From: Bryoerythrophyllum caledonicum
Taxonomy: Eukaryota; Streptophyta; Bryopsida; Pottiales; Pottiaceae
Direction: 5' to 3'
DNA length: 64,000 nucleotides
Assembly: GCA_963971425.1 (NCBI GenBank)
Contig: OZ020518.1
Coordinates: 6,427,989 to 6,491,988, forward strand
How positions within the stretch are numbered: position 1 is the first letter of the stretch; each line of letters begins with the position of its first letter. The translations under genes and the position numbers were made by a program. The notes beneath the pieces are model-generated. The model did not search any database. It had not been told where the DNA came from and saw only the letters and a list, made by a program, of their open reading frames with translations. This document shows, in pieces, positions 1 to 64,000 of this stretch.

Positions 1-295
1 ATTAGAAAGTCACGGCCGGTAGTAGAAAAGTTTGCCATAGAAGGTGGTCAAAGTTTGTTGAAGGTGTTTAGTATGACCTCAAGAAGAATCTATGTCTCAC
101 TTCCAAGGCTAATATCTTTCAATACGTGCGGTCAAACTGACCAAAATTTTTACCACACACTCGTACAATCCTAGTACAAGATCCTACACTTACAATGTAA
201 AAAATGTGTTTATTTGCATTTTGTGTTGAATGCACTGAAATTGGCAATTTTTAGTGAGTTTGGGTGCTAAAATGTCACAGTCCTTTAGGAATTAA
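1..295. mobile_element. MITE-A copy, right end only
   Basis: The interior (cacggccggtagtag, then gccatagaaggtggtc) matches the right third of the complete copy at 2220-3035. The segment ends in tcctttaggaattaa, a slightly decayed form of the family terminus CCTTTAGGGGTTAA. The left end lies outside the window. Non-coding. Confidence 0.7.
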
Positions 296-577
296 ATTTT
301 AGTTGAAGTGGTTTTAGTCACCTTTGAGAATGAAGTAGAGATCATATTGTACCATGAATCTTAGCCATCTTTTTCCTTAATTTACAAGTTACTTCAATAC
401 TACAGGAGAATGCACTTTGAACAAGAGATACATGGATAATCAATTTTTGGTTTATATTGGTGCTAAAGTAACATGAAAGTCATATTGGAAATGGTTTCCG
501 CATTTTCTTCAAAATGTACGTATGTACATATTCCACTGCATGCTCCAGAATGATTTGGTATGTACGTAGTTGAAGAT
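296..577. other. intergenic DNA, nothing recognised
   Basis: AT-rich sequence between two transposon remnants. No open frame, RNA-like fold or clear repeat was seen. Confidence 0.5.
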
Positions 578-580
578 TGA

Positions 581-1572
581 GGGCCGGTTTACATTAGGCG
601 TGGGGTCGGATGGAAGGCCGGCCGGATTTGCCTTCAATCTAGCCTTCAATCCGGCCCCAATTCTTCCATCCGGCCCCAAATAATGTAAAGCATTGAGGCC
701 GGATTCTAGGGCCGGATTTTAAATTCACCATCTTGGCCCTAGTCAATGTTAAGTATTGGGGCCGGATTCTAGGGGCTAAATTTCCAATTTTTAAGTGTCT
801 TAGATTTTCATAAGACTCAACTAAAAATTGTAGAAGCACATGTGTCAAGCTTTTGTCTTTGTTTCTTTCCTAGTTTAAAGAAAAATAGGTTTCATATATT
901 TATTTTATATGTTTTCTTTCCTTATTACATTTAAAATATAAAATAAATAAGAGTATTTTTTCTATTTTCATTTTTTTCCCCCTTTTCTCTTATTTTTGAT
1001 AGGTCTAAAATAAAAGAGAGTTTTTTTTTCCATATACATGCAACTTCTAATTCCTCTTCCTATTTTGACTATTGGAAAAAGAGTTTTATTTACTTTATTT
1101 GGCCAAATCCCTTTTTTGGATGCATATCCAAATGGAAGGAGTATTTTTACTTATAATTTAAAAATAATAATAATAATGATTTTAAAAAAAATCGAAATAA
1201 AAAAATATTTTTTATAAAAAAAAAATATTTTTTCAAAATAAAAAAATAAAATTTCAAAATATAAGAGAAAAAATAAAATAATTTTTTTACTGATTGACGG
1301 GAGCGATTTGAAGGATCCAACGGAGGAACCGAATCCGGCCCTAGATGGGAGTTTGGGCCACCTCAAACCTCGTCCCAATTGCTCCCTTGGGGCCGCATGG
1401 TTTGGCGCCAAAACCATGCCACCTTAGGCAACACGTAGGATGAAATGTGGTTCCGGCCGGCCCCAAGTATAAAGCTCTTGGGTTGGATTTTGAGAGATTG
1501 AAAGATCCTATTGGTTGAAACTTGGAGAGTTCTGGCCAAGCCTACAATCCGGCCCCAAGTATAAACTGGCCC
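581..1572. mobile_element. PIF/Harbinger-like MITE 1
   Basis: A non-autonomous element of 992 bp. It begins GGGCCGGTTTACATTAGG and ends CCCAAGTATAAACTGGCCC, an imperfect terminal inverted repeat. The 3 bp on each side are identical (TGA at 578-580 and 1573-1575), as expected for the 3-bp target duplication of PIF/Harbinger elements, although the usual target is TWA. Subterminal blocks of ggccggat and ccggcccc recur at both ends, and the middle (1150-1300) is almost pure A/T. There is no transposase ORF. A divergent relative lies at 21475-22559. Confidence 0.72.
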
Positions 1573-1781
1573 TGAGTAGGAAATTTGTTAGTACGGTCTC
1601 TCTAAAGCTGCATGAAATGTGAAGTATGTAATGTATTCGAGGTTTTAAACATTACCTTATCAAATTGATTAACTATGCATTGATCACAAGTAGAGTCACC
1701 TAAACATTTGCAAACAATTTTGTAGCGACCACGTAAAAAGAACTATATATTCATATTTTAAGTTTAAATTACAATTTTAGT

Positions 1782-2073
1782 TTAACCCTCTAAGGTCCAA
1801 TGACCATTTTGGGGTTGTCTTGGACACATTAATCTATGTAGCAAGCGGTGCAAGCCACCTTTGAGGAAAATTGGAAGAAGTTTAGAGGTGAAACAAGATA
1901 AGCATCTAGTAAGACCACCGCCACCAAAATCGATGCAAGCATTGACAAACTACAGTGATTTTCATGAAATGGGGTCAAAACAGAATGTACCCTTTGTGTA
2001 GATGATGTTCTATACAATCTATCACACTTGTAGATTTTCCAATCCTCATGAGCTCGTAGGCCTTAAAGCTTAA
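1782..2073 (-). mobile_element. MITE-B copy (reverse orientation)
   Basis: A 292-bp repeat with ends TTAACCCTCTAAGGTCC and GGCCTTAAAGCTTAA. In reverse complement the interior matches the copy at 15956-16293: gagctcatgagg, then gatagattgtatagaacatcatctac, then aatgcttgcatcgattt, then ggtggcttgca. Non-coding. Confidence 0.68.
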
Positions 2074-2219
2074 ATTACCTCAGCAAAATCTTCTCGTAGG
2101 AGACAATGAGACTCTCCACTACACTAAACATTGTATATACTATAGACCATACTAGTTCAAAATACTTGCACAAATTCCAAACGCAAATTACAGTGGTCCA
2201 CCTCAATTCTCAATACACA

Positions 2220-3035
2220 TTAACCCCTAAAGGACCGATGTCCCCTCGGGGGACGTTTTGAGTTTGGGTAAGGTACCACGTTCTCAATTCTAGGCATTAT
2301 TTTCTGAGATTTTTTATTGAATGACCAACTTTTGATTAGCTTTGCATAGACACAAATTTCGTAGAATTCCGACTTACGGTTCAAAAGTTACAATTTATTT
2401 TCACTTACATATATAAATAGTGCAGCAGTTTAGTGTGACATATCACAAATACTGTCACCAAACTATAATTACTTCTAAATTCAATAGAAATTCGAGTTTT
2501 TGTCCATTTAAAAGACTGAAAATGTCCTCTTGGAAAGGAAATTGAGATCTTTGCATCTACCGTACGGATTTTTGAATTTCAAATATTTGAGAAGGATATG
2601 GTATATGCAAAATATAAAGTGTATTGTTGATTCTCGGCACATAGGTGCATTGCAGGATTTTTTAGGACATCTTCTACACCTCTTCTACTTCTAAAATTTG
2701 GTGCACATGTGCCTAACATGATCCTTTTCAAGTTAAGACAATAAAATCACGGCCCGTAGTGCAAAAAGTTGCCATAGAAGGTGGTCGAAGTTTGTTGAAG
2801 GTGTATAGTATGACCTGAAAAAGAGATTATGTCGCACTTCAAAGGCTAATATCTTTCAATCCGTGCAATCAAACTTACCAACAATTTCACCACACACTCT
2901 CATACAAGTCTAGTACAAGATCCTACGGTTAAATTTTCAAAAAAATGATTTTGTATCATTTTGTGTTGAGTGCGCTGAAAATGGCAGTTTTGGAGTGTTT
3001 TTGAGGAAAAATTGCCTTGGTCCTTTAGGGGTTAA
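2220..3035. mobile_element. MITE-A, complete copy with matching TIRs
   Basis: An 816-bp element whose ends TTAACCCCTAAAGGACC and GGTCCTTTAGGGGTTAA are perfect inverted repeats over 17 bp. The outer TTA/TAA makes a TA target duplication (Tc1/mariner or Stowaway manner) the simplest reading. It has no coding capacity. The right third is shared with 1-295, and the interior lines tttcaatccgtgcaatc and gtgttgagtgc recur in other copies. Confidence 0.8.
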
Positions 3036-3753
3036 ATCATGTTCCTCAGAAAATAGTGTAGGTTGTTTCAAAACCGTTGCCTCAAAATTAATGTGGAGTG
3101 ATGGAGAGGTGGCGATGAGGTGGCAATGGACAGTGTGGCACATGTTGAAATGAGTCTACTATATTTTGCTCTAAAACCAGAATTGATGTGGTCCACATCA
3201 TTTTTCACCCATATTACTAAGGCATCCACTCTATATACAATGAGCGGTGTACTTCCACATAATTACTGTACCTCAACATGAAAAAATTCACACTTAACCA
3301 TGCCTCCGCCAACTCAGCTGCCACGCAGACTTCCATTGGCAACTCACATGCCTGTGGGAGGATGAAATCACACTTCAGTATTTAAGAGTTGTGGAGCTAG
3401 AATCACACTCCCTTTGAGAATTTCCTCTTAGTTTAGTTGTATTGTGTAACGGTTCACAAGACGCAGTATTTTTGGATGGTTGAGAATGTTTGGTAGCGCT
3501 TTGAGTGGGCGCTGTGGTTTACAGTAAGAGCTGGGCGATGTTGTTGAAGACCTCAATTGTTTGGAGTTTTTACAGCTGCGTTACAGCTGAGGAGCTGAAG
3601 AAGTGGTGTTGAATCTGGAGGAGGTGCATCTCTTCATGCAGACGACGATGGTGGTGGTTTTGAGGTTTTAGACTAAGTCAACAACTGCCCCCGATTTTCC
3701 CGTACAACTCGGGGGCATTCAAGCAACTAGAAAGCACCCTAACAGTACATCTT
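3036..3753. other. intergenic DNA before the hairpin cluster
   Basis: No gene recognised. The part 3480-3680 is richer in G and T than its surroundings (gtggtagcg, gagtgggcgctgtgg, gatggtggtgg) and could be a decayed exon or transcript end, but it has no open frame of note. Confidence 0.4.
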
Positions 3754-3804
3754 CCCGTTAAGCACTCTTAACGGTGCAAAAACTCGTTAAGAGTGCTTAA
3801 CGGG
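3754..3804. repeat. hairpin 1: perfect 20-bp inverted repeat
   Basis: The arms 3754-3773 and 3785-3804 are exact reverse complements (cccgttaagcactcttaacg) around an 11-nt loop (gtgcaaaaact). A third partial copy of the arm, tctttaacgggggaaa, follows at 3813-3828. It is strong enough to fold as DNA or RNA. It sits 43 bp before an even longer hairpin. Confidence 0.85.
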
Positions 3805-3846
3805 GAAAGAATTCTTTAACGGGGGAAATTGTTGACGACGGGTACA

Positions 3847-3936
3847 GACCCCACCCTCGTGCTTGCCGGGAAATGAAGCGCACTCGGGCTACCGCCCTCG
3901 TGCGCTTCATTTCCTGGCAAGCACGCGGGCGGGGTC
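3847..3936. repeat. hairpin 2: 42-bp imperfect inverted repeat
   Basis: The left arm 3847-3888 and right arm 3895-3936 pair over 42 bp with five mismatches and a 6-nt loop (ctaccg). The stem is GC-rich (gacccc, then gtgcttgcc, then gaaatgaagcgcac), unlike the AT-rich surroundings. The size, about 90 nt with a short loop, is that of a foldback element or a microRNA-precursor-like hairpin. Neither can be decided without small-RNA data. Confidence 0.85.
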
Positions 3937-4058
3937 TATACCCCTTACATGGAAGCCGATTGGCATGTGACATTCGTGGGGTTCAAACGTTACTTTTGTC
4001 ACTGATTATTTTTCCTTGGAATGTAGAACAAAAGCCTAGTACACACATGGCGGAGACT

Positions 4059-4082
4059 GCTAGCTGGCTTGATCCAGCTAGC
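4059..4082. repeat. hairpin 3: perfect 9-bp inverted repeat
   Basis: gctagctgg and ccagctagc are separated by cttgat. It is the third hairpin within 330 bp and lies just before the exon-like segment 4083-4204. Confidence 0.6.
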
Positions 4083-4204
4083 GAGTCCCCACTCTGGTTC
4101 CGTTTGACTCCGCTCCGGCCTTCGCGACGTATGATCAGTTCCCGTGCCAGTATCAGCTGATCTACCGAGGGAAGGCCAAGGACATCAATCCCCAGTTAAG
4201 GAAA
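4083..4204 (+). pseudogene. orphan exon-like fragment with a plant-type donor site
   Basis: From 4083 one frame stays open and reads as protein of normal composition (…FATYDQFPCQYQLIYRGK…NPQLRK). It is followed at 4205 by GTATGTTTATT, a good match to a plant 5' splice site. GC content is much higher than on either side. No acceptor or partner exon was found. It is either one exon of an unrecognised or broken gene or a gene piece carried by a transposon. The family was not recognised. Confidence 0.35.
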
Positions 4205-4639
4205 CGTATGTTTATTTATTTACTTTAGATTAGATACCTGTTATATATACATATACCCATAATATACCTAGATTGCCTATGTATTTAAATTAAAAGTATA
4301 AAAGTGAAAAATCAAAGAAAAAGTATAAATTTTTCCAAAAACATAAATAATCTTTGTTAGATGGACCAACATAAGATAAGAAGAGAAGATTATTGAACTA
4401 CTAAAACTTTTATCTCTTATAATAGTTGTTTCCTTTCTAGATGACCTTTTGGTGCTATTCTTTTTTTGGAAACTTATGATCTCTGATTTCCAAAATAATT
4501 AGGCAAGGTTTTAATTAATCAATTCATTTTCTTCCCAAGTTGCTTGGAGGCTTTGGTAGAACTAGGAAGCTAGGAAAAAATCAGAAGGGTGACATGTTAA
4601 GAAAGGGAAAAAGGTAAGAGGAGAGGAAAGCAAAACTAA

Positions 4640-4790
4640 TTTAGGGAAAGTAAAAGTATATGCAGGATGAAGTGATGATGAACTCAAGTGAAGATGAAGT
4701 AAAAGTAAAAGTAAAAGTAAAGGTACGATGAAGTGAAGATGAAGTAAAGTGAAGTAAAAGCAAAAGTAAAATCTGAAGAGACATTACAAA
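4640..4790. repeat. purine-rich simple repeat (AAGTAAAAGTAA)
   Basis: Degenerate repeats of gtaaaa and gatgaagtgaa run through this stretch, followed by a pyrimidine-rich segment (ctcttccatctccatctccgcccccccttcccg, 4836-4865) typical of a plant promoter or 5' leader. It lies directly upstream of the helicase gene and probably forms part of its promoter. Confidence 0.55.
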
Positions 4791-5113
4791 TAATGCAGAG
4801 AGGAAGTACTTAATCCATTGTCTGAAGTTTTCACTCTTCCATCTCCATCTCCGCCCCCCCTTCCCGCAAATTACCGCAATTCCTCGCCGCGGCGCAAATG
4901 CTTTCTCTTTAGTGATAGTCTTCGGTGATCAACGGTGATTGGCTTCTTAGGTTTGCGGGAAGTTGAGTGGTTTTTGGAGGAGTTTTGGTAAGGTGAGAGG
5001 TGTTTTGTATTTAGTTATATTTCCTCGTGGACTGGTTCGTTTTGAGGCGGTTTTGGTGTGTTTCTCAATTTTGGTAGGCTACAGTTGTTTGGAATTTATT
5101 ACATTTCTGTGTG

Positions 5114-8035
5114 ATGGCATATGGAAGAGCGGAGAAGGAGGCTGCTGCGTTTGCGAGAAAAAATCAGCAATATGAGCTTTTGGATGCCGACGTCTATGAC
5201 GAAGAAGACGAGTTGCAACTTGTGGCAGTGAAGAGACAGAAGCACGGGAAAAAGGAGGAGCGGGAACAGAAGAAACAACTGCGGAGAAAGCGAGAAGATG
5301 ATGTGGACGAGCACGAGAAAGTTGTTATCAAACGGGGCCGGGGCAGGCATGCACAGCACAAGTCAGATGACAAGGAAGAGGCGGAACGGGAAAAAGATCA
5401 ACGGGAGAAGGAGGAGCTGGAAGAACGTCTCCGTGAAAAGGATGCGGCTTCAGCCAAGAAAATGGGCCAGTCCAAGCTGTCAAAGAAACAAGAAGAGGAA
5501 GCGAGAAGAAGAAGTGAGGCTCAAGAGCGGAAGGATCTGCTTCCCAGTCTGAGAGACGTCTCTAGAGAAGTATACCTCAAGAAGAGGGAGGCTAAGAAAC
5601 TACAGGAGTTGGAGGATGAGCTGATCGATGAAGAACTTTTGTTTGGAGGTATGAAGCTGACTACCACAGAGCAGGCAGAATATAGGTACAAGAAGGAAGT
5701 GTACGAGCTGGCAACACAACATGCGAAAGATGTCAACGAAATTGTTGGATATCACATGCCTGAAGCGTACGACCAAACAGACAGAGTAACGCATGATAAA
5801 AGATTTGCTGTTGCTAAGGAACGCTATAGGGATGTTGAGGTTGAGGAGCGAGCAAACAACATGGCCGAACAAGAAGCGTGGGAGAGACATCACATTGGCA
5901 AAGCCACGTTGAAGTTTGGAGCAGCTAATAAGAGAAAAGATCATGCCGATTACGACTATGTTTTTGAGGATCAAATCGATTTTATTCAGGCTACAACCTT
6001 GGCTGGAGATGAGGTTGATGAGGGCGTGGAAGCAGAGAAGAAAGCTAGAATGTCAGCTGCAAAAACTGCACATCAGAATCTACTGGAGGACCGAAAGACC
6101 TTACCCATATGTGCGTACCGAGAGCAACTCTTGGATGCAATCAAGGAACATCAGATTCTTGTGATTGAAGGAGAGACGGGCTCCGGAAAGACAACGCAAA
6201 TTCCACAGTATCTACACGAAGCAGGATACAGCAAACAGGGGAAGATTGGTTGCACACAACCTCGGAGGGTGGCAGCTATGAGTGTTGCTGCGCGTGTTGC
6301 CACTGAAATGAACGTCAAACTTGGCCATGAGGTTGGATACTCGATACGATTTGAGGACTGCACATCAGATACCACCGTGTTAAAATACATGACGGATGGA
6401 ATGCTTCTTCGGGAGTTTAAGGGTGACCCAGGTCTTGCGAGCTACAGCGTTATGATGCTGGACGAGGCACACGAGCGGACGCTGTCAACGGATGTTTTGT
6501 TTGGCTTACTTAAGGATATTACAAGATATCGGCCGGATTTCAAGTTGTTGATATCTAGTGCCACTCTCGATGCACAGAAGTTCTCGGATTACTTTGATGG
6601 AGCCCCAATTTTTCGCATACCAGGGCGACGGTTCCCCGTAGATATATTGTACACTAAAGCTCCAGAAGCTGATTACTTAGAGGCAGCTATAGCGACAGTG
6701 CTTCAAATTCACGTGACGCAACCACCGGGTGACGTTTTGGTATTCCTCACAGGACAAGAGGAGATCGAAACAGTAGCTGAGATTCTGAAACACAGAACAC
6801 GAGGTTTTGGCTCAAAAATAGCGGACATGATTATACGTCCCATCTATGCAAATCTTCCACCAGATATGCAAGCGAAGATTTTTGAGGAGACACCGGAGGG
6901 GGCTCGAAAGGTTGTGCTGGCTACGAACATCGCAGAGACATCGCTGACTATAGATGGCATCAAGTATGTGATTGACCCGGGCTTTTGTAAACCTAAGAGC
7001 TACAGTCCTCGGACGGGTATGGAGTCCCTGATTGTCACTCCAATATCTCAGGCGGCAGCGCAACAACGGGCTGGTCGGGCTGGGCGCACTTCGGCTGGAA
7101 AATGTTTCCGTCTCTACACTGCATGGTTGTTCCAGAACGAGATGGATGAGAACACGAATCCTGAGATTCAGAGGACAAACTTGGGCAATGTAGTACTCTT
7201 GCTGAAGAGTCTTGGCATCAACGATCTCATCAACTTCGACTTCATGGACCCACCTCCGGCAGAAACTCTTTTAAGGGCTTTAGAGCAGTTATATGCATTA
7301 GGTGCATTGAATCACCGTGGAGAGTTGACGATGATGGGCAGACGGATGGCAGAGTTTCCGATGGACCCGATGCTCTCCAAGATGTTGGTTGCTTCTGACA
7401 ACTACAAATGTTCAGAGGAGGTTGTCACCATCTGTGCTATGCTGTCCATCGGAAATTCCATCTTCTACCGTCCCATAGACAAGCAAGTGCATGCTGATAA
7501 TGCACGAATGAATTTTCATGCGGGGAACGTTGGAGATCACATCGCCCTCTTGAAAGTTTATGATTCCTGGAAGGAAACAAATTATTCAACTCAATGGTGT
7601 TACGAAAATTACATCCAGGTCCGGAGCATGAAGCGGGCACGTGACATCAGGGACCAATTGGAAGGTCTACTGGAGGGGGTGGAGATCGAGTCAAGTTCCA
7701 ATGCTAACGAACTTGATAAGATTAGAAAGGCCATCACTTCTGGATTTTTTTATAATACAGCAAAGCTCCAGAAGGATGGATCCTACCGTACAATAAAGAA
7801 CCCACAAACAGTGAGCATTCATCCGAGTTCAGGCCTTTCTCAGGTCTTACCTAGATGGGTCGTGTACCACGAGCTTGTCGAGACAACGAAGAAGTACATG
7901 CGACAGGTAACCGAAATCAGGCCAGAGTGGTTAGTGGAGATTGCGCCCCACTACTATAAGCGCAAAGACGTGGAAGACTCTGCAGCACACAAAATGCCCA
8001 AAGCGGTTGGAACAGCTGGTCCGGGCAAGGCTTGA
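5114..8035 (+). CDS. DEAH-box pre-mRNA splicing helicase, PRP2/DHX16 (ESP3) type
   Basis: A 973-residue superfamily 2 RNA helicase in a single exon. Proteins of this family (yeast Prp2, human DHX16, Arabidopsis ESP3) use ATP to remodel the activated spliceosome before the first splicing step, in the nucleus. Motifs seen: Walker A GETGSGKT at residues 353-360, DEAH at 450-453, SSAT at 481-484, TNIAETS near 604 and QRAGRAGR at 651-658. These are followed by the winged-helix/ratchet (HA2) region and the OB-fold tail ending in the family signature [10 protein letters not shown]. Residues 1-300 are charged and contain the family motif [11 protein letters not shown] (here [11 protein letters not shown]). 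Plant homologues start roughly 75 residues earlier with a helical PWI-like segment, which is absent here: the protein begins at the [11 protein letters not shown] stretch. Either a spliced upstream exon exists or the gene is N-terminally short. ATG 5114 is the first in frame (an in-frame GTG precedes it). Confidence 0.95.
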
Positions 8036-9292
8036 AAGGCGTCGGTTGACCTTAGGAGGTCCACAGCGGTGTTGCTGATGGGATCACTCTCTGTAATTAG
8101 TCCACCAAGGACGTATTAGTTCGGGGTTAGCTCACTCTCTCTGTAACCAGACATTCAGTCGATCCATATTACCAATACGAAGTCTAAACCTTATTTTTTT
8201 CTTTCATGGCTTCAATTCCTTCACCAGGATTCTGATGGTTTTTCGCAGTACTGAAAGAAGGCAGAGTTTCCATTTGTGATGGTTCTTCATCTTGCCAGTC
8301 TCAAGATCGCTCGTGGCCCATTAAGGTGAATGCAAAGAGTTGTTTGTAAGTGAGGCAAAGATACCATGAGGTTTGACCTCTAACTCCACTCTAGAGACTA
8401 CCAAGCACTTGCACATCTAGAAGCTACTAAGGGTAAACAAATAGTACTATCATAAAATAAAATATTTATACCCTATCAAAACTTTGAAAGACTTCACAAA
8501 TACCTCAAATAGCTTGACTGTGAATTTTAGACACATTTTTTGGATGGTTTTCAGATTTTTAAGTCATCTGAAGATTCTATTATTTTTAATTTGCAGGTGC
8601 CTTTCTTAGTGTTATCATTGTGGTGATTATCCAAGTAATGACTTAAGTCAGGGTTATGGATGTCGGGGATTTTCAATAATGAGTCATGCGTTAGTGTGTG
8701 CTGAGATGGCTTGTGTGGACGCAAGCTGTTGCAAATTTTTCTTGTGCACTCCAGCTTGTGCATGTCGACAATAGGTCTCACCTTGGCATTTCAGGCTCAG
8801 GTGATACAGAGGGTATCACCTAGGCTTTGGAATATATCTCCTATTAAAAGTCTTTCTAGATGTTTTACGTCCAGCATGATCATGCACAAGCCATGAGGCA
8901 GAAGGCCGGTCACCTTCCCACCCACACCTTCCACGGCAAGGCTCCATCAGACAATACCACAACTAAACAATGATTCCATCATCTCACCCGGACCCCATTG
9001 GAACCACAAGTTCTCTCATTCCATCACTCTCAAATCATCACACCATCACAGAATTCATCTTGCAAGACCTGTCTGGCGCTAAACCAGCTGCAGATCCAAT
9101 GATTTACTAGCCACCATCTCACTCCCCCTGATCGCATGAACCCAAGTCTTCACTCCATCACTTTCGATCCATCACACCAAAGACTCACCTCGATTTTGCA
9201 AGCTAGCCTAGACGTCTGTAGTCTAATTTCCCCTGTCCACCTCTCTAGAATCATGATGACAGCATTGAAAAAATCACAAGTAGATGTTTCGA
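8036..9292. other. helicase 3' region and SSL promoter region
   Basis: No gene recognised. 8036-8230 is probably the helicase 3' untranslated region. 8340-8510 carries a dispersed repeat (family C: gaggcaaagatacc, then agagactaccaagc, then actttgaaagacttcacaaa) also found at 13090-13280, 14995-15255 and 16300-16470. From about 8900 the sequence turns C/A-rich with many catcac and ccatc motifs, probably the distal promoter of the next gene. Confidence 0.5.
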
Positions 9293-9390
9293 GCCTGTCT
9301 GTGGCGACGTTAGCCTGTCTGTGGCAACGTTAGCCTGTCTGTGGGGACGTTAGCCTGTCTGTGACGACGTTAGCCTGTCTGTGGCGACGT
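9293..9390. repeat. 20-bp tandem repeat, about 5 copies
   Basis: The unit gcctgtctgtggcgacgtta repeats with exact 20-bp spacing, with one or two substitutions (ggcaac, ggggac, gacgac) in individual copies. It ends about 60 bp before the start codon of the strictosidine-synthase-like gene, so it lies in its promoter or 5' leader. Each unit carries a gacgt core resembling the ACGT centre of plant bZIP sites. Confidence 0.85.
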
Positions 9391-9448
9391 GATACCTTTG
9401 ATCGAGTTCACTGTCCACCATCTAGGTCCCACTGAACGCTCTAGAATC

Positions 9449-11026
9449 ATGGTACCAAGCAATGGACTCGACCTCTTGTGGTCTGTGGCGTTCGCCGCCT
9501 TGGCGGTGCTGGTGCTCATGCTGGGCTGGGATCCGCCCCTGATCGGTCCGCTGGCGGGGCTCAACATCGACTGGTCGCACTGGAACTCCTCCGACGTGCG
9601 CCCCATGCTGGGCCTGGGTGACTGGCCCTGCGACCCGCACAACAAGCTGCTGCACGCGGTCGCAATCTCCCTGGAGAACGGCACCGGACCCGAGAGCCTG
9701 GCCTTCGACGGCGGTGGCGGGGGGCCGTACACCGGCGTCGCTGATGGTCGCATCCTCAAGTGGGAGCAAGAGGAGCGGAAGTGGCTCACTTTCGGAGTCA
9801 CCTCTCCTCTCAGGCAAGTGACCTCTTCTCATGCCGTGGATCAATCGGGTGTGAGAACATGATAATCATAAATTTTACGTATGTACAGGACGGAGGATTT
9901 GTGTGACAGGCATCCGCCTTCAGTGGACGATGAGCACGTCTGTGGGCGACCGCTGGGGCTGCGGTTCGACAAGCACGGCAACCTCTACATTGCCGACGCC
10001 TACTTTGGTCTAGTAGTAATGGGACCCGAAGGAGGCGTTGCGAGAGCTGTGAGTACCGAAGCGGAAGGTGTGCCGTTCAGGTTTGTGAACGACTTGGACA
10101 TGGATGAGAATGGAACCGTCTACTTCACTGACAGCAGCGCCCGCCGCCCTCGAAGGTAATTAGCAGCTCGAAGTGGACTAAAATCTAGCTCTAAGAAGAG
10201 GCATCAAGCGTAGCAATGTTTTAGCTGACTCTTTATTCATGCTGGTTGAGAATTAGACTGTTGTTTTTCTTAAATAATTCATTGACTGGTTTGCAGGGAG
10301 TGCAACCTGGTCACGGTCGAGCAAGACAGGTCGGGCAGAGTGGTGAAATACGATCCCCGAACGCAGCAGACGACCGTCATTGCACGAGATCTCTTCTACC
10401 CGAATGGCGTTGCTGTGTCACAAGACAGCTCGTTTCTGCTCCTCTCATACACGGCGAAATCCAGGTACTAGACTGAATCATCGTTTATCATTTGGACTTT
10501 CATGTTCTAGTACTAAATTCGATCCATACTACTCTTCTGATAATCGTTTCTGATGACTGCCAGGATCATGAAACTTTGGTTGAAAGGCCCGAAAGCGCAC
10601 ACTATGGAGGAATTCGCCGAAGTCCCCGGCTTCCCCGACAACATCCGCCGAACAACAACATCGTCATCGTCATCTTCCGGGGAGGAATTCTTTTGGGTGG
10701 CGCTGCACAGCCGGCTGACCAAGACGCAGCACTTTCTTGCACGGAACTGGCTGCTGCTGCGCCTGCTCTTCTGCCTGCCCCTGCGCTTCCGCCACATCGC
10801 CGCGCTCACCACCGCGCCTCCGGACGCCATGGTGGTCAAGCTGAACGCGCGCGGGGAGGCCGTGGAGGCGTTCGAGGACAGGGCGGGCCTGCACGCCACC
10901 TTCTTGAGCTATGCGGAGGAGAGAGACCATGTATTGTGGATGAGCTCCGTGTACTTGCCTCAGATCTGGGCGTTGCCTCTCAATGGGAGTGATGGAGTGC
11001 TTCCGACGCTATTCCGGGACGTTTAG
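9449..11026 (+). CDS. strictosidine synthase-like (SSL/APMAP family) protein
   Basis: Four exons: 9449-9813, 9889-10155, 10297-10464 and 10564-11026, giving 420 residues. All three joins fall inside an arginine codon (AG|G) and keep the frame. Intron 1 uses a GC donor (AG|GCAAGT); the others are GT-AG. Residues about 9-27 form a hydrophobic signal anchor (SVAFAALAVLVLMLGW), so the protein probably sits in the endomembrane system with a lumenal six-bladed beta-propeller. Family signatures: ESLAFD, CGRPLGLRFDKHGNLYIADAYFG, NDLDMDENGTVYFTD, GRVVKYDP, FYPNGVAVSQD, GFPDNIR and FWVALHSR. True strictosidine synthase joins tryptamine and secologanin. Members like this one resemble animal APMAP and usually lack the catalytic glutamate, so an alkaloid role should not be assumed. 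A hydrolase or lactonase-like activity has been suggested for the fold. Confidence 0.93.
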
Positions 11027-11388
11027 CCGAAGAAGAATTAGATATGAGGATCTTACTTGAGAATGAACATGATTCAATGCAGAACAGTCTCAGATTCTGT
11101 ACCATCAGTAAATGACGTGATTCCAATTTCTACTTGTATTGCCAATCAGCCTCATCGTAAGCTTCAGGATAATTTGGGAGCCACTAATTCTCATGAAGTG
11201 AACATTCAATCTCAGATCTTGCACCGAAAGAAGTCACGATTCAAATAAAACAGAGAGCTAATCGCATGAACCACCACAATGAGAGCTTCAGGAGCGTCCG
11301 ACGAATCCTCCTTTTTCCACCTCGAAAAGCAGAAAGTGGATGGCAGATGTGTGCCAACTCCACACTCTCGCAACAGTTCCCCATCCCC

Positions 11389-13445
11389 ATGGCCATGACG
11401 ACTCTTGCCAATTGCGCTCTGCTGCGCGTCTCTCCTTGGAGGGTGAGGCATAGACCGCGCCCGTCGCCGCTGTCGTGCAAGGGAGTGGCGGAGAGCAGAC
11501 CGGGAGGGGGAGGAGCAGGGCGGCGAGCGCTGGTGGTGGGCGGCGTTGTAGGCACGACAGTGCTGGTGGGCTCTGCGGTGGCCGTGGTCGCTGCTGCCAT
11601 GGCCAGTTCCGGAGGCGGGCGCGAAGCTGCCGTTCTCGCAACTCGTCGCGGCATGCAGTTGTTCTCGCAGGTTCTTAATCAACAAGTGCTTGGTGAATTG
11701 AATGTGTGCTTATGTGTTTCTCAGCTTGAATGGCTGTGGCTGGATTCGAACTTCAAACTTTTTGTTCATTTCGAGGGTTTAGGATTTGGAATCCTCCTTG
11801 AGGCATGAATTTGGCGACTGCAGGGGGATGTGAAGGGCTCGGTGGTGGAGTTCGACAAGGCGCTGGAGCTCGACCCTCGGCAGAAACCATGTAAGCTTTT
11901 TAGGGTAGAGCAGTGAGAGGATTAGAGCTCATGTGCTATTATTGTTTTCTGCTTGTCTTCAAGGTTGTCTCAGACGCTGTCTGTGTGTGCTGCAGATTTA
12001 TGGCAACGGGGTCTCTCTCTCTACTATCTCAACAGGTTCTCCCCACCTCATTCTGGATCCATCGGAATTCTCTCTAAAGTCCATAAAACTAACCCTCTTA
12101 CCTTGCCAGATTTGAAGAAGGTGCGAAGCAGTTCCGAGATGATGTCGCAGTGAATCCCAACGACACAGAGGAGGCAAGTATATTATGCAATCCTTCGTGA
12201 TTCCAGCATGATTCCAACCTCATTAACATGATGCTCCTGCTATCCGGATGATGCAGTCAATTTGGTGCTTTCTCTGTGAGGCTCAGCTTCACGGACCAGA
12301 GGAAGCGCGAAAACGGTTCCTAGAGGTGCGCATTCTCTGTCAAATCGCTTTCTGATGTTGATAGAGAGTTTGGATGTGAGTTTGGGCTGCTGTTCGTAGG
12401 TTGGACGAGACAGCAGACCTGTGATGCGAGCTGCATACGAGATGTTCCGCGATGGAGGTGACACCAAAGAGGTAGGTTTGGAGCACCAGATAGTTACCTA
12501 AAGTTTCTCACTCTGGATAGTTATTATATACACAGAGGAGCTTGGTGGTGTTCTTCAGTCAATGGTCTCTAAACTCAAGTTAACCCTTAAACGTCAGTCG
12601 GGAACAGGCACGTCTTTTTATCTATAGAATACAAAAAAATTATTAAAGGTTAGAAAGAGTTACACCTTTGGATTAATTATGAAACAGAGGGGTGACTTTA
12701 CTACTAACTCTGCTGTCTAGGAGTGAAATTTTATCTCTTTTAAATTTCTGCTTTGTTGGAACGCAGCTCTTGAGCCTTGCAAACACTAACGCTCATGACT
12801 TCTTCTACGCACATCTGTATGTGGGATTGTACCATGAAGCAAAGGTATGTGAGTTTAGATTCTGCATCTTCATCATTTTGCATTTACAATCACAGAAAAT
12901 AACGTTTCTCATTCGTTTTTTGGTTAACATCACTATTATGATCTCCAGAATGAGACAGAGCTCGCCAAGGACGCCATGATTGCTACAGTTTCTAGTTCTT
13001 ATGGGTCTAGGTGAGCCTCTGGTTTTTTTAAGAAGACAAAGCATTATCTGATATCATGCACATAACGTGAGTTTTGACCTCTTTTCTCATTTCAAAGCTC
13101 TTAATTTCTATAATCAGGAAAAAGGCGGCTAAGATTTATGATCTCTCTTTCTTTATAAAACGGCGGCTAAAACCACTTTTAAATTGAGCTATGAAGAGTG
13201 AGGAAAGAGTAGTGTTATAAATCAAAAGAGGGCTATCTTATTGAAACTTTGGGTGCGTTTACAAAGAACTCAACTGTATATCTACATATTAAAGAAGTGA
13301 TCACTATAGCAGGTGAATTCAGCACTAACGCTTGCCTTCCATTTCAACTTGTGGCAGGTCAGGTGACTATATGGCAACATTAGCGAAAGTTCACTGCGCA
13401 TGTCGCGGTTGGCCTGTGAAAGAGCCCCTTAACGCCATAATTTAA
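11389..13445 (+). CDS. plastid-targeted TPR-like protein
   Basis: Nine exons: 11389-11670, 11824-11890, 11996-12035, 12110-12173, 12257-12325, 12400-12471, 12767-12844, 12949-13010 and 13358-13445. They total 273 residues and every join keeps the frame. Intron 4 has a GC donor (gag|gcaagt). The start MAMTTLANCALLRVSPWRVRHRPRP looks like a chloroplast transit peptide. In-frame ATGs upstream (11266, 11347) are possible but give a less typical one. A glycine/valine-rich hydrophobic stretch at residues 47-70 may be a membrane or thylakoid segment. The mature part carries a TPR-like pair (GDVKGSVVEFDKALELDP, LWQRGLSLYYLNRFEEGAKQF) and blocks conserved in a plant-specific family (FLCEAQLHG, FLEVGRDSRPVMRAAYEMFRDGGD, YVGLYHEA, DYMATLAKVHCACRGW). 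Its function is unknown to me; such TPR folds scaffold protein complexes. It starts 363 bp after the previous gene. Confidence 0.88.
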
Positions 13446-13706
13446 TGGAGGCACTCCTCTGATTTTAGCACCAACTTCCCTGCAGAGAATTGACTGTAAA
13501 GTTCAGACATGTGTATTTTATGTCTAATCAAAGAGTTGGATTTTGACCTGATATTTGCAAGTGTGAATGCATGCCCAGGTTCTGAAATTAGTCACTTTGA
13601 AGTCACTCTCCGGCCGAAGCTACTGGAATGCATTGTAACCGTCTTTCTTTTTTGTCATTCTGAGTGATGTGAGGCTCTGGAGCCATGCACAGGATTTGGA
13701 GGAGCC

Positions 13707-16700
13707 ATGGACAATAATTTGACGCTTTTGCTGGAGGCGCTTGCAGGGAATGGATGTGTGCTTCCTTCGGAGCACCGAGCGGCGTTGGATATTTCTCTCA
13801 AGGTGAAGAAACAGGATGCGGGGTTGCAGACGTTGGCTCTTTGGGGAAGAATCTTCACTGCTACTGGCAATGACTACATTCTTGCAGAGGGTTATGTGAG
13901 CGCCAAGCGAATTGGGAGGAAACTCGTCTTCGACGCCAAGTACTATTACACGTGAGAATCCACACGCTACTCATGTTGAAGTATTGTCCGTTCACTTTAT
14001 GCAGGATTTTCAATCTCCTTAGCTCATGCAAGGAATTTAAGTGAGGGCTGGAACTTTTGCAACCTCATGTTTTTCATTTGAAGGAAATTTAGTATCACCT
14101 TCACTAATTACCCCCACCTTTCTAGTAGCAATCATCTGTGATTGTTTTTGTAAAAAAGACTGGATTTTTCTGCGTATTAATTTGCAGCCAAGATGGCGTG
14201 TTGTGGCTGGATCTGCAGCCGCCAGAGAATGACGATAGATTCGCTTTGTGCAAGAGCGCCAAAGGACCTTTAACTGGCGACCCTGCAAACGTGCAGCTTG
14301 TCATTCCTGACCCCATTGAACCGTCTGAGTATGACGAATGTGAGTCCCTTGTTTCCTTTCGGTTTGGACTGCACTTTAGATTGCCAAAACAATCGAGTCA
14401 GGATATGTCCTTGTAAGTCATTTCTTTTGGTTCGGACATCTTGGATCGCAACTTAGGTTACACAAGATAGAATGTGTCCTTGTAAGTCATGAATTTGAAT
14501 GCTTAGAACAAGTAGTGATACGTGTTCTATTTTGCAGTTGTGGAGCCAGCATTGGAGGGAGACAAGTCTGGATCTTCTGCAACGGATGAGAACACAGGGT
14601 CTGAGGATGAGGAGGAAGAGGCAACAACTGAGACTGAGGGTGACGACGGAGACGACACTGAAGAGCCTCCTGGTGAACCAGAAGAGGCAAAGGTTGGAAG
14701 CTTTCTCTAAACATGAAGATGTAGTGTATTTTGAACTCTCATAAAACCGCATAACTACTGAATAATTGATCTCCAGTTTAGGCTATGGATGACCTATCTT
14801 GAAGACTGTCACTTAAGTAGGTGAATTTCCAACCTTGAATCCAACATAATTTTCAGGTGATTGAAGATGAGGAAGTGGCTGAAGGTGAGGGAGGTGAAGG
14901 CGAGGGCAACGCCGAGGAGGAGATTCCTGCTGGCATTGAGCTTCCTGAGGTACATCACATTTTACATTCAGTATCTGAGGTTATTTGCAAAATGAGGCAA
15001 AGATACCTTTCATTTCCATTTTAAATAACTCAATCAGACTTATTTAGATTCAGCTCCAAGAGGAAAAATGTGGCTAACATTCTTTCCTCTAAAAGGCTGC
15101 TAAAACTACTCCTAACTTGAGTTTAGAGACCACCAAGCTCTTTCTACTTGCGAAACCACCAAGCTCTTCCATATAAAGTGAGGAAAGAGTAGTATTATAA
15201 ATAAATAAAAAGAGGGTTAGCTTCTTCATACTTGAAGTGACTTTACGAACACCTTCTTGTTAGTCACCTTCTTGATAGTAAAAAAGTTGAAGTTGCATGC
15301 AGCTTGAGAGATTGTGTGGACTGATGAAGTGGATAGACGAAGAATGTGGCGTGGTCCCACTCAATGCTTTAGTTCTCACACCAAAAGATGAACTTATCAA
15401 AAACTCGACTTTCACAGGTGAATACACATACCCTCAATTGCTGTTATATTCTGTGTAAAAAATTATATGCACATTGTATAGACAACGTGCTGACTTGGGG
15501 TTCCTGTTACTATTGAAGGGCCCAAATTCATTGATGAGCTGGACTCTTACTGTCACCTCTTCTCGGGTTACATGACCGCACCACTTTCAAAAGACCTCCC
15601 AGGTACTAAATACTATCTGAGGTTGAATGCCACACAGTTATTTGTATAAAGTTACCTAAAGTTTCTCCCTCTCCTTTCCTTTTCTTTTCTTTTTGGCACA
15701 CACAAGTTGCTACATTGGCAACTTGCGGCGATTCCCATCAAGTGAGAGAAGATTTTACAGTCGGGGATCAAACCCGCAACCTCATGTCACACTATCACAC
15801 GGGTAGTTTAGGGTCCTCTCAGATCTCATTAGAACTCCCTCTTTTCATTCCTATGTCCTCATCCTTCAATGGAAGAGCTTGATGGTCTCTAAACTCAAGT
15901 CACAATAGTTGTAGCATCTTTGAGAGTGTAGAAAGAGATCAACACGTTCTTACACTAACCCTTCAAGGTTGATGAGCTCACAAGGCATGGGAGAATCTAC
16001 GCCCGTAATAGATTATGCAGAACATCATTTACATAATGGATTCATTTCATCACGACCAGTAGTACACTTCAGAGAAACCACAGTAGTACTTCAGAGATAA
16101 TACACTTCAGAGAAACCACAGTAGCTCACCAATGCTTGCATCGATTTGAGTGGCGCCAATCCCGATAAATGCTCATCTTGCTCCACCTCTAAGTCACAGT
16201 TCAAATTTTCCATGGAGGTGGCTTGTAGCGCTTGCTACAGGGATTAAGGTGCCTAAACGACCCAAAAATGGATGTTAGGCCTTAAAGGGTTTATTGAAAA
16301 CCGTGCAAAGGTGATTCTAAGTGGTAAAAGATGGGGATATCTTGTTCAAACTTTGACTGACTTTTACAAACAACTCCAATATTAAAACCAGATTCACTTA
16401 CTTGTGAAGTCATCGAAAGTTTCGATAAGATAACCCCTCCTTTTAACTTAAATACTAGTCGTTCTTCAACGAGTCTAATAGATCATGTAGAACATTCTCT
16501 ACACGGTGGGTACATTTTCTCGTGATTGGTCACTACAAACATCACTATAGTTGTGACTCCAGGACACATTCTCACCGCACTTGATGGAAGCGCACAGATC
16601 CAAGGAACTTAACATAGGCTACGGATCAAATAGAGATGAAGTATTAGTCCACCAAATTCGCAAATTACTCCAAAAGTGGCCACCTATGGACCTCTCGTCC

Positions 16701-17125
16701 TTATAGAATTAAAGACCACCAAGCCCTTCTAGTAATCTAAGAGCTGATATTACAGAATCAAACTCAAGTTATAAGTAGTTTAGCCGCCTTTGAGAAGGAC
16801 GAAGTAGAGGTCATTTGTACCATAAATCTTTGCTGCCTTTCTCCTCTTGAAACTGATTTATTTCGGGCTCCTTTTAGTAAACTTGTAAGAATGAGAAAAG
16901 TGTTCAAAACTCATGCCTCACTTAACAAACAAACTCATGTTTGTGTACCTTTTAAATCCAGGTTCATGGGGCATCTACGCTGTTCCGTTGCAGAATGACG
17001 TGGTGGTGCGCAGCCTGGCCTGGCCTGGATACTTCTCGTATTACTCCGCCACTAATCACGACTGGGGATCAGTCTACTTCGGCTTCGGCGAGAAGAACAA
17101 AGACATTGCCTTCGGAGTCCCCTAG
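13707..17125 (+). CDS. RSPH9: radial spoke head protein 9 (RSPH9/RSP9)
   Basis: Seven exons: 13707-13951, 14188-14339, 14538-14692, 14857-14949, 15303-15417, 15519-15602 and 16962-17125. They give 335 residues with all joins in frame and GT-AG introns. RSPH9 is a component of the radial spoke head, which passes signals from the central pair to the dynein arms of 9+2 axonemes; in a plant it would act in the sperm flagellum. The start (LLLEALAGNGCVLPSEHRAAL), the segment LALWGRIFTATGNDYILAEG and the C-terminal block GSWGIYAVPLQN…VVRSLAWPGYFSYY…GSVYFGFGEKNKDIAF match the family. Animal and algal proteins are about 270-276 residues. The extra length is mainly a very acidic insert at about residues 138-212 (SEDEEEEATTETEGDDGDD). 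Intron 6 (1,359 bp) is swollen by repeats. The gene starts 261 bp after the TPR stop codon. Expression is expected in antheridia only (inference). Confidence 0.92.
15690..15815 (-). mobile_element. SINE-like tRNA-derived fragment in RSPH9 intron 6
   Basis: On the minus strand the sequence reads gaggttgcgggtttgatccccgac, which contains a good RNA polymerase III B-box (GGTTTGATCCC). The A-box is weak and no cloverleaf closes, so it is not a working tRNA gene. The flanking cacacaagttgct also occurs at 20519-20531, suggesting a dispersed family. Confidence 0.45.
15956..16293 (+). mobile_element. MITE-B copy in RSPH9 intron 6
   Basis: A 338-bp repeat with ends CTAACCCTTCAAGG and CCTTAAAGGGTTTA. 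The interior is shared with 1782-2073 (reverse) and in part with 20681-20978: gggagaatctac, aacatcatttac, tttcatcacgacc, aatgcttgcatcgattt. It lies wholly inside the large sixth intron, so splicing would remove it. Confidence 0.7.
16470..16715 (+). repeat. MITE-B-related repeat in RSPH9 intron 6
   Basis: Shares long stretches with 47395-47650: gggtacattt, ggtcactacaaacatcact, tccaaggaa, ggatcaaatagagatgaag, ccaccaaattcgcaaa, gtggccacctatgg. The beginning resembles MITE-B, and the rest is an extension not present in the other B copies. Confidence 0.6.
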
Positions 17126-17629
17126 AATATTCTTCCTCTCAATCTTCCAGTACTATCAGTTCACCTCGAACAGGTGATGAACTCTCCCGGGATTCAAGAG
17201 AAAACACAACTAAAGACGTGACTTCTAAGGATTTGTAGACATGATACACTTAATTGGATAAAAGTTGCACAAAGGTGGTGTTCAGGGCGAAAGTGTGTTT
17301 GCCACCGTCCACTAAACAGGAAGTTGTTTTTCTTAAGTGTTTGGTTCAAGTGGTAGAATACATACAGCTATCAGCTTAGTATCAATGAATCAGATCACCT
17401 GTAATATGAATGTATAAGAGACCTACCTATAACTAGCACCAAGATAAGTATCAAGACTGAAAAACATCACAGAATTGAGATGAGAAGTGTGACAGAGTCA
17501 AGACGTTTTCGGTATCTCTCTGCATATGAATGCTGGTTCCGGGTGGTAGAAAGCATATACAGTTCAGTTCCCGGCCTACTAGCTAGTATTTTTATCAAAG
17601 AATGTTGCTCACCGACCTAGTACCTAAAA
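17126..17629. other. convergent 3' regions of RSPH9 and the GRAS gene
   Basis: 504 bp between two facing stop codons. No open frame or repeat was recognised. It must hold both polyadenylation regions, so the transcripts may overlap. Confidence 0.6.
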
Positions 17630-19180
17630 CTAGCACCTTGGGAGGTTTACCTGATCAGCAACAGGTATCCAAGCGCTTGCGAAGCTCACGTCATGGCCTT
17701 TCCAGGTGAGCAACAGTGCCTGCTCTTGGTCGTCGTCGCTCTCCTTGCGCAGGCCCCAGCACCCGGAGTGCTCCGCGAGCATGGCCTTGGTCTCGTCCAC
17801 GACGTCGGTGGCGAAGCCCACGGCCGCGAACCCGGCGTGGCGCATGCGCTCCACCCAGCGCTGCTTGGTCTCCGCGCGCTCCACGCGGTCAGCGCCCTCG
17901 CAGGCCACCACGTTGGCGATCTTGTCCCCCACCTCGTCTTCCAGGCGGCGGCGCTGGCAGCTGTCCTCAGCGAGGAGCGTGTGGAGCGCGTCGAGCGGGA
18001 TCCAGAGGTGGTTGAAGGCGCTCCGGAGCCGCGTGATGAGGTCGGGGGACGTCAAGCTCACGTCCTCCTCGGCGAGCGTCACCACCTCCGGGTGGAGCTC
18101 CCGGATGAACCGTAGCGTCTCGTCCCGCACTCCGCCTTCTTCCGTGACGTAGTGCAGCCTGTAGAGGCAGTTCACCGCGAGCGACTCCTCCTGCGAGAGC
18201 CGCACCTTTGAGATGTGGTCCACGAGCTCGCACTGGAGCATCACGTTCTTCGAGGTGGCGAACTTTTGCAGGCGCGTGATGAGGTCTTGGTATGGAACGT
18301 CGAGCAGGGGCGGGATGGGGGCTGTGGAGACGCAGATGGTGAGCCGGAGGTGAGGCGGGGGCTCCGCGCGCTCCGAGAGCGCTTCGATGAAGGTGGGCCA
18401 TTGCGTGCAGTGGCTGGTGTTGAAATCCAGGATGTGCACGTTCTGCTTGCCCTCCATGGCGGCCAGGATGGCGCCGTTGGCGGCGATGAAGCCGAAGCGG
18501 TACCACGGCATGACATCGATGTAGGTGGTGAGCTCCAGGATGGTTTTCACCGCGGCGTGTCGTGCCAGGGAGCGTCCTTGGAACCTGGAGAGGAGCGCTT
18601 TGAGGAAATGGGAGAGCAGGCGCTGGTTGGGGTCGCCGTCTGGCGAGGCGATGCTGTTGATCACGAACATGGTTTGCTGCGCGTGTGTCAGGTCATTGGC
18701 TTCCAGTGATGTGGCGCATTGCACCAGCAGGTGCTCCATGGTATTCAGCTCCCGCGTGCCCATGCCCACATTCGACTTCTTCACCTTCTCCACGTACTCT
18801 TCCTGCTTGCCGACTGACCTCATCTTCTTCCACACCGGGGGAGATTCTCCGCTGTGGTGGATCTCCAGGAGCTTCGATGCCATCACTCTGGGGCTTGTCT
18901 CACCTGCGAACTGGAGAGAATCGGTACCTAGGTGGAAATCGGTCCCATACTTTAGCCTCTGGTGATGATACTCAGGAGGCAACGAGTGAGGAGCCTGGCT
19001 CCACATATCAGTGCCTTGTTCCTCGTTGATGGACAAGCCTGGGTCACCTGAGAAGCCTGTGCTTTCCTGGTCTCTCGAGCTTGATGCATTTGAGGTGGTG
19101 TCATTCTGGTGCTCCATGGAACAAATTACGTCTAACAAATCATCTCTGAATCGCCCTCTTGTGAACCATCCATGGAACAA
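17630..19180 (-). CDS. GRAS-family transcription regulator, SCL32-like
   Basis: A single exon of 516 residues; the second methionine (residue 22, genomic 19117) is an equally possible start. GRAS proteins are plant nuclear regulators of development that act with DNA-binding partners. Residues 1-145 are variable and polar. The GRAS domain runs from about 146 to 508: leucine heptad repeat I (MEHLLVQCATSLEANDLTHA), the block ASPDGDPNQRL, VHILD at 248-252 in place of VHIID, the second leucine repeat, a PFYRE-type region (HPEVVTLAEEDV… near 363) and the SAW motif (WGLRKE… and LTWKGHDVSFASAW at 475-504). ASPDGDPNQRL, RLRSAFNHLWIP and VACEGADRVER point to the SCL32 lineage. No DELLA motif. The coding DNA is clearly GC-richer than its flanks. 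Confidence 0.93.
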   Translation of the reverse strand: MFHGWFTRGRFRDDLLDVICSMEHQNDTTSNASSSRDQESTGFSGDPGLSINEEQGTDMWSQAPHSLPPEYHHQRLKYGTDFHLGTDSLQFAGETSPRVMASKLLEIHHSGESPPVWKKMRSVGKQEEYVEKVKKSNVGMGTRELNTMEHLLVQCATSLEANDLTHAQQTMFVINSIASPDGDPNQRLLSHFLKALLSRFQGRSLARHAAVKTILELTTYIDVMPWYRFGFIAANGAILAAMEGKQNVHILDFNTSHCTQWPTFIEALSERAEPPPHLRLTICVSTAPIPPLLDVPYQDLITRLQKFATSKNVMLQCELVDHISKVRLSQEESLAVNCLYRLHYVTEEGGVRDETLRFIRELHPEVVTLAEEDVSLTSPDLITRLRSAFNHLWIPLDALHTLLAEDSCQRRRLEDEVGDKIANVVACEGADRVERAETKQRWVERMRHAGFAAVGFATDVVDETKAMLAEHSGCWGLRKESDDDQEQALLLTWKGHDVSFASAWIPVADQVNLPRC

Positions 19181-20400
19181 AGGTGTCTAATTGACCCTAA
19201 AATGATACTGAATCCATTTCATCCTCTCATGAATCATCCATGAGCCCATGCTAAAAAATGGAGATGCTCTTTCAAAGAAATACTCCTCATGTATGGATCA
19301 AAACTACCCCTGGATGATGCAAGCAAAGTTTTCATCTTCCCATTGACGTGCAATTCCCCCTTCCTTGAAAATTCTACAGCTATGTCCACTGACACCCACG
19401 CTCATGCTTCGTATGTACTAGGGAGATGACTCGCCCTCAGCGGTGTACCCACACAATCGCATTACCATAACCCATCGTCAGCCTTGGCGCCACCTGATTC
19501 AAGGAACAATGTGGTACTCCTCAAAATGAGCTCTCTACGAAAAAAATGTACCAAAAAACCCAAACCTGTCTGTTGTTTGCTGTCACCTAAGAAAAGCGGA
19601 CAGGGTCCACAGATAAACTTGAGAGGTGAACTCTTCTTAAAGTTAGAGGGAGAACAATACATGTAACTCACAGTGGAAAGCTGTACCTTGACAGCTGCAT
19701 GAAAACAACTAGATCTGTGATGAAACCTTGTGTCCAAGCCGCAACTGATGCAAGTCCTTACTCCAGTTGCTTGCAATTCCGGGAGCCCAAGTGGTGAAGA
19801 ACTCCACCAGCTTCAAGTGGGGCAAGTTCCATTTCGAAGATTTCACCTTTTATAAAATTCTCAAGTCCGAGGCATTAAGGGTAGTATGCACTCTTATCGC
19901 TACCTCAACAAAACTCTCCATCCGCAAAAACTCTTTTTCCTGACAGAAGGACCTGCGCTAGAAACTGGAAATGCCAGCATCTGTTCAGGTGCTAGCCAGA
20001 GTTTTCCTAACAACAACTCATGATGGAACTACAGAGAAAACCTGAGAGTAAGCACCCTCTTCTACACACTACTACTACAGCTACTGATCACATTCTGTAC
20101 CAATTTGTATAAGAGATCCAGAAGAGGCACAGACACAAAATGAGGTGTGAGAGGCGGGGGCGGCGACCGGGGGGCGGGGGCGGCGACTGGAGAGTGGGGG
20201 GAGTTGTTTGGAGTTTGGCTGTTGTGAGTAAATTGCGACAGCAACGGAAAGCATGTGCGTTTTGATTGTTTATTTGCCTCATTTGCAGAGGACTTCAGGA
20301 GCTGGAGATCTGCTTGGATTGCGTGTGGAAGAGGTCACTATTCGCGTTGCTGTAGGTTGCATCATCATGATCTCCCACAACAACAACAACAAGCATTTTG
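19181..20400. other. upstream region of the GRAS gene
   Basis: No gene recognised. It contains the probable promoter and 5' leader (19181-19450) and a G-rich patch at 20145-20200 (gaggcgggggcggcgaccggggggcggggg) that could form G-quadruplex structure on the + strand. 20370-20520 is a C/T- then T-rich low-complexity run. Confidence 0.5.
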
Positions 20401-20680
20401 ATTGACACTTGAAAAGTCTCTTCTTTTTTTCTTTCTTTCTTTGTTCTTTTCTTTTCTTCTTGTTTGTTTGTCTTTTGTTTTTTTATTTTTGTTTTTTTAA
20501 TTTAAAATTTATAGGGTGCACACAAGTTGCTAGAGGAGGGGTATAGAAAGGTGCAGTGTTGAGTCGCATGTCGGCGTTGGGTTGCATGTCCCACCTTATT
20601 GTTGAAGTGAATCCTTGTTGACCCCTATACTTGTTGGTAGAGTGCACCATTCTTGTCCCGTATCGTCCACTTGCCACCAT

Positions 20681-20978
20681 TCAACCCTTTAATGTCTAAG
20701 TGGACCATGAGAGCTTGGGAGAATCTACAAGCGTAGTAGATTAGGCGAATATCATTTACACAATGGATACATTTCAACATGACCCTAATTCACAGAAATC
20801 ACTATAGTTTGCTAATGCCTTCATGGATTGGAGATTAAAAAGATCTGTTGGAAAGCTTATGAGGAGCTCGAAATGCAATGAGAGGACCTGAGAACTAGTG
20901 GCGAATTGTGCAAAAATTTAGAAGAGAAAAAACACCAAAATAGACCCTGCCAGGGCCTCATAAGTGTTAAAGGATTAA
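20681..20978 (+). mobile_element. MITE-B copy
   Basis: Ends TCAACCCTTTAATG and GTGTTAAAGGATTAA. The interior gcttgggagaatctac, gtagtagatta, atatcatttacacaatgg and cactatagtttgctaatgcc matches the intron 6 copy of RSPH9. It is diverged toward the right end. Confidence 0.6.
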
Positions 20979-21471
20979 TCCATAATTGAGTATCGGATTA
21001 GGAACTAAGGAGTTAAACCCAAGTGTATTTTCAAAAGTGCGACACATGAGTAGTATCATCCTCTGCGCTCAAAGGCCCAAGCTAGCATCAAATGCTAGCA
21101 TGAGCCTTTGGGCATTAGAGATGTTCTAAAGGTTAGAGGTTATTGAGCATGAATTAGGAATTTGGCAATGAGATGGTAATCTAAGGCAATAACTACTATT
21201 CGAAGACCATAAAAACTACTATAAATCTTGTTAGTATTGCATGATCTTACCATATGAGGACCAACAGATTCCACTATATGTGTGATCAAACTCACAGCCA
21301 AATTTTCTACCACTTTCCAAATAATTTTCTTACGACTATCTAATTAGACTGAATGATATAACTTGGTCTTGCATATTATTCAAGTGATGCGGTATGAGAG
21401 GGTAGTAGTACACCTGTGTAAATTGGTTATAAAGGAAATGGGGCATGATTGATAATGCCAACCAGTGTGAG
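20979..21471. other. intergenic DNA, nothing recognised
   Basis: AT-rich, with one short inverted repeat (gctagcatcaaatgctagc, 21082-21100). No gene or element boundary could be supported. Confidence 0.4.
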
Positions 21472-21474
21472 ATA

Positions 21475-22559
21475 GGGCCGCTTCACACCAAGCCGAGTCA
21501 AGAGTTCATCCGTCAAAATTTATGCCCAAACTATGGCGAGAGTCCAAACTTTTGGATTAAAAAAACATTAAAATATACATATTGAAGCCTTTGGGCGGTT
21601 GTGGTGTGAAGCCCCAAAGCCCAAGTCCAAAGTCCAAACCCCATATCATTTGCCAAGATTCCACTCACTTTTTACTACGTGAATGGATTAATTTTCTGAA
21701 ATTTTCCTCTTATTCTTTTACCATGGGTTCTAGAAGGGAACGTGATCTTGTTCTACTTTTGGTTTCCATGGTAATTAAATATGTTATAGTAGGCATTTTG
21801 GCATTGCAAAAACTTGCAATTTTCCTATGTGTCAATTCCTATGCAAAAAACATGAAAAAGATTAGTGAAAATGCTCAAAAAATGGCCTTGAAAAATCAAT
21901 TTCAGCACACTTTGGGAAGCTCAAACAAAAACTGTAATTGCATAAAAGAAGGAGAATGAGGCATTTGACATCAAGGAGGGAGGTAGGTCTTGGTGGAGAG
22001 TGTGTTGGTTGAATTGAGGGAGACTAGGGCCCAAATCCCAACGCCAACGCCCTTCATGCCCTCGCAATGGAGGGGAAAGGGGGGCTAGGCACCGGCGGCA
22101 AAGGCAAAGGCCTTTTGGCCTCAAATTGGGCCTCCAATTGACCTCACAATTATCAAACCTTTTGCAAAATTTAGGGTTTATGGTTTGAAATATTTACTTA
22201 CGCCAAAAAAAATTGGCCATTTTCACTTACGTAAAAATAACTCAGCCAAAAAATTTGGCCTCTTTCATCTAACCATCCAGATCTTCTCAGATTTTGATTA
22301 TTTTATCGATAAAATTGATGGACTCTCGAAGGAAGTTTGGGTTGACTAAAAATGGCGACCCAAGTTTTGCTCAAGAGTCGGTCGCCTTGGCGCCAAAACT
22401 CTCCAAAAGTATTGCCACGTAGGCACATTGGAAGACGACGGCCTTTGGACTTTGGCCAAGTTTGGTTTGAAGGCCGAAAGGTTGGACTTTGGCCATTCAA
22501 GCAATCTCATTGGTGGAAACCGACGGACTCTTGACCTTGGATTTGGTGTGAAACGGCCC
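21475..22559. mobile_element. PIF/Harbinger-like MITE 2
   Basis: A 1,085-bp non-autonomous element beginning GGGCCGCTTCACACCAAG and ending TTGGTGTGAAACGGCCC, an inverted repeat with one or two mismatches. The flanking triplets ATA and TTA suggest a decayed TWA target duplication. Subterminal features resemble MITE 1 at 581-1572 (a gccaaaactctcc…ccacgtaggc block against gccaaaaccatgcc…acacgtagg). The 125-codon open frame inside (21582-21959) has no transposase motif and is not called as a gene. Confidence 0.68.
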
Positions 22560-22760
22560 TTATTGTGCTTGTTTCATGAATTCGCCCATCAAACGGGTAC
22601 TTGCAAATTTCTGTAAGTAGGCAACCACTATGGTATGGCGCTTTAGCATATGAAATCCCTTGTGGGCATGTCTCAGTGGGAGTATAACAAAGATTGATTT
22701 TTTTTTTCATTTATTCCATCTTCTACCCCAAAACAAATTGAGTGGAAGAATGAAGTTTAT

Positions 22761-23430
22761 TGTTAGGAGACCACTATAGTATTGTAATTGAGGTTCAAAA
22801 AAAGTAGAGAAATGATTGCACACGCAAATGAAATACACAAGATATTACAAACAATGCTTGGAGTGAGATATGGCCTTCTTTCAAAGGCCTTCACTTATAG
22901 TACCAATTGGTAACAACCTTTGCCAATACATACGGGACTACTTTAAATTCCTTTCACCTCTCTTTATTTTCTCTCCTTTACTTTGACTTCTAAATCTACC
23001 TCAACTATTAACAATATCATAATAACTATGAGCAACTCTAATCTCTAAGACTCCCACTTTGCAAGTGGTTACCTTTTTGGCAATCCCATTGCGTTTGCCA
23101 ACCTTTGATGTCCCTCTTCTACAAGTCTTTCGTCAACAAAACCGCCACCATATTTTCTGTTGGACAATACTTCAAGCTTATCTCGCCACTCTCCAACTTC
23201 TTGCAAATGAAGTGATGTTGCACATCAATGTGCTTCGTGTATGAGTGGTGTATGGGGTTCTTTGCAAGGGCTATGCACCCTTGATTGTCGCATGTGATGG
23301 TGGTTGCTCCTTCTTGAATAAATCCCACATCCGTCAAAAGCTTGCGAAGCCAAATGGCCTCCTTCGTGCTTTGGCTAGTTTATTGCTTTGTGCTTCGTAT
23401 TTACAGCCAGGTTTAAAATTATCTATCTTG
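22761..23430 (-). pseudogene. Ty1/copia retrotransposon remnant (RNase H end plus 3' LTR)
   Basis: Read on the minus strand, 23337-23119 encodes the end of a copia polyprotein: the RNase H block DNQGCIALAKNP…HIDVQHHFI followed by GEISLKYCPTENMVA. The preceding 80 bp contain the usual REAxWLRKLL region in a shifted frame. A purine tract (aaagtgggag) precedes a probable 253-bp 3' LTR at 23013-22761, which opens TGTTAATAG and closes CTCCTAACA, the TG…CA ends typical of copia. Integrase, reverse transcriptase and 5' LTR are missing. It is dead. Confidence 0.8.
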
Positions 23431-23474
23431 TGACTACTTTAAAAAAAATTGGCCTTCAGGGGTCGAGCGAAGTA

Positions 23475-23712
23475 GCACTAAGGTAGGACAACCCATAACC
23501 AACCAACGACCCAATACCGCTCCCTTCTACACCTTTCCTTGATTCCACGGAGGAAATATAGCCTGTCTATACATGACTTATGCATTGACCAATTTATAAG
23601 TGTCGTACTGACCGGCTACATTTCCTCCCTAAAATCTAGGAAAGGTATAGCAAGCCATGGTATTGGGTCACTGGTCAGATATGGGTTGTCCAACTTTATT
23701 ACACAAGATAGC
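23475..23712. mobile_element. foldback (long inverted repeat) element
   Basis: The two halves pair along nearly their whole length. Matching blocks in order from outside: gacaaccca, gacccaatacc, acctttcct, ggaggaaat, tagcc. The centre lies near 23593 and total length is about 240 bp. No ORF. This is the structure expected of a foldback transposon or of a MITE made almost wholly of inverted repeat. Confidence 0.65.
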
Positions 23713-24589
23713 ATACAATAGCAAACCATGACAATTATGTGAGGGCAACTTTGAAGAGGTACGGCATACTGGTCATTTTCTCCGGCGGTTAAGTCCAATT
23801 GAGTGCTGGGAGTGTTCTGACCACACAGGTACAAACAATCTTACAGCACATGCAACAAAGATCAGGCTTCACAATGGAGACAAAAAGGTGCAGAAGCGGA
23901 AGTGTCTGGGACCCACAATCATTGATACCGAAAAAAAACTAATGCTATGTCAAAATTACGCACTTGTTGATGTGGTCAACTTCTAGATCAACAACCTTGC
24001 AACTTTCTATCATGGATCTTAAAAAGTTTCCCTCAATTTTCCTTCTGGCTATGCCTTTATTTTACATACTGTAAAAAAAAATTGGTTTAATTAATTTTAG
24101 TAAAATTTTCAAAAAAAATCTATGTTTTTAGGAGGACCTGTTTTCACCTGTTCGGCATTTAATGCGTGCATGGAGGTGGTTCAGGGTGTCAGACCATGAT
24201 GAGATCATTCTCACAAGTAATGTTTTGATGTTCAAACCATGGCCCATTCTAACTTCCAAACTACTTCCAATTTTGTGGACATGACTTTGGTCATCCATGA
24301 TATTATATTTCTGCAACTTTAACAACCTTGTTGACATTGCCAAGGTTTGACTCCTCCCAACAAATGCCATTCAGATGCTCCAAAATGTTAAGCCATGGCA
24401 CCAGAGCGGGTTAGCCCAAAAAAAGGATTTCTTTTTACATGAAAAACTATGTAAGGATGATTGAAACTCAGAGGTTCTTTTGAGGTAGTGTTTTAGTTGA
24501 TTTATGTGCTTTTTGAGACCATTTCAAGCATATATTTATCCTAAACAATATGTTGGTTCTTTTGAGGGGCAAATGTTGTTATTTTGACC

Positions 24590-24918
24590 AAAAAGTTTCT
24601 TGACTATTTCTCATCAAAATTGCTAATTGTTGTGCAAAGAGTGGAAAATCAAACTTCATCCATTTCCAATTGTAAAATCGTAATTTACACTACCCAAAAC
24701 ACATGCTCACAGAGTTTGATAAATTATGATTGCACAAATTGAAAGATTATAGTGCAAAGAATGAAGTTTGTCTTCTTCCTTTTGTACTTTCGAGGAGCAA
24801 CGGGCTATGACTTCACTTGGTGTTAGATTCTTGCACCTCAAAAGTTATAGATTTTATACCATTATGTTTTTAGTATCTTGTGTATCAATTTTTAGCAACA
24901 CATGAGAAGTGTAGCATC
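24590..24918 (+). repeat. decayed MITE-A interior
   Basis: Shares scattered lines with complete MITE-A copies: attgaaagattatagtg, gacttcacttggtgt, atgagaagtgtagcat. The ends are lost. The SINE-like unit that follows begins inside the conserved gtgtagcat line, so it seems to have landed in this older repeat. Confidence 0.5.
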
Positions 24919-25112
24919 AAGGCACCACGGCCTTGGTGAAGTGGTTTGGGTCATGGCTCACAAATGAGGTGGTTGATAGTTCAAGTCCCCACGCTGGCGT
25001 GATGCCTACCACCATAGTCCACCCAACTGTGGTGGGGGTCTTAAGATCTCATTCAATAAGTACCCAAAAAGATGGGAAGTCTTAAGATCTCATTGAATAA
25101 GTACCCAAAAAG
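24919..25112 (+). mobile_element. tRNA-derived SINE-like element
   Basis: The head carries a polymerase III A-box (TGGTGAAGTGG, 24934-24944) and, 35-40 bp later, a B-box (AGTTCAAGTCC), in the right order and close to tRNA spacing, with a ccacgctggcgtg stem after it. The acceptor stem does not close, so it is not a tRNA gene. The tail is a direct repeat of about 32 bp (cttaagatctcatt…aataagtacccaaaaaga) present twice, at 25040 and 25081. Confidence 0.6.
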
Positions 25113-25479
25113 ACCTTGGAGAGGTTGACATGTCGGTTGTCTCTAAGGCACTTAGTGTAAAAAAAAGTGTTTATCCTCAAAAAGGGGAAGTAGTTTTATT
25201 ACACTATCCCATTGCCATAGGCTTAGTGAAGAGAATGAACAAACATTATATTCACGTTGGTCTCTTTTTCGGGACCAAAGTTTGGAATTTTTCTTCTTTT
25301 GTAGCATTTTCAAACAAAAATTGTGCATGAAGAGAGATTCAAAAATTGCCAAAACACATTTTGCTTTTATAAAAATACATTGTCATGTAAATTGAAAGTC
25401 CAAGTGACGTTGAAACAAAGGTTCATACTTCTACTTTAAGCAAATAAAATAAAAGGAAAAAGACAATTAAGATCTCTAA

Positions 25480-27069
25480 ATTTTATATCAGGAAATGAAA
25501 TAGTTTTTGCTGCACTTTATCCAAAAAATGGTGTGAAGAATTTGACTCGTCCTGTAGTTAAAGTTTTACGCAATGAAATGTTATCTCACATATTACGATC
25601 ATCATTGCTATCCAAGAAACCAAACTCATCGCCACTAAGTCCACTAATTACAAACAACAAATATTTCCCAATTATAAACTTATTTTCAACAACACGCATG
25701 CGCTTACAAGATGTATACAACAACGCATACCATACATACCGGCTAGAGGTGGTCTCTTGACATTGGTACACAAAAACTATGCATTCCCCGAAAACATTAC
25801 AAAAATCCCCTCACCAATGTATATATCACCTGACCTACAAATCATAAAAATTACGAATCAACCACGTCAACCATGGTTAATATTTCACGTATACATACCA
25901 TCCCACCAAGGAGACATTAGACTTATAACGGACATTCAAAACACCATTACCACCCAAATCAATAACAACCCAAACCATACACATCTATTATGTGGTGATT
26001 TTAACAAAGATATTGCATTCATTGGGAGACAAAGTGGTACACATAAAACCCCGCCGGAAATGATTGACTATTAGTGGCGTAATTTTACAGAAAACTTAAA
26101 CTATTCATATATTCCTACAGATACAAGATAGTCTAGACAAGGGGCTACGATTATAACAAGTCTAATAGACATATTCTATATCCACACACACAACCACACA
26201 CAATACTCCTCTACAACCAAAACAGAAATTATCCTCAACTTAGACCATTTGCCTATCTAATTAAATATACCAAATAATACACTTATTAATAGAACCTCCA
26301 TACCCACTAATAATGATAACATTCAAATACTCAACCCTATTCCAAAACTAACATAAATTTTTTTAATACAATGTTCTTCGAAGAAAAATCCATAAGTTTT
26401 GACTCTCTTACTAACATGCTAGAAACAATGACCAAATTTCCCCTTTACAAGGGAGTGACGCCTATAGCATCTTAGACACCTTAATTAATAATATCTCCAA
26501 CATCTTAAAAAGAAGTTGTAAAGCGCCTCCTATACCAGAATTAACCAATTGAACATCTCAACAAGGGGGATACCTCCCCCAAAAACTCTCTAAAACATGG
26601 AAGCAACACCTAGCTACCTACCATACAATCCGAAAAACGATCCAAATTGTTAGAACAACCTACAATGGCGCACCCACCCAATCTGCCACGATTTATAAAA
26701 CCTAGGTAATACCCAAATCCCACATCCGCCCCCTCCTCACATATCACCCGAAGAATGGTTACATGATATTGCACTAATTGCATAAAATGCCAACAAACAA
26801 GGTAGAAAATTAACTACCAAATATGCCAAAGATAACATTAAAAAATCCATATCAAAATATAAACAAATATATGAAACTAGTCCTAAGAAAATCAATAGAA
26901 GAGTCTTTAAGAATATCAAATCCCGACCACTTGATTGTTGTATCACCAATCAATATAACAACATACTAACTAGCCCCATTGACATAGCAAATGAAAATTA
27001 TAACCAACAAGTACAAAATAACCGGCCCACGGTACCAACATGCGATTATCTACCTAATCATCCACCTAC
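25480..27069 (+). pseudogene. LINE 5' part: apurinic endonuclease and start of RT (decayed)
   Basis: The first half of a non-LTR retrotransposon, interrupted at 27070. Recognisable endonuclease blocks: AIQETKL (about 25600), ARGGLLTLV (across 25745, frame broken) and LLCGDFNKDIAFIGRQSG (26000-26035), the conserved GDFN of APE-type endonucleases. Stops and frameshifts are frequent. 26730-27060 reads into the linker before the reverse transcriptase. The + strand is strongly depleted in G relative to C, matching 40.4-45.2 kb and unlike the insertion between them. The other half resumes at 40442. Confidence 0.85.
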
Positions 27070-27100
27070 AACACGCAATTAAGCAATTATGCACTTGGCC

Positions 27101-27641
27101 ATATAAAAGTGCACTTGGGTACAACGGCGGCCATTGCGAACAAAAGTGGCAAAATTGCAAAAAAAAAAAAAAAAACAATGAAAAAAAATGATTTCCAAAG
27201 AAAAAAAATTGAGCTTCTACAACAATATTACGTACAATCATGGTTGTTAATATTGGAAGCGGTTTTTTGGCATTTTCAACTAATTTTTGGTGGCCCCTCG
27301 TTAATACTAGATAAATCTGTATTTAATATAGTTTCACAATATTTCAAAGATAGATTTGAAGGATTGTAGTATACAAACCGGCGTAATCACATAAAAACAT
27401 AGTTTATGCAAGGGTTGGCAGTTGATTAAAAGATATTCTACGTAGTATATAATGCATACAATGGTGGAAATTAAATATAGATTCTTCTACATCTGGACTT
27501 AGCACCAATAGTAAAATTACCTTCACTCTATAGGATTAATGACATAACGTCTTACATCACCCTTAGAATATACTACTCTTACACGTACACTATATATCAA
27601 TTACCATACACAACTAGTATACTCTCATAAAGGCACACTAT
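27101..27641. other. left subterminal region of the large transposon
   Basis: Non-coding. A second copy of the TIR-like motif AAGTGCACTTGG follows the terminus, then an A-rich run (27160-27210). The rest is AT-rich, with no gene seen before the stop codon of the DUF7869 ORF. Confidence 0.5.
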
Positions 27642-30600
27642 CTACTCCACAGAATTTAAGGCTGCTTGCAAACGGTCGTCATCGATAGCTTCGGTTTGCA
27701 TTGCAATATATTGTAGTATGTGAGCCTTTGCCGATTGAAGAATGCGAATCCTGCTTTCAACTTGCACTCCAAATACATTGCGCTTTCTCCACCCGCTCGC
27801 CCCAGACATGGTTCTTTCCAGTGTGTCTACCCATGAAAAAATGCATGCATCTTTCTCTACCCAACTATGGCTCTCCCCAGATGGCTCCCAGAATGAATCC
27901 ATGCAATTTGCATATCGTTGTGCAGAAGACCCATGTCCATCAGCAACCCCCCTTTGGATGATGGGCCAATACCAACAAACCTTAATCTTAAGTCTCCATC
28001 GGTTTTTTCCTTCCTCAATCACTTTCCCCACATAGAATGGTACACCGCCTTCTATCTCTGCTTGATCAACACTCAAGGCTACAAACTGTCCACAACGGAT
28101 ATCAGATTGTGGATTAAATGGTGGAAATGGGTCGTGATTACCTTCATACATTGCTCCTTCTTCGGCGCGTTCCTCAACATAGTTACGCTCTGTTTGTTGT
28201 GCCCTACGCACTGCTTGATTAGAGGGTCTTCCTCTACGATGACCAAAGTATCCTCGAGCCTCGGCATTTGGAAGCATGGCCACTACCTGCTCTACAACAT
28301 CTATCTCGCGATTTTCTTCACTTGCACCATCCATTACATCCAAAGATGTGCTCCCTGTAGGTCCGGTGTTGGAGAACTCTGAAGGCCAAAACGGTGAGGA
28401 ACGATGCTCATTGCTACGGTCTTTATGTGGAAATTCAGCTAAATAGAGTTTCAATCTTTCAGCCTCTATTTTTGCCTCACGATTCTTGTCCTCATGCTGC
28501 AACCTTTGGATGCACCTTTCTTTATATACAATGAAGTCATCCAACGCCTTCAACTCCCGTTCATCCGCTCCAAATACTTCCGCAAACGCTGGTCGTTCAT
28601 CCCTACTTGGCAACGACCTCAAAGTTTTCGTCCCTGCCTCCGGTCCCCATGGATCCTTGCAATAATGCTTGTGTTGTACTCGAACCACACGAGTCCCTTC
28701 TCGATTGTCCATATAGAATCGCATGTGGTGCGGAAATGTTATGCCCACCAATGAATCCTGACCTGTCAGTAAGTGAGGAGTTATAAACAATTTCCAATCC
28801 CATACATTCTCTAGCAGCCGGGCGCTAACAAATGCCTCTGTAGGGGATGTTCCTCGTTCTATAAGACTCATCATTTCCTTCAACGAATCCACGTCCGACC
28901 TCTTCAACGTATTTGATATACAACTGAAGCGTTGATCAATATCTTCGTGTGTATGGCCCACTATAAGAAAAGATAGTTCCACCTCCTGAAAAAACCCCAA
29001 TCCCACCAATGTAGCACATAGAGCAAACATATAAATGTTTTTGTTCTCACGCGTGCAGTTGTCGGCCTGAATCCGCAATGTTGGTGGCAAAAAGCCCCTC
29101 CTCCGCAGCACATCTCCTATCACGTACAACAATGTACTCACGACTTGGTTGCTATCGTGTTTGTGGTGAGCCCCGAACCACACGTCGCAATATAAACCAA
29201 TCCCATGTACAAGAGCACCACACAAATGGGTCTTCACAAACCGGTGTTCAATGTTCTTCACAGTCTGACGCATCCTCGGTACCATAGTCGTGTTTTGATC
29301 CATGCCATCCACTATGATGCACATGTACAACTCAGGGCTAATATAACACGACCTCTTGAATATCCAATAATGCCTACGTTCTTCCATTTGGTTGCGTAGA
29401 TGCAACATAAACAACTCCTTTATCTTTATCCTTGCATCCGCATTGGTGGTTCCCTCCATGGCACATTTATACTCCCAACAATGATAACACTTTGAGAATC
29501 TCGAGAATGGAGGTACCTGAACGTGGGGATACTTGATGCGCCACATCCTCCGAAACGAACTCATAGAAATGGTTTCTCCAATACAAATTCTCTTGACCTC
29601 CTCGTTCACGTAATTGAATACATCAAATTTGGCTGTATTCATAGGAAGGAGAATGAGAGGCACCACTTCGTTGTCACTCTTACGGCGAATACAACGATGA
29701 GGTTGAGGACAACCAGCTTCATCGACAAACGATTTAAAGCAAGCCTCTGCTGCAGACATTCTAGTACTCTCTCTTATCGGATCTGAAAGGGTATTGCCGT
29801 GAATTGATGTCACTCTTCCATATATTAGACAGTCCTTCTTCAATTGCTTAAAGCGCCTCTGTGAATATCCAACCCCAAGAGCGTAGCAAGCATTGCAAAC
29901 TTCTTTCCCATCTAACTTTGTTACAAACTTGTCTCGACGAGTTCCTTCCGTCCTTGTGTAAAAAGAAACCAGCATCTGTCTCATCCACGTACTTCGAACT
30001 GAAAACTCACTACCCCATGCATTATATCGCATGTCCAATAGATACCTTGCTGGAACATCCCTCAAACAATTGCGTTTGCATCCTCCTTGTGCCATTGCAA
30101 TTTGCACGCTTCTAAGCGATACCTTAGATGGTGCAGCTTCTGTCAATGATGGCTCCCTTGAATCTCTCCTTCTCCTATTTTGCATAGAATATGGACGTCG
30201 TGCTGGTCTAACATAAGCAAATCCATCTACATGGGGCAAATCTTGGATATTTGAGGGAGTAGATTGGGAAAACGGCGAATTTTCATCTATGGCGTTTGAA
30301 GCATGACTACTGCGTCGAGACCTCTGGGTGGATCCTGGTGTGTTGATGAACTCAGGAAAATCAAATTCTGGGGCCATCACTTCTACAGGCGCTATCTGTG
30401 ATCCAACGTCACCATGGACACTTGTGATATCAGGTTCTACAGCCACTACACGTAGCAAAGATCGATGCCAACGAATGATCAAGCCCACACACATGCCAAG
30501 GCGTTCTCCTACAATCTCTCCGGTCCAATGCAATGCATCATCTACCCTAATGATACGCACCGCCACCTCGAATGGGAACAACTTCGATCCATTCAATTCC

Positions 30601-30872
30601 ATGCCACTTTTGAATGCATGCTCCCTGGTTGCTAAGCCCACCACATCTCCTCTTTCTGAAAGCAATTCTACTGCCCTTTCCAATTCAGAAGTCATGATCC
30701 CAACAGATCTCTGTTGAATTCGCCTTGCACGTGCTGCTCGTACTAATCGGGCCCCCACAGAGCTATTAGAAGGCATATTGTCCCTTTCGATGTGTGGCCG
30801 TATCAAAGGAGTCTGAATCGTGCGGCTCTCCATTATCACTATTGAAAAAATAGGAACATTATGGCTGCACAT
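27642..30872 (-). CDS. DUF7869-type transposon protein, candidate DDE-like transposase
   Basis: An uninterrupted 1,076-codon frame. The methionine at residue 14 (30833) is a likely start, or an acceptor-like TTTTTTCAATAG just upstream marks an exon boundary. Residues 1-250 are basic and serine-rich. Cysteine clusters follow (CKRNC 265-269, CNAC 326-329, CYHCWEYKC 462-470) that may bind zinc. The core 515-650 carries acidic motifs in order: IVDGMD (D522), QADN (D604) and VGHTHEDIDQRFS (640-650). This spacing resembles an RNase-H-fold DDE/D transposase. The C-terminal 150 residues include a WY-containing module (FYVGKVIEE…KVCWYW) like small chromatin-reader beta-barrels, then a conserved SWV tail. 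DUF7869 proteins are scattered and multicopy in eukaryotes, without proven function. Lying inside a TIR element, this is its best transposase candidate. Confidence 0.75.
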   Translation of the reverse strand: MCSHNVPIFSIVIMESRTIQTPLIRPHIERDNMPSNSSVGARLVRAARARRIQQRSVGIMTSELERAVELLSERGDVVGLATREHAFKSGMELNGSKLFPFEVAVRIIRVDDALHWTGEIVGERLGMCVGLIIRWHRSLLRVVAVEPDITSVHGDVGSQIAPVEVMAPEFDFPEFINTPGSTQRSRRSSHASNAIDENSPFSQSTPSNIQDLPHVDGFAYVRPARRPYSMQNRRRRDSREPSLTEAAPSKVSLRSVQIAMAQGGCKRNCLRDVPARYLLDMRYNAWGSEFSVRSTWMRQMLVSFYTRTEGTRRDKFVTKLDGKEVCNACYALGVGYSQRRFKQLKKDCLIYGRVTSIHGNTLSDPIRESTRMSAAEACFKSFVDEAGCPQPHRCIRRKSDNEVVPLILLPMNTAKFDVFNYVNEEVKRICIGETISMSSFRRMWRIKYPHVQVPPFSRFSKCYHCWEYKCAMEGTTNADARIKIKELFMLHLRNQMEERRHYWIFKRSCYISPELYMCIIVDGMDQNTTMVPRMRQTVKNIEHRFVKTHLCGALVHGIGLYCDVWFGAHHKHDSNQVVSTLLYVIGDVLRRRGFLPPTLRIQADNCTRENKNIYMFALCATLVGLGFFQEVELSFLIVGHTHEDIDQRFSCISNTLKRSDVDSLKEMMSLIERGTSPTEAFVSARLLENVWDWKLFITPHLLTGQDSLVGITFPHHMRFYMDNREGTRVVRVQHKHYCKDPWGPEAGTKTLRSLPSRDERPAFAEVFGADERELKALDDFIVYKERCIQRLQHEDKNREAKIEAERLKLYLAEFPHKDRSNEHRSSPFWPSEFSNTGPTGSTSLDVMDGASEENREIDVVEQVVAMLPNAEARGYFGHRRGRPSNQAVRRAQQTERNYVEERAEEGAMYEGNHDPFPPFNPQSDIRCGQFVALSVDQAEIEGGVPFYVGKVIEEGKNRWRLKIKVCWYWPIIQRGVADGHGSSAQRYANCMDSFWEPSGESHSWVEKDACIFSWVDTLERTMSGASGWRKRNVFGVQVESRIRILQSAKAHILQYIAMQTEAIDDDRLQAALNSVE

Positions 30873-31051
30873 TAGTCAAAATACATGTATTAATTGTTAA
30901 CCTTCAAATCACCATTCATCTGATAAAAGGTATGTTTCTAAACACATATTTACTGTTCAAAATATGATGATGATATTGTATCTTTTGATAAAACTGCTTT
31001 GAAATGAGAAAATTAAGAATTTTTAGAACATGAACTCTTTGCACGGAGTCT
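30873..31051. other. non-coding DNA upstream of the DUF7869 ORF
   Basis: AT-rich. Probably the promoter, or an intron if translation starts further upstream. Nothing more specific is visible. Confidence 0.35.
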
Positions 31052-31997
31052 TTAACCCTGAAGGTACAATGATAGTGTACACCAAAAACACTTCTAAATT
31101 GTTGGATTCCAGTGCAACGAACAAAAAATGAAACAAAAACTTTTATTTCTAGTTTTCACCGTAGTTTCTCAATTACGACTTACTAATTAATAATTAAAAA
31201 AACATTCATAAACTTTGACCGCACGGATTGAAAGATTATAGTGTTTGAAGTGAAGCTTATGGTTCATTTACTTCCCTGCATGTTGTGGATCAGCAGACTT
31301 TGACTTCACTTCGTGTCAAATTTATTTTTACAGAAGGTCTAAATCCTTAACCATCTTGTTAAGCATGATGTTTGTTCCTTGTACACCAATTTTTAGAGGG
31401 AGAAAAAAGGTGTAGCATATTCAAAACAACTGTGCAAAGAGTCGAAGTTCGGAATTTGTTAATTCACACTGTAATTTTTTGTGAACTTAATATGTTTTAG
31501 ACTGGTAATTGAAATGGTCAATAAGAAGGTTTACATCACATATTGTAGTGGAAAAAAAAAGTGAAAAATAAAAAGATATCTAGGTTTTATTTGGAAAACA
31601 AGAAGTTTTTTGGTACCTTGCCCATCACTGACTGACAATGTGTGAAAATGTTTGATTTGGGTTGGTATGCTATTTTTCAATAAAGACAAGAACTTATTTT
31701 GACAACATCAAGGGAAATAATTTTACTTTTGAGTACAAAAAATCTCACATTCAACAGAGTGTCCTAGCAAAAGTTTTTGGAGGTGCCCAACTTATTTGCT
31801 CTCTCCATTTTAAATTTATAACCCTATAACTTTTTGATCAAATGTCCAATTTACGTAAAAATCATTTTCCCACTAAGGTTTTGGTAATGCCTTTCTATAG
31901 TAAAATTTACAAAGAGGAATGTTGGACATTGACACCATAGAAACCTGACCAAACATTCAACAAGCCAATTTTTGACACTTTATCTATTAGGGGTTAA
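31052..31997 (+). mobile_element. MITE-A copy inside the large transposon
   Basis: 946 bp with ends TTAACCCTGAAGGTAC and CTATTAGGGGTTAA. It aligns along its length with the next copy at 32288-33239 (gtacaccaaaaacacttc; cgtagtttctcaatta; cacggattgaaagattatagtgtttgaag; ttcttccctgc; ggtgtagcatattcaaaac). No coding capacity. Confidence 0.75.
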
Positions 31998-32287
31998 ATA
32001 TGCTACACCTCTTTTGCATTCCTAAACATTGGTGAATAATGGAACTAATCAATCTTCACATGATGATAATGAACCTAGATCATGTGTGATGCAATCTTTT
32101 GAATCCAAGTGAACTGAAACGAAGGGAATTCACTGAACCTAAGGAAGAAAATGAACCATGTTGTCTACTTGCTATTATTGACACCATTGGAACTTGTTAC
32201 AATCGCTAATTAAATAATGGATTTGTACGTCCACATAAAGGTTATTCTACAAACAACATAGTACAAAAGATCAATCAAGAATCAATC

Positions 32288-33239
32288 TTAACCCCTAAGG
32301 TATCGTGACAGTTTTACACCAAAAACACTTCAAACTAAATGGATTCTAGTGCAACGAATAAATAAGGAAACAAAAACTTTGATTTTTAGTTCTGACTGTA
32401 GGATCTCAATAAAAGCTTATTAAGTAATACATATACAAAATTTCAAAAACTTTGTCCCCACGGATTAAAAAATTATAGTGTTTGAAGTCAACCAAATGGT
32501 TCATTTTCTTCCCTGCGTTTAGTGGATCAATAGACGTTGACTTCAGTTGGTGTCAAAAAATTTCACTACAAAAGGTCTAAATCTATTACCATCTTGATAA
32601 GCATGATGTGAGCTCCTTACACACCATTTTTTAGAGGTAGAAACCGGGTGTAGCATATTCAAAACAAGTGTGCAAGGAGTGGAGGCTTGAAATTTGTTAA
32701 TTCACATTTTAATTTTTTTTTAACTTAATATGTTTTTGATTGACAATCCGAATGGTTAATATGAATGTTTACATTACATATTGATGTGGAAAAAATAAAA
32801 AGTGAAAAATATGAAAATATATAGGTTTTATTTGGAAAACAAGAAGTTTTTTTGGTACCTTGCCCGACAATGAGTGACAATGTGTGAAAATGTTTGACTT
32901 GGGTTGGAATGCTATTTTTCACTAAAGACAAGAATTTTTTTTGGACAATATGAAGGGAAATAATATTACTTGCAAGTAATGAAAATCTCACTTTCAATAG
33001 AGTGTCCTATCAAAAGTTTTTGGAGGTGCCCGAGGTGCCCGCTCTTCCCATTAACATTCAAAACCCTATAACTTTTTCATCAAATGTCCAATTTAGGTAC
33101 AAATTGTTTTCCTACTAAGGTCTTGGTAATGTCTTTTTATTGTAAAAATTTCAAAGAAGAATGTTGGAAATTGACACCATAGGAACCTGACCGAACTTTC
33201 AAAAAGCCCTTTTTGGACACTTGGTACCTTAGGGGTTAA
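32288..33239 (+). mobile_element. MITE-A copy inside the large transposon
   Basis: 952 bp with ends TTAACCCCTAAGGTA and TACCTTAGGGGTTAA, inverted repeats matching over 15 bp. It is the best-preserved long version of the family here. TA target duplication is inferred from the outer bases. Confidence 0.8.
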
Positions 33240-34100
33240 ACTTGTATAAAAATAAATGTTTACCTCAAGATACGTTGCAGGTGTTAGCGGTACACGCACT
33301 GATGCTTGATGGCGTTCAACATTATATCACCATTCTGTCGTTGTTGTTCGGCATGTTTCTCAACCCTTCCCCCTTTACCTGCAACACATGCATAAAGTTT
33401 ATATGGTAAACTATGTGATAAAAAATCTTATATGTATCTTCGTATTACATATAGCCCGAAAATTTATTATAATATATTGAAAAAATTAACATATGGAGAA
33501 ACAAAGCAAAAGGTCCAAAGTTCTTAAAGTCAAACTTTTACTACTAAACTTGAGGCACAAGGTTCCAACATGGATAAAAGGTTTCTATGCAAACCTAGAG
33601 GTCATTTCTCTTCGCAGTTTCTAAGGTGGGTATTCTTGCAATCAAAACCTCAAGGCTATGTGCATTTTTTCTTCATTCACTAATTACTGTTAAATTTGTA
33701 TACTGTGTAGATTGGAGGAAATTTGCACATCGAGGAGATTTTTGCGAACTTGGTAAGCTTCTAACTTTGTTTCAATTCTGAATGTGAGGAACTCAAGGGT
33801 TATGTTCATGATGATTGAAGTTCAGACAGAATTATGTTAGTGTTAGGTGAGTACCAAAGTTTGAATTCACAAATGAGAACACCAACTAAAATATGTACAA
33901 GATTGCAATTTCAACAAGAAAATATGATAGCAGTCAACAACTAGAGAGTGCAAGCATTGTTATACTGAAAAAATGACACCAAAACCTCATAAAGTGGTCA
34001 AAAGAGCAGCTCGTAGTATTGCACAAAATCCTCAATATGGCACATCAGCGCACTACTTGAAACCCTAGCCTCTACACACAAGAACCTAAACCCTAGTTCC
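33240..34100. other. non-coding interior of the large transposon
   Basis: No gene recognised. AT-rich, with short open stretches only. 33330-33400 (gtcgttgttgttcgg, catgtttctcaaccc) is slightly GC-richer and could hold a small 5' exon of one of the flanking ORFs. Confidence 0.35.
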
Positions 34101-34310
34101 AAAACCCTAGCCGCCGTCACCAAACCCTAGCCACCACCACCAAATCCTAGCCACCACCTCCAAACCCTAGCCACCACCACCAAATCCTAGCCACCACCAC
34201 CAAACCCTAGCCACCACCACCAAACCCTAGCCACCACCATCAAACCCTAACCATCGCCGCCAAAACCTAACCGCCGCCATCAAACCCTAGCCGCCACAAC
34301 CACGAATCCA
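34101..34310. repeat. 20-bp minisatellite with telo-box motif
   Basis: About ten units of ccaccaccaccaaaccctag in exact 20-bp register, with substitutions (aaatcctag, ccaccacctcc, ccatcgccgcc). Each unit contains AAACCCTA(G), the plant telo-box and one period of the plant telomere repeat on this strand. It is not a telomere: it is interstitial and diluted with ccacca. It lies 130 bp before the assembly gap. Confidence 0.85.
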
Positions 34311-34439
34311 AACCCTAGTCAACATATTCGCGTGACGTGGAAATCGCGTGACGCCTCCCAAAGTAACCTTGAGCTAGAGCTGTGCGCGCGCACACCCCCT
34401 ACTGCTGGTGCTCCTCCACCAAGCTAATCCAAACACATC

Positions 34440-34639
34440 NNNNNNNNNNNNNNNNNNNNNNNNNNNNNNNNNNNNNNNNNNNNNNNNNNNNNNNNNNNNN
34501 NNNNNNNNNNNNNNNNNNNNNNNNNNNNNNNNNNNNNNNNNNNNNNNNNNNNNNNNNNNNNNNNNNNNNNNNNNNNNNNNNNNNNNNNNNNNNNNNNNNN
34601 NNNNNNNNNNNNNNNNNNNNNNNNNNNNNNNNNNNNNNN
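34440..34639. other. assembly gap (200 N)
   Basis: Exactly 200 undetermined bases, so the true size is probably unknown. Open frames running through it are artefacts. It falls inside the large transposon next to the minisatellite, a likely cause of the failed assembly. Confidence 0.99.
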
Positions 34640-34729
34640 ACCAAGGAGCTCATACCCTGGTCGTCATACCCTAGATATTGATACCCCGAGTACCTTGGTC
34701 CATAAATAATGTAGAGAATATCTAACCCA

Positions 34730-35800
34730 AATATCGTTAAAATTGCTTGTTTTTGTGAAATTAGAAAGCCTCTTCAATTAATGTTTTTTTCTTAGTTTTA
34801 ACCGTAGGATCTCAATAGTGACTTATTAAGTAATATGCTCACAAAATTTCATAAAGTTTCACCGCACGGATTGAAAGATTATAATGTTTGAAGTAGTGAA
34901 AATGCTCATTTTCTTCCCTGCGTTTTCTGGATCAGCAGTCTTTGATTTCAATTGGTGTCACATTTTTGCACTATAAAAGGTCTCAATTAATTACCATAAT
35001 GTTAAGCTTGATGTTAATTTTCTATATACCGATTTTTAGAGTTAGAAAAGGGGTGTAGCATATTCAAAAAAATTGTGCAATGAGTGGGGGTTCAAAAATT
35101 CACAATTCACGTTATGTTTTTTTGTGAACTTAATATCGTTTGAAATGAGAATCCAAATGGTCAATACGAAGGTTTACATCACATAATGCCGTAGAAAAAA
35201 TCAAAAGTGAATCATACAAAGATCTCAAAGTTTTATGTGGAAAGGTAGAAGTTTTTTGGTACTCTCCTTGAAAATGTGTGACAATGTGTGAAAATAATTG
35301 ACTTGGATTAATATGCTTTTTCACCAAAGAACTAACAACATGCTTAACACGATGGTATTGGATTTACATCTCGTGTAGTGCAAAAGTTTTTAGAGGTAGA
35401 CAAGGGGTGTAGCATATTTTTTTTAAATGTGCAATGAGTGGAGGTCGAAAATTTCTCAATTCACGTTATGTTTTTTTGTGAACTCGATATTTTTTTAAAT
35501 GAGAATCCAAATGGTCAATAAGAAGTTTTACATTGCATAATGTTGTAGGCAAAATCAAAAGTGAATCGTACGAAGTTCTCAAAGTTTTATGTGGAAAGAT
35601 AGAAGTTTTCTGGTACTCTCCCTGAAAATGTGTAACAATGTGTGAAAATAATTGACTTGGATTAATATGGTATTTCACCAAAGAACTAACAACATGCTTA
35701 ACACGATGGTATTGGATTTAGATCTTGTGTAGTGCAAAAGTTTTTAGAGGTAGACAAAGGGTGTTGCATGTTCAAAAATATTGTGCAATGAGTGGTGGTT
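34730..35800 (+). repeat. MITE-A-derived 354-bp tandem duplication
   Basis: The segment is MITE-A interior. Within it the line caccaaagaactaacaacat occurs at 35322 and again at 35676, a period of 354 bp, and its flanks align on both sides (gaaaataattgacttgg before, gtgcaaaagtttttagaggtag after). A third, partial unit runs to about 35810 and merges into the 5' leader of the following ORF, so this repeat probably supplies that gene's promoter. Confidence 0.8.
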
Positions 35801-35872
35801 CAAAAATTCTTATTCCATACTAATAGTGACTATCGTTTTGTAATGATATATAGGTTTTTTGAGTGTTGCGTT

Positions 35873-38170
35873 ATGGCACCACCAAATATTGATAGAATCT
35901 GGGAGAGCCACGGTTGGTGGATCGCAGAAGTGGATGAGTCGAGCGCCTTCTTATGGGTGACGGATTATCCCTTTGAGTTGGGAAAGCGTACATCGGCGTT
36001 GGGGAAGAGTTTTGGCAAAATCCAAGCAATCACTCTTCGACGTGATGATATGGTATACGTTACTTGCGCAGTGGGTCCAGGTCAATCGGAGGTGAAGACT
36101 TCTCTTTCGAAGAAGTTACTTTTGGCACCTGTCCCTTTGAATCTTCTTCAAAATCCAGGTCAGGTGAAATTCCTCAAATCATTGCAGACGTTTTGGTTGA
36201 ACATATCTCTTGCGGTACGTACTGCTAGACACAACAACGTCTTAGCCTGTTTAGCGTTATCACCGGAGATGGTACTGAAGGCTAAGAAGATTATGGAGGA
36301 ACATATTAGATATGAAGCATTTCGGGAGAGGGACCCATCACGTGCGACAACTCAAGCCCCACCAGCGGAACCAGAAGAAACAGAAGTTTATCGAATTCTT
36401 GCTGAGCCGTTGCAACTGGATTGGCGACCACTGGAGGGGGGGGGAGGAAGTGGAGGCCAACATCCCATCACAACTTCTGAGGTACAGACATTACCGAATC
36501 CTCCATTAACGAGTAGACGTCCTACGAAGAGGCCACGGCGTGTTGAGAGTGATGTAGCTTCAGGTTCAAGAGAAGGCCCATCAAGTTTGGATCCAAGTGG
36601 GAGGAGGTTGATTGGAAGAAGTGCAAGATCAGGTGGCAGGATTCCTAGGTCGGGGCTCAGGACGTCTGATGGTCATCGTAGGGCCCCTACATCTACACCG
36701 GGAGATTTAGCTGATTTGTCAGCCATGGCGCAGGAGGAAGAAGATTTTCACAACCTTCCAGACAGTGTATCAGAGGATTTTGAAGACAATGCGGAGATAC
36801 CACAGGATCTTCCAATTCTAATGAATTTAAAAGCACCAGTGCCTACAACAGAGGAGATTGCGAAAGGATCAGTGTGGGGGAATTTTGTGTTTAAGGCACA
36901 CATAGACCGCATTGTCTCTGTGGAAAATCCGGAAACCAACCACCGGGTTTTATCACAGAAGAGGGTCATAGAAGTATTCAACCGCTTACGAGACCCAGAA
37001 TCTGCGAGTCGGGTGAGTAGATTGGTACTTCGACCGATCAGATACATCGTGCATACTACCACCGATGATGGTGTCGTTGAAAAGGAAGAGCTGCCGTTTC
37101 CGTTGATAGGTACCGCACGAGAGTTTGAACGCATGTTCATTGCACACGGGAGTGCTTCTGCAGAGGGTGCTATGGGATCGCAATATTCTTGGCTTCAAGA
37201 TCATATCATTTGGGAACCGGTGGATGGGCAACACATAGTAGCAGCTTGTAAGTTTGCACAGCAGCAGTGGAGAGATGGTACTATGCCATTAAACGAGTAT
37301 CTGGACACGTTTGAGCGGCGGGAGGCCTCTTTTGTGGTGTATGATGATCGTCGCTTTTACATTGAGAAGTCTGCGCGGATCAACGTGGCGGAGTTCCAGA
37401 GACATTCATATTCTACCATGGAGGAGGATTTGAGGAAGATCCGTCAGATTTGGGATCTATACGGGAGGCCTGATAGCACACTACGTGCGGACGATGCACG
37501 TAGGGCTGTTGCTTTGGTGAGTGCGGCAAGTGCAGTGCATAAGTTGCCCAAGGGGGATGGAGTTGTCACGGTGAAGAGGTTGGCCAAAAACATGGAGGAT
37601 CTGACCAATCATGCATGGAATCCGAGCAATGACTGCTTCGAAGCTATCATTCAAGTATGCAAGGACTACGAAGATGGCATTCTCTTTTACAGCAAGGAGG
37701 AAGAGGACAAGTGGAAGGACATGGCGAGGAAGAAAGAGCTGGATCCAAATGTGGACGTACGACCAACAAGAAAGGAGATGACCCAAAATTGGTTGAGGCC
37801 GTTAGGTAGGGTTCCAATTCCATATTATCTTCGGTTGGCAAAGTCTGCTGCAGCGAAGCCGGTGACGGAGGATGGAGTAAGACCTCGTCAAGCATACTAC
37901 TTCGACGGTGTAAAAGACAAGAATCCACATCCTCGTACGATTGCCGGTGTTTGTGACCGATATCAGAGACGAGAAGCTGTGATCAATTCCATCCGTTGGT
38001 TGATGGTGGAGAACAAGGAAAGTACACCTGATTCCATGGAGGAGTTCTTCCGTATCCGTGTAGGGAAGTATTTTCCGAGGAGTAACGCACAACTTGATAC
38101 CTTTGGGAAGCTTTTGAATGCTGCCACGAAAAAAGCTTGGACTGCTCCTGTGCGGGGGGAAGGTGTCTAA
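35873..38170 (+). CDS. large-transposon ORF with DGQH motif (unknown function)
   Basis: 765 residues from ATG 35873. The frame is open further 5' to 35792, but that part is repeat, and an acceptor-like tatatag lies at 35847-35853. I do not recognise a named family. Residues 1-155 look globular (WESHGWWIAEVDE, SAFLWVTDYPFELG). Residues about 165-320 are low-complexity, proline/serine/arginine-rich and probably nuclear. From about 330 a second globular part contains EPVDGQHIVAA near residue 450, resembling the DGQH(R) signature of ParB/DndB-like nucleotide-binding proteins, followed by VVYDDRRFYIEKSARIN and a helical region. It ends at a run of six G (38153-38158), after which the same product appears to continue in another frame. 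Placement beside the DUF7869 ORF suggests a transposon accessory protein. Confidence 0.6.
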   Translation: MAPPNIDRIWESHGWWIAEVDESSAFLWVTDYPFELGKRTSALGKSFGKIQAITLRRDDMVYVTCAVGPGQSEVKTSLSKKLLLAPVPLNLLQNPGQVKFLKSLQTFWLNISLAVRTARHNNVLACLALSPEMVLKAKKIMEEHIRYEAFRERDPSRATTQAPPAEPEETEVYRILAEPLQLDWRPLEGGGGSGGQHPITTSEVQTLPNPPLTSRRPTKRPRRVESDVASGSREGPSSLDPSGRRLIGRSARSGGRIPRSGLRTSDGHRRAPTSTPGDLADLSAMAQEEEDFHNLPDSVSEDFEDNAEIPQDLPILMNLKAPVPTTEEIAKGSVWGNFVFKAHIDRIVSVENPETNHRVLSQKRVIEVFNRLRDPESASRVSRLVLRPIRYIVHTTTDDGVVEKEELPFPLIGTAREFERMFIAHGSASAEGAMGSQYSWLQDHIIWEPVDGQHIVAACKFAQQQWRDGTMPLNEYLDTFERREASFVVYDDRRFYIEKSARINVAEFQRHSYSTMEEDLRKIRQIWDLYGRPDSTLRADDARRAVALVSAASAVHKLPKGDGVVTVKRLAKNMEDLTNHAWNPSNDCFEAIIQVCKDYEDGILFYSKEEEDKWKDMARKKELDPNVDVRPTRKEMTQNWLRPLGRVPIPYYLRLAKSAAAKPVTEDGVRPRQAYYFDGVKDKNPHPRTIAGVCDRYQRREAVINSIRWLMVENKESTPDSMEEFFRIRVGKYFPRSNAQLDTFGKLLNAATKKAWTAPVRGEGV

Positions 38171-39839
38171 ACTGGAAGACATAGGCTACCTTATCCCTCC
38201 TTCCATCAGGTTTCATTATGGTGACATTGCAGCAGGAGGGCGTGGATACATTGGACTGTCTGTGGATGTGGGAGGACAGGCTACTGCTAATTGGGAATGG
38301 CAGATGGAAGTCAAGAGGCCAGGCCAGAGCGACACAGAGAATCTTACTCCGATTCGGTGTAGAAGAGGGTTATTCCGCACCGACTACATAGAGTTGGGGA
38401 AACCATGTTTGTGGGTGATTGATTGTCGACGTGGCGGTGGGAGGCATGGAGATGGTCATTGGGGAGACGCCCAGTTATCCGCAGCTTTTGCACAGCTGTC
38501 ATTATGGATGGCAAATATTGAACGATGGAATGTCATCTTCTTGTTACCAGCGGCCGTGTATGCCAACGAAGAGTTTTTCACGAAGGTGAAGCTTCCAGAG
38601 GGATGTACTATGCGACGTGGATGTTGGGCATTTGATCCGAACTCGGTTAATCCCTATGCTCTCGATTTTACAGAGAATGGGCGTCTGGAACAAGTAGTAC
38701 AACCGATTGGCGATGTTGTGATTTGTATGCAGCATCCTGTGGATACATCTCCTGGCCCGAACTATGTTTCTGGAGACATTCCACTTCCTCTTGTTTTCTT
38801 GGATCACTGGAGTGAAGCACGCCAACCTTCTGAAGTTGATTCACTTGAGAGATCTCCATCAGAGCTGGCAAGACTAGTGGGCTCATACTTGCCCCGTGGT
38901 TGGGGTTTAGTGGCGTGTAACATATCTACGGCCATTCCCACGATCCTTGAAGGAGATTTCCAGGGATCTGAGGTTTTCATCATTGACGATTGTATAGACA
39001 GAGTTTCATTTCTGTACAATGAGTTGTCCGACAATTTCCAAGGACAACTGTTGGTCAGGACTGGTGGAACAAGTACTGGTTGCAACATCGTACCTGAGAC
39101 CGAAGAGGCGGTTGGTGGAGTGAGGAATGAAGATGACAATGAGGATGGAGATGGTTTACATGAGAGATTGCCACGTTCAGGTACCACTGAAGATTTTTCA
39201 TCTCGCAGTGGTTCAGACGCCGATGAAGATGGAGTGAACCAGTCTCCTCCAAGAGAGACGATTCCATCAACGCAGCGGGCGGTGGGAGATACTTCACGGG
39301 AGACGACTACATCACCTACAGAGAGGATGCAAGATACTGGTGTAGTGGATGTTGGTTTGGCGGCAGGGGCAGGAAGGGGGCGTACATTTGATGGTCCTAG
39401 GCTGGAGATGGAGGAAGAAGAATTGGATTCATTGGAATTTTTTTCGGTGCAGAGGAGGATTCGACAGCCTTTGATGCCTTCTCAATCAGAGCCTGTATCG
39501 GAGACACAAGAGACGTTCGGAGGTATTCAGAGTGATACCGGACTAGGTTTGCCTTCCGTTCCAAGATCTAGCGTATCCGAGGACATCATTGCATTTCAGG
39601 GGGCCTTCTCATTAGAGCGAGAGATGTCCTTCAATCCTGAAGACGGCTTTTTCTACAATGATAATCGCGTAAGGCATACGCGGGAGGGTGTACCTGGCAA
39701 TTACCGATTTGTTGAGTGTGCGTCCATTGGCATCGAAGATGTGGGAGATCGTCCAGTGCAGGATCATGAACTGTCCGCTATGGTAGGTAGCGCCATTGGA
39801 CACGTGGAGGGAGTCGTTCCGCCAGAAGATGAGCTCTGA
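38118..39839 (+). CDS. large-transposon ORF, continuation in another frame
   Basis: A 573-codon frame overlapping the previous ORF by 53 bp. Its first convincing residues (VSKLEDIGYLIPPSIRFHYG) come directly after the G run where the previous ORF stops. The true product is therefore probably one protein of roughly 1,320 residues, joined by a frameshift, a short intron or correction of a homopolymer error. Residues 35-220 are globular (GLSVDVGGQATANW; LWVIDCRRGGGRHGDGHWGDAQ; NVIFLLPAAVY). The glycine-rich GGGRHGDGHWGDAQ could be a ligand loop; a methyltransferase-like fold is conceivable but not shown. The C-terminal half is acidic and disordered. I do not recognise the family. Confidence 0.55.
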   Translation: MLPRKKLGLLLCGGKVSKLEDIGYLIPPSIRFHYGDIAAGGRGYIGLSVDVGGQATANWEWQMEVKRPGQSDTENLTPIRCRRGLFRTDYIELGKPCLWVIDCRRGGGRHGDGHWGDAQLSAAFAQLSLWMANIERWNVIFLLPAAVYANEEFFTKVKLPEGCTMRRGCWAFDPNSVNPYALDFTENGRLEQVVQPIGDVVICMQHPVDTSPGPNYVSGDIPLPLVFLDHWSEARQPSEVDSLERSPSELARLVGSYLPRGWGLVACNISTAIPTILEGDFQGSEVFIIDDCIDRVSFLYNELSDNFQGQLLVRTGGTSTGCNIVPETEEAVGGVRNEDDNEDGDGLHERLPRSGTTEDFSSRSGSDADEDGVNQSPPRETIPSTQRAVGDTSRETTTSPTERMQDTGVVDVGLAAGAGRGRTFDGPRLEMEEEELDSLEFFSVQRRIRQPLMPSQSEPVSETQETFGGIQSDTGLGLPSVPRSSVSEDIIAFQGAFSLEREMSFNPEDGFFYNDNRVRHTREGVPGNYRFVECASIGIEDVGDRPVQDHELSAMVGSAIGHVEGVVPPEDEL

Positions 39840-40406
39840 GCCCTGGAGCTATATACTATAGTAGAGCATGCACGCAGTTTAGGTGGCAAGTACGTTAGTA
39901 TAATGTAGTTTGAGATGTGTCTATCGTTTGGTGGGTGGTATATATTTATATATTGGATGGTCCATATGATATGATTGATTTTAGAATTCCTCAGTGATAG
40001 TGTGGAATTGCTTGATTATGTATGTTTTTGCATTATAAAATACAGTGAGGTACTTTACACTATCTTAGGAAATTGCATATATATTTTTGTATCTCTTACA
40101 CATTGTATTTGTAGTGCAGTACTCTAAAATCCTATAATAACTCATAACACATTTATAATCTCTTTGGGCACATGATCATAATTTTGTAGCAGGATTTGGA
40201 AACTAGATTAGAAATCATATATTTTCTTAAAAAAGGTAGCGAATGTAAAAAATATATTATTGATATGAACATGAAGATGCCAATGTATGACACGAGAAAC
40301 ACCCAAAAAATTTGACAAAAAACATACTTAACTTTTGCCAAATTTTGATTTTTTAAAAAGTTATGAGCAAATAACTTGCGGCTTTCTACCAACAACCACT
40401 GCACTT
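39840..40406. other. right subterminal region of the large transposon
   Basis: AT-rich, non-coding, probably the 3' untranslated region and terminator of the + strand gene, then subterminal DNA. The motif CCACTGCACTTGG just inside the right TIR mirrors AAGTGCACTTGG inside the left one. Confidence 0.5.
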
Positions 40407-40441
40407 GGCTAAGTGCATAATTGCTTAATTGCGTGTTCTAC

Positions 40442-43400
40442 ATGCACGTGCGGGGTTAGACAATACCCTTGGCATGAGCTAGGCGGATACACTATAGTGT
40501 GACCCTCAAATTCCCTTATACACATACTTTAATCGTGCCACATAATACATGTGCCTCAAAACCCTGGGAAATAATAAAGCTCCTACGCCAGAGCGCATAC
40601 CAAATTCTATCCTCAAATCCATGCCTCCAAGATTTCATAAACTATTATTTCTTTTTTTCTCCCATAGCTACAAACAAAAACAAATCCCTACCTCTTGGAA
40701 AACTAGTTCCACAATTTTACTACACATAAAAGGTGACCCTTCAATACTCCCCAACCATTGACCAATTGCCCTAGCTAACACCATCTATAAATTATTCACA
40801 AGTACACTTTCATCCTTACTTTCCTTATACGGGGAAAAACACAAGATTTTACATGACACTCAAGAGGGTTTTCAAGGAGAAAGAGGTACAACTCGACAAC
40901 TTCAAACTATAATTGCGGCACTCAAAGATGCACGTTTTACAAACCAAGACATATACATATTATATATTGATTTTAAAAATGCGTTCAGTTCCATTGACTA
41001 CGCAAGATTACTTGCAGTTATGTTGGACCTTGGATATTCCACAGACTTCGTACAACTAGTAGGAAACATACACTCTCACTCCTATACTTCCTATGTTGGA
41101 GAAGTCTTCGGAACCACATGCCCCATCCCAATACAACGGGGGACCATACAAGGTGATACATTAAGTCCATATTTGTTCATTATTTTCCTAGAACCGTTAC
41201 TACGATGGTTACAAAGAGGGAATAATGCTTACACCTTTTGTACATCCAAAGTCACCATAAACTTGGCTGCCTATGCTGATGACCTCGCCGCCATTGCTGG
41301 AAAACTCCAATCACTACAAATTCAACTCAATAAAACCGACAAATTTTGTAAATGGACTGGTATGGATGTTGGGGTTCATAACTGTGTCGTCACGGGATGC
41401 CGGACTATATCAAAGTTAAGCCCCACCATATTTAAAGTCCTAATGCAAGCCTCCAACATTAGCTATAGTAATCAACCCATTCCCATACTACACCAAAACG
41501 AACCCCACGTTTATCTAGGCTCAAATCTTGTCCCATTGCTGAAATAGAAGACTCAATTCCACGCCACTACTAATAAACTCTCTAAACAATGTAAAGATTT
41601 AACAACATGCCCGACCACTATGAAACAAAAAATTAAAATGGTAGATATAGCAATTTGGCCTCGAGTAGCATACAATTTCTACGGAGTACCATATGCTATG
41701 CCCGCTATTAAGAAACTAGGCAAACAAATTATTGCGGTACAAAAAAGTATATGTAAACTTCCTAATGGATGTCGAATGCCATAACCCAACTCCCATACAA
41801 ATTATTTGGATTAGAAGCTTTTTCTATAAAAAATGCCTACCTTTGTTGTATAGGTGAACAACTACAAAACGCACTTAAAGACAGAGGGAGACTTGGAAAA
41901 ATCTACAAAGGACTTACCCACTATGTCCTTGCCAAATATGGTGGCGTCACTAAAATGCCAAGAATATAAAAAATTGATTGCATCAGATCCACCTTCACCC
42001 GCACTTTTTTCTCACTAAAAAATGAAGCAAAAGTACATCTAAAAAGCACACTCTCGGACTTTCTATCGGAACCTGCACCACTTAAACAAATGTGGTTACA
42101 AGCAACTCAAACCGACACAAGAATTAACCACCACCTCTCTACAAAACTATCACAAAACTCTTTTCTACGAACATTGCTGACTTAAAACAAATTATGCTAC
42201 CCAATGGAACACACCTCATGAACCATAACGACTTTAAACTATTCTATTGTTTACCATCTAAACTAATAAAAAGTGTCTTTAATATTGCTAAACAACTCTT
42301 TTGCCACCCCTCATGTTCCCACACATGCAACACTCTATGCTTCACCCATACAAATCTATACTCTCAAAGATCCATACATCACCACCAATAAAAACATTCT
42401 CTCTAGAAATAACCCCCAACCACTCCACCCCCCAACCCACCACATGAACCCCTACCTCTCTCCAACGCACATTCTTAAAAATCCCTCTATATATTCCATC
42501 CATACCATTAATGACCATAAACATAGAAAACTCACCGATTCACATAAAATAGTAAAACAGACACCAAAAACCCATGTCAATGGCAGTCTAACAACTCTAC
42601 CTACAACAAATGGCTACTGCAACGAAACTTCTTCCCATGGCAAAAAATACCTCAATCTATAATACTAAGAAACTAACGCAATACTACCAAAAAGGCCAAA
42701 ATAAATTATATTTTGAAATCATCCAAGCACACCACCCCCAAGAACAATCCCAAGACACAAGAGCCGTTGCACCCCCCACAATTATTCCTCTACTTAACCT
42801 TCACATAACCGAATGTAACTCCAAAAGCAATATCTACACAACAACCAACACAATTAAAATCAATGAAGAGAAAGCACATATATATGAAGATAATAGAAGA
42901 CATTTATTTACCATTCCTCTTAGTAGATTACAATGGCTATGAAACCAATATCATTGAACTCTATCAACTACCATAAACATTGAACTTGTAATCCAACCCT
43001 TCAAAACCAAAATAGTCTTGCTACACCAAAGATAGCAATAGCGCATCTCAAAAAACAACCCCCTTGAACTTGCCCAATATACACAACCTACACCCATTCT
43101 AGAGTCATCAATCACATCCTTAACATCCAACACTCATATCTCTCATCCCCCGTTACATATTCTACTATCACCGAATTCTACTCACCTTTCAAAAGGGACA
43201 AAATTTTGGCTCATCAGGCAACGCCTTTGATCATACATAGAAAGGAAATGGCATTGCGCACCTCCACAATATAGAAGACACACAACAAGCAATACATTGA
43301 GCAAGACTTGCGGCAAAAATGACCCAAACTCTACTCAAACCCTCATTATCACCTCCGATGATAATTGGTACCAAAACTTCAACCAACACTCCGGCCCATT

Positions 43401-45420
43401 CCCGGACTCCCATATCATCACATTGTTTGAAGCTAACTCCATAACATACTAAGAACCTACCTTATCACCCAATCTCAAAATGAGCCTAGAACTGAACCAT
43501 CTACCTTACAAATATTATGTGTACATCACCAAAATCAAAATATTGGCACATCGGAAAAACTTGCCAAACTCACATCTATAGCACGTAACATCACTTTACA
43601 CAAACCATACACCAATATAGCCCCACGTACACCTCTGCAAACCTCGGTGAATCCCAACAAAAAATGGTTTCAACTAAATTATGTCATTACACCACATAAC
43701 CAATCCATAACCCCGCCTCCTCTCTCCAACTTCCAAAACCACACCTCCTTAAAATTTGACTCTGAATAAGCTATTATACCAATGGATCCTTCAAAGAACC
43801 AACAGAAATTAGCCCTAGACACTAACATAGAGAAAAAGTTGGATATGGTATATATAATCCTATTACGGAAATCAAACCAGCCAAAAGACTCCATGGCCTC
43901 CAAAATATCCTCAAAGCGGAAATGATGGCCATCTACAAAACCCTACAAACCATCATCACAAAATACGCTAATGAACCAGCCCATATTTTCACTGATTGTA
44001 TTAATGTCATATATATAATAAACACACAAAGAACACACCCTACCCTCCACAATAATCACCCCGACCAAGCCATATTAACATCAATGGTTCAACTATTACA
44101 AAACCCCACACAAATTACAACCCCTAATAGAGTTAGAGCCCATGCCAACATAGACGGAAATGATCTAGCGGATAAATTAGCCAAAATAAGAAGAGGAAAG
44201 TCCCATAACAATGCCAAACATCCACACAAACAGGCCCACACTACAGACACTACTTTCAAAAAGAAGATTGGCCTTCCATGGAAGACACCTGAGACAAAGG
44301 CCCTATTAGATTTTGGATAAATACCTCAAAAAACAAGATCTCATTAATAAACTCAACTTAATCTCCAAAAGACTCTCTAACATAGACAAATGGATAGGCA
44401 ACAACAACATTGACAACAAACTCTCCACAAATTTTTGGAAAAATCCCATAATTACATATCCACAAAAGACATGCCCTATAAAATTCCATATTAGACGATA
44501 CATGGGAAACGCTTGCAAACAACTCTTCTTTGGAATGGAACGATTTCCATTCATAACATGTTCAATTTGCACCACCACATACCCCAACACATGGCTTCAT
44601 GTACTACTCAAATGCCAAAACCACCACATACTCTCACTAATTGTCAAGAGGCACAATAAGCAGTGTGGAAAATCCAAAAGTTACTTGTATCTTCAAACAA
44701 ATCACGTTGCTTTATACTAATGAACGCTGGAACCTTCAACAACAATCCTCAAGAAAACATGGTCCCCCTAGCTATTACCATGCACATGTGGTACTCAAAG
44801 ATGTCTTTGTAATGCAAGATTCAAACCCGACATACTATGTGTTAAAAGGGCTACCATACAAAGACTCCCCACCAAATCACATAGACCTAAATCTCACTAT
44901 CCAATTTATTGACTTCAAATATTGTAATGATAGATTTTCACCGAAAGCTTTTGCAAACGAAATAAATAAATACCAACCACTCATCAACGATATTTGGCAC
45001 TCGGATGGAAAGTAGACCCCCTCATTGTCATTACTGCGGGTGCTAGAGCCACCACCTTTATTCCAACAATGACAATCCCTGAAAAAACATTCAGAATCTC
45101 CATGGTCTCTATCAAGAACACCTTTACAAAGATCATCATTATTGCAATACAACATGCTATGTCCATACTCCTACACAATAGGAAAATTGAAAACAACCAA
45201 TCCATCCCGGATACACTTGACCCCCCATGAAAGCTTACTAAACACTTACTACATAAATGCCTTCTTGGTGGCATTAGTTATTTGTTCTTGGTTACTCATT
45301 ACGTGATACATAGTGACTACCTTTGAGAAGGGAGAGTAGTTCCATACAGACAGACACTTTATTCACGCCAGCTCCCTTTGGGGACCGGAGTTCTTCTTCT
45401 TCTTTTTATCTTAGATAGAA
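40442..45420 (+). pseudogene. LINE 3' part: reverse transcriptase, RNase H, zinc-finger-like tail
   Basis: The second half of the interrupted LINE. RT blocks: LKTLGNNKAP (40550), LYIDFKNAFSSIDYARLL (about 40960), QRGTIQGDTLSPYLF (41135) and YADDLAAIAG (41270), whose YADD box is intact. After about 42 kb frames break often. RNase H follows in pieces: YTNGSF at about 43777 (the first catalytic aspartate reads as asparagine), LQNILKAEMMAI, HIFTDCINVIYIIN and RAHANIDGNDLADKLAK (44140). A cysteine/histidine segment (CSICTTTYPNTWLHVLLKC, 44560) resembles the C-terminal zinc motif of such elements. The element is not functional. G is scarce on this strand throughout. The exact 3' end, near the T-rich run at 45400, is uncertain. 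Confidence 0.88.
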
Positions 45421-45511
45421 AAATGTTACTTATGTATATGAAAAATCTCAAATTTAATAGAGGTTTGTAGTAAAGTTTTTGTAGTTGCTCGACATATCCA
45501 CCATCAACGAT

Positions 45512-46434
45512 TTAACTCCTAAATTACTTTGACAATTTTGCATAAACAACACTTTAAAACTGCTTGTGTTAGTGCAATGAATAAGGAAGAAAACAAAACA
45601 TTTGATGTCTACATTTGACTATAAGATCTCAATTAAGACTTATTAAGTAACATACTAACAAAATTTCATTAGCTATAACGGCATGGATTGAAAGACTATA
45701 GTGTTTGAAGTAGATAAAAGGGTTCATTTTCTCCCCTATGTTTAGTGGATCAACAGACTTTGACTTCACTTGATGTCCAATTTTTGCACTACACAAGGTC
45801 TAAATTCATTACCATCATGTTAAGCATGATATTAGTTCCTTGTACAACAATTTTTAGAGGTAGAGAAGGGGTGTATCATATTCCAAAAAGTTGTGCAAAT
45901 AGTGGAGGTTCTAAAATTTGCCCAAAAAAACATGATATTTTTTTGTGAACTTGAAATGTTTCAGAATGAGAATCCAAATGGTCAATAAGAAGGTTTACAC
46001 CACATATTGTTGTGGGAAAGATAAAAAGAGAAAAATATAAAGATCTCTAAGTTTTATGTGGAAAGGAAGAAGATTTTTGGTGCCTTGCTTGTCAATGTGT
46101 GATAGTGTGTGAAAATGTTTGACTTGGATTGATGTGCTATTTTTCACTAAAGACAAGAGTTTTTTTTTGACAACATGAAAGGAAATAATATTATTTGCTA
46201 GTAAAAGCTTTTGGAGTTGCCTGATGTGCTCGCTCTCTCCATTTGAACTTTAATTCCTTATACAAAATTCATTAAATGTCAATTTTAGGAAAAGAATTGG
46301 ACTCACACAAAGCTTTTAGTATTGTCCATCTACAGTAAAAAATCTCAAAAAATAATGTTATGAATTGACATAGTAAGAACCTGCCTAAACCTTCAAAAGC
46401 CCCTCAAGGGGACTCTTGATAATTTAGGGGTTAA
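45512..46434 (+). mobile_element. MITE-A copy
   Basis: 923 bp with ends TTAACTCCTAAATTA and TAATTTAGGGGTTAA. The interior matches the copies at 31052 and 32288 (gcatggattgaaagactatagtgtttgaagtag; gtggatcaacagactttgacttcact; tttatgtggaaagga). The short open frame at 45745-45948 is repeat, not a gene. Confidence 0.75.
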
Positions 46435-47394
46435 AAAATCAAAATTAAATTATTAATTCTTCTATAGACCTAATGAGAATAAATAAGTAGGGTAGATATC
46501 AAAACTATTTATCCTGTTTATAGCAAAGGATATATATAAATCCTAAGGATTAAACCTAAGTGGAAGTAGCATAAATTCAAAGTATGCCATTTGTAAAGTA
46601 CATTTCAAAACTAACAACTATTTCCATGGGCGTGCAAATGGTTTAGGGTTCTAGGTGTATGTTACTTTACGAACCTGGATTCTAGTTGTACTGTACGTTA
46701 CTTTCCTTGTGCATCATGCATCCAAGTACAGAGCCTAACCAGCAACTGACAATCCAAACCCAGTCCTCCCCAAAAATTAACGGGACTGCCAAAAATTAAC
46801 CGGACGGCCATTGGGCATGTCCAAAGAAGAGGGCAAGCATTCTAGCATCGTAGAATAAGGTAGTGGTTGGTATTTCCGTGCAAATTTCAGGTTTGCTTAG
46901 TTTGGAGTGTGAAACAAAACCTTTATAATTTTTGGACGGTTTGCAAAGCTTGTGCAAGGACGTCCCAAAAAAAAACATTTTTTTGACAAAGTCTACAATT
47001 ATCTATGATTTTGTAAAGCCTCTAGCATAGACGGCCCAGTGGTCGCTCATAGGATCCTGACAAAAAGCGCTTCTAAATTTAGTGGGTATACCAAGGGAGT
47101 GAGGTCGCACGTGTGCGTAGGGTGGGGCTCCAAAAAAGGCGGATTTCAGGACCCAGCCCCGGAATGTAGAGTGCGACAATTGGAACTGCACGGAAGTATC
47201 AACCACTACCTTAACTCAAAACCGCTTACTATCCTAAAATCACAAACTTCTATGCCCTTCCTTGATTTCAAGGCAAAATGGTAGCCTTTTGTTACATCAA
47301 CATTCATTCATATACTGATAGCCTCCATATTTGAATTTAGTTGGTTTTCAAAGAATGGTTCATCATGTCTCATCAGGCCTAGGAGAATCCGCGG
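46435..47394. other. intergenic DNA, nothing recognised
   Basis: No gene or complete element seen. The stretch 46740-47200 is less AT-rich, with several short overlapping open frames on both strands, none with recognisable protein character. Confidence 0.4.
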
Positions 47395-47650
47395 ATGGGT
47401 ACATTTCATCGTGACTCGTCACTACATCATTTACATAGTGGGTACATTTCATCACGACTTGGTCACTACAAACATCACTGTAGTTTGCCCACGAGACTTC
47501 CGCGCAATTCTCACTGCGTTCCTTAGAAGCGGATAGTTCCAAGGAATTCAGCTTAGGTCGCAGATCAAATAGAAATGAAGGAACGGTCCACAAATTCGCA
47601 AAATACTCTAAATGTGACCACCTATGGGCCTCCCGTCCCTTAAGGGTGAA
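47395..47650 (+). repeat. MITE-B-related repeat
   Basis: Aligns with 16470-16715 in RSPH9 intron 6 (gggtacatttcatcacgac; ggtcactacaaacatcactgtag; ttccaaggaattcagcttagg; gatcaaatagaaatgaag; gaccacctatggg). The ends are not clear. Confidence 0.6.
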
Positions 47651-49060
47651 TCTACAAGTATGATAGATTTTGCACAACATCATGAAAACAATAGGTACAT
47701 TTCACTTTAATTGCATGGTTGCTTGTCCTCAGAGGTTTGAAAGGTAGGTGCATGTCTTCAGTGTTTGTCTCAGCATGAGACATTATTCTACTTTTTGATG
47801 AATCTATGCTAAAATCAACAGCTTTCATTCATATACAAAGTCCAAACTAAGACTTTACAGTGATTTGTTTTTCTTAGCCATAAAACCCATTGGTATCCTA
47901 TTAATGTGAAAGGATTAAATCATTGTACAGTCTTAATTTTTCAAAATAGAGGTCTTACAAGGGAGTGCCAAATGTAAAGTTTGAGACACAAGAATCGATT
48001 TTAGTTCAGTTGAGGTGTAATCTCTGTTGCTCTCATGGCAACAAATGAGGAAGACATGTGAAAGTATGCTAATTAGATTTGAAAAGACTTGCGCTCAATA
48101 ATAGAGTTGAATGGGCAAAATGTCATAGTACACTGTTTCCCATTAGAAAGTGATGAGATCAGGTCTCTTCTTCGTAATAGGACATTTATGCATATCTTCA
48201 ACTAAAGGGCGGTTTACACTTCGGACCAAGAACTCGTCCCATGCACCTCTAAAATCTGCAACGACACTATCTTGTGAGCGGTGAGCAGCGAGCCTAAAAA
48301 TCTCTGAAAACTATTAAAAAAATTGTGATTTAAAAAAAAAATGTGAAATTTAGGGGAAAATCCACAGAACTGCAAAATTTTCACACAAAGTTTGATACAG
48401 TTTACTAAATTAAGAAAATATCCTATAATCGTGGTCACCTTTGCAATGTGACAATAATTCTAATTTGGGGCCTTCTCCTCTTGCATGTCTACGTTTCTAT
48501 GAACATTCTATTTTATTTATTGTTGGGATGTCTAGTTTTGTGCCGGATGCATATCTACACTTCAACGTTTCTTGGTATGAGGACGACAACGCCGTCCTAG
48601 CATACTATACGATGTGCTTAGTCTTTTGACAATACTCGTGGATAAATTATTTATTGATATCTCCGATGATGCAAAGACAATGCTTAACAACTCGTATCAA
48701 TGCGGTTAAGGGCGTCTATTCGGTACGTATTGTATGGGCATCTCCATACAATTGCATGGGTTTCTAGTACGTATTGCAATGGAGGCATATGGATATTATA
48801 TCGATGGCACGTACAGGAATATTCACATGATTTACGAGACGTTCTCATGGTCTTGTATTTTAGAGTTATTATGTACAAAGAATATCTTTGGACCTGGAGC
48901 GTCTTTAGAGTACGACAATTTATTACTTAGCACAATATCATGTCTCATATGTGTTGAATTCAAGACTCTGATCCCCAATTCAAAAGTATAATTTGAAATC
49001 AGTACGTACTCTATGATGCTATTTAAGACCAAATCACGACGTTTGACCTTTCGGAGAACT
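47651..49060. other. intergenic DNA with one possible transposon end
   Basis: No gene supported. At 48208 the line gggcggtttacacttcgg resembles the terminus of the PIF-like MITE at 581 (gggccggtttacattagg), but no matching right end was found. 48540-48980 has overlapping open frames in several phases (for example YLHFNVSWYEDDNAV) that may be debris of a decayed protein. A 7-bp hairpin tgtatgg/ccataca lies at about 48732-48751. Confidence 0.35.
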
Positions 49061-49069
49061 CTGAGTTAC

Positions 49070-49937
49070 TCATGTGTGTTCTACAATGTTGGCAAGTTCA
49101 AGGATGTGCATCACTTCGTTGAAGCTGTAGCTTGGAGCGTGCATGAATATGTCCACCTTGTAATCCATCTTACATAGGTAATGTATGATGTAGTACACAT
49201 GCTTGCAATACTTCCACTGCCCCTTCTTTTCCAACGCCTCCGATTGTATCTTCAAGAAATCAGGGCAAGAACACCCCGGGAGGTCCGTAATCGGTAAAGG
49301 TGATGCAATAGGACTTTTCTTTTCCTATGTCAAGGGTAATAACACATCCCCAACCTGGGTTTGGTATGGCAACAACGTTCGAAACGTAGCAGTTATTCAT
49401 AAGAGCAGCGCTTGACCACTTATTGCGTTGCTCAATTGTGGGAACGTTCAAGCCTCTACGAATCGCATAGCCGTGCCAAAAGGTGTGGAATGAATTTGGA
49501 TTCGAGGGAACCGGGAAGTGGGAACGCGGAAGGGGCATGTCCATAGACACTTGGAATTGTCTCCGCGGTGAAAGAGCACCACGTTGATGCAATTGAAAAC
49601 CAGCTTCCTCTAACGCCAATACCTCCTACACTATTAGGTTTCTGCCAAACTTCATAGCCTACGTCATCAAAATTGCTGGCCAATCTAGTACAATTGATCG
49701 CTTTGACCCCTTCACACAATGGCCAATGTCATCACGACAAAACCTGAACTCCGCAGCAACATTCCGTGGACTCCAGTAATCCTTCTTCAAACCAGCGTAT
49801 GTTAGGGCCAGAGTTCCATGACTTCCACGTTGTACTCTAGCGTTGCATTGCTCACATGTATGAGCTTGCAATGCTTGGCATCTTCGAGCGGACTTCTTTG
49901 GAAGATGAGCAGAGTTGTCAGGACGCTCGACATCCAT
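49070..49937 (-). pseudogene. broken gene with SWIM-type zinc finger
   Basis: Reading on the minus strand from ATG 49937: CEQCNARVQRGSHG… in one frame, then from 49619 a tryptophan-rich segment (GYAIRRGLNVPTIEQRNKWSSAAL; VAIPNPGWGCVITL). At about 49270 the frame shifts by one base, and CPDF…KGQWKYCKHVYYI follows in the next frame. C-x-C, then C-x-H after a linker of about 25 residues, is the SWIM zinc-finger pattern common in MULE-like transposases and some ubiquitin ligases. There are at least two frame breaks, so the gene is dead. It ends near 49070. Confidence 0.6.
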
Positions 49938-49939
49938 GA

Positions 49940-50062
49940 CGTCCGAGCGTCCGGACGGAGGACGTCCTCAGCCCCATGAGGACGTCCGGTGACATCATTG
50001 ACTTTGGTCAGTTTACCCGGGGGGTAAATAGCCGTCCGCTATTGTGGGAATCCGTTCCCACA
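49940..50062. repeat. GC-rich inverted-repeat cluster
   Basis: Dense gacgtccg and cggacg motifs. An exact 11-bp hairpin, ggacgtcctca / tgaggacgtcc with loop gcccca, lies at 49960-49987. A further exact 8-bp hairpin, tgtgggaa / ttcccaca, lies at 50043-50062. Similar cggccgtcc-type patches flank the hAT element at 53800-54070 and 61135-61330. These are probably subterminal transposase-binding repeats of one or two DNA transposons. Confidence 0.6.
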
Positions 50063-50534
50063 AGGTTCCGGAAGTTAACCTAAAAATCCGGCAAAAAAAA
50101 ATAAAATTAGTATTAGAATATTAGAAAGATAGATTAATACAGTAGAAAGTAGAATCACCAAATAAGACGAATAGGGGGTAGGAAGGTTCCTTAAAAATTC
50201 TAACGGAATGCTAAATCCGGAGGTCTGGATTCGATCGGAACTCTCCAGAAGAAACCAGAGCCGAGAGCAAGTCCGGAAGAAATCTGGATAGCGGAACCGT
50301 CATGATGGCATTTCCGAAAGTGACATCAGAGCTGTTAGGAGATCCCGTACGTTGTGACCGATATAAAAAGAGGAGAACAATAGGAATTCCCCACAATTGT
50401 CTTTTCCCTTTTTTTTCTTCCTCTTTTCCTTCTCTCTTGTTTTTTGCCCTCCTTGCCGGTTGTTTTTCAGCATCCGGTTGTAGTTCGAGTGTTTTGGTGA
50501 GGTCAATGCGTGCAGGTGCGACCGGACAAACGGA

Positions 50535-52520
50535 AAGGTGACCACTATGGCCGTAGGAGAGCGAGCCAGGAAACTCAGGAGGGTGAAGAGCACCACTGCC
50601 GAAGCGCCGCCTATCGTGAAGGTGGTGCCTGAGTACCCGACGGAGGACAAGGACCTCCACGTCTTGTTCCACTTCTTGAAAAAGATGGGGTGTTCTGGTC
50701 TGATAGAGGCGGCGTGGGGAACAAAGGACGAGAGGATGGTGACAGAGTTGATCGAGACCCCCGACAACGACAACCAATACGACGGGAGTTTCCGAGCACA
50801 CCCAGAGAAGTGGACCCGGTCGGAATGGAAGCAGACTTACGGCTTCCAGGATGGAGACGTCAAGGTGGCGGAGCAAAGAGACGACATCGTGGACAGGAAA
50901 TTCCAAGGTCATGCCGACCGGAAGGACGAATACACAACAAACGACCTTACCGACCCTCAAGCTCGAATTGTAGTAGGGTTTCTAAACCCTATCTTCCATC
51001 CGGAGAAGCCCAAACGGCTGGTGCTCAAATGGGCAACCACGTTCTTAGGAGTGATGCGAGGGAAGATCTCCGTCGATTGGTCAGTTCTCATGCAGGACCT
51101 GGTGGAGAGATTGGTCAAGAGCCTGCACCGGAACAAGAAGGATGGGTTACCACTTCCGGCCTACCTGACGCACCTTTACTTCCGGCACGAACTGCTGAAG
51201 CCGGAGGAGCACGACGAGTACAAAGAACTTCTGACCATTCAGAAGTACGGCGGGATGGAGACCGACTCGGAGGAGGAGACGGAAGATGCGGAGCCACCTC
51301 AGGCCAAAATGCCTCAGACGCGGAAGCAAAATCGATCGGTGCAACCAGAATCGGCACCATTGGAATGGCCACCAACACGGATGGACACAACCACTGAAGA
51401 CCCGAATGCTACAGGCCCTTCGAAGCCACCTGAACGATGCCCGACTCCAGAACCTCCGGAGACCACCGGAAAGCACATAGACGACATCATGGAGTTACTC
51501 CAGCACGTAGCATGGAGATCCACGCGGATCAATCAATACCTTGCCGACAGCACCGCGATGATATACGAAATCATAGGTGAGCTCCGGGTCGATGGCGTTA
51601 CGGAAATCATGCCACGGTTGAAGAATCTCCGGGAGACCCACTTCTGGCTACAGGGGATGGAGGGGCAACAACGGTCAATAATCCAGGTCTGGGCAAAATT
51701 GCAACAGGACCTGGCAGTCGCAGATGCCGCATTGGCGGAAGCGCAAGCAACCCGGAAGGAAGCGGAAGACAAGGTTGCCGCATCGGCTCAAGCACTCGGG
51801 GAAGTACGGGAGACGCTGAGTTTTTCGGTTGACACAGTCAACCGAAGCCTCCTCTTCAACGAGCGCCTCGAGAAGGAAGGTAAAGTGAACCGCGGACATA
51901 TCATCCGGTTCCTTATGGACCACGCCCGGAAGATGGAGAAGACATGGGAGCAGATGCAACTGCTAGCCAGCAACGCGACGAGCGTCGTGGTCCGGGGGGA
52001 ATTGACAGCACCAAATCCCATCATTGACCTCGACTCGTCTCCGGATGTAGCCGGACCATCAAAGCAAGCGCGAGAATCTGCCGGAAAAGGTAAGTGGCCT
52101 ATGGATGAGGCCTTGGGTACACCTGATGCGGCTTCACCCGGACTGTGGAGCAAGGCTCCTAACAATAGCCCGAAGACGGTCAAGAAGAACCCCCTTCTGG
52201 CAGCTCTTTCTCAAGGGACTCCTCCAATTTTTCGGATACCTCTGACCTCCCCTTCTTCTACCCGCCGGAAGACAACTTCCCTACTATCCATGGGTCATCT
52301 GGAAGCAGCCACCAGCCCCAAGACCGCGGTGAGGACCCCAATCGGCACGGCAGAGAAGGCCACTCAGGCGGCACCCTCAACCGACCAACTGGAGCCGGAA
52401 ACCCCAGTTTCCGGAAGCAGACGAGTACCAAATCCGACTCTAGAGAAGATCGACAGGAAAAAGGAGATGATTGAGGCATCTCCGGTGCGTAGGAGTGGCC
52501 GGAACAAGAAGACCCCTTAG
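50535..52520 (+). CDS. gag-like retroelement ORF (plant transposon protein type)
   Basis: An open frame of about 660 residues with two neighbouring methionines near its start (MTTMAVGERARK; the second is 50547). Residues about 30-240 form one domain with KRLVLKWATTFLGVMRGK followed by VDWSVLMQDLVE, a pattern I associate with the putative plant transposon protein/gag-like domain of plant retroelements. A disordered acidic and proline-rich stretch follows (240-310), then a long helical, probably coiled-coil region (about 320-480, with AEAQATRKEAEDKVAASAQAL), and a basic tail ending RRSGRNKK. The last is nuclear-localisation-like. No protease, integrase or reverse transcriptase follows. The frame is intact in a decayed neighbourhood, so the element is young or under selection. 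Confidence 0.6.
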   Translation, partial: KVTTMAVGERARKLRRVKSTTAEAPPIVKVVPEYPTEDKDLHVLFHFLKKMGCSGLIEAAWGTKDERMVTELIETPDNDNQYDGSFRAHPEKWTRSEWKQTYGFQDGDVKVAEQRDDIVDRKFQGHADRKDEYTTNDLTDPQARIVVGFLNPIFHPEKPKRLVLKWATTFLGVMRGKISVDWSVLMQDLVERLVKSLHRNKKDGLPLPAYLTHLYFRHELLKPEEHDEYKELLTIQKYGGMETDSEEETEDAEPPQAKMPQTRKQNRSVQPESAPLEWPPTRMDTTTEDPNATGPSKPPERCPTPEPPETTGKHIDDIMELLQHVAWRSTRINQYLADSTAMIYEIIGELRVDGVTEIMPRLKNLRETHFWLQGMEGQQRSIIQVWAKLQQDLAVADAALAEAQATRKEAEDKVAASAQALGEVRETLSFSVDTVNRSLLFNERLEKEGKVNRGHIIRFLMDHARKMEKTWEQMQLLASNATSVVVRGELTAPNPIIDLDSSPDVAGPSKQARESAGKGKWPMDEALGTPDAASPGLWSKAPNNSPKTVKKNPLLAALSQGTPPIFRIPLTSPSSTRRKTTSLLSMGHLEAATSPKTAVRTPIGTAEKATQAAPSTDQLEPETPVSGSRRVPNPTLEKIDRKKEMIEASPVRRSGRNKKTP

Positions 52521-53760
52521 TTGGGGTTAGGATCGAAGATAGGTAATTCCAGTTGCTCGGATTTTTGTAGCAATTAAACAATGGGGCTCATGATTGCACC
52601 CGGCTAGCAATCTTTAGGTTAACAAAATTACTGAAATTTTTGACCGGCGGAAAATCCGGATCTAAGATCCATAATTTTCGGATCTCAAATTTGAAATTCC
52701 GGATCCTTAGAGATAAGATTTTTTTTAGGATAAGATTTTCCGGATTACGTGCTGAATAGGTAATACTAAGATTGGGAAACTTAGTAAGTACTTAGTAAAT
52801 AAGTTTCTCACAACTCATTATCTTGTTTTCCTTAAATTGAATATACTTCAAACCTTTTGCTAGATTTGCTTCCTAGTTTTGTGGAATGGAGTGTTGCCTT
52901 TGTGGATAACGGATCCATTCTGGTATATGTTGTTGTGGAAGAATTCTTCCGGAGTGGAGTGATATCTTGTTTACTAGAGAGAAAAGGTTGGGACCTACAT
53001 TAGGAGATCGCCCGAAAGAGTTGGAGGGATATTGTAGAGGTGTTCCTGGTAGTCTCCAGGGTCCGGAAGAGACCAGGAGGGGAAGAGATGAACTGCAGAG
53101 GTGTTCCTGCTAATCTCTAGGGCACGGAAGAATCTGTGTGAACCCGGATTCCGGTTGAGGCCGGAGTTTACCCCACCATAGAAAAAAGCCTGATGCGTAG
53201 GTCTAGAAGGAGTTCTCTTTGGTAAATTGTAACGCTTGCTCCGGAGAATCACAACCGTACTTACCGGAATGTCGATGCAGTCCGGACTTACCTCTGCGTG
53301 ACCGCATCCGGAAGGCCATTCGGATGATGTGAGAGTACAAGTCTAGCAGTAGCAATCAATCACCGGTTAGCGGAGTAGGGAGAGTGGGTGTCCGGCCATT
53401 ATAAGTTCCGAGGCAGTGGGTGTATAGCCACTTTAAGTCACAAGGCAGTGGAAAATCCGGCCACTTACACAAAACAGGATCAGTTGCCTTCCTTTCACTC
53501 GTTTAAACCTTGCGGAAGACTCTCTGAGGAAGAACGAAGATAAATCAAACTACCCTCCGATTGTCCGGAAACTAGTTCCCGCAGCTATCGTATAATTTCC
53601 GGAATCCGGTAGGATCCGGATCCGTAGTAAAAGGGTGAATAGAATAGCTAGCCTATGAACGAGTGACTAGTAGTTTAGTTTTTGTTGGGTATTCTGAGAA
53701 GAACAATAGACCTCTGTGGGAACGAACTTAGAGCGGTTTACTTTGGAAGCATTTAGTGAT
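52521..53760. other. non-coding trailer of the gag-like element
   Basis: No gene. Contains a near-repeat of gaggtgttcctg(g/c)ta(g/a)tctc(t/c)agg(g)(t/c)ccgga at about 53037 and 53098, and repeated cagtgg…gtgtccggcca/cagtgggtgtatagccac lines at 53385-53440. Confidence 0.45.
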
Positions 53761-53799
53761 GACTAACTACATTCCGGAGGAATGTTGATCCTATGAACT

Positions 53800-54075
53800 G
53801 CAACAACTACCCCGGCCGACCGCACAGCAGACGGTGCCGGGCGTCCGCCACCGGAGGCGACCGCGCTGCGGAGGGCCATTCGGTCAGCAAGGGCAACCGC
53901 AGGGCCGACCGTTGTCCACTGTCCGCCACGGCCGACCGCTCGGCCGTCCTCGCGGCGGACGCCCTCTCCTGACCGCACGGTTGACCGTCTGGCGGTCGCC
54001 GTTTCGCCGTCGGCCCCGCCGACCGCTACCACAACCTCGTCCGCTGGTAGATTGACATCCTCCCGTCACCCAACG
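53800..54075. repeat. GC-rich left subterminal region of the hAT element
   Basis: Very GC-rich (cggccgaccg, gcggacgcc, ccgccaccgg), with many short inverted motifs and both-strand open frames that are composition artefacts. It mirrors the GC-rich block at 61135-61330 on the far side of the hAT genes. No exact terminal inverted repeat could be matched. Confidence 0.55.
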
Positions 54076-54293
54076 GTCATACTCACCGTGAGTATATTGA
54101 AGACAACACATGGAGCCTCACTTCACTTCTGAACTTTTGTTTCCTAAGAGCTTTGAGCTGCACTATGTATCTATTGCTTGGTAATCATCGAGGTCAGAAG
54201 TCTTCAATATCAGAGTTTCTTTAGGAACTTATGATATTTCTTCTACATACTATATATCACGTTCGTTCATTTCTAGATAATATATCTATCAAA

Positions 54294-57009
54294 ATGGCCA
54301 CCAAACCTTGGTCTCCTTGGTATACAGAAATCACTGAAGTACAAGGCATGAAGACCGACTCTTTCCAATGCAATCTTTGTCGTCGCATTTTTGCAAGAAG
54401 GCTAGAACAACAACTTAGTCATCACGGGTACAAAGAACTTCCTGGCAAGCGCAATAGCGGTGTTGGCCTCTACACCAAATTGACAACCCGCCTACGGACT
54501 TTATTTAAAAATTGTCGTGGCCACTACCCGAAACATAATGGAGAACTTTTCTCCAAACATTGCCCCACCTCATCATTGAAATTTGTGTCTGCCTCAGAAT
54601 ATAGCACGCCCAAGTCCACTGGTGGAGACTCTTGTGTAGGATCCACTCAAGCTCCCCCCTTGGTTTTACCAACAACTATGATTGAACCGACCCCCACCTT
54701 CCACAACTCCACCAAACAAGGGAGTGTAGGTGGCACCTCCCCCAGATTGGTGAGGCAATCCGTGATCGAAGAGGGCTTTCAAGAAGTAAAGCGATGGGAG
54801 CTAGACAAAGTGAGGGCGAAATTTTTCTACGAAGAAAATGTGTCGTTTGCTGTAGCACGAAATGCAGCGTCAAGGAAATCGTGAGGAAGACTGTCTTTTT
54901 TAAAAAACCATATGTCCGACATTTTTACCATGACATTCGGACAAGGTTGTTGAGACAAGCAAAGGCTGATTTGGAAGCACAACTTAATAATAGACTCTTC
55001 GTGAGTGTTCGGAAGTTTGGAGGAACTCTAGCCTTGGATGGGTGGACATCTGTGACTAGTCGCCTTTTGTGCAATGCAATGTCCGTGTCTCCCGCTGGAG
55101 AGCTCTTCTTGGGAGTTGTAGATGCTACGGGCAAAGAAAGGAACGTTGAGTACTTGGCATCTATCATGTTGAAGTTCATTGAACAAGTTGCCCCCACAAC
55201 ATCGTTCAGGTGTGTACTAACAATGCTTCAGTAATGCTCAATGCCTCACAATGAGTCGTTAAGAAATATCCACACATATACATTCAAGGATGTGCCGTGC
55301 ATGCCATGGACTTTTTGTTGGAGGACTAGGGAAGGCTACATGGATAAATGAAACTTTTGACAAGGTCAAGTTCTTGGCGAAGTTTGTCAAGAATCGGCAA
55401 ATGCCCCATGCCGTGTTTCAGAAACATGAGGCCAAGTTCAGCCTATTGATGCCCAAGCAAACAAGAATTGCATGTAATTTCAAAATGATAGATCGCATGT
55501 TGAAGGTCAAGGAATCATTGGAGCAAAATATTGTTGATCCTGAATGGCGGGCATACGCGTCAAAGAAGTCACTCTCAGGTAGAAAAAATCTAGTGATCTC
55601 TTGGAGCATCAAAAAAGTGGTTCTAGATGAGCGTTTCTGGGAGTGGTGCACAAACTTCCGGGAGATGGTAGCCCCTGTAGTGTATGCGCTTCGGGAATTT
55701 GATGCCAAGGAACCTTGTATGCCCAAGGTTTTGCACATTCTTTGCGAGCTCGAGGAGCATGTTTTGGCGTTGCGTAAAGAACCATTTTGTCTCAATAGCG
55801 ACTTAGTGGTCATTGCTGAGGACGAGTTCTACACACAGAAACAGATGATGACAACGGAATTACATTCCGCCGATGCACTTTTCAATCTTTATTTACTCCA
55901 TGACGAAAAGTTGGCCGATGATCCGGATGTCATCACGGCATGCAAACGAGTACTACGAAAGCTATGTACTCCTAAGACTTACCCGGACATGGTGAACGAG
56001 TTCATAGCATTTCGAAAAAAGGATGTACCATTCCATGACATGTTGGATCCTAAGGACCAAACATGTTCTCCGTATGCTTGGTGGGATTTTGAAGGTGATT
56101 GTGGAAAACTCCTTGTATCAATTGCAAAGAGAATACTAGCGCAAAAAGTGTCATCTTCTTCTCGCGAACGCAATTGGGGTAGCTACTCTTTCGTCCATGA
56201 CAAGAAACGGAATTGGATACTACCAGGAAGGGCTGATGACTTGGTCTTTGTGTATACGATCTCGAAGTTGCTCGCGAATGCAACGTTGACGGATGAGAAG
56301 GGGTGGTACGCGAAGAACTTGGATTTAGATAATCCACAACCACGTCAGTTGGATGACCCGGAATACTCTCACGATTCAAGCACCGATGTCATTGCCAATT
56401 ATGATGTAGAGCATCTAGACGATGACATCGACAATAGCTTCCCTCTACATATGGATAATACTCACGACACTCTAATTACCGAGTTTGATTTTGTCGATGG
56501 CGACCTTCTTTCAAAGAAAGAAGATGACTTGTTGCCCATAGCACGGTATTTGAATGGAGACGGCATGGTCAATAGCGATAATATCCTTCGTCATGGACTA
56601 GCTCCGCTTCCGGAAGACACGAAAGACAAGGAAGAAGAAGATTTATCATCCTCCCGTGCAACATCGCTACACAAGCAAGAAACGCAAGGGCTTTTGGTGA
56701 AAAATGTTGAAGAAGGCAAGCACCACTGTCTCGCACTTGCGGAAAATCCCGAGCAAACATTAAAAGAGCCATACCTAGACGATATGATTGTTCTCGGAGA
56801 GAAAACTCGACGGCGGTACTAATGGCGGTACAAGGAGTCTCCTTCACGTTACGGAAAAGAAGGCGTCCTCCTCTAAGGATCAACCCTCCTTGCATGGTCG
56901 CGCATCGCGGTCTCTATTTGGAACCCCTCTTGCAACTGTCACTACAACCAATTTGAAATCCTCCCATACATCATCCCGAGGTTCAAGGAGGTTTAGGATT
57001 ACAACCTAA
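54294..57009 (+). pseudogene. hAT-family transposase, frameshifted
   Basis: From ATG 54294 an N-terminal zinc-finger-like segment (CNLCRRIFARRLEQQLSHHG, BED-like), then a linker. A frame change near 54870 leads into the DUF659 core (LRQAKADLEAQL; GGTLALDGWTSV; GELFLGVVDATGKERNVEYL). About 55205-55330 the frame breaks again, with stops, across the conserved catalytic-aspartate and CxxH-type region, and then continues (GKATWINETFDKVKFLAKFV). The C-terminal hAT dimerisation region is clear: YAWWDFEGDC, then SSSRERNWGSYSFVHDKKRN, then DLVFVYT (56080-56250), followed by an acidic tail. At least three frame disruptions mean no full transposase is made. GC-rich blocks flank it and a facing ORF set lies downstream. 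Confidence 0.85.
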
Positions 57010-57900
57010 GCGGGCCACAAATACCACAAAGGAACGTAAAGCTTCCATGCATCCATTTGTTCGCCCGCTACCTAGTAATCTTGTTGATGTCATTGAAACT
57101 TGCAAGAGATTCAAAATCATTCAAAAATTGTCGATCAAACGGAGAATCAAATAAGAAGCCACCATCAACTATGAAGACAATCTTTCGGGATCAAGTGGAG
57201 CTGAAATAAAAGGAGGCAGCAATTACGAACTTCCTACCGACGTGAATGAGTAGGAAAATTTGGCCTATTTATGTAGTATGCGTTCACCGCACTTATTTTT
57301 ACTGCAAATAGTGTAGTTCAAGTTCATGGAACTTTATAGTCATACCGCGGATGCATTAAAAGCTCCTATTGTCTCAATTGATTTTTGGATTTATTCCAAA
57401 TATCAATAAAAATATTTCACATATGCACAAGTTATATATCCATTTCTTTTGCTATTCTATTGTCTTGTGTTTTGTGTTGGATTTAGTCATCCCCTACAAA
57501 TGACATAAACATGACATTCTTGTTGTGTACCGAATGAACTTCGAGTTTGCAATTTACTATTTATTTCACTACTTCGCATTCACCTGATGTACTACAACAT
57601 TTCTAACATCCACATACAATTGAAGAATTAACAAGTGGACAATATATCTTACAAACTGTAAACCTTTATTTCAAAAAGTATGCCCCACCATGGCATGCTT
57701 CCAACTTCTTGCCACACCATTCCTTGAACAACAACTACGCTAAGCTTTACGTTCATCTATCCCATTCTACTACCTTGAAGAAGAAAGCTCGTTCGTATGA
57801 TCCGTTCGTGTGCAACTACGAGTCCGCAATCTCTAGCTTGGCCTGATAATCATTCCCCCCTCTTCGTATTCTCGATCTACGACTACAATTTTCCTATGCA
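57010..57900. other. spacer between two facing transposon genes
   Basis: AT-rich and without a gene. The first 150 bp may be the decayed end of the transposase or its 3' untranslated region. Confidence 0.45.
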
Positions 57901-57909
57901 TCTCCGACC

Positions 57910-60900
57910 CTAACTTTCGTCGCTACCATTGCCATCATCCCTCTTATGCTTCCCGCCATGATCCACCTTCTTCGCCGCAAATATTTCCATGGCCTTCTCA
58001 ATTCGTTCCACCATCTTGTTCACAAAATCGTCATTCTTTGGAAATGATACCAATAATTCCCCTTGGAGCTTTTGTAGCACATTCCTCCAATAGCCAATGA
58101 CGTCCTCAATCCTCCGATCAACTACTTGCACCGCATCCCAATAAGAACATTCTACGTCTTTAAAAAAAAACATCTTTCATAGAACACCGTAGTTTTGCGG
58201 CCTCTTCCAGCTTTGCAAGGACTAGCGCTCTTGCCACCAAAGTACAATTGTACTTCTTGTACTCATCTTTCAACTCAACGCTGTTGTCTACTTCATGCCA
58301 CAAATCATCTTCTTTCTTCTCAACTCTCTTTGGAGGAAATCGAAAGGAACACTTGTGCTCAATGCTCTAATGTCCCCCAAAGTTGGGGCGAAACAACTCT
58401 TGTTGCTCGTCATCTTCAATCTCTCGCACCTTTATCTCAACCTCATAGTCTTGTGTCATCCAAAAGAATGGATTACATTCCATCTCATACTCCTCGTATA
58501 GTTGGTGACAAGATAACTCACTATTCAAAATAAGTGGTTTTTCCCACTCACGATAGTTCTGTAATTTCTTCGGAAGTTGATCCAAGGGGAGACTCCATCG
58601 GTTAAACTCGTACCCCGGTGACATAAGATCTCGTATCTCCATCACTTCGTAGAACTTGTGCTAATTGGAGAGCGACACATGGGACAAACCGATTGTATCA
58701 TAGAACTTGCGGAAATGCAAGTAATATGAAAGTTATGGCCACATTGGCCCAACGTATATGCTCCCTCCGGACCGAAATGTTCTTGGCACAAGCTACATTT
58801 GTCGTTAAGCAATGCCGGAACAAGGTCGCAAGTGTGGATTACTCTTCGCAGCGATTCTACAAAATATGATGAGAAGATATTGTAGGGCATCCATTCTTCC
58901 TCCATTTCCAAAGCCCAGTCAATATCATTGTTGTTTCCCTTCCAATGATAGTTTGTGCGATCCATCATCTCCGGTACATCACCCCAAATAGTGACCTTTG
59001 TGGGCTCATGCCCACGTTGTCCAATGAATTTTTTGAATCTTTTCAATGACGTATCCACAAGTTCACATGATTCTTGTGATTTGGCAGCAAACTTTTTGAG
59101 ATCATGTTGTGCTTTCAAGACCATCGTCTCCATGTCCTTGAGGCGATGAACCTAACTCAACCAAGGCATTGTGTTAGCGTTGCATGGTGTGTCGTCCACC
59201 GATCTCAATGTCCTCCGCAATGTCTCTAGTTCGGCTCATGCCTTGTCCCTCTCCTTATTTGCCACCTCCAACTTCTGTGACATCGATTCCATCTCCCCCT
59301 CACATTCTACTATTGCCTTCCCTTCTCCGTGCGCTTCTGGCCGTATTTGGCCACTCCCAACTTATATTGCCAATTCTACAAAAGAAGGTTCGGCCGGTTT
59401 GCTATATTTGATCGGTGAGGCATCATTCTCATCATTCCTTTCAAACTTGGAAAAAAAAAGGTCGTCTGGAGTTTTGGTGTTGCCCTCAATAACTACCACA
59501 TCGACCTCAGGTATCGGCACATTCATCTTCTCTGACATCTTTTTAAGGACTCTCCTACTTGCCTCTACCTGCCGCTTTTTCCCTTCCAATTCACATTTTA
59601 GTTGTCTAGTGAAGGCATCATTTTTTCGGCCTCTTTCTCCAATTCTGTCACTTTCTGTAATAGCGCGACCATGTCTTCTAACATTGGCGTTATACATGAA
59701 GCCAATGTGTTAAAGCCAGCAGCGGCTCGTAGCACACTTAGAGTTATACTTGAAAACGCATGAGCCATATCTAGAAGAGAAGGAGCCATTGCTGCAAGAA
59801 TTTCGGCCACGTCCATCAAATTATGTGCCACTCTAACTACTCCTTTTATTTCGGCAACCTCGCTCTAATCACGTCACAGTTCGACTAGAACATCAAATTC
59901 CTTTGTTTGAACGCACGCTTCAGTCTACTTAACACTCAAGTCGAGCAACTCTTTAAACTTATCATTGTTTGGCATTGTTCTAAGCATTTCTTTAATACCG
60001 GAAATTATACCCTTGTTAATCATCAAGTCATTGGAATTTGGTTCCAAGGTTTCCCGCGTTGAAGTATTTGGCCCGGCATCCATTGTCTTTGGTGCCATGC
60101 CTTCCAAAGTATGAACGTTTGGAACCACGATTTATTCTCTATCCGTATTTTTCCCCCCTTGTTCCGCGTTACCATTGTCTTTACCTCCTACCATCAGAAT
60201 ATTTTGAATATCTGATTGTATGCGGTCTTCTATTGTCCTTTCATCCAAAGAGTCTTTGGGGATCATAGTTAACAATATATTGTCGACCACAATGTCCAAA
60301 TGTTTTTCAGACTCCATCACAACAGCAATCTCCTCCACCAAACGTTGTATTTTCGGCATGGTATCTACTGTGGTCATCCGACGAGGCCTTTTTTTTAACT
60401 CCTCCAAAATATCCTTTGTCAAGGCCGATTCATGATTGAATAAATTGGAAATATGCTTTTAATTTCGCCCAATTTTGAGCGGATATTGTGTAGAAGTCGA
60501 AAACGTGGTCCAGTCCACCTTTCGTTTCAACACGACCTCGGTGTATACCACTGATAGTAGGCTGTAATTGAAAGACCCTTTGATTGTTGAGCGATTCCCA
60601 AACAAAGCCCACCAAACCTCTTCCGCACGATAAATGAAGTGGTCATCTTTGCACATCTACGGCTTGCAAGCAAAGTACGTCGTATGACTTTTGTGGCAAA
60701 CTCTTGGCCAAAGTTAATCGATGTGGTACATTTTCACGTATTTCTTACATATCTTGAATATCCAATAATCCTCCGTTTTAGCCTCCCAACCTTCCTCCGC
60801 TTGAATGTCTTTATTGTCCAAAATCTTCCACTGTAAATCATGAGTAGCACCTTTCTGTTTGATCCTTTTCTTTGACCCTCTCGTTCCAATTTCACTCACA

Positions 60901-60932
60901 TCCTCCACTACGATCCCCTTCTTTGTCGCCAT
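57910..60932 (-). pseudogene. broken second ORF of the hAT element, with RING finger
   Basis: On the minus strand from ATG 60932 a basic start (MATKKGIVVEDVSEIG; GSKKRIKQKG) leads into a tryptophan-containing segment (WKILDNKDIQAEEGWEAKTEDYWIF) that may be Myb/SANT-like. Several short frames follow with stops between them (60422-60132, 59831-59598, 59697-59362). 59133-58642 ends in a RING-type zinc finger, CSLCQEHF…CGHNFHITC…CPMC (about residues 112-155 of that piece). Two more acidic and helical pieces run to 57910. It faces the hAT transposase and lies between the same GC-rich blocks, so it is probably an accessory gene of that element. I do not recognise the family as a whole. Confidence 0.55.
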
Positions 60933-61134
60933 GGTAATGCTTGTTTTAAAAAAAACAAGCACCAACACTCCGGTATTGATTCGAGAATGAATGGTTTGGC
61001 AAAATAAGAAACAAAATATCCGGTCACAATAAAAGGACCCCATCTCCTCACCTACTAGGAGCAACAAGTACAAAAAAATAGTAATTGCAGCACATCCGAC
61101 TCGGCATGAGAGGAGAGGAAGTGAGAAAAAAAGA

Positions 61135-61330
61135 AGCGGCGGTCCGCTAGTATAGGCGGACAGCCGCCTAACCTAACCGGATAGCCGTCCGAATCGTCAG
61201 ATGGCCAATCGGACTAGCCCACCAAGCCGGTGGGCGGCCAATGGCCCAGCCGTCCAAACCGGCCGTCGGCCGAGCGGGGCCGACCACTGGGCTTGGCCGA
61301 CCGCGTTGGCAGGCCGCCCGCCTACAGATG
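61135..61330. repeat. GC-rich right subterminal region of the hAT element
   Basis: Repeated ggccgaccg, gccgtcc and ggcggac motifs, in abrupt contrast with the AT-rich DNA that starts at 61331. It resembles 53800-54075 and 49940-50040 (gatagccgtccg here, aatagccgtccg there). Confidence 0.55.
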
Positions 61331-61398
61331 CCAATTTTTTTTTTTAATCTTCAAAAAAAGTAATGAAAGGAAAAAGGGCTTTCATTTTTTTTGCCAAT

Positions 61399-61623
61399 TT
61401 AATCCCTAAGAGCCCAAGTGTACCTCCGAGATACAAAAATGTATACTTTCACAAACAATTAGCTTGTGATCCGTACAATCAGAATTCACAAAATTTTGAC
61501 GACATTATCTCATATGAGTTTAGAAAGAAATCCTATAGTTACAATTTCAAAAAGTTCTTCTTTGTAGTTATTAATCAACAAAATAGAGATTAATCTAAAA
61601 TTGCTTGGACCATTAGGGGTTAA
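61399..61623. mobile_element. short MITE-A copy
   Basis: 225 bp with ends TTAATCCCTAAGAGCCCAAG and CTTGGACCATTAGGGGTTAA, inverted repeats with four mismatches. It keeps the family termini but only a short interior, so it is an internally deleted derivative. Confidence 0.7.
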
Positions 61624-61679
61624 AGGAGTTGGGAGAATTAATAAAAAACAAGGAAAAAAAAACAAATAAGTATATGAAG

Positions 61680-62215
61680 AGGACAAAAGGAAGAGAGTGA
61701 CAATCTACAAAATTTGAGATCTGAATCAAACCGGAAAGAGAAGGGAGGGAGAGAGAGAGGGACATTTATAAATGTTGATCTTATTTAATTTAGATGGAGT
61801 GAGTGGAGAAGGGAGAGATGGACAATCGTTCAGGAATACCTTAGTTAAATTAGAAGAAGAGGATCCAAGGCAAAAGAATTCCATTTTTTTTTAATTGGAA
61901 GGAGTGGAGAAGAATGCAAAAAATTATAAATAAAAAAAAAAAAGGTTCTTCAAAAAACAAAAATAATAATGGAGGCAAAAGGGAGAGACGGACAAATATG
62001 AATGAAGTCTTCATTAAACTAGAAGGGAAGGAAGAGGGTTTAGGATTTAGGGACAATTATTGATTTAGATATTAAGTAATTTAGAAGGTGTGAGTTTGGG
62101 GAGGAGGATCTCAATTAAAAAAAAAGACAAAAGGAAGAGAGGGACAACCAATTAAAAATTAACTAAACTAGAAGGACAAGAGAACAAGAGAGAGAGGGAC
62201 AATTATGTATGTACA
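61680..62215. repeat. degenerate purine-rich tandem repeat
   Basis: About five loose units of 90-130 bp built on (g)gaagagagggacaa…attaaactagaagg: near 61690, 61750, 61810, 61980, 62120 and 62185. Interrupted by A- and T-runs. Non-coding. Confidence 0.5.
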
Positions 62216-62229
62216 ACTTATTAAATTTG

Positions 62230-62930
62230 TCACATCTTGTTCTCTTTTGTACAAGACGTATTATAAACCTTCTCATTTACCATTTGGATAAACATTCTAA
62301 AAGATATTTAGTGAACAAAAAATTTAAACGTGAATTGGCCTTGTTTGAACCTCCACTCCTTGCACAACTTTATTTGAATACACTACTCCCCTTTTTTACC
62401 TCTACAAATTGGTCTATATGGAATTAACATCATGCTTCATAGAAAAATATAAAATTATGAACTTTTGGATTGTAAAAAGTTTATAGAAAGCGAAGTCAAA
62501 GTCTAGGGTACCAGTCAACAATGGAAGAAAATGAACCATTGTTTTACTTTACACACTATAATCTATCAATCCATGCGGTGGATTGCAACCATAAGAGCAT
62601 GGTGTGTTCATATAGAAGTCTACTTCAGAATCTTATGGTTGAAAATCTAAAGATCACTTAAAAAATGTGATTGCTATGCCTCTTTTTCAATGTGATGGTT
62701 TTGGACTCATTTTTTTAGCTGAATTGGTTGTGTTCCTATAGAGTTTAAGACAAGGGTAAAAGATTTAGACCTTGCATATTACATAAATATGATATGAAGT
62801 GTTGTCAAAGTCTCATGAATATGGATCAACGCAGGGAAGAGAATGAGTTGTTGTTTGGATTGTAAACACCATGATTTATCAATCTGTGCAGTCGATAGGA
62901 ACCAAATGTATATGGCATCTTCAAATAAAT
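62230..62930 (-). mobile_element. decayed MITE-A copy, reverse orientation
   Basis: In reverse complement it reads through family lines such as gaggtaaaaaaggggagtagtgtattcaaat, gtgcaaggagtggaggttc and ccgcatggattgatagattatagtg. Terminal repeats are not preserved. Confidence 0.55.
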
Positions 62931-63915
62931 GATGTTATTAGTAGTACAAAGTTGGTAACATGTCCATAATACATTATAACATAAACATAGCTTACATTCT
63001 TATGCAAATATCATACGTGTATAGGATTTCTATATATTTCTCAAATTGTCTCCACATACAAGATATTATATAGAGTTTTCATTTTTTTTTGTACACAACA
63101 TCCTTTATGTACATGTTGTATTAAGTTTTACTTATCATTGGATGCAAGTTGTATGTGGCTCTTTTTAGATGAATATTGTATATTTTTCATATGAAATCTA
63201 GGGTCTCGTATTTTTCTGATGGAGTTTCCCATGTGGTATTTCTAATTTTTGTAAAAAAAAATTGACGCAAGGAAAATACTGGAACAAAATTGAAAAATCG
63301 ATAACCTTTCTTGTAATAAATATGGAAGCTCAAAACAAAATTGAAAATTACACGGTGACCCTAAACCTTATCTCTTCTATTTGTCAAATTGCTACACTCT
63401 CAAATGGTTTTGTTTGCTGAAATCTTAAAGAAAGAAGGCTATGCTCCATTGCTTACGTACAAATTCTCAAAGTTATTGGACAAGATTCACATGAATTCCC
63501 AAGGATTTTTATCAAACTCATCATATATTATTCATAAAGTAAAAATTGCGGAAATAAAAACGAAAATATTCATCGCATTACACACGAATCAAAAATAAGA
63601 AATCCCACAGATGTGAAAAGGTCTAATTCTCTCGTGGGTTTTATGCACAATACATTTTAGTTTTCCTTGTCATATAAATTTAAACTTTCAGAGTTGTCAA
63701 TTTCATGTTTTTTGGGCGCTTCAAAGTAAAATTGTACTAGTTATCAGCATGAAAAAACCCAAAATCCATGGAAACTTTTGTCATTGTTGTTGGAGGTGCT
63801 CGATATCCAGCCCTTTATCGTATAACGGTCCATTCCATAACCACATTCTCTTTCCACAAATCTTGCAGAAGGTGCATCCATGTTTGATATTCCACAAAAT
63901 GGCATGGATGGTGTT
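62931..63915. other. intergenic DNA, nothing recognised
   Basis: AT-rich. A 69-codon open frame at 63389-63598 (MLHSQMVLFAEILKKEG) has no recognisable family and is not supported as a gene. Confidence 0.4.
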
Positions 63916-64000
63916 TTAACCCATAAAGGACCACGGAGCCTTTAGCTCAAAAACTAGTCCAAAACTGTCACTGTCAAAAAGATGCAATGCAATCACATTT
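63916..64000. mobile_element. MITE-A copy, left end, cut by the window edge
   Basis: Starts TTAACCCATAAAGGACCACGG, matching the left terminus at 2220 (TTAACCCCTAAAGGACC). The rest lies beyond the window. Confidence 0.65.

Follow-up and report, generated by a model that had tools for sequence, protein, structure and literature searches.

A large cut-and-paste DNA transposon, probably of the Sola superfamily, with a methyltransferase-fold partner gene in a plant-like genome

We analysed a window of 64,000 nucleotides of DNA from a plant-like genome, in which a large element with terminal inverted repeats (TIRs) spans positions 27070-40437. It carries two long genes separated by about 5 kb of non-coding repeats (Table 1). 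Elsewhere in the window, a DEAH-box helicase gene in a single frame (5078-8035) and a GRAS transcription-factor gene (17630-19186; GRAS domain, E 2.4e-91) are likely host genes, and the GRAS protein suggests that the DNA is from a plant. A hAT transposase remnant was found at 55263-56822 (Dimer_Tnp_hAT, E 3.5e-6), with an open frame just ahead of it (54225-54884), and a 678-codon frame rich in charged residues lies at 50484-52520; neither of these two frames matched a Pfam family.

Table 1. Features of the element and its insertion site (positions in the window).
Feature	Position	Strand	Remark
Left target site duplication CTAC	27066..27069	.	Single CTAC in empty copies L074, L075
Left terminal inverted repeat	27070..27101	+	31/32 bases match right TIR
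GCACTTGG motif in left TIR	27091		Repeated just inside TIR at 27111
Gene 1, predicted DDD transposase	27642..30875	-	One unbroken frame; 1,077 codons stop to stop
Pfam DUF7869 match, aa 545-728	28692..29243	-	E 1.3e-50; D523 just outside
Candidate catalytic triad D523 / D605 / D645 or D647	28935..29309	-	Paralog alignment and AlphaFold2 secondary structure
Central non-coding repeats	31078..35800	.	~1.24-kb duplicated segments and 354-bp tandem unit beside gene 2
Assembly gap, 200 N	34440..34639	.	In central repeats
Gene 2, accessory protein, divergent from gene 1	35873..39839 (start approximate)	+	Frame broken in overlap 38118-38170 in window copy
EPVDGQH motif	37214..37234	+	No Pfam match
Predicted beta-class N6-adenine/N4-cytosine methyltransferase-like fold	38367..39062	+	Motif IV equivalent D-C-R-R in LWVIDCRR, start 38409
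Right terminal inverted repeat	40406..40437	-	
Right target site duplication CTAC	40438..40441	.	

A preliminary description of this DNA had proposed a transposon with 31-bp TIRs (30/31 matching) and CTAC on both flanks, nested in a LINE. Each part of this proposal was borne out. The first 32 bases of the TIRs agree at 31 positions, and both copies of CTAC are in place. A LINE endonuclease fragment (25577-26074; Pfam matches under the curated cut-off) lies to the left and a LINE reverse transcriptase (40762-41547) to the right, both on the plus strand. GCACTT motifs repeat inside the TIRs and just internal to both element ends, and they are plausible binding sites for the transposase.

The same description had called for a search for an empty LINE copy. 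A 240-bp probe joining both flanks with one CTAC gave 1,070 candidates and 40 scored matches. Two of these were the window's own halves, and the remaining 38 cross the junction without interruption at 71-84% identity. Two of the 38 (L074 and L075, at 84% and 83%) were checked base by base, and each has a single CTAC followed by ATGCAC; the other 36 are regarded as LINE copies because of their similarity to the probe. When the element and one 4-bp repeat were deleted in silico, a 766-aa LINE frame was restored at the copy C8_24.0 and an 861-aa Ty3/gypsy-like frame at C1_64.2, while the third copy given this test, C4_8.8, yielded no site-spanning frame longer than 150 aa.

We searched the genome (437 Mb, 894 contigs) with the first 30 bases of the left TIR, allowing at most 3 mismatches, and found 916 forward and 936 reverse matches (1,852 in total), so the TIR is not unique; the reversed-pattern control gave 0 matches in the same search. 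Other copies also carry 4-bp target site duplications (TSDs). Among 30 distinct elements, 24 could be scored, of which 19 have a TSD matching at 4/4 and five at 3/4; one inverted duplicate was left out of the count. The first set, consisting of the window element and ten fetched copies, gave five scored elements, all perfect: CTAC (window), TGTT, ACAA, TTTA (C1_64.2) and TATT (C1_3.2). The six unscored elements all belong to this set: the right end of C10_4.1 is eroded, the stretch read of C4_32.0 and of C14_19.1 contains no right TIR, and no TIR pair was recognised in C9_16.4, C14_4.75 or C2_27.6. The second set comprised ten closely spaced pairs of TIRs that match the window type perfectly; nine elements in it are distinct, with five perfect TSDs and four at 3/4 despite perfect TIRs at both ends (L053/L054, L057/L058, L065/L066 and L069/L070). 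In the third set, ten pairs of the C1_3.2-type TIR (19 bp, versus 32 bp in the window element), nine TSDs were perfect and one was 3/4. The 4-bp duplication is thus found with two TIR types. On C2, one insertion is present twice with its flanks, inverted and about 60 kb apart (G000:C2:3103772-3109788 and G000:C2:3164168-3170178), as would result from an inverted duplication of the segment.

The element is a large, recently active transposon with hundreds of relatives, complete or shortened. The observed TIRs, TSDs and empty sites support cut-and-paste transposition with a 4-bp stagger.

Because of the 200-N gap, the element length of 13,368 bp is nominal. Other copies also have assembly gaps, elsewhere in the central region, and the gap raises the question of whether gene 2 is an unrelated passenger, the halves on its two sides coming from different insertions. 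C4_32.0 and C14_19.1, which lack a right TIR or gene 2 in the stretch read, would agree with such an origin. However, the TSDs match at both ends of the window element, C8_24.0 is 99.9% identical on each side of its own gap, and the gap-free relatives C1_64.2 (complete, without N, 15,409 bp, TTTA on both sides) and C1_3.2 have both genes enclosed by TIRs, and their TSDs match at 4/4. An origin from two insertions is largely contradicted by these data and is very improbable. The genes are divergent in the window, in C1_3.2 and in 14 of the 15 assessable cases among 35 places, and gene 2 is a regular partner of the transposase rather than a chance passenger. In two near-identical copies, at G000:C4:32006508-32024507 and G000:C14:19120232-19138231, an assembly gap is followed by neither gene 2 nor a right TIR. 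A nearly identical gene 2 is found at a distance of about 20 kb on C4, oriented like gene 1, and of about 155 kb on C14; scaffolding errors at the central repeats may account for these displacements.

The central repeats are common to distant subfamilies. They are mostly 70-78% identical in DNA to those of C9_16.4 and C2_27.6, whereas gene 1 DNA aligns only in parts (1,059 bp and 422 bp, respectively, at 67-68%), so that a moderate contrast between repeats and gene exists at the DNA level; the amino-acid identity of gene 1 is 46% and 36%. In C9_16.4 (L039, L040) the repeats have a period of 1,995 bp. Their sharing could result from exchange between elements or from a selected function. In a distant subfamily, a gene 1 at G000:C2:27561320 (-) and a gene-2 relative at G000:C2:27607912 (+) are divergent and 46 kb apart, and may belong to a single element whose centre has expanded greatly.

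The long DUF7869 frame of the preliminary description (1,076 codons there, one more here) was recovered intact. Its dN/dS is 0.16-0.25 in all six pairs compared, so gene 1 is under purifying selection. D523, D605, D645 and D647 are invariant in 12 aligned paralogs, and the AlphaFold2 model has the order of secondary structures of an RNase H-like fold, with weak fold matches. The alignment and the model would suit DDD chemistry. DUF7869 is very likely the transposase. This family is unnamed in Pfam, and we found no mention of it in the literature searched. It was the sole transposase family matched when gene 1 was searched against Pfam, in which no KDZ, CACTA, hAT, PIF/Harbinger or Mutator family was matched.

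Gene 2 had been described as a large two-frame gene. A long, constrained gene is indeed present (dN/dS 0.27-0.33 in 6/6 pairs, showing purifying selection), but it is a single frame of 1,348 codons in the 99.9% identical copy C8_24.0 and of 1,341 codons in C4_8.8; the two frames are therefore a lesion of the window copy or of its assembly. The motif EP[VI]DGQH, which may be ParB-like, is present in all six aligned paralogs that reach its position. No match to Pfam ParB was obtained with two window pieces (E <= 1), four gene-2 sequences (E <= 10) or three more (E <= 1), and the model around the motif is of low confidence; a ParB-like part is only suspected. Residues 832-1063 are modelled as a methyltransferase fold, with structural matches to the beta-class N6A/N4C enzymes M.BceJIV, RsrI, Adineta N4CMT and CcrM (8-12% identity in the best three). 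The catalytic motif of this class is (D/N/S)PP(Y/F/W). Its equivalent in gene 2 is D-C-R-R, D-C-R-Y, D-C-R-N or D-C-N-W in 7/7 paralogs covering the site, so that the D is retained throughout and the aromatic fourth residue in two cases. By the usual motif rules, all six paralogs that reach the expected place show no motif I of the GxG type.

Because (D/N/S)PP(Y/F/W) is replaced by D-C-[RN]-x in all seven, we do not class gene 2 as an active methyltransferase. Judged from sequence and model, its product probably binds DNA and contains a methyltransferase-fold domain in which the catalytic motifs have eroded; the full statement, a DNA-binding and catalytically dead methyltransferase partner, is more tentative and falls short of even odds. 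The predicted fold and the purifying selection would also suit an active enzyme that marks the element's own DNA. This was proposed for the counterpart in Ectocarpus, a brown alga whose 21.5-kb giant Sola1 transposon, Sola1-1_Ec32, carries a ParB/methyltransferase accessory gene; the methyltransferase domain of that protein is predicted to make N4-methylcytosine or N6-methyladenine (PMC12477816). The altered motif IV and the missing motif I make such activity unlikely in gene 2.

The preliminary description had suggested an undescribed type of large DNA transposon. It was right that this is a genuine large TIR element with a 4-bp TSD and two long genes, but its list of superfamilies lacked Sola, which fits by description. 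The superfamilies hAT, PIF/Harbinger, Mutator and CACTA do not fit, since their TSDs are 8, 3, 7-12 and 3 bp against 4 bp here and no such Pfam family was matched by gene 1. TSDs of CACTA are 3 bp and those of Zisupton about 8 bp. Chapaev, Ginger, Academ and piggyBac/Kolobok are groups with 4-bp TSDs, and piggyBac/Kolobok target TTAA. The TSDs read here are varied and none is TTAA, and DUF7869 is the only transposase match of gene 1, in a Pfam whose coverage of these groups is uncertain. Sola was reportedly first described in a 2009 paper. According to a review, Sola elements have DDD transposases, 4-bp TSDs and TIRs of 11-1124 bp, are mostly 2-9 kb with some >15 kb, and occur in the moss Physcomitrella and also in bacteria; the same source gives 7-12 bp for Mutator (PMC10741241). 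In dictyostelids, Sola2 elements have a transposase of 888 aa, and their 4-bp TSDs are AT-rich (PMC3627910).

The window element resembles Sola in its predicted DDD triad, its TSD length, its TIRs of 32 bp (19 bp in C1_3.2) and its size (PMC10741241, in part). Sola1-1_Ec32 resembles it closely: that transposon is also large, shares the gene plan and encodes an accessory protein that measures about 1,100-1,350 aa and includes a DNA methyltransferase domain (PMC12477816). As in that element, the accessory gene and the transposase gene of the window element lie on opposite strands, and gene 2 is modelled with an N4mC/N6mA-type methyltransferase fold. The (D/N/S)PP(Y/F/W) motif is lacking in gene 2. 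Sola1-1_Ec32 has a recognised ParB-like domain, whereas ParB is only suspected here and the methyltransferase motifs are eroded; it is from a brown alga and is longer, whereas our element has long central repeats and is in a plant-like genome. The algal KDZ and EnSpm giants, in the same partial source, are likewise large with accessory genes (PMC12477816), but gene 1 matched neither a KDZ nor a CACTA family in Pfam and the TSD length differs.

We conclude that the element is a large cut-and-paste DNA transposon of the Sola superfamily, most probably of the Sola1 group, with a probability of roughly 0.78; membership is inferred from published descriptions of Sola. Such descriptions would also allow an undescribed superfamily of large eukaryotic transposons defined by DUF7869 and convergent with Sola only in TSD length and DDD triad. 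In its favour, DUF7869 is unnamed in Pfam and absent from the literature searched, and no relative was confirmed when viral and prokaryotic contigs were scanned, although Sola has been reported from bacteria. Against it, Sola agrees in DDD signature, size, TSD length, range of TIR lengths and presence in moss (PMC10741241), and Sola1-1_Ec32 has a matching divergent partner with a methyltransferase fold (PMC12477816). A new superfamily is thus improbable.

For a Sola element, transposition may be explained as follows. The RNase H-like DDD enzyme of gene 1 would bind the TIRs of about 32 bp and the GCACTT repeats in and just inside them, cut the element out and, with a stagger of 4 bp, insert it into target DNA. 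The protein of gene 2 may bind DNA of the element itself, the central repeats being one possibility, and may regulate or protect transposition. It is conceivable, though less likely than not, that in this plant lineage a Sola-type family turned an acquired prokaryote-type methyltransferase into a standing, catalytically dead DNA-binding partner, a pseudo-enzyme kept across 22%-identical subfamilies, which might read the central repeats and so help to target, protect or regulate transposition.

DUF7869 thereby gains a likely identity as a DDD transposase leaving 4-bp duplications, in elements with many copies, some near-identical with open frames, and an accompanying partner protein. The layout published for a brown alga, a giant Sola accompanied by a methyltransferase-fold partner, would extend to a plant-like genome. 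This inspires the question of why a transposon retains a methyltransferase fold minus its catalytic motifs. Such elements may also pass for host genes in annotation.
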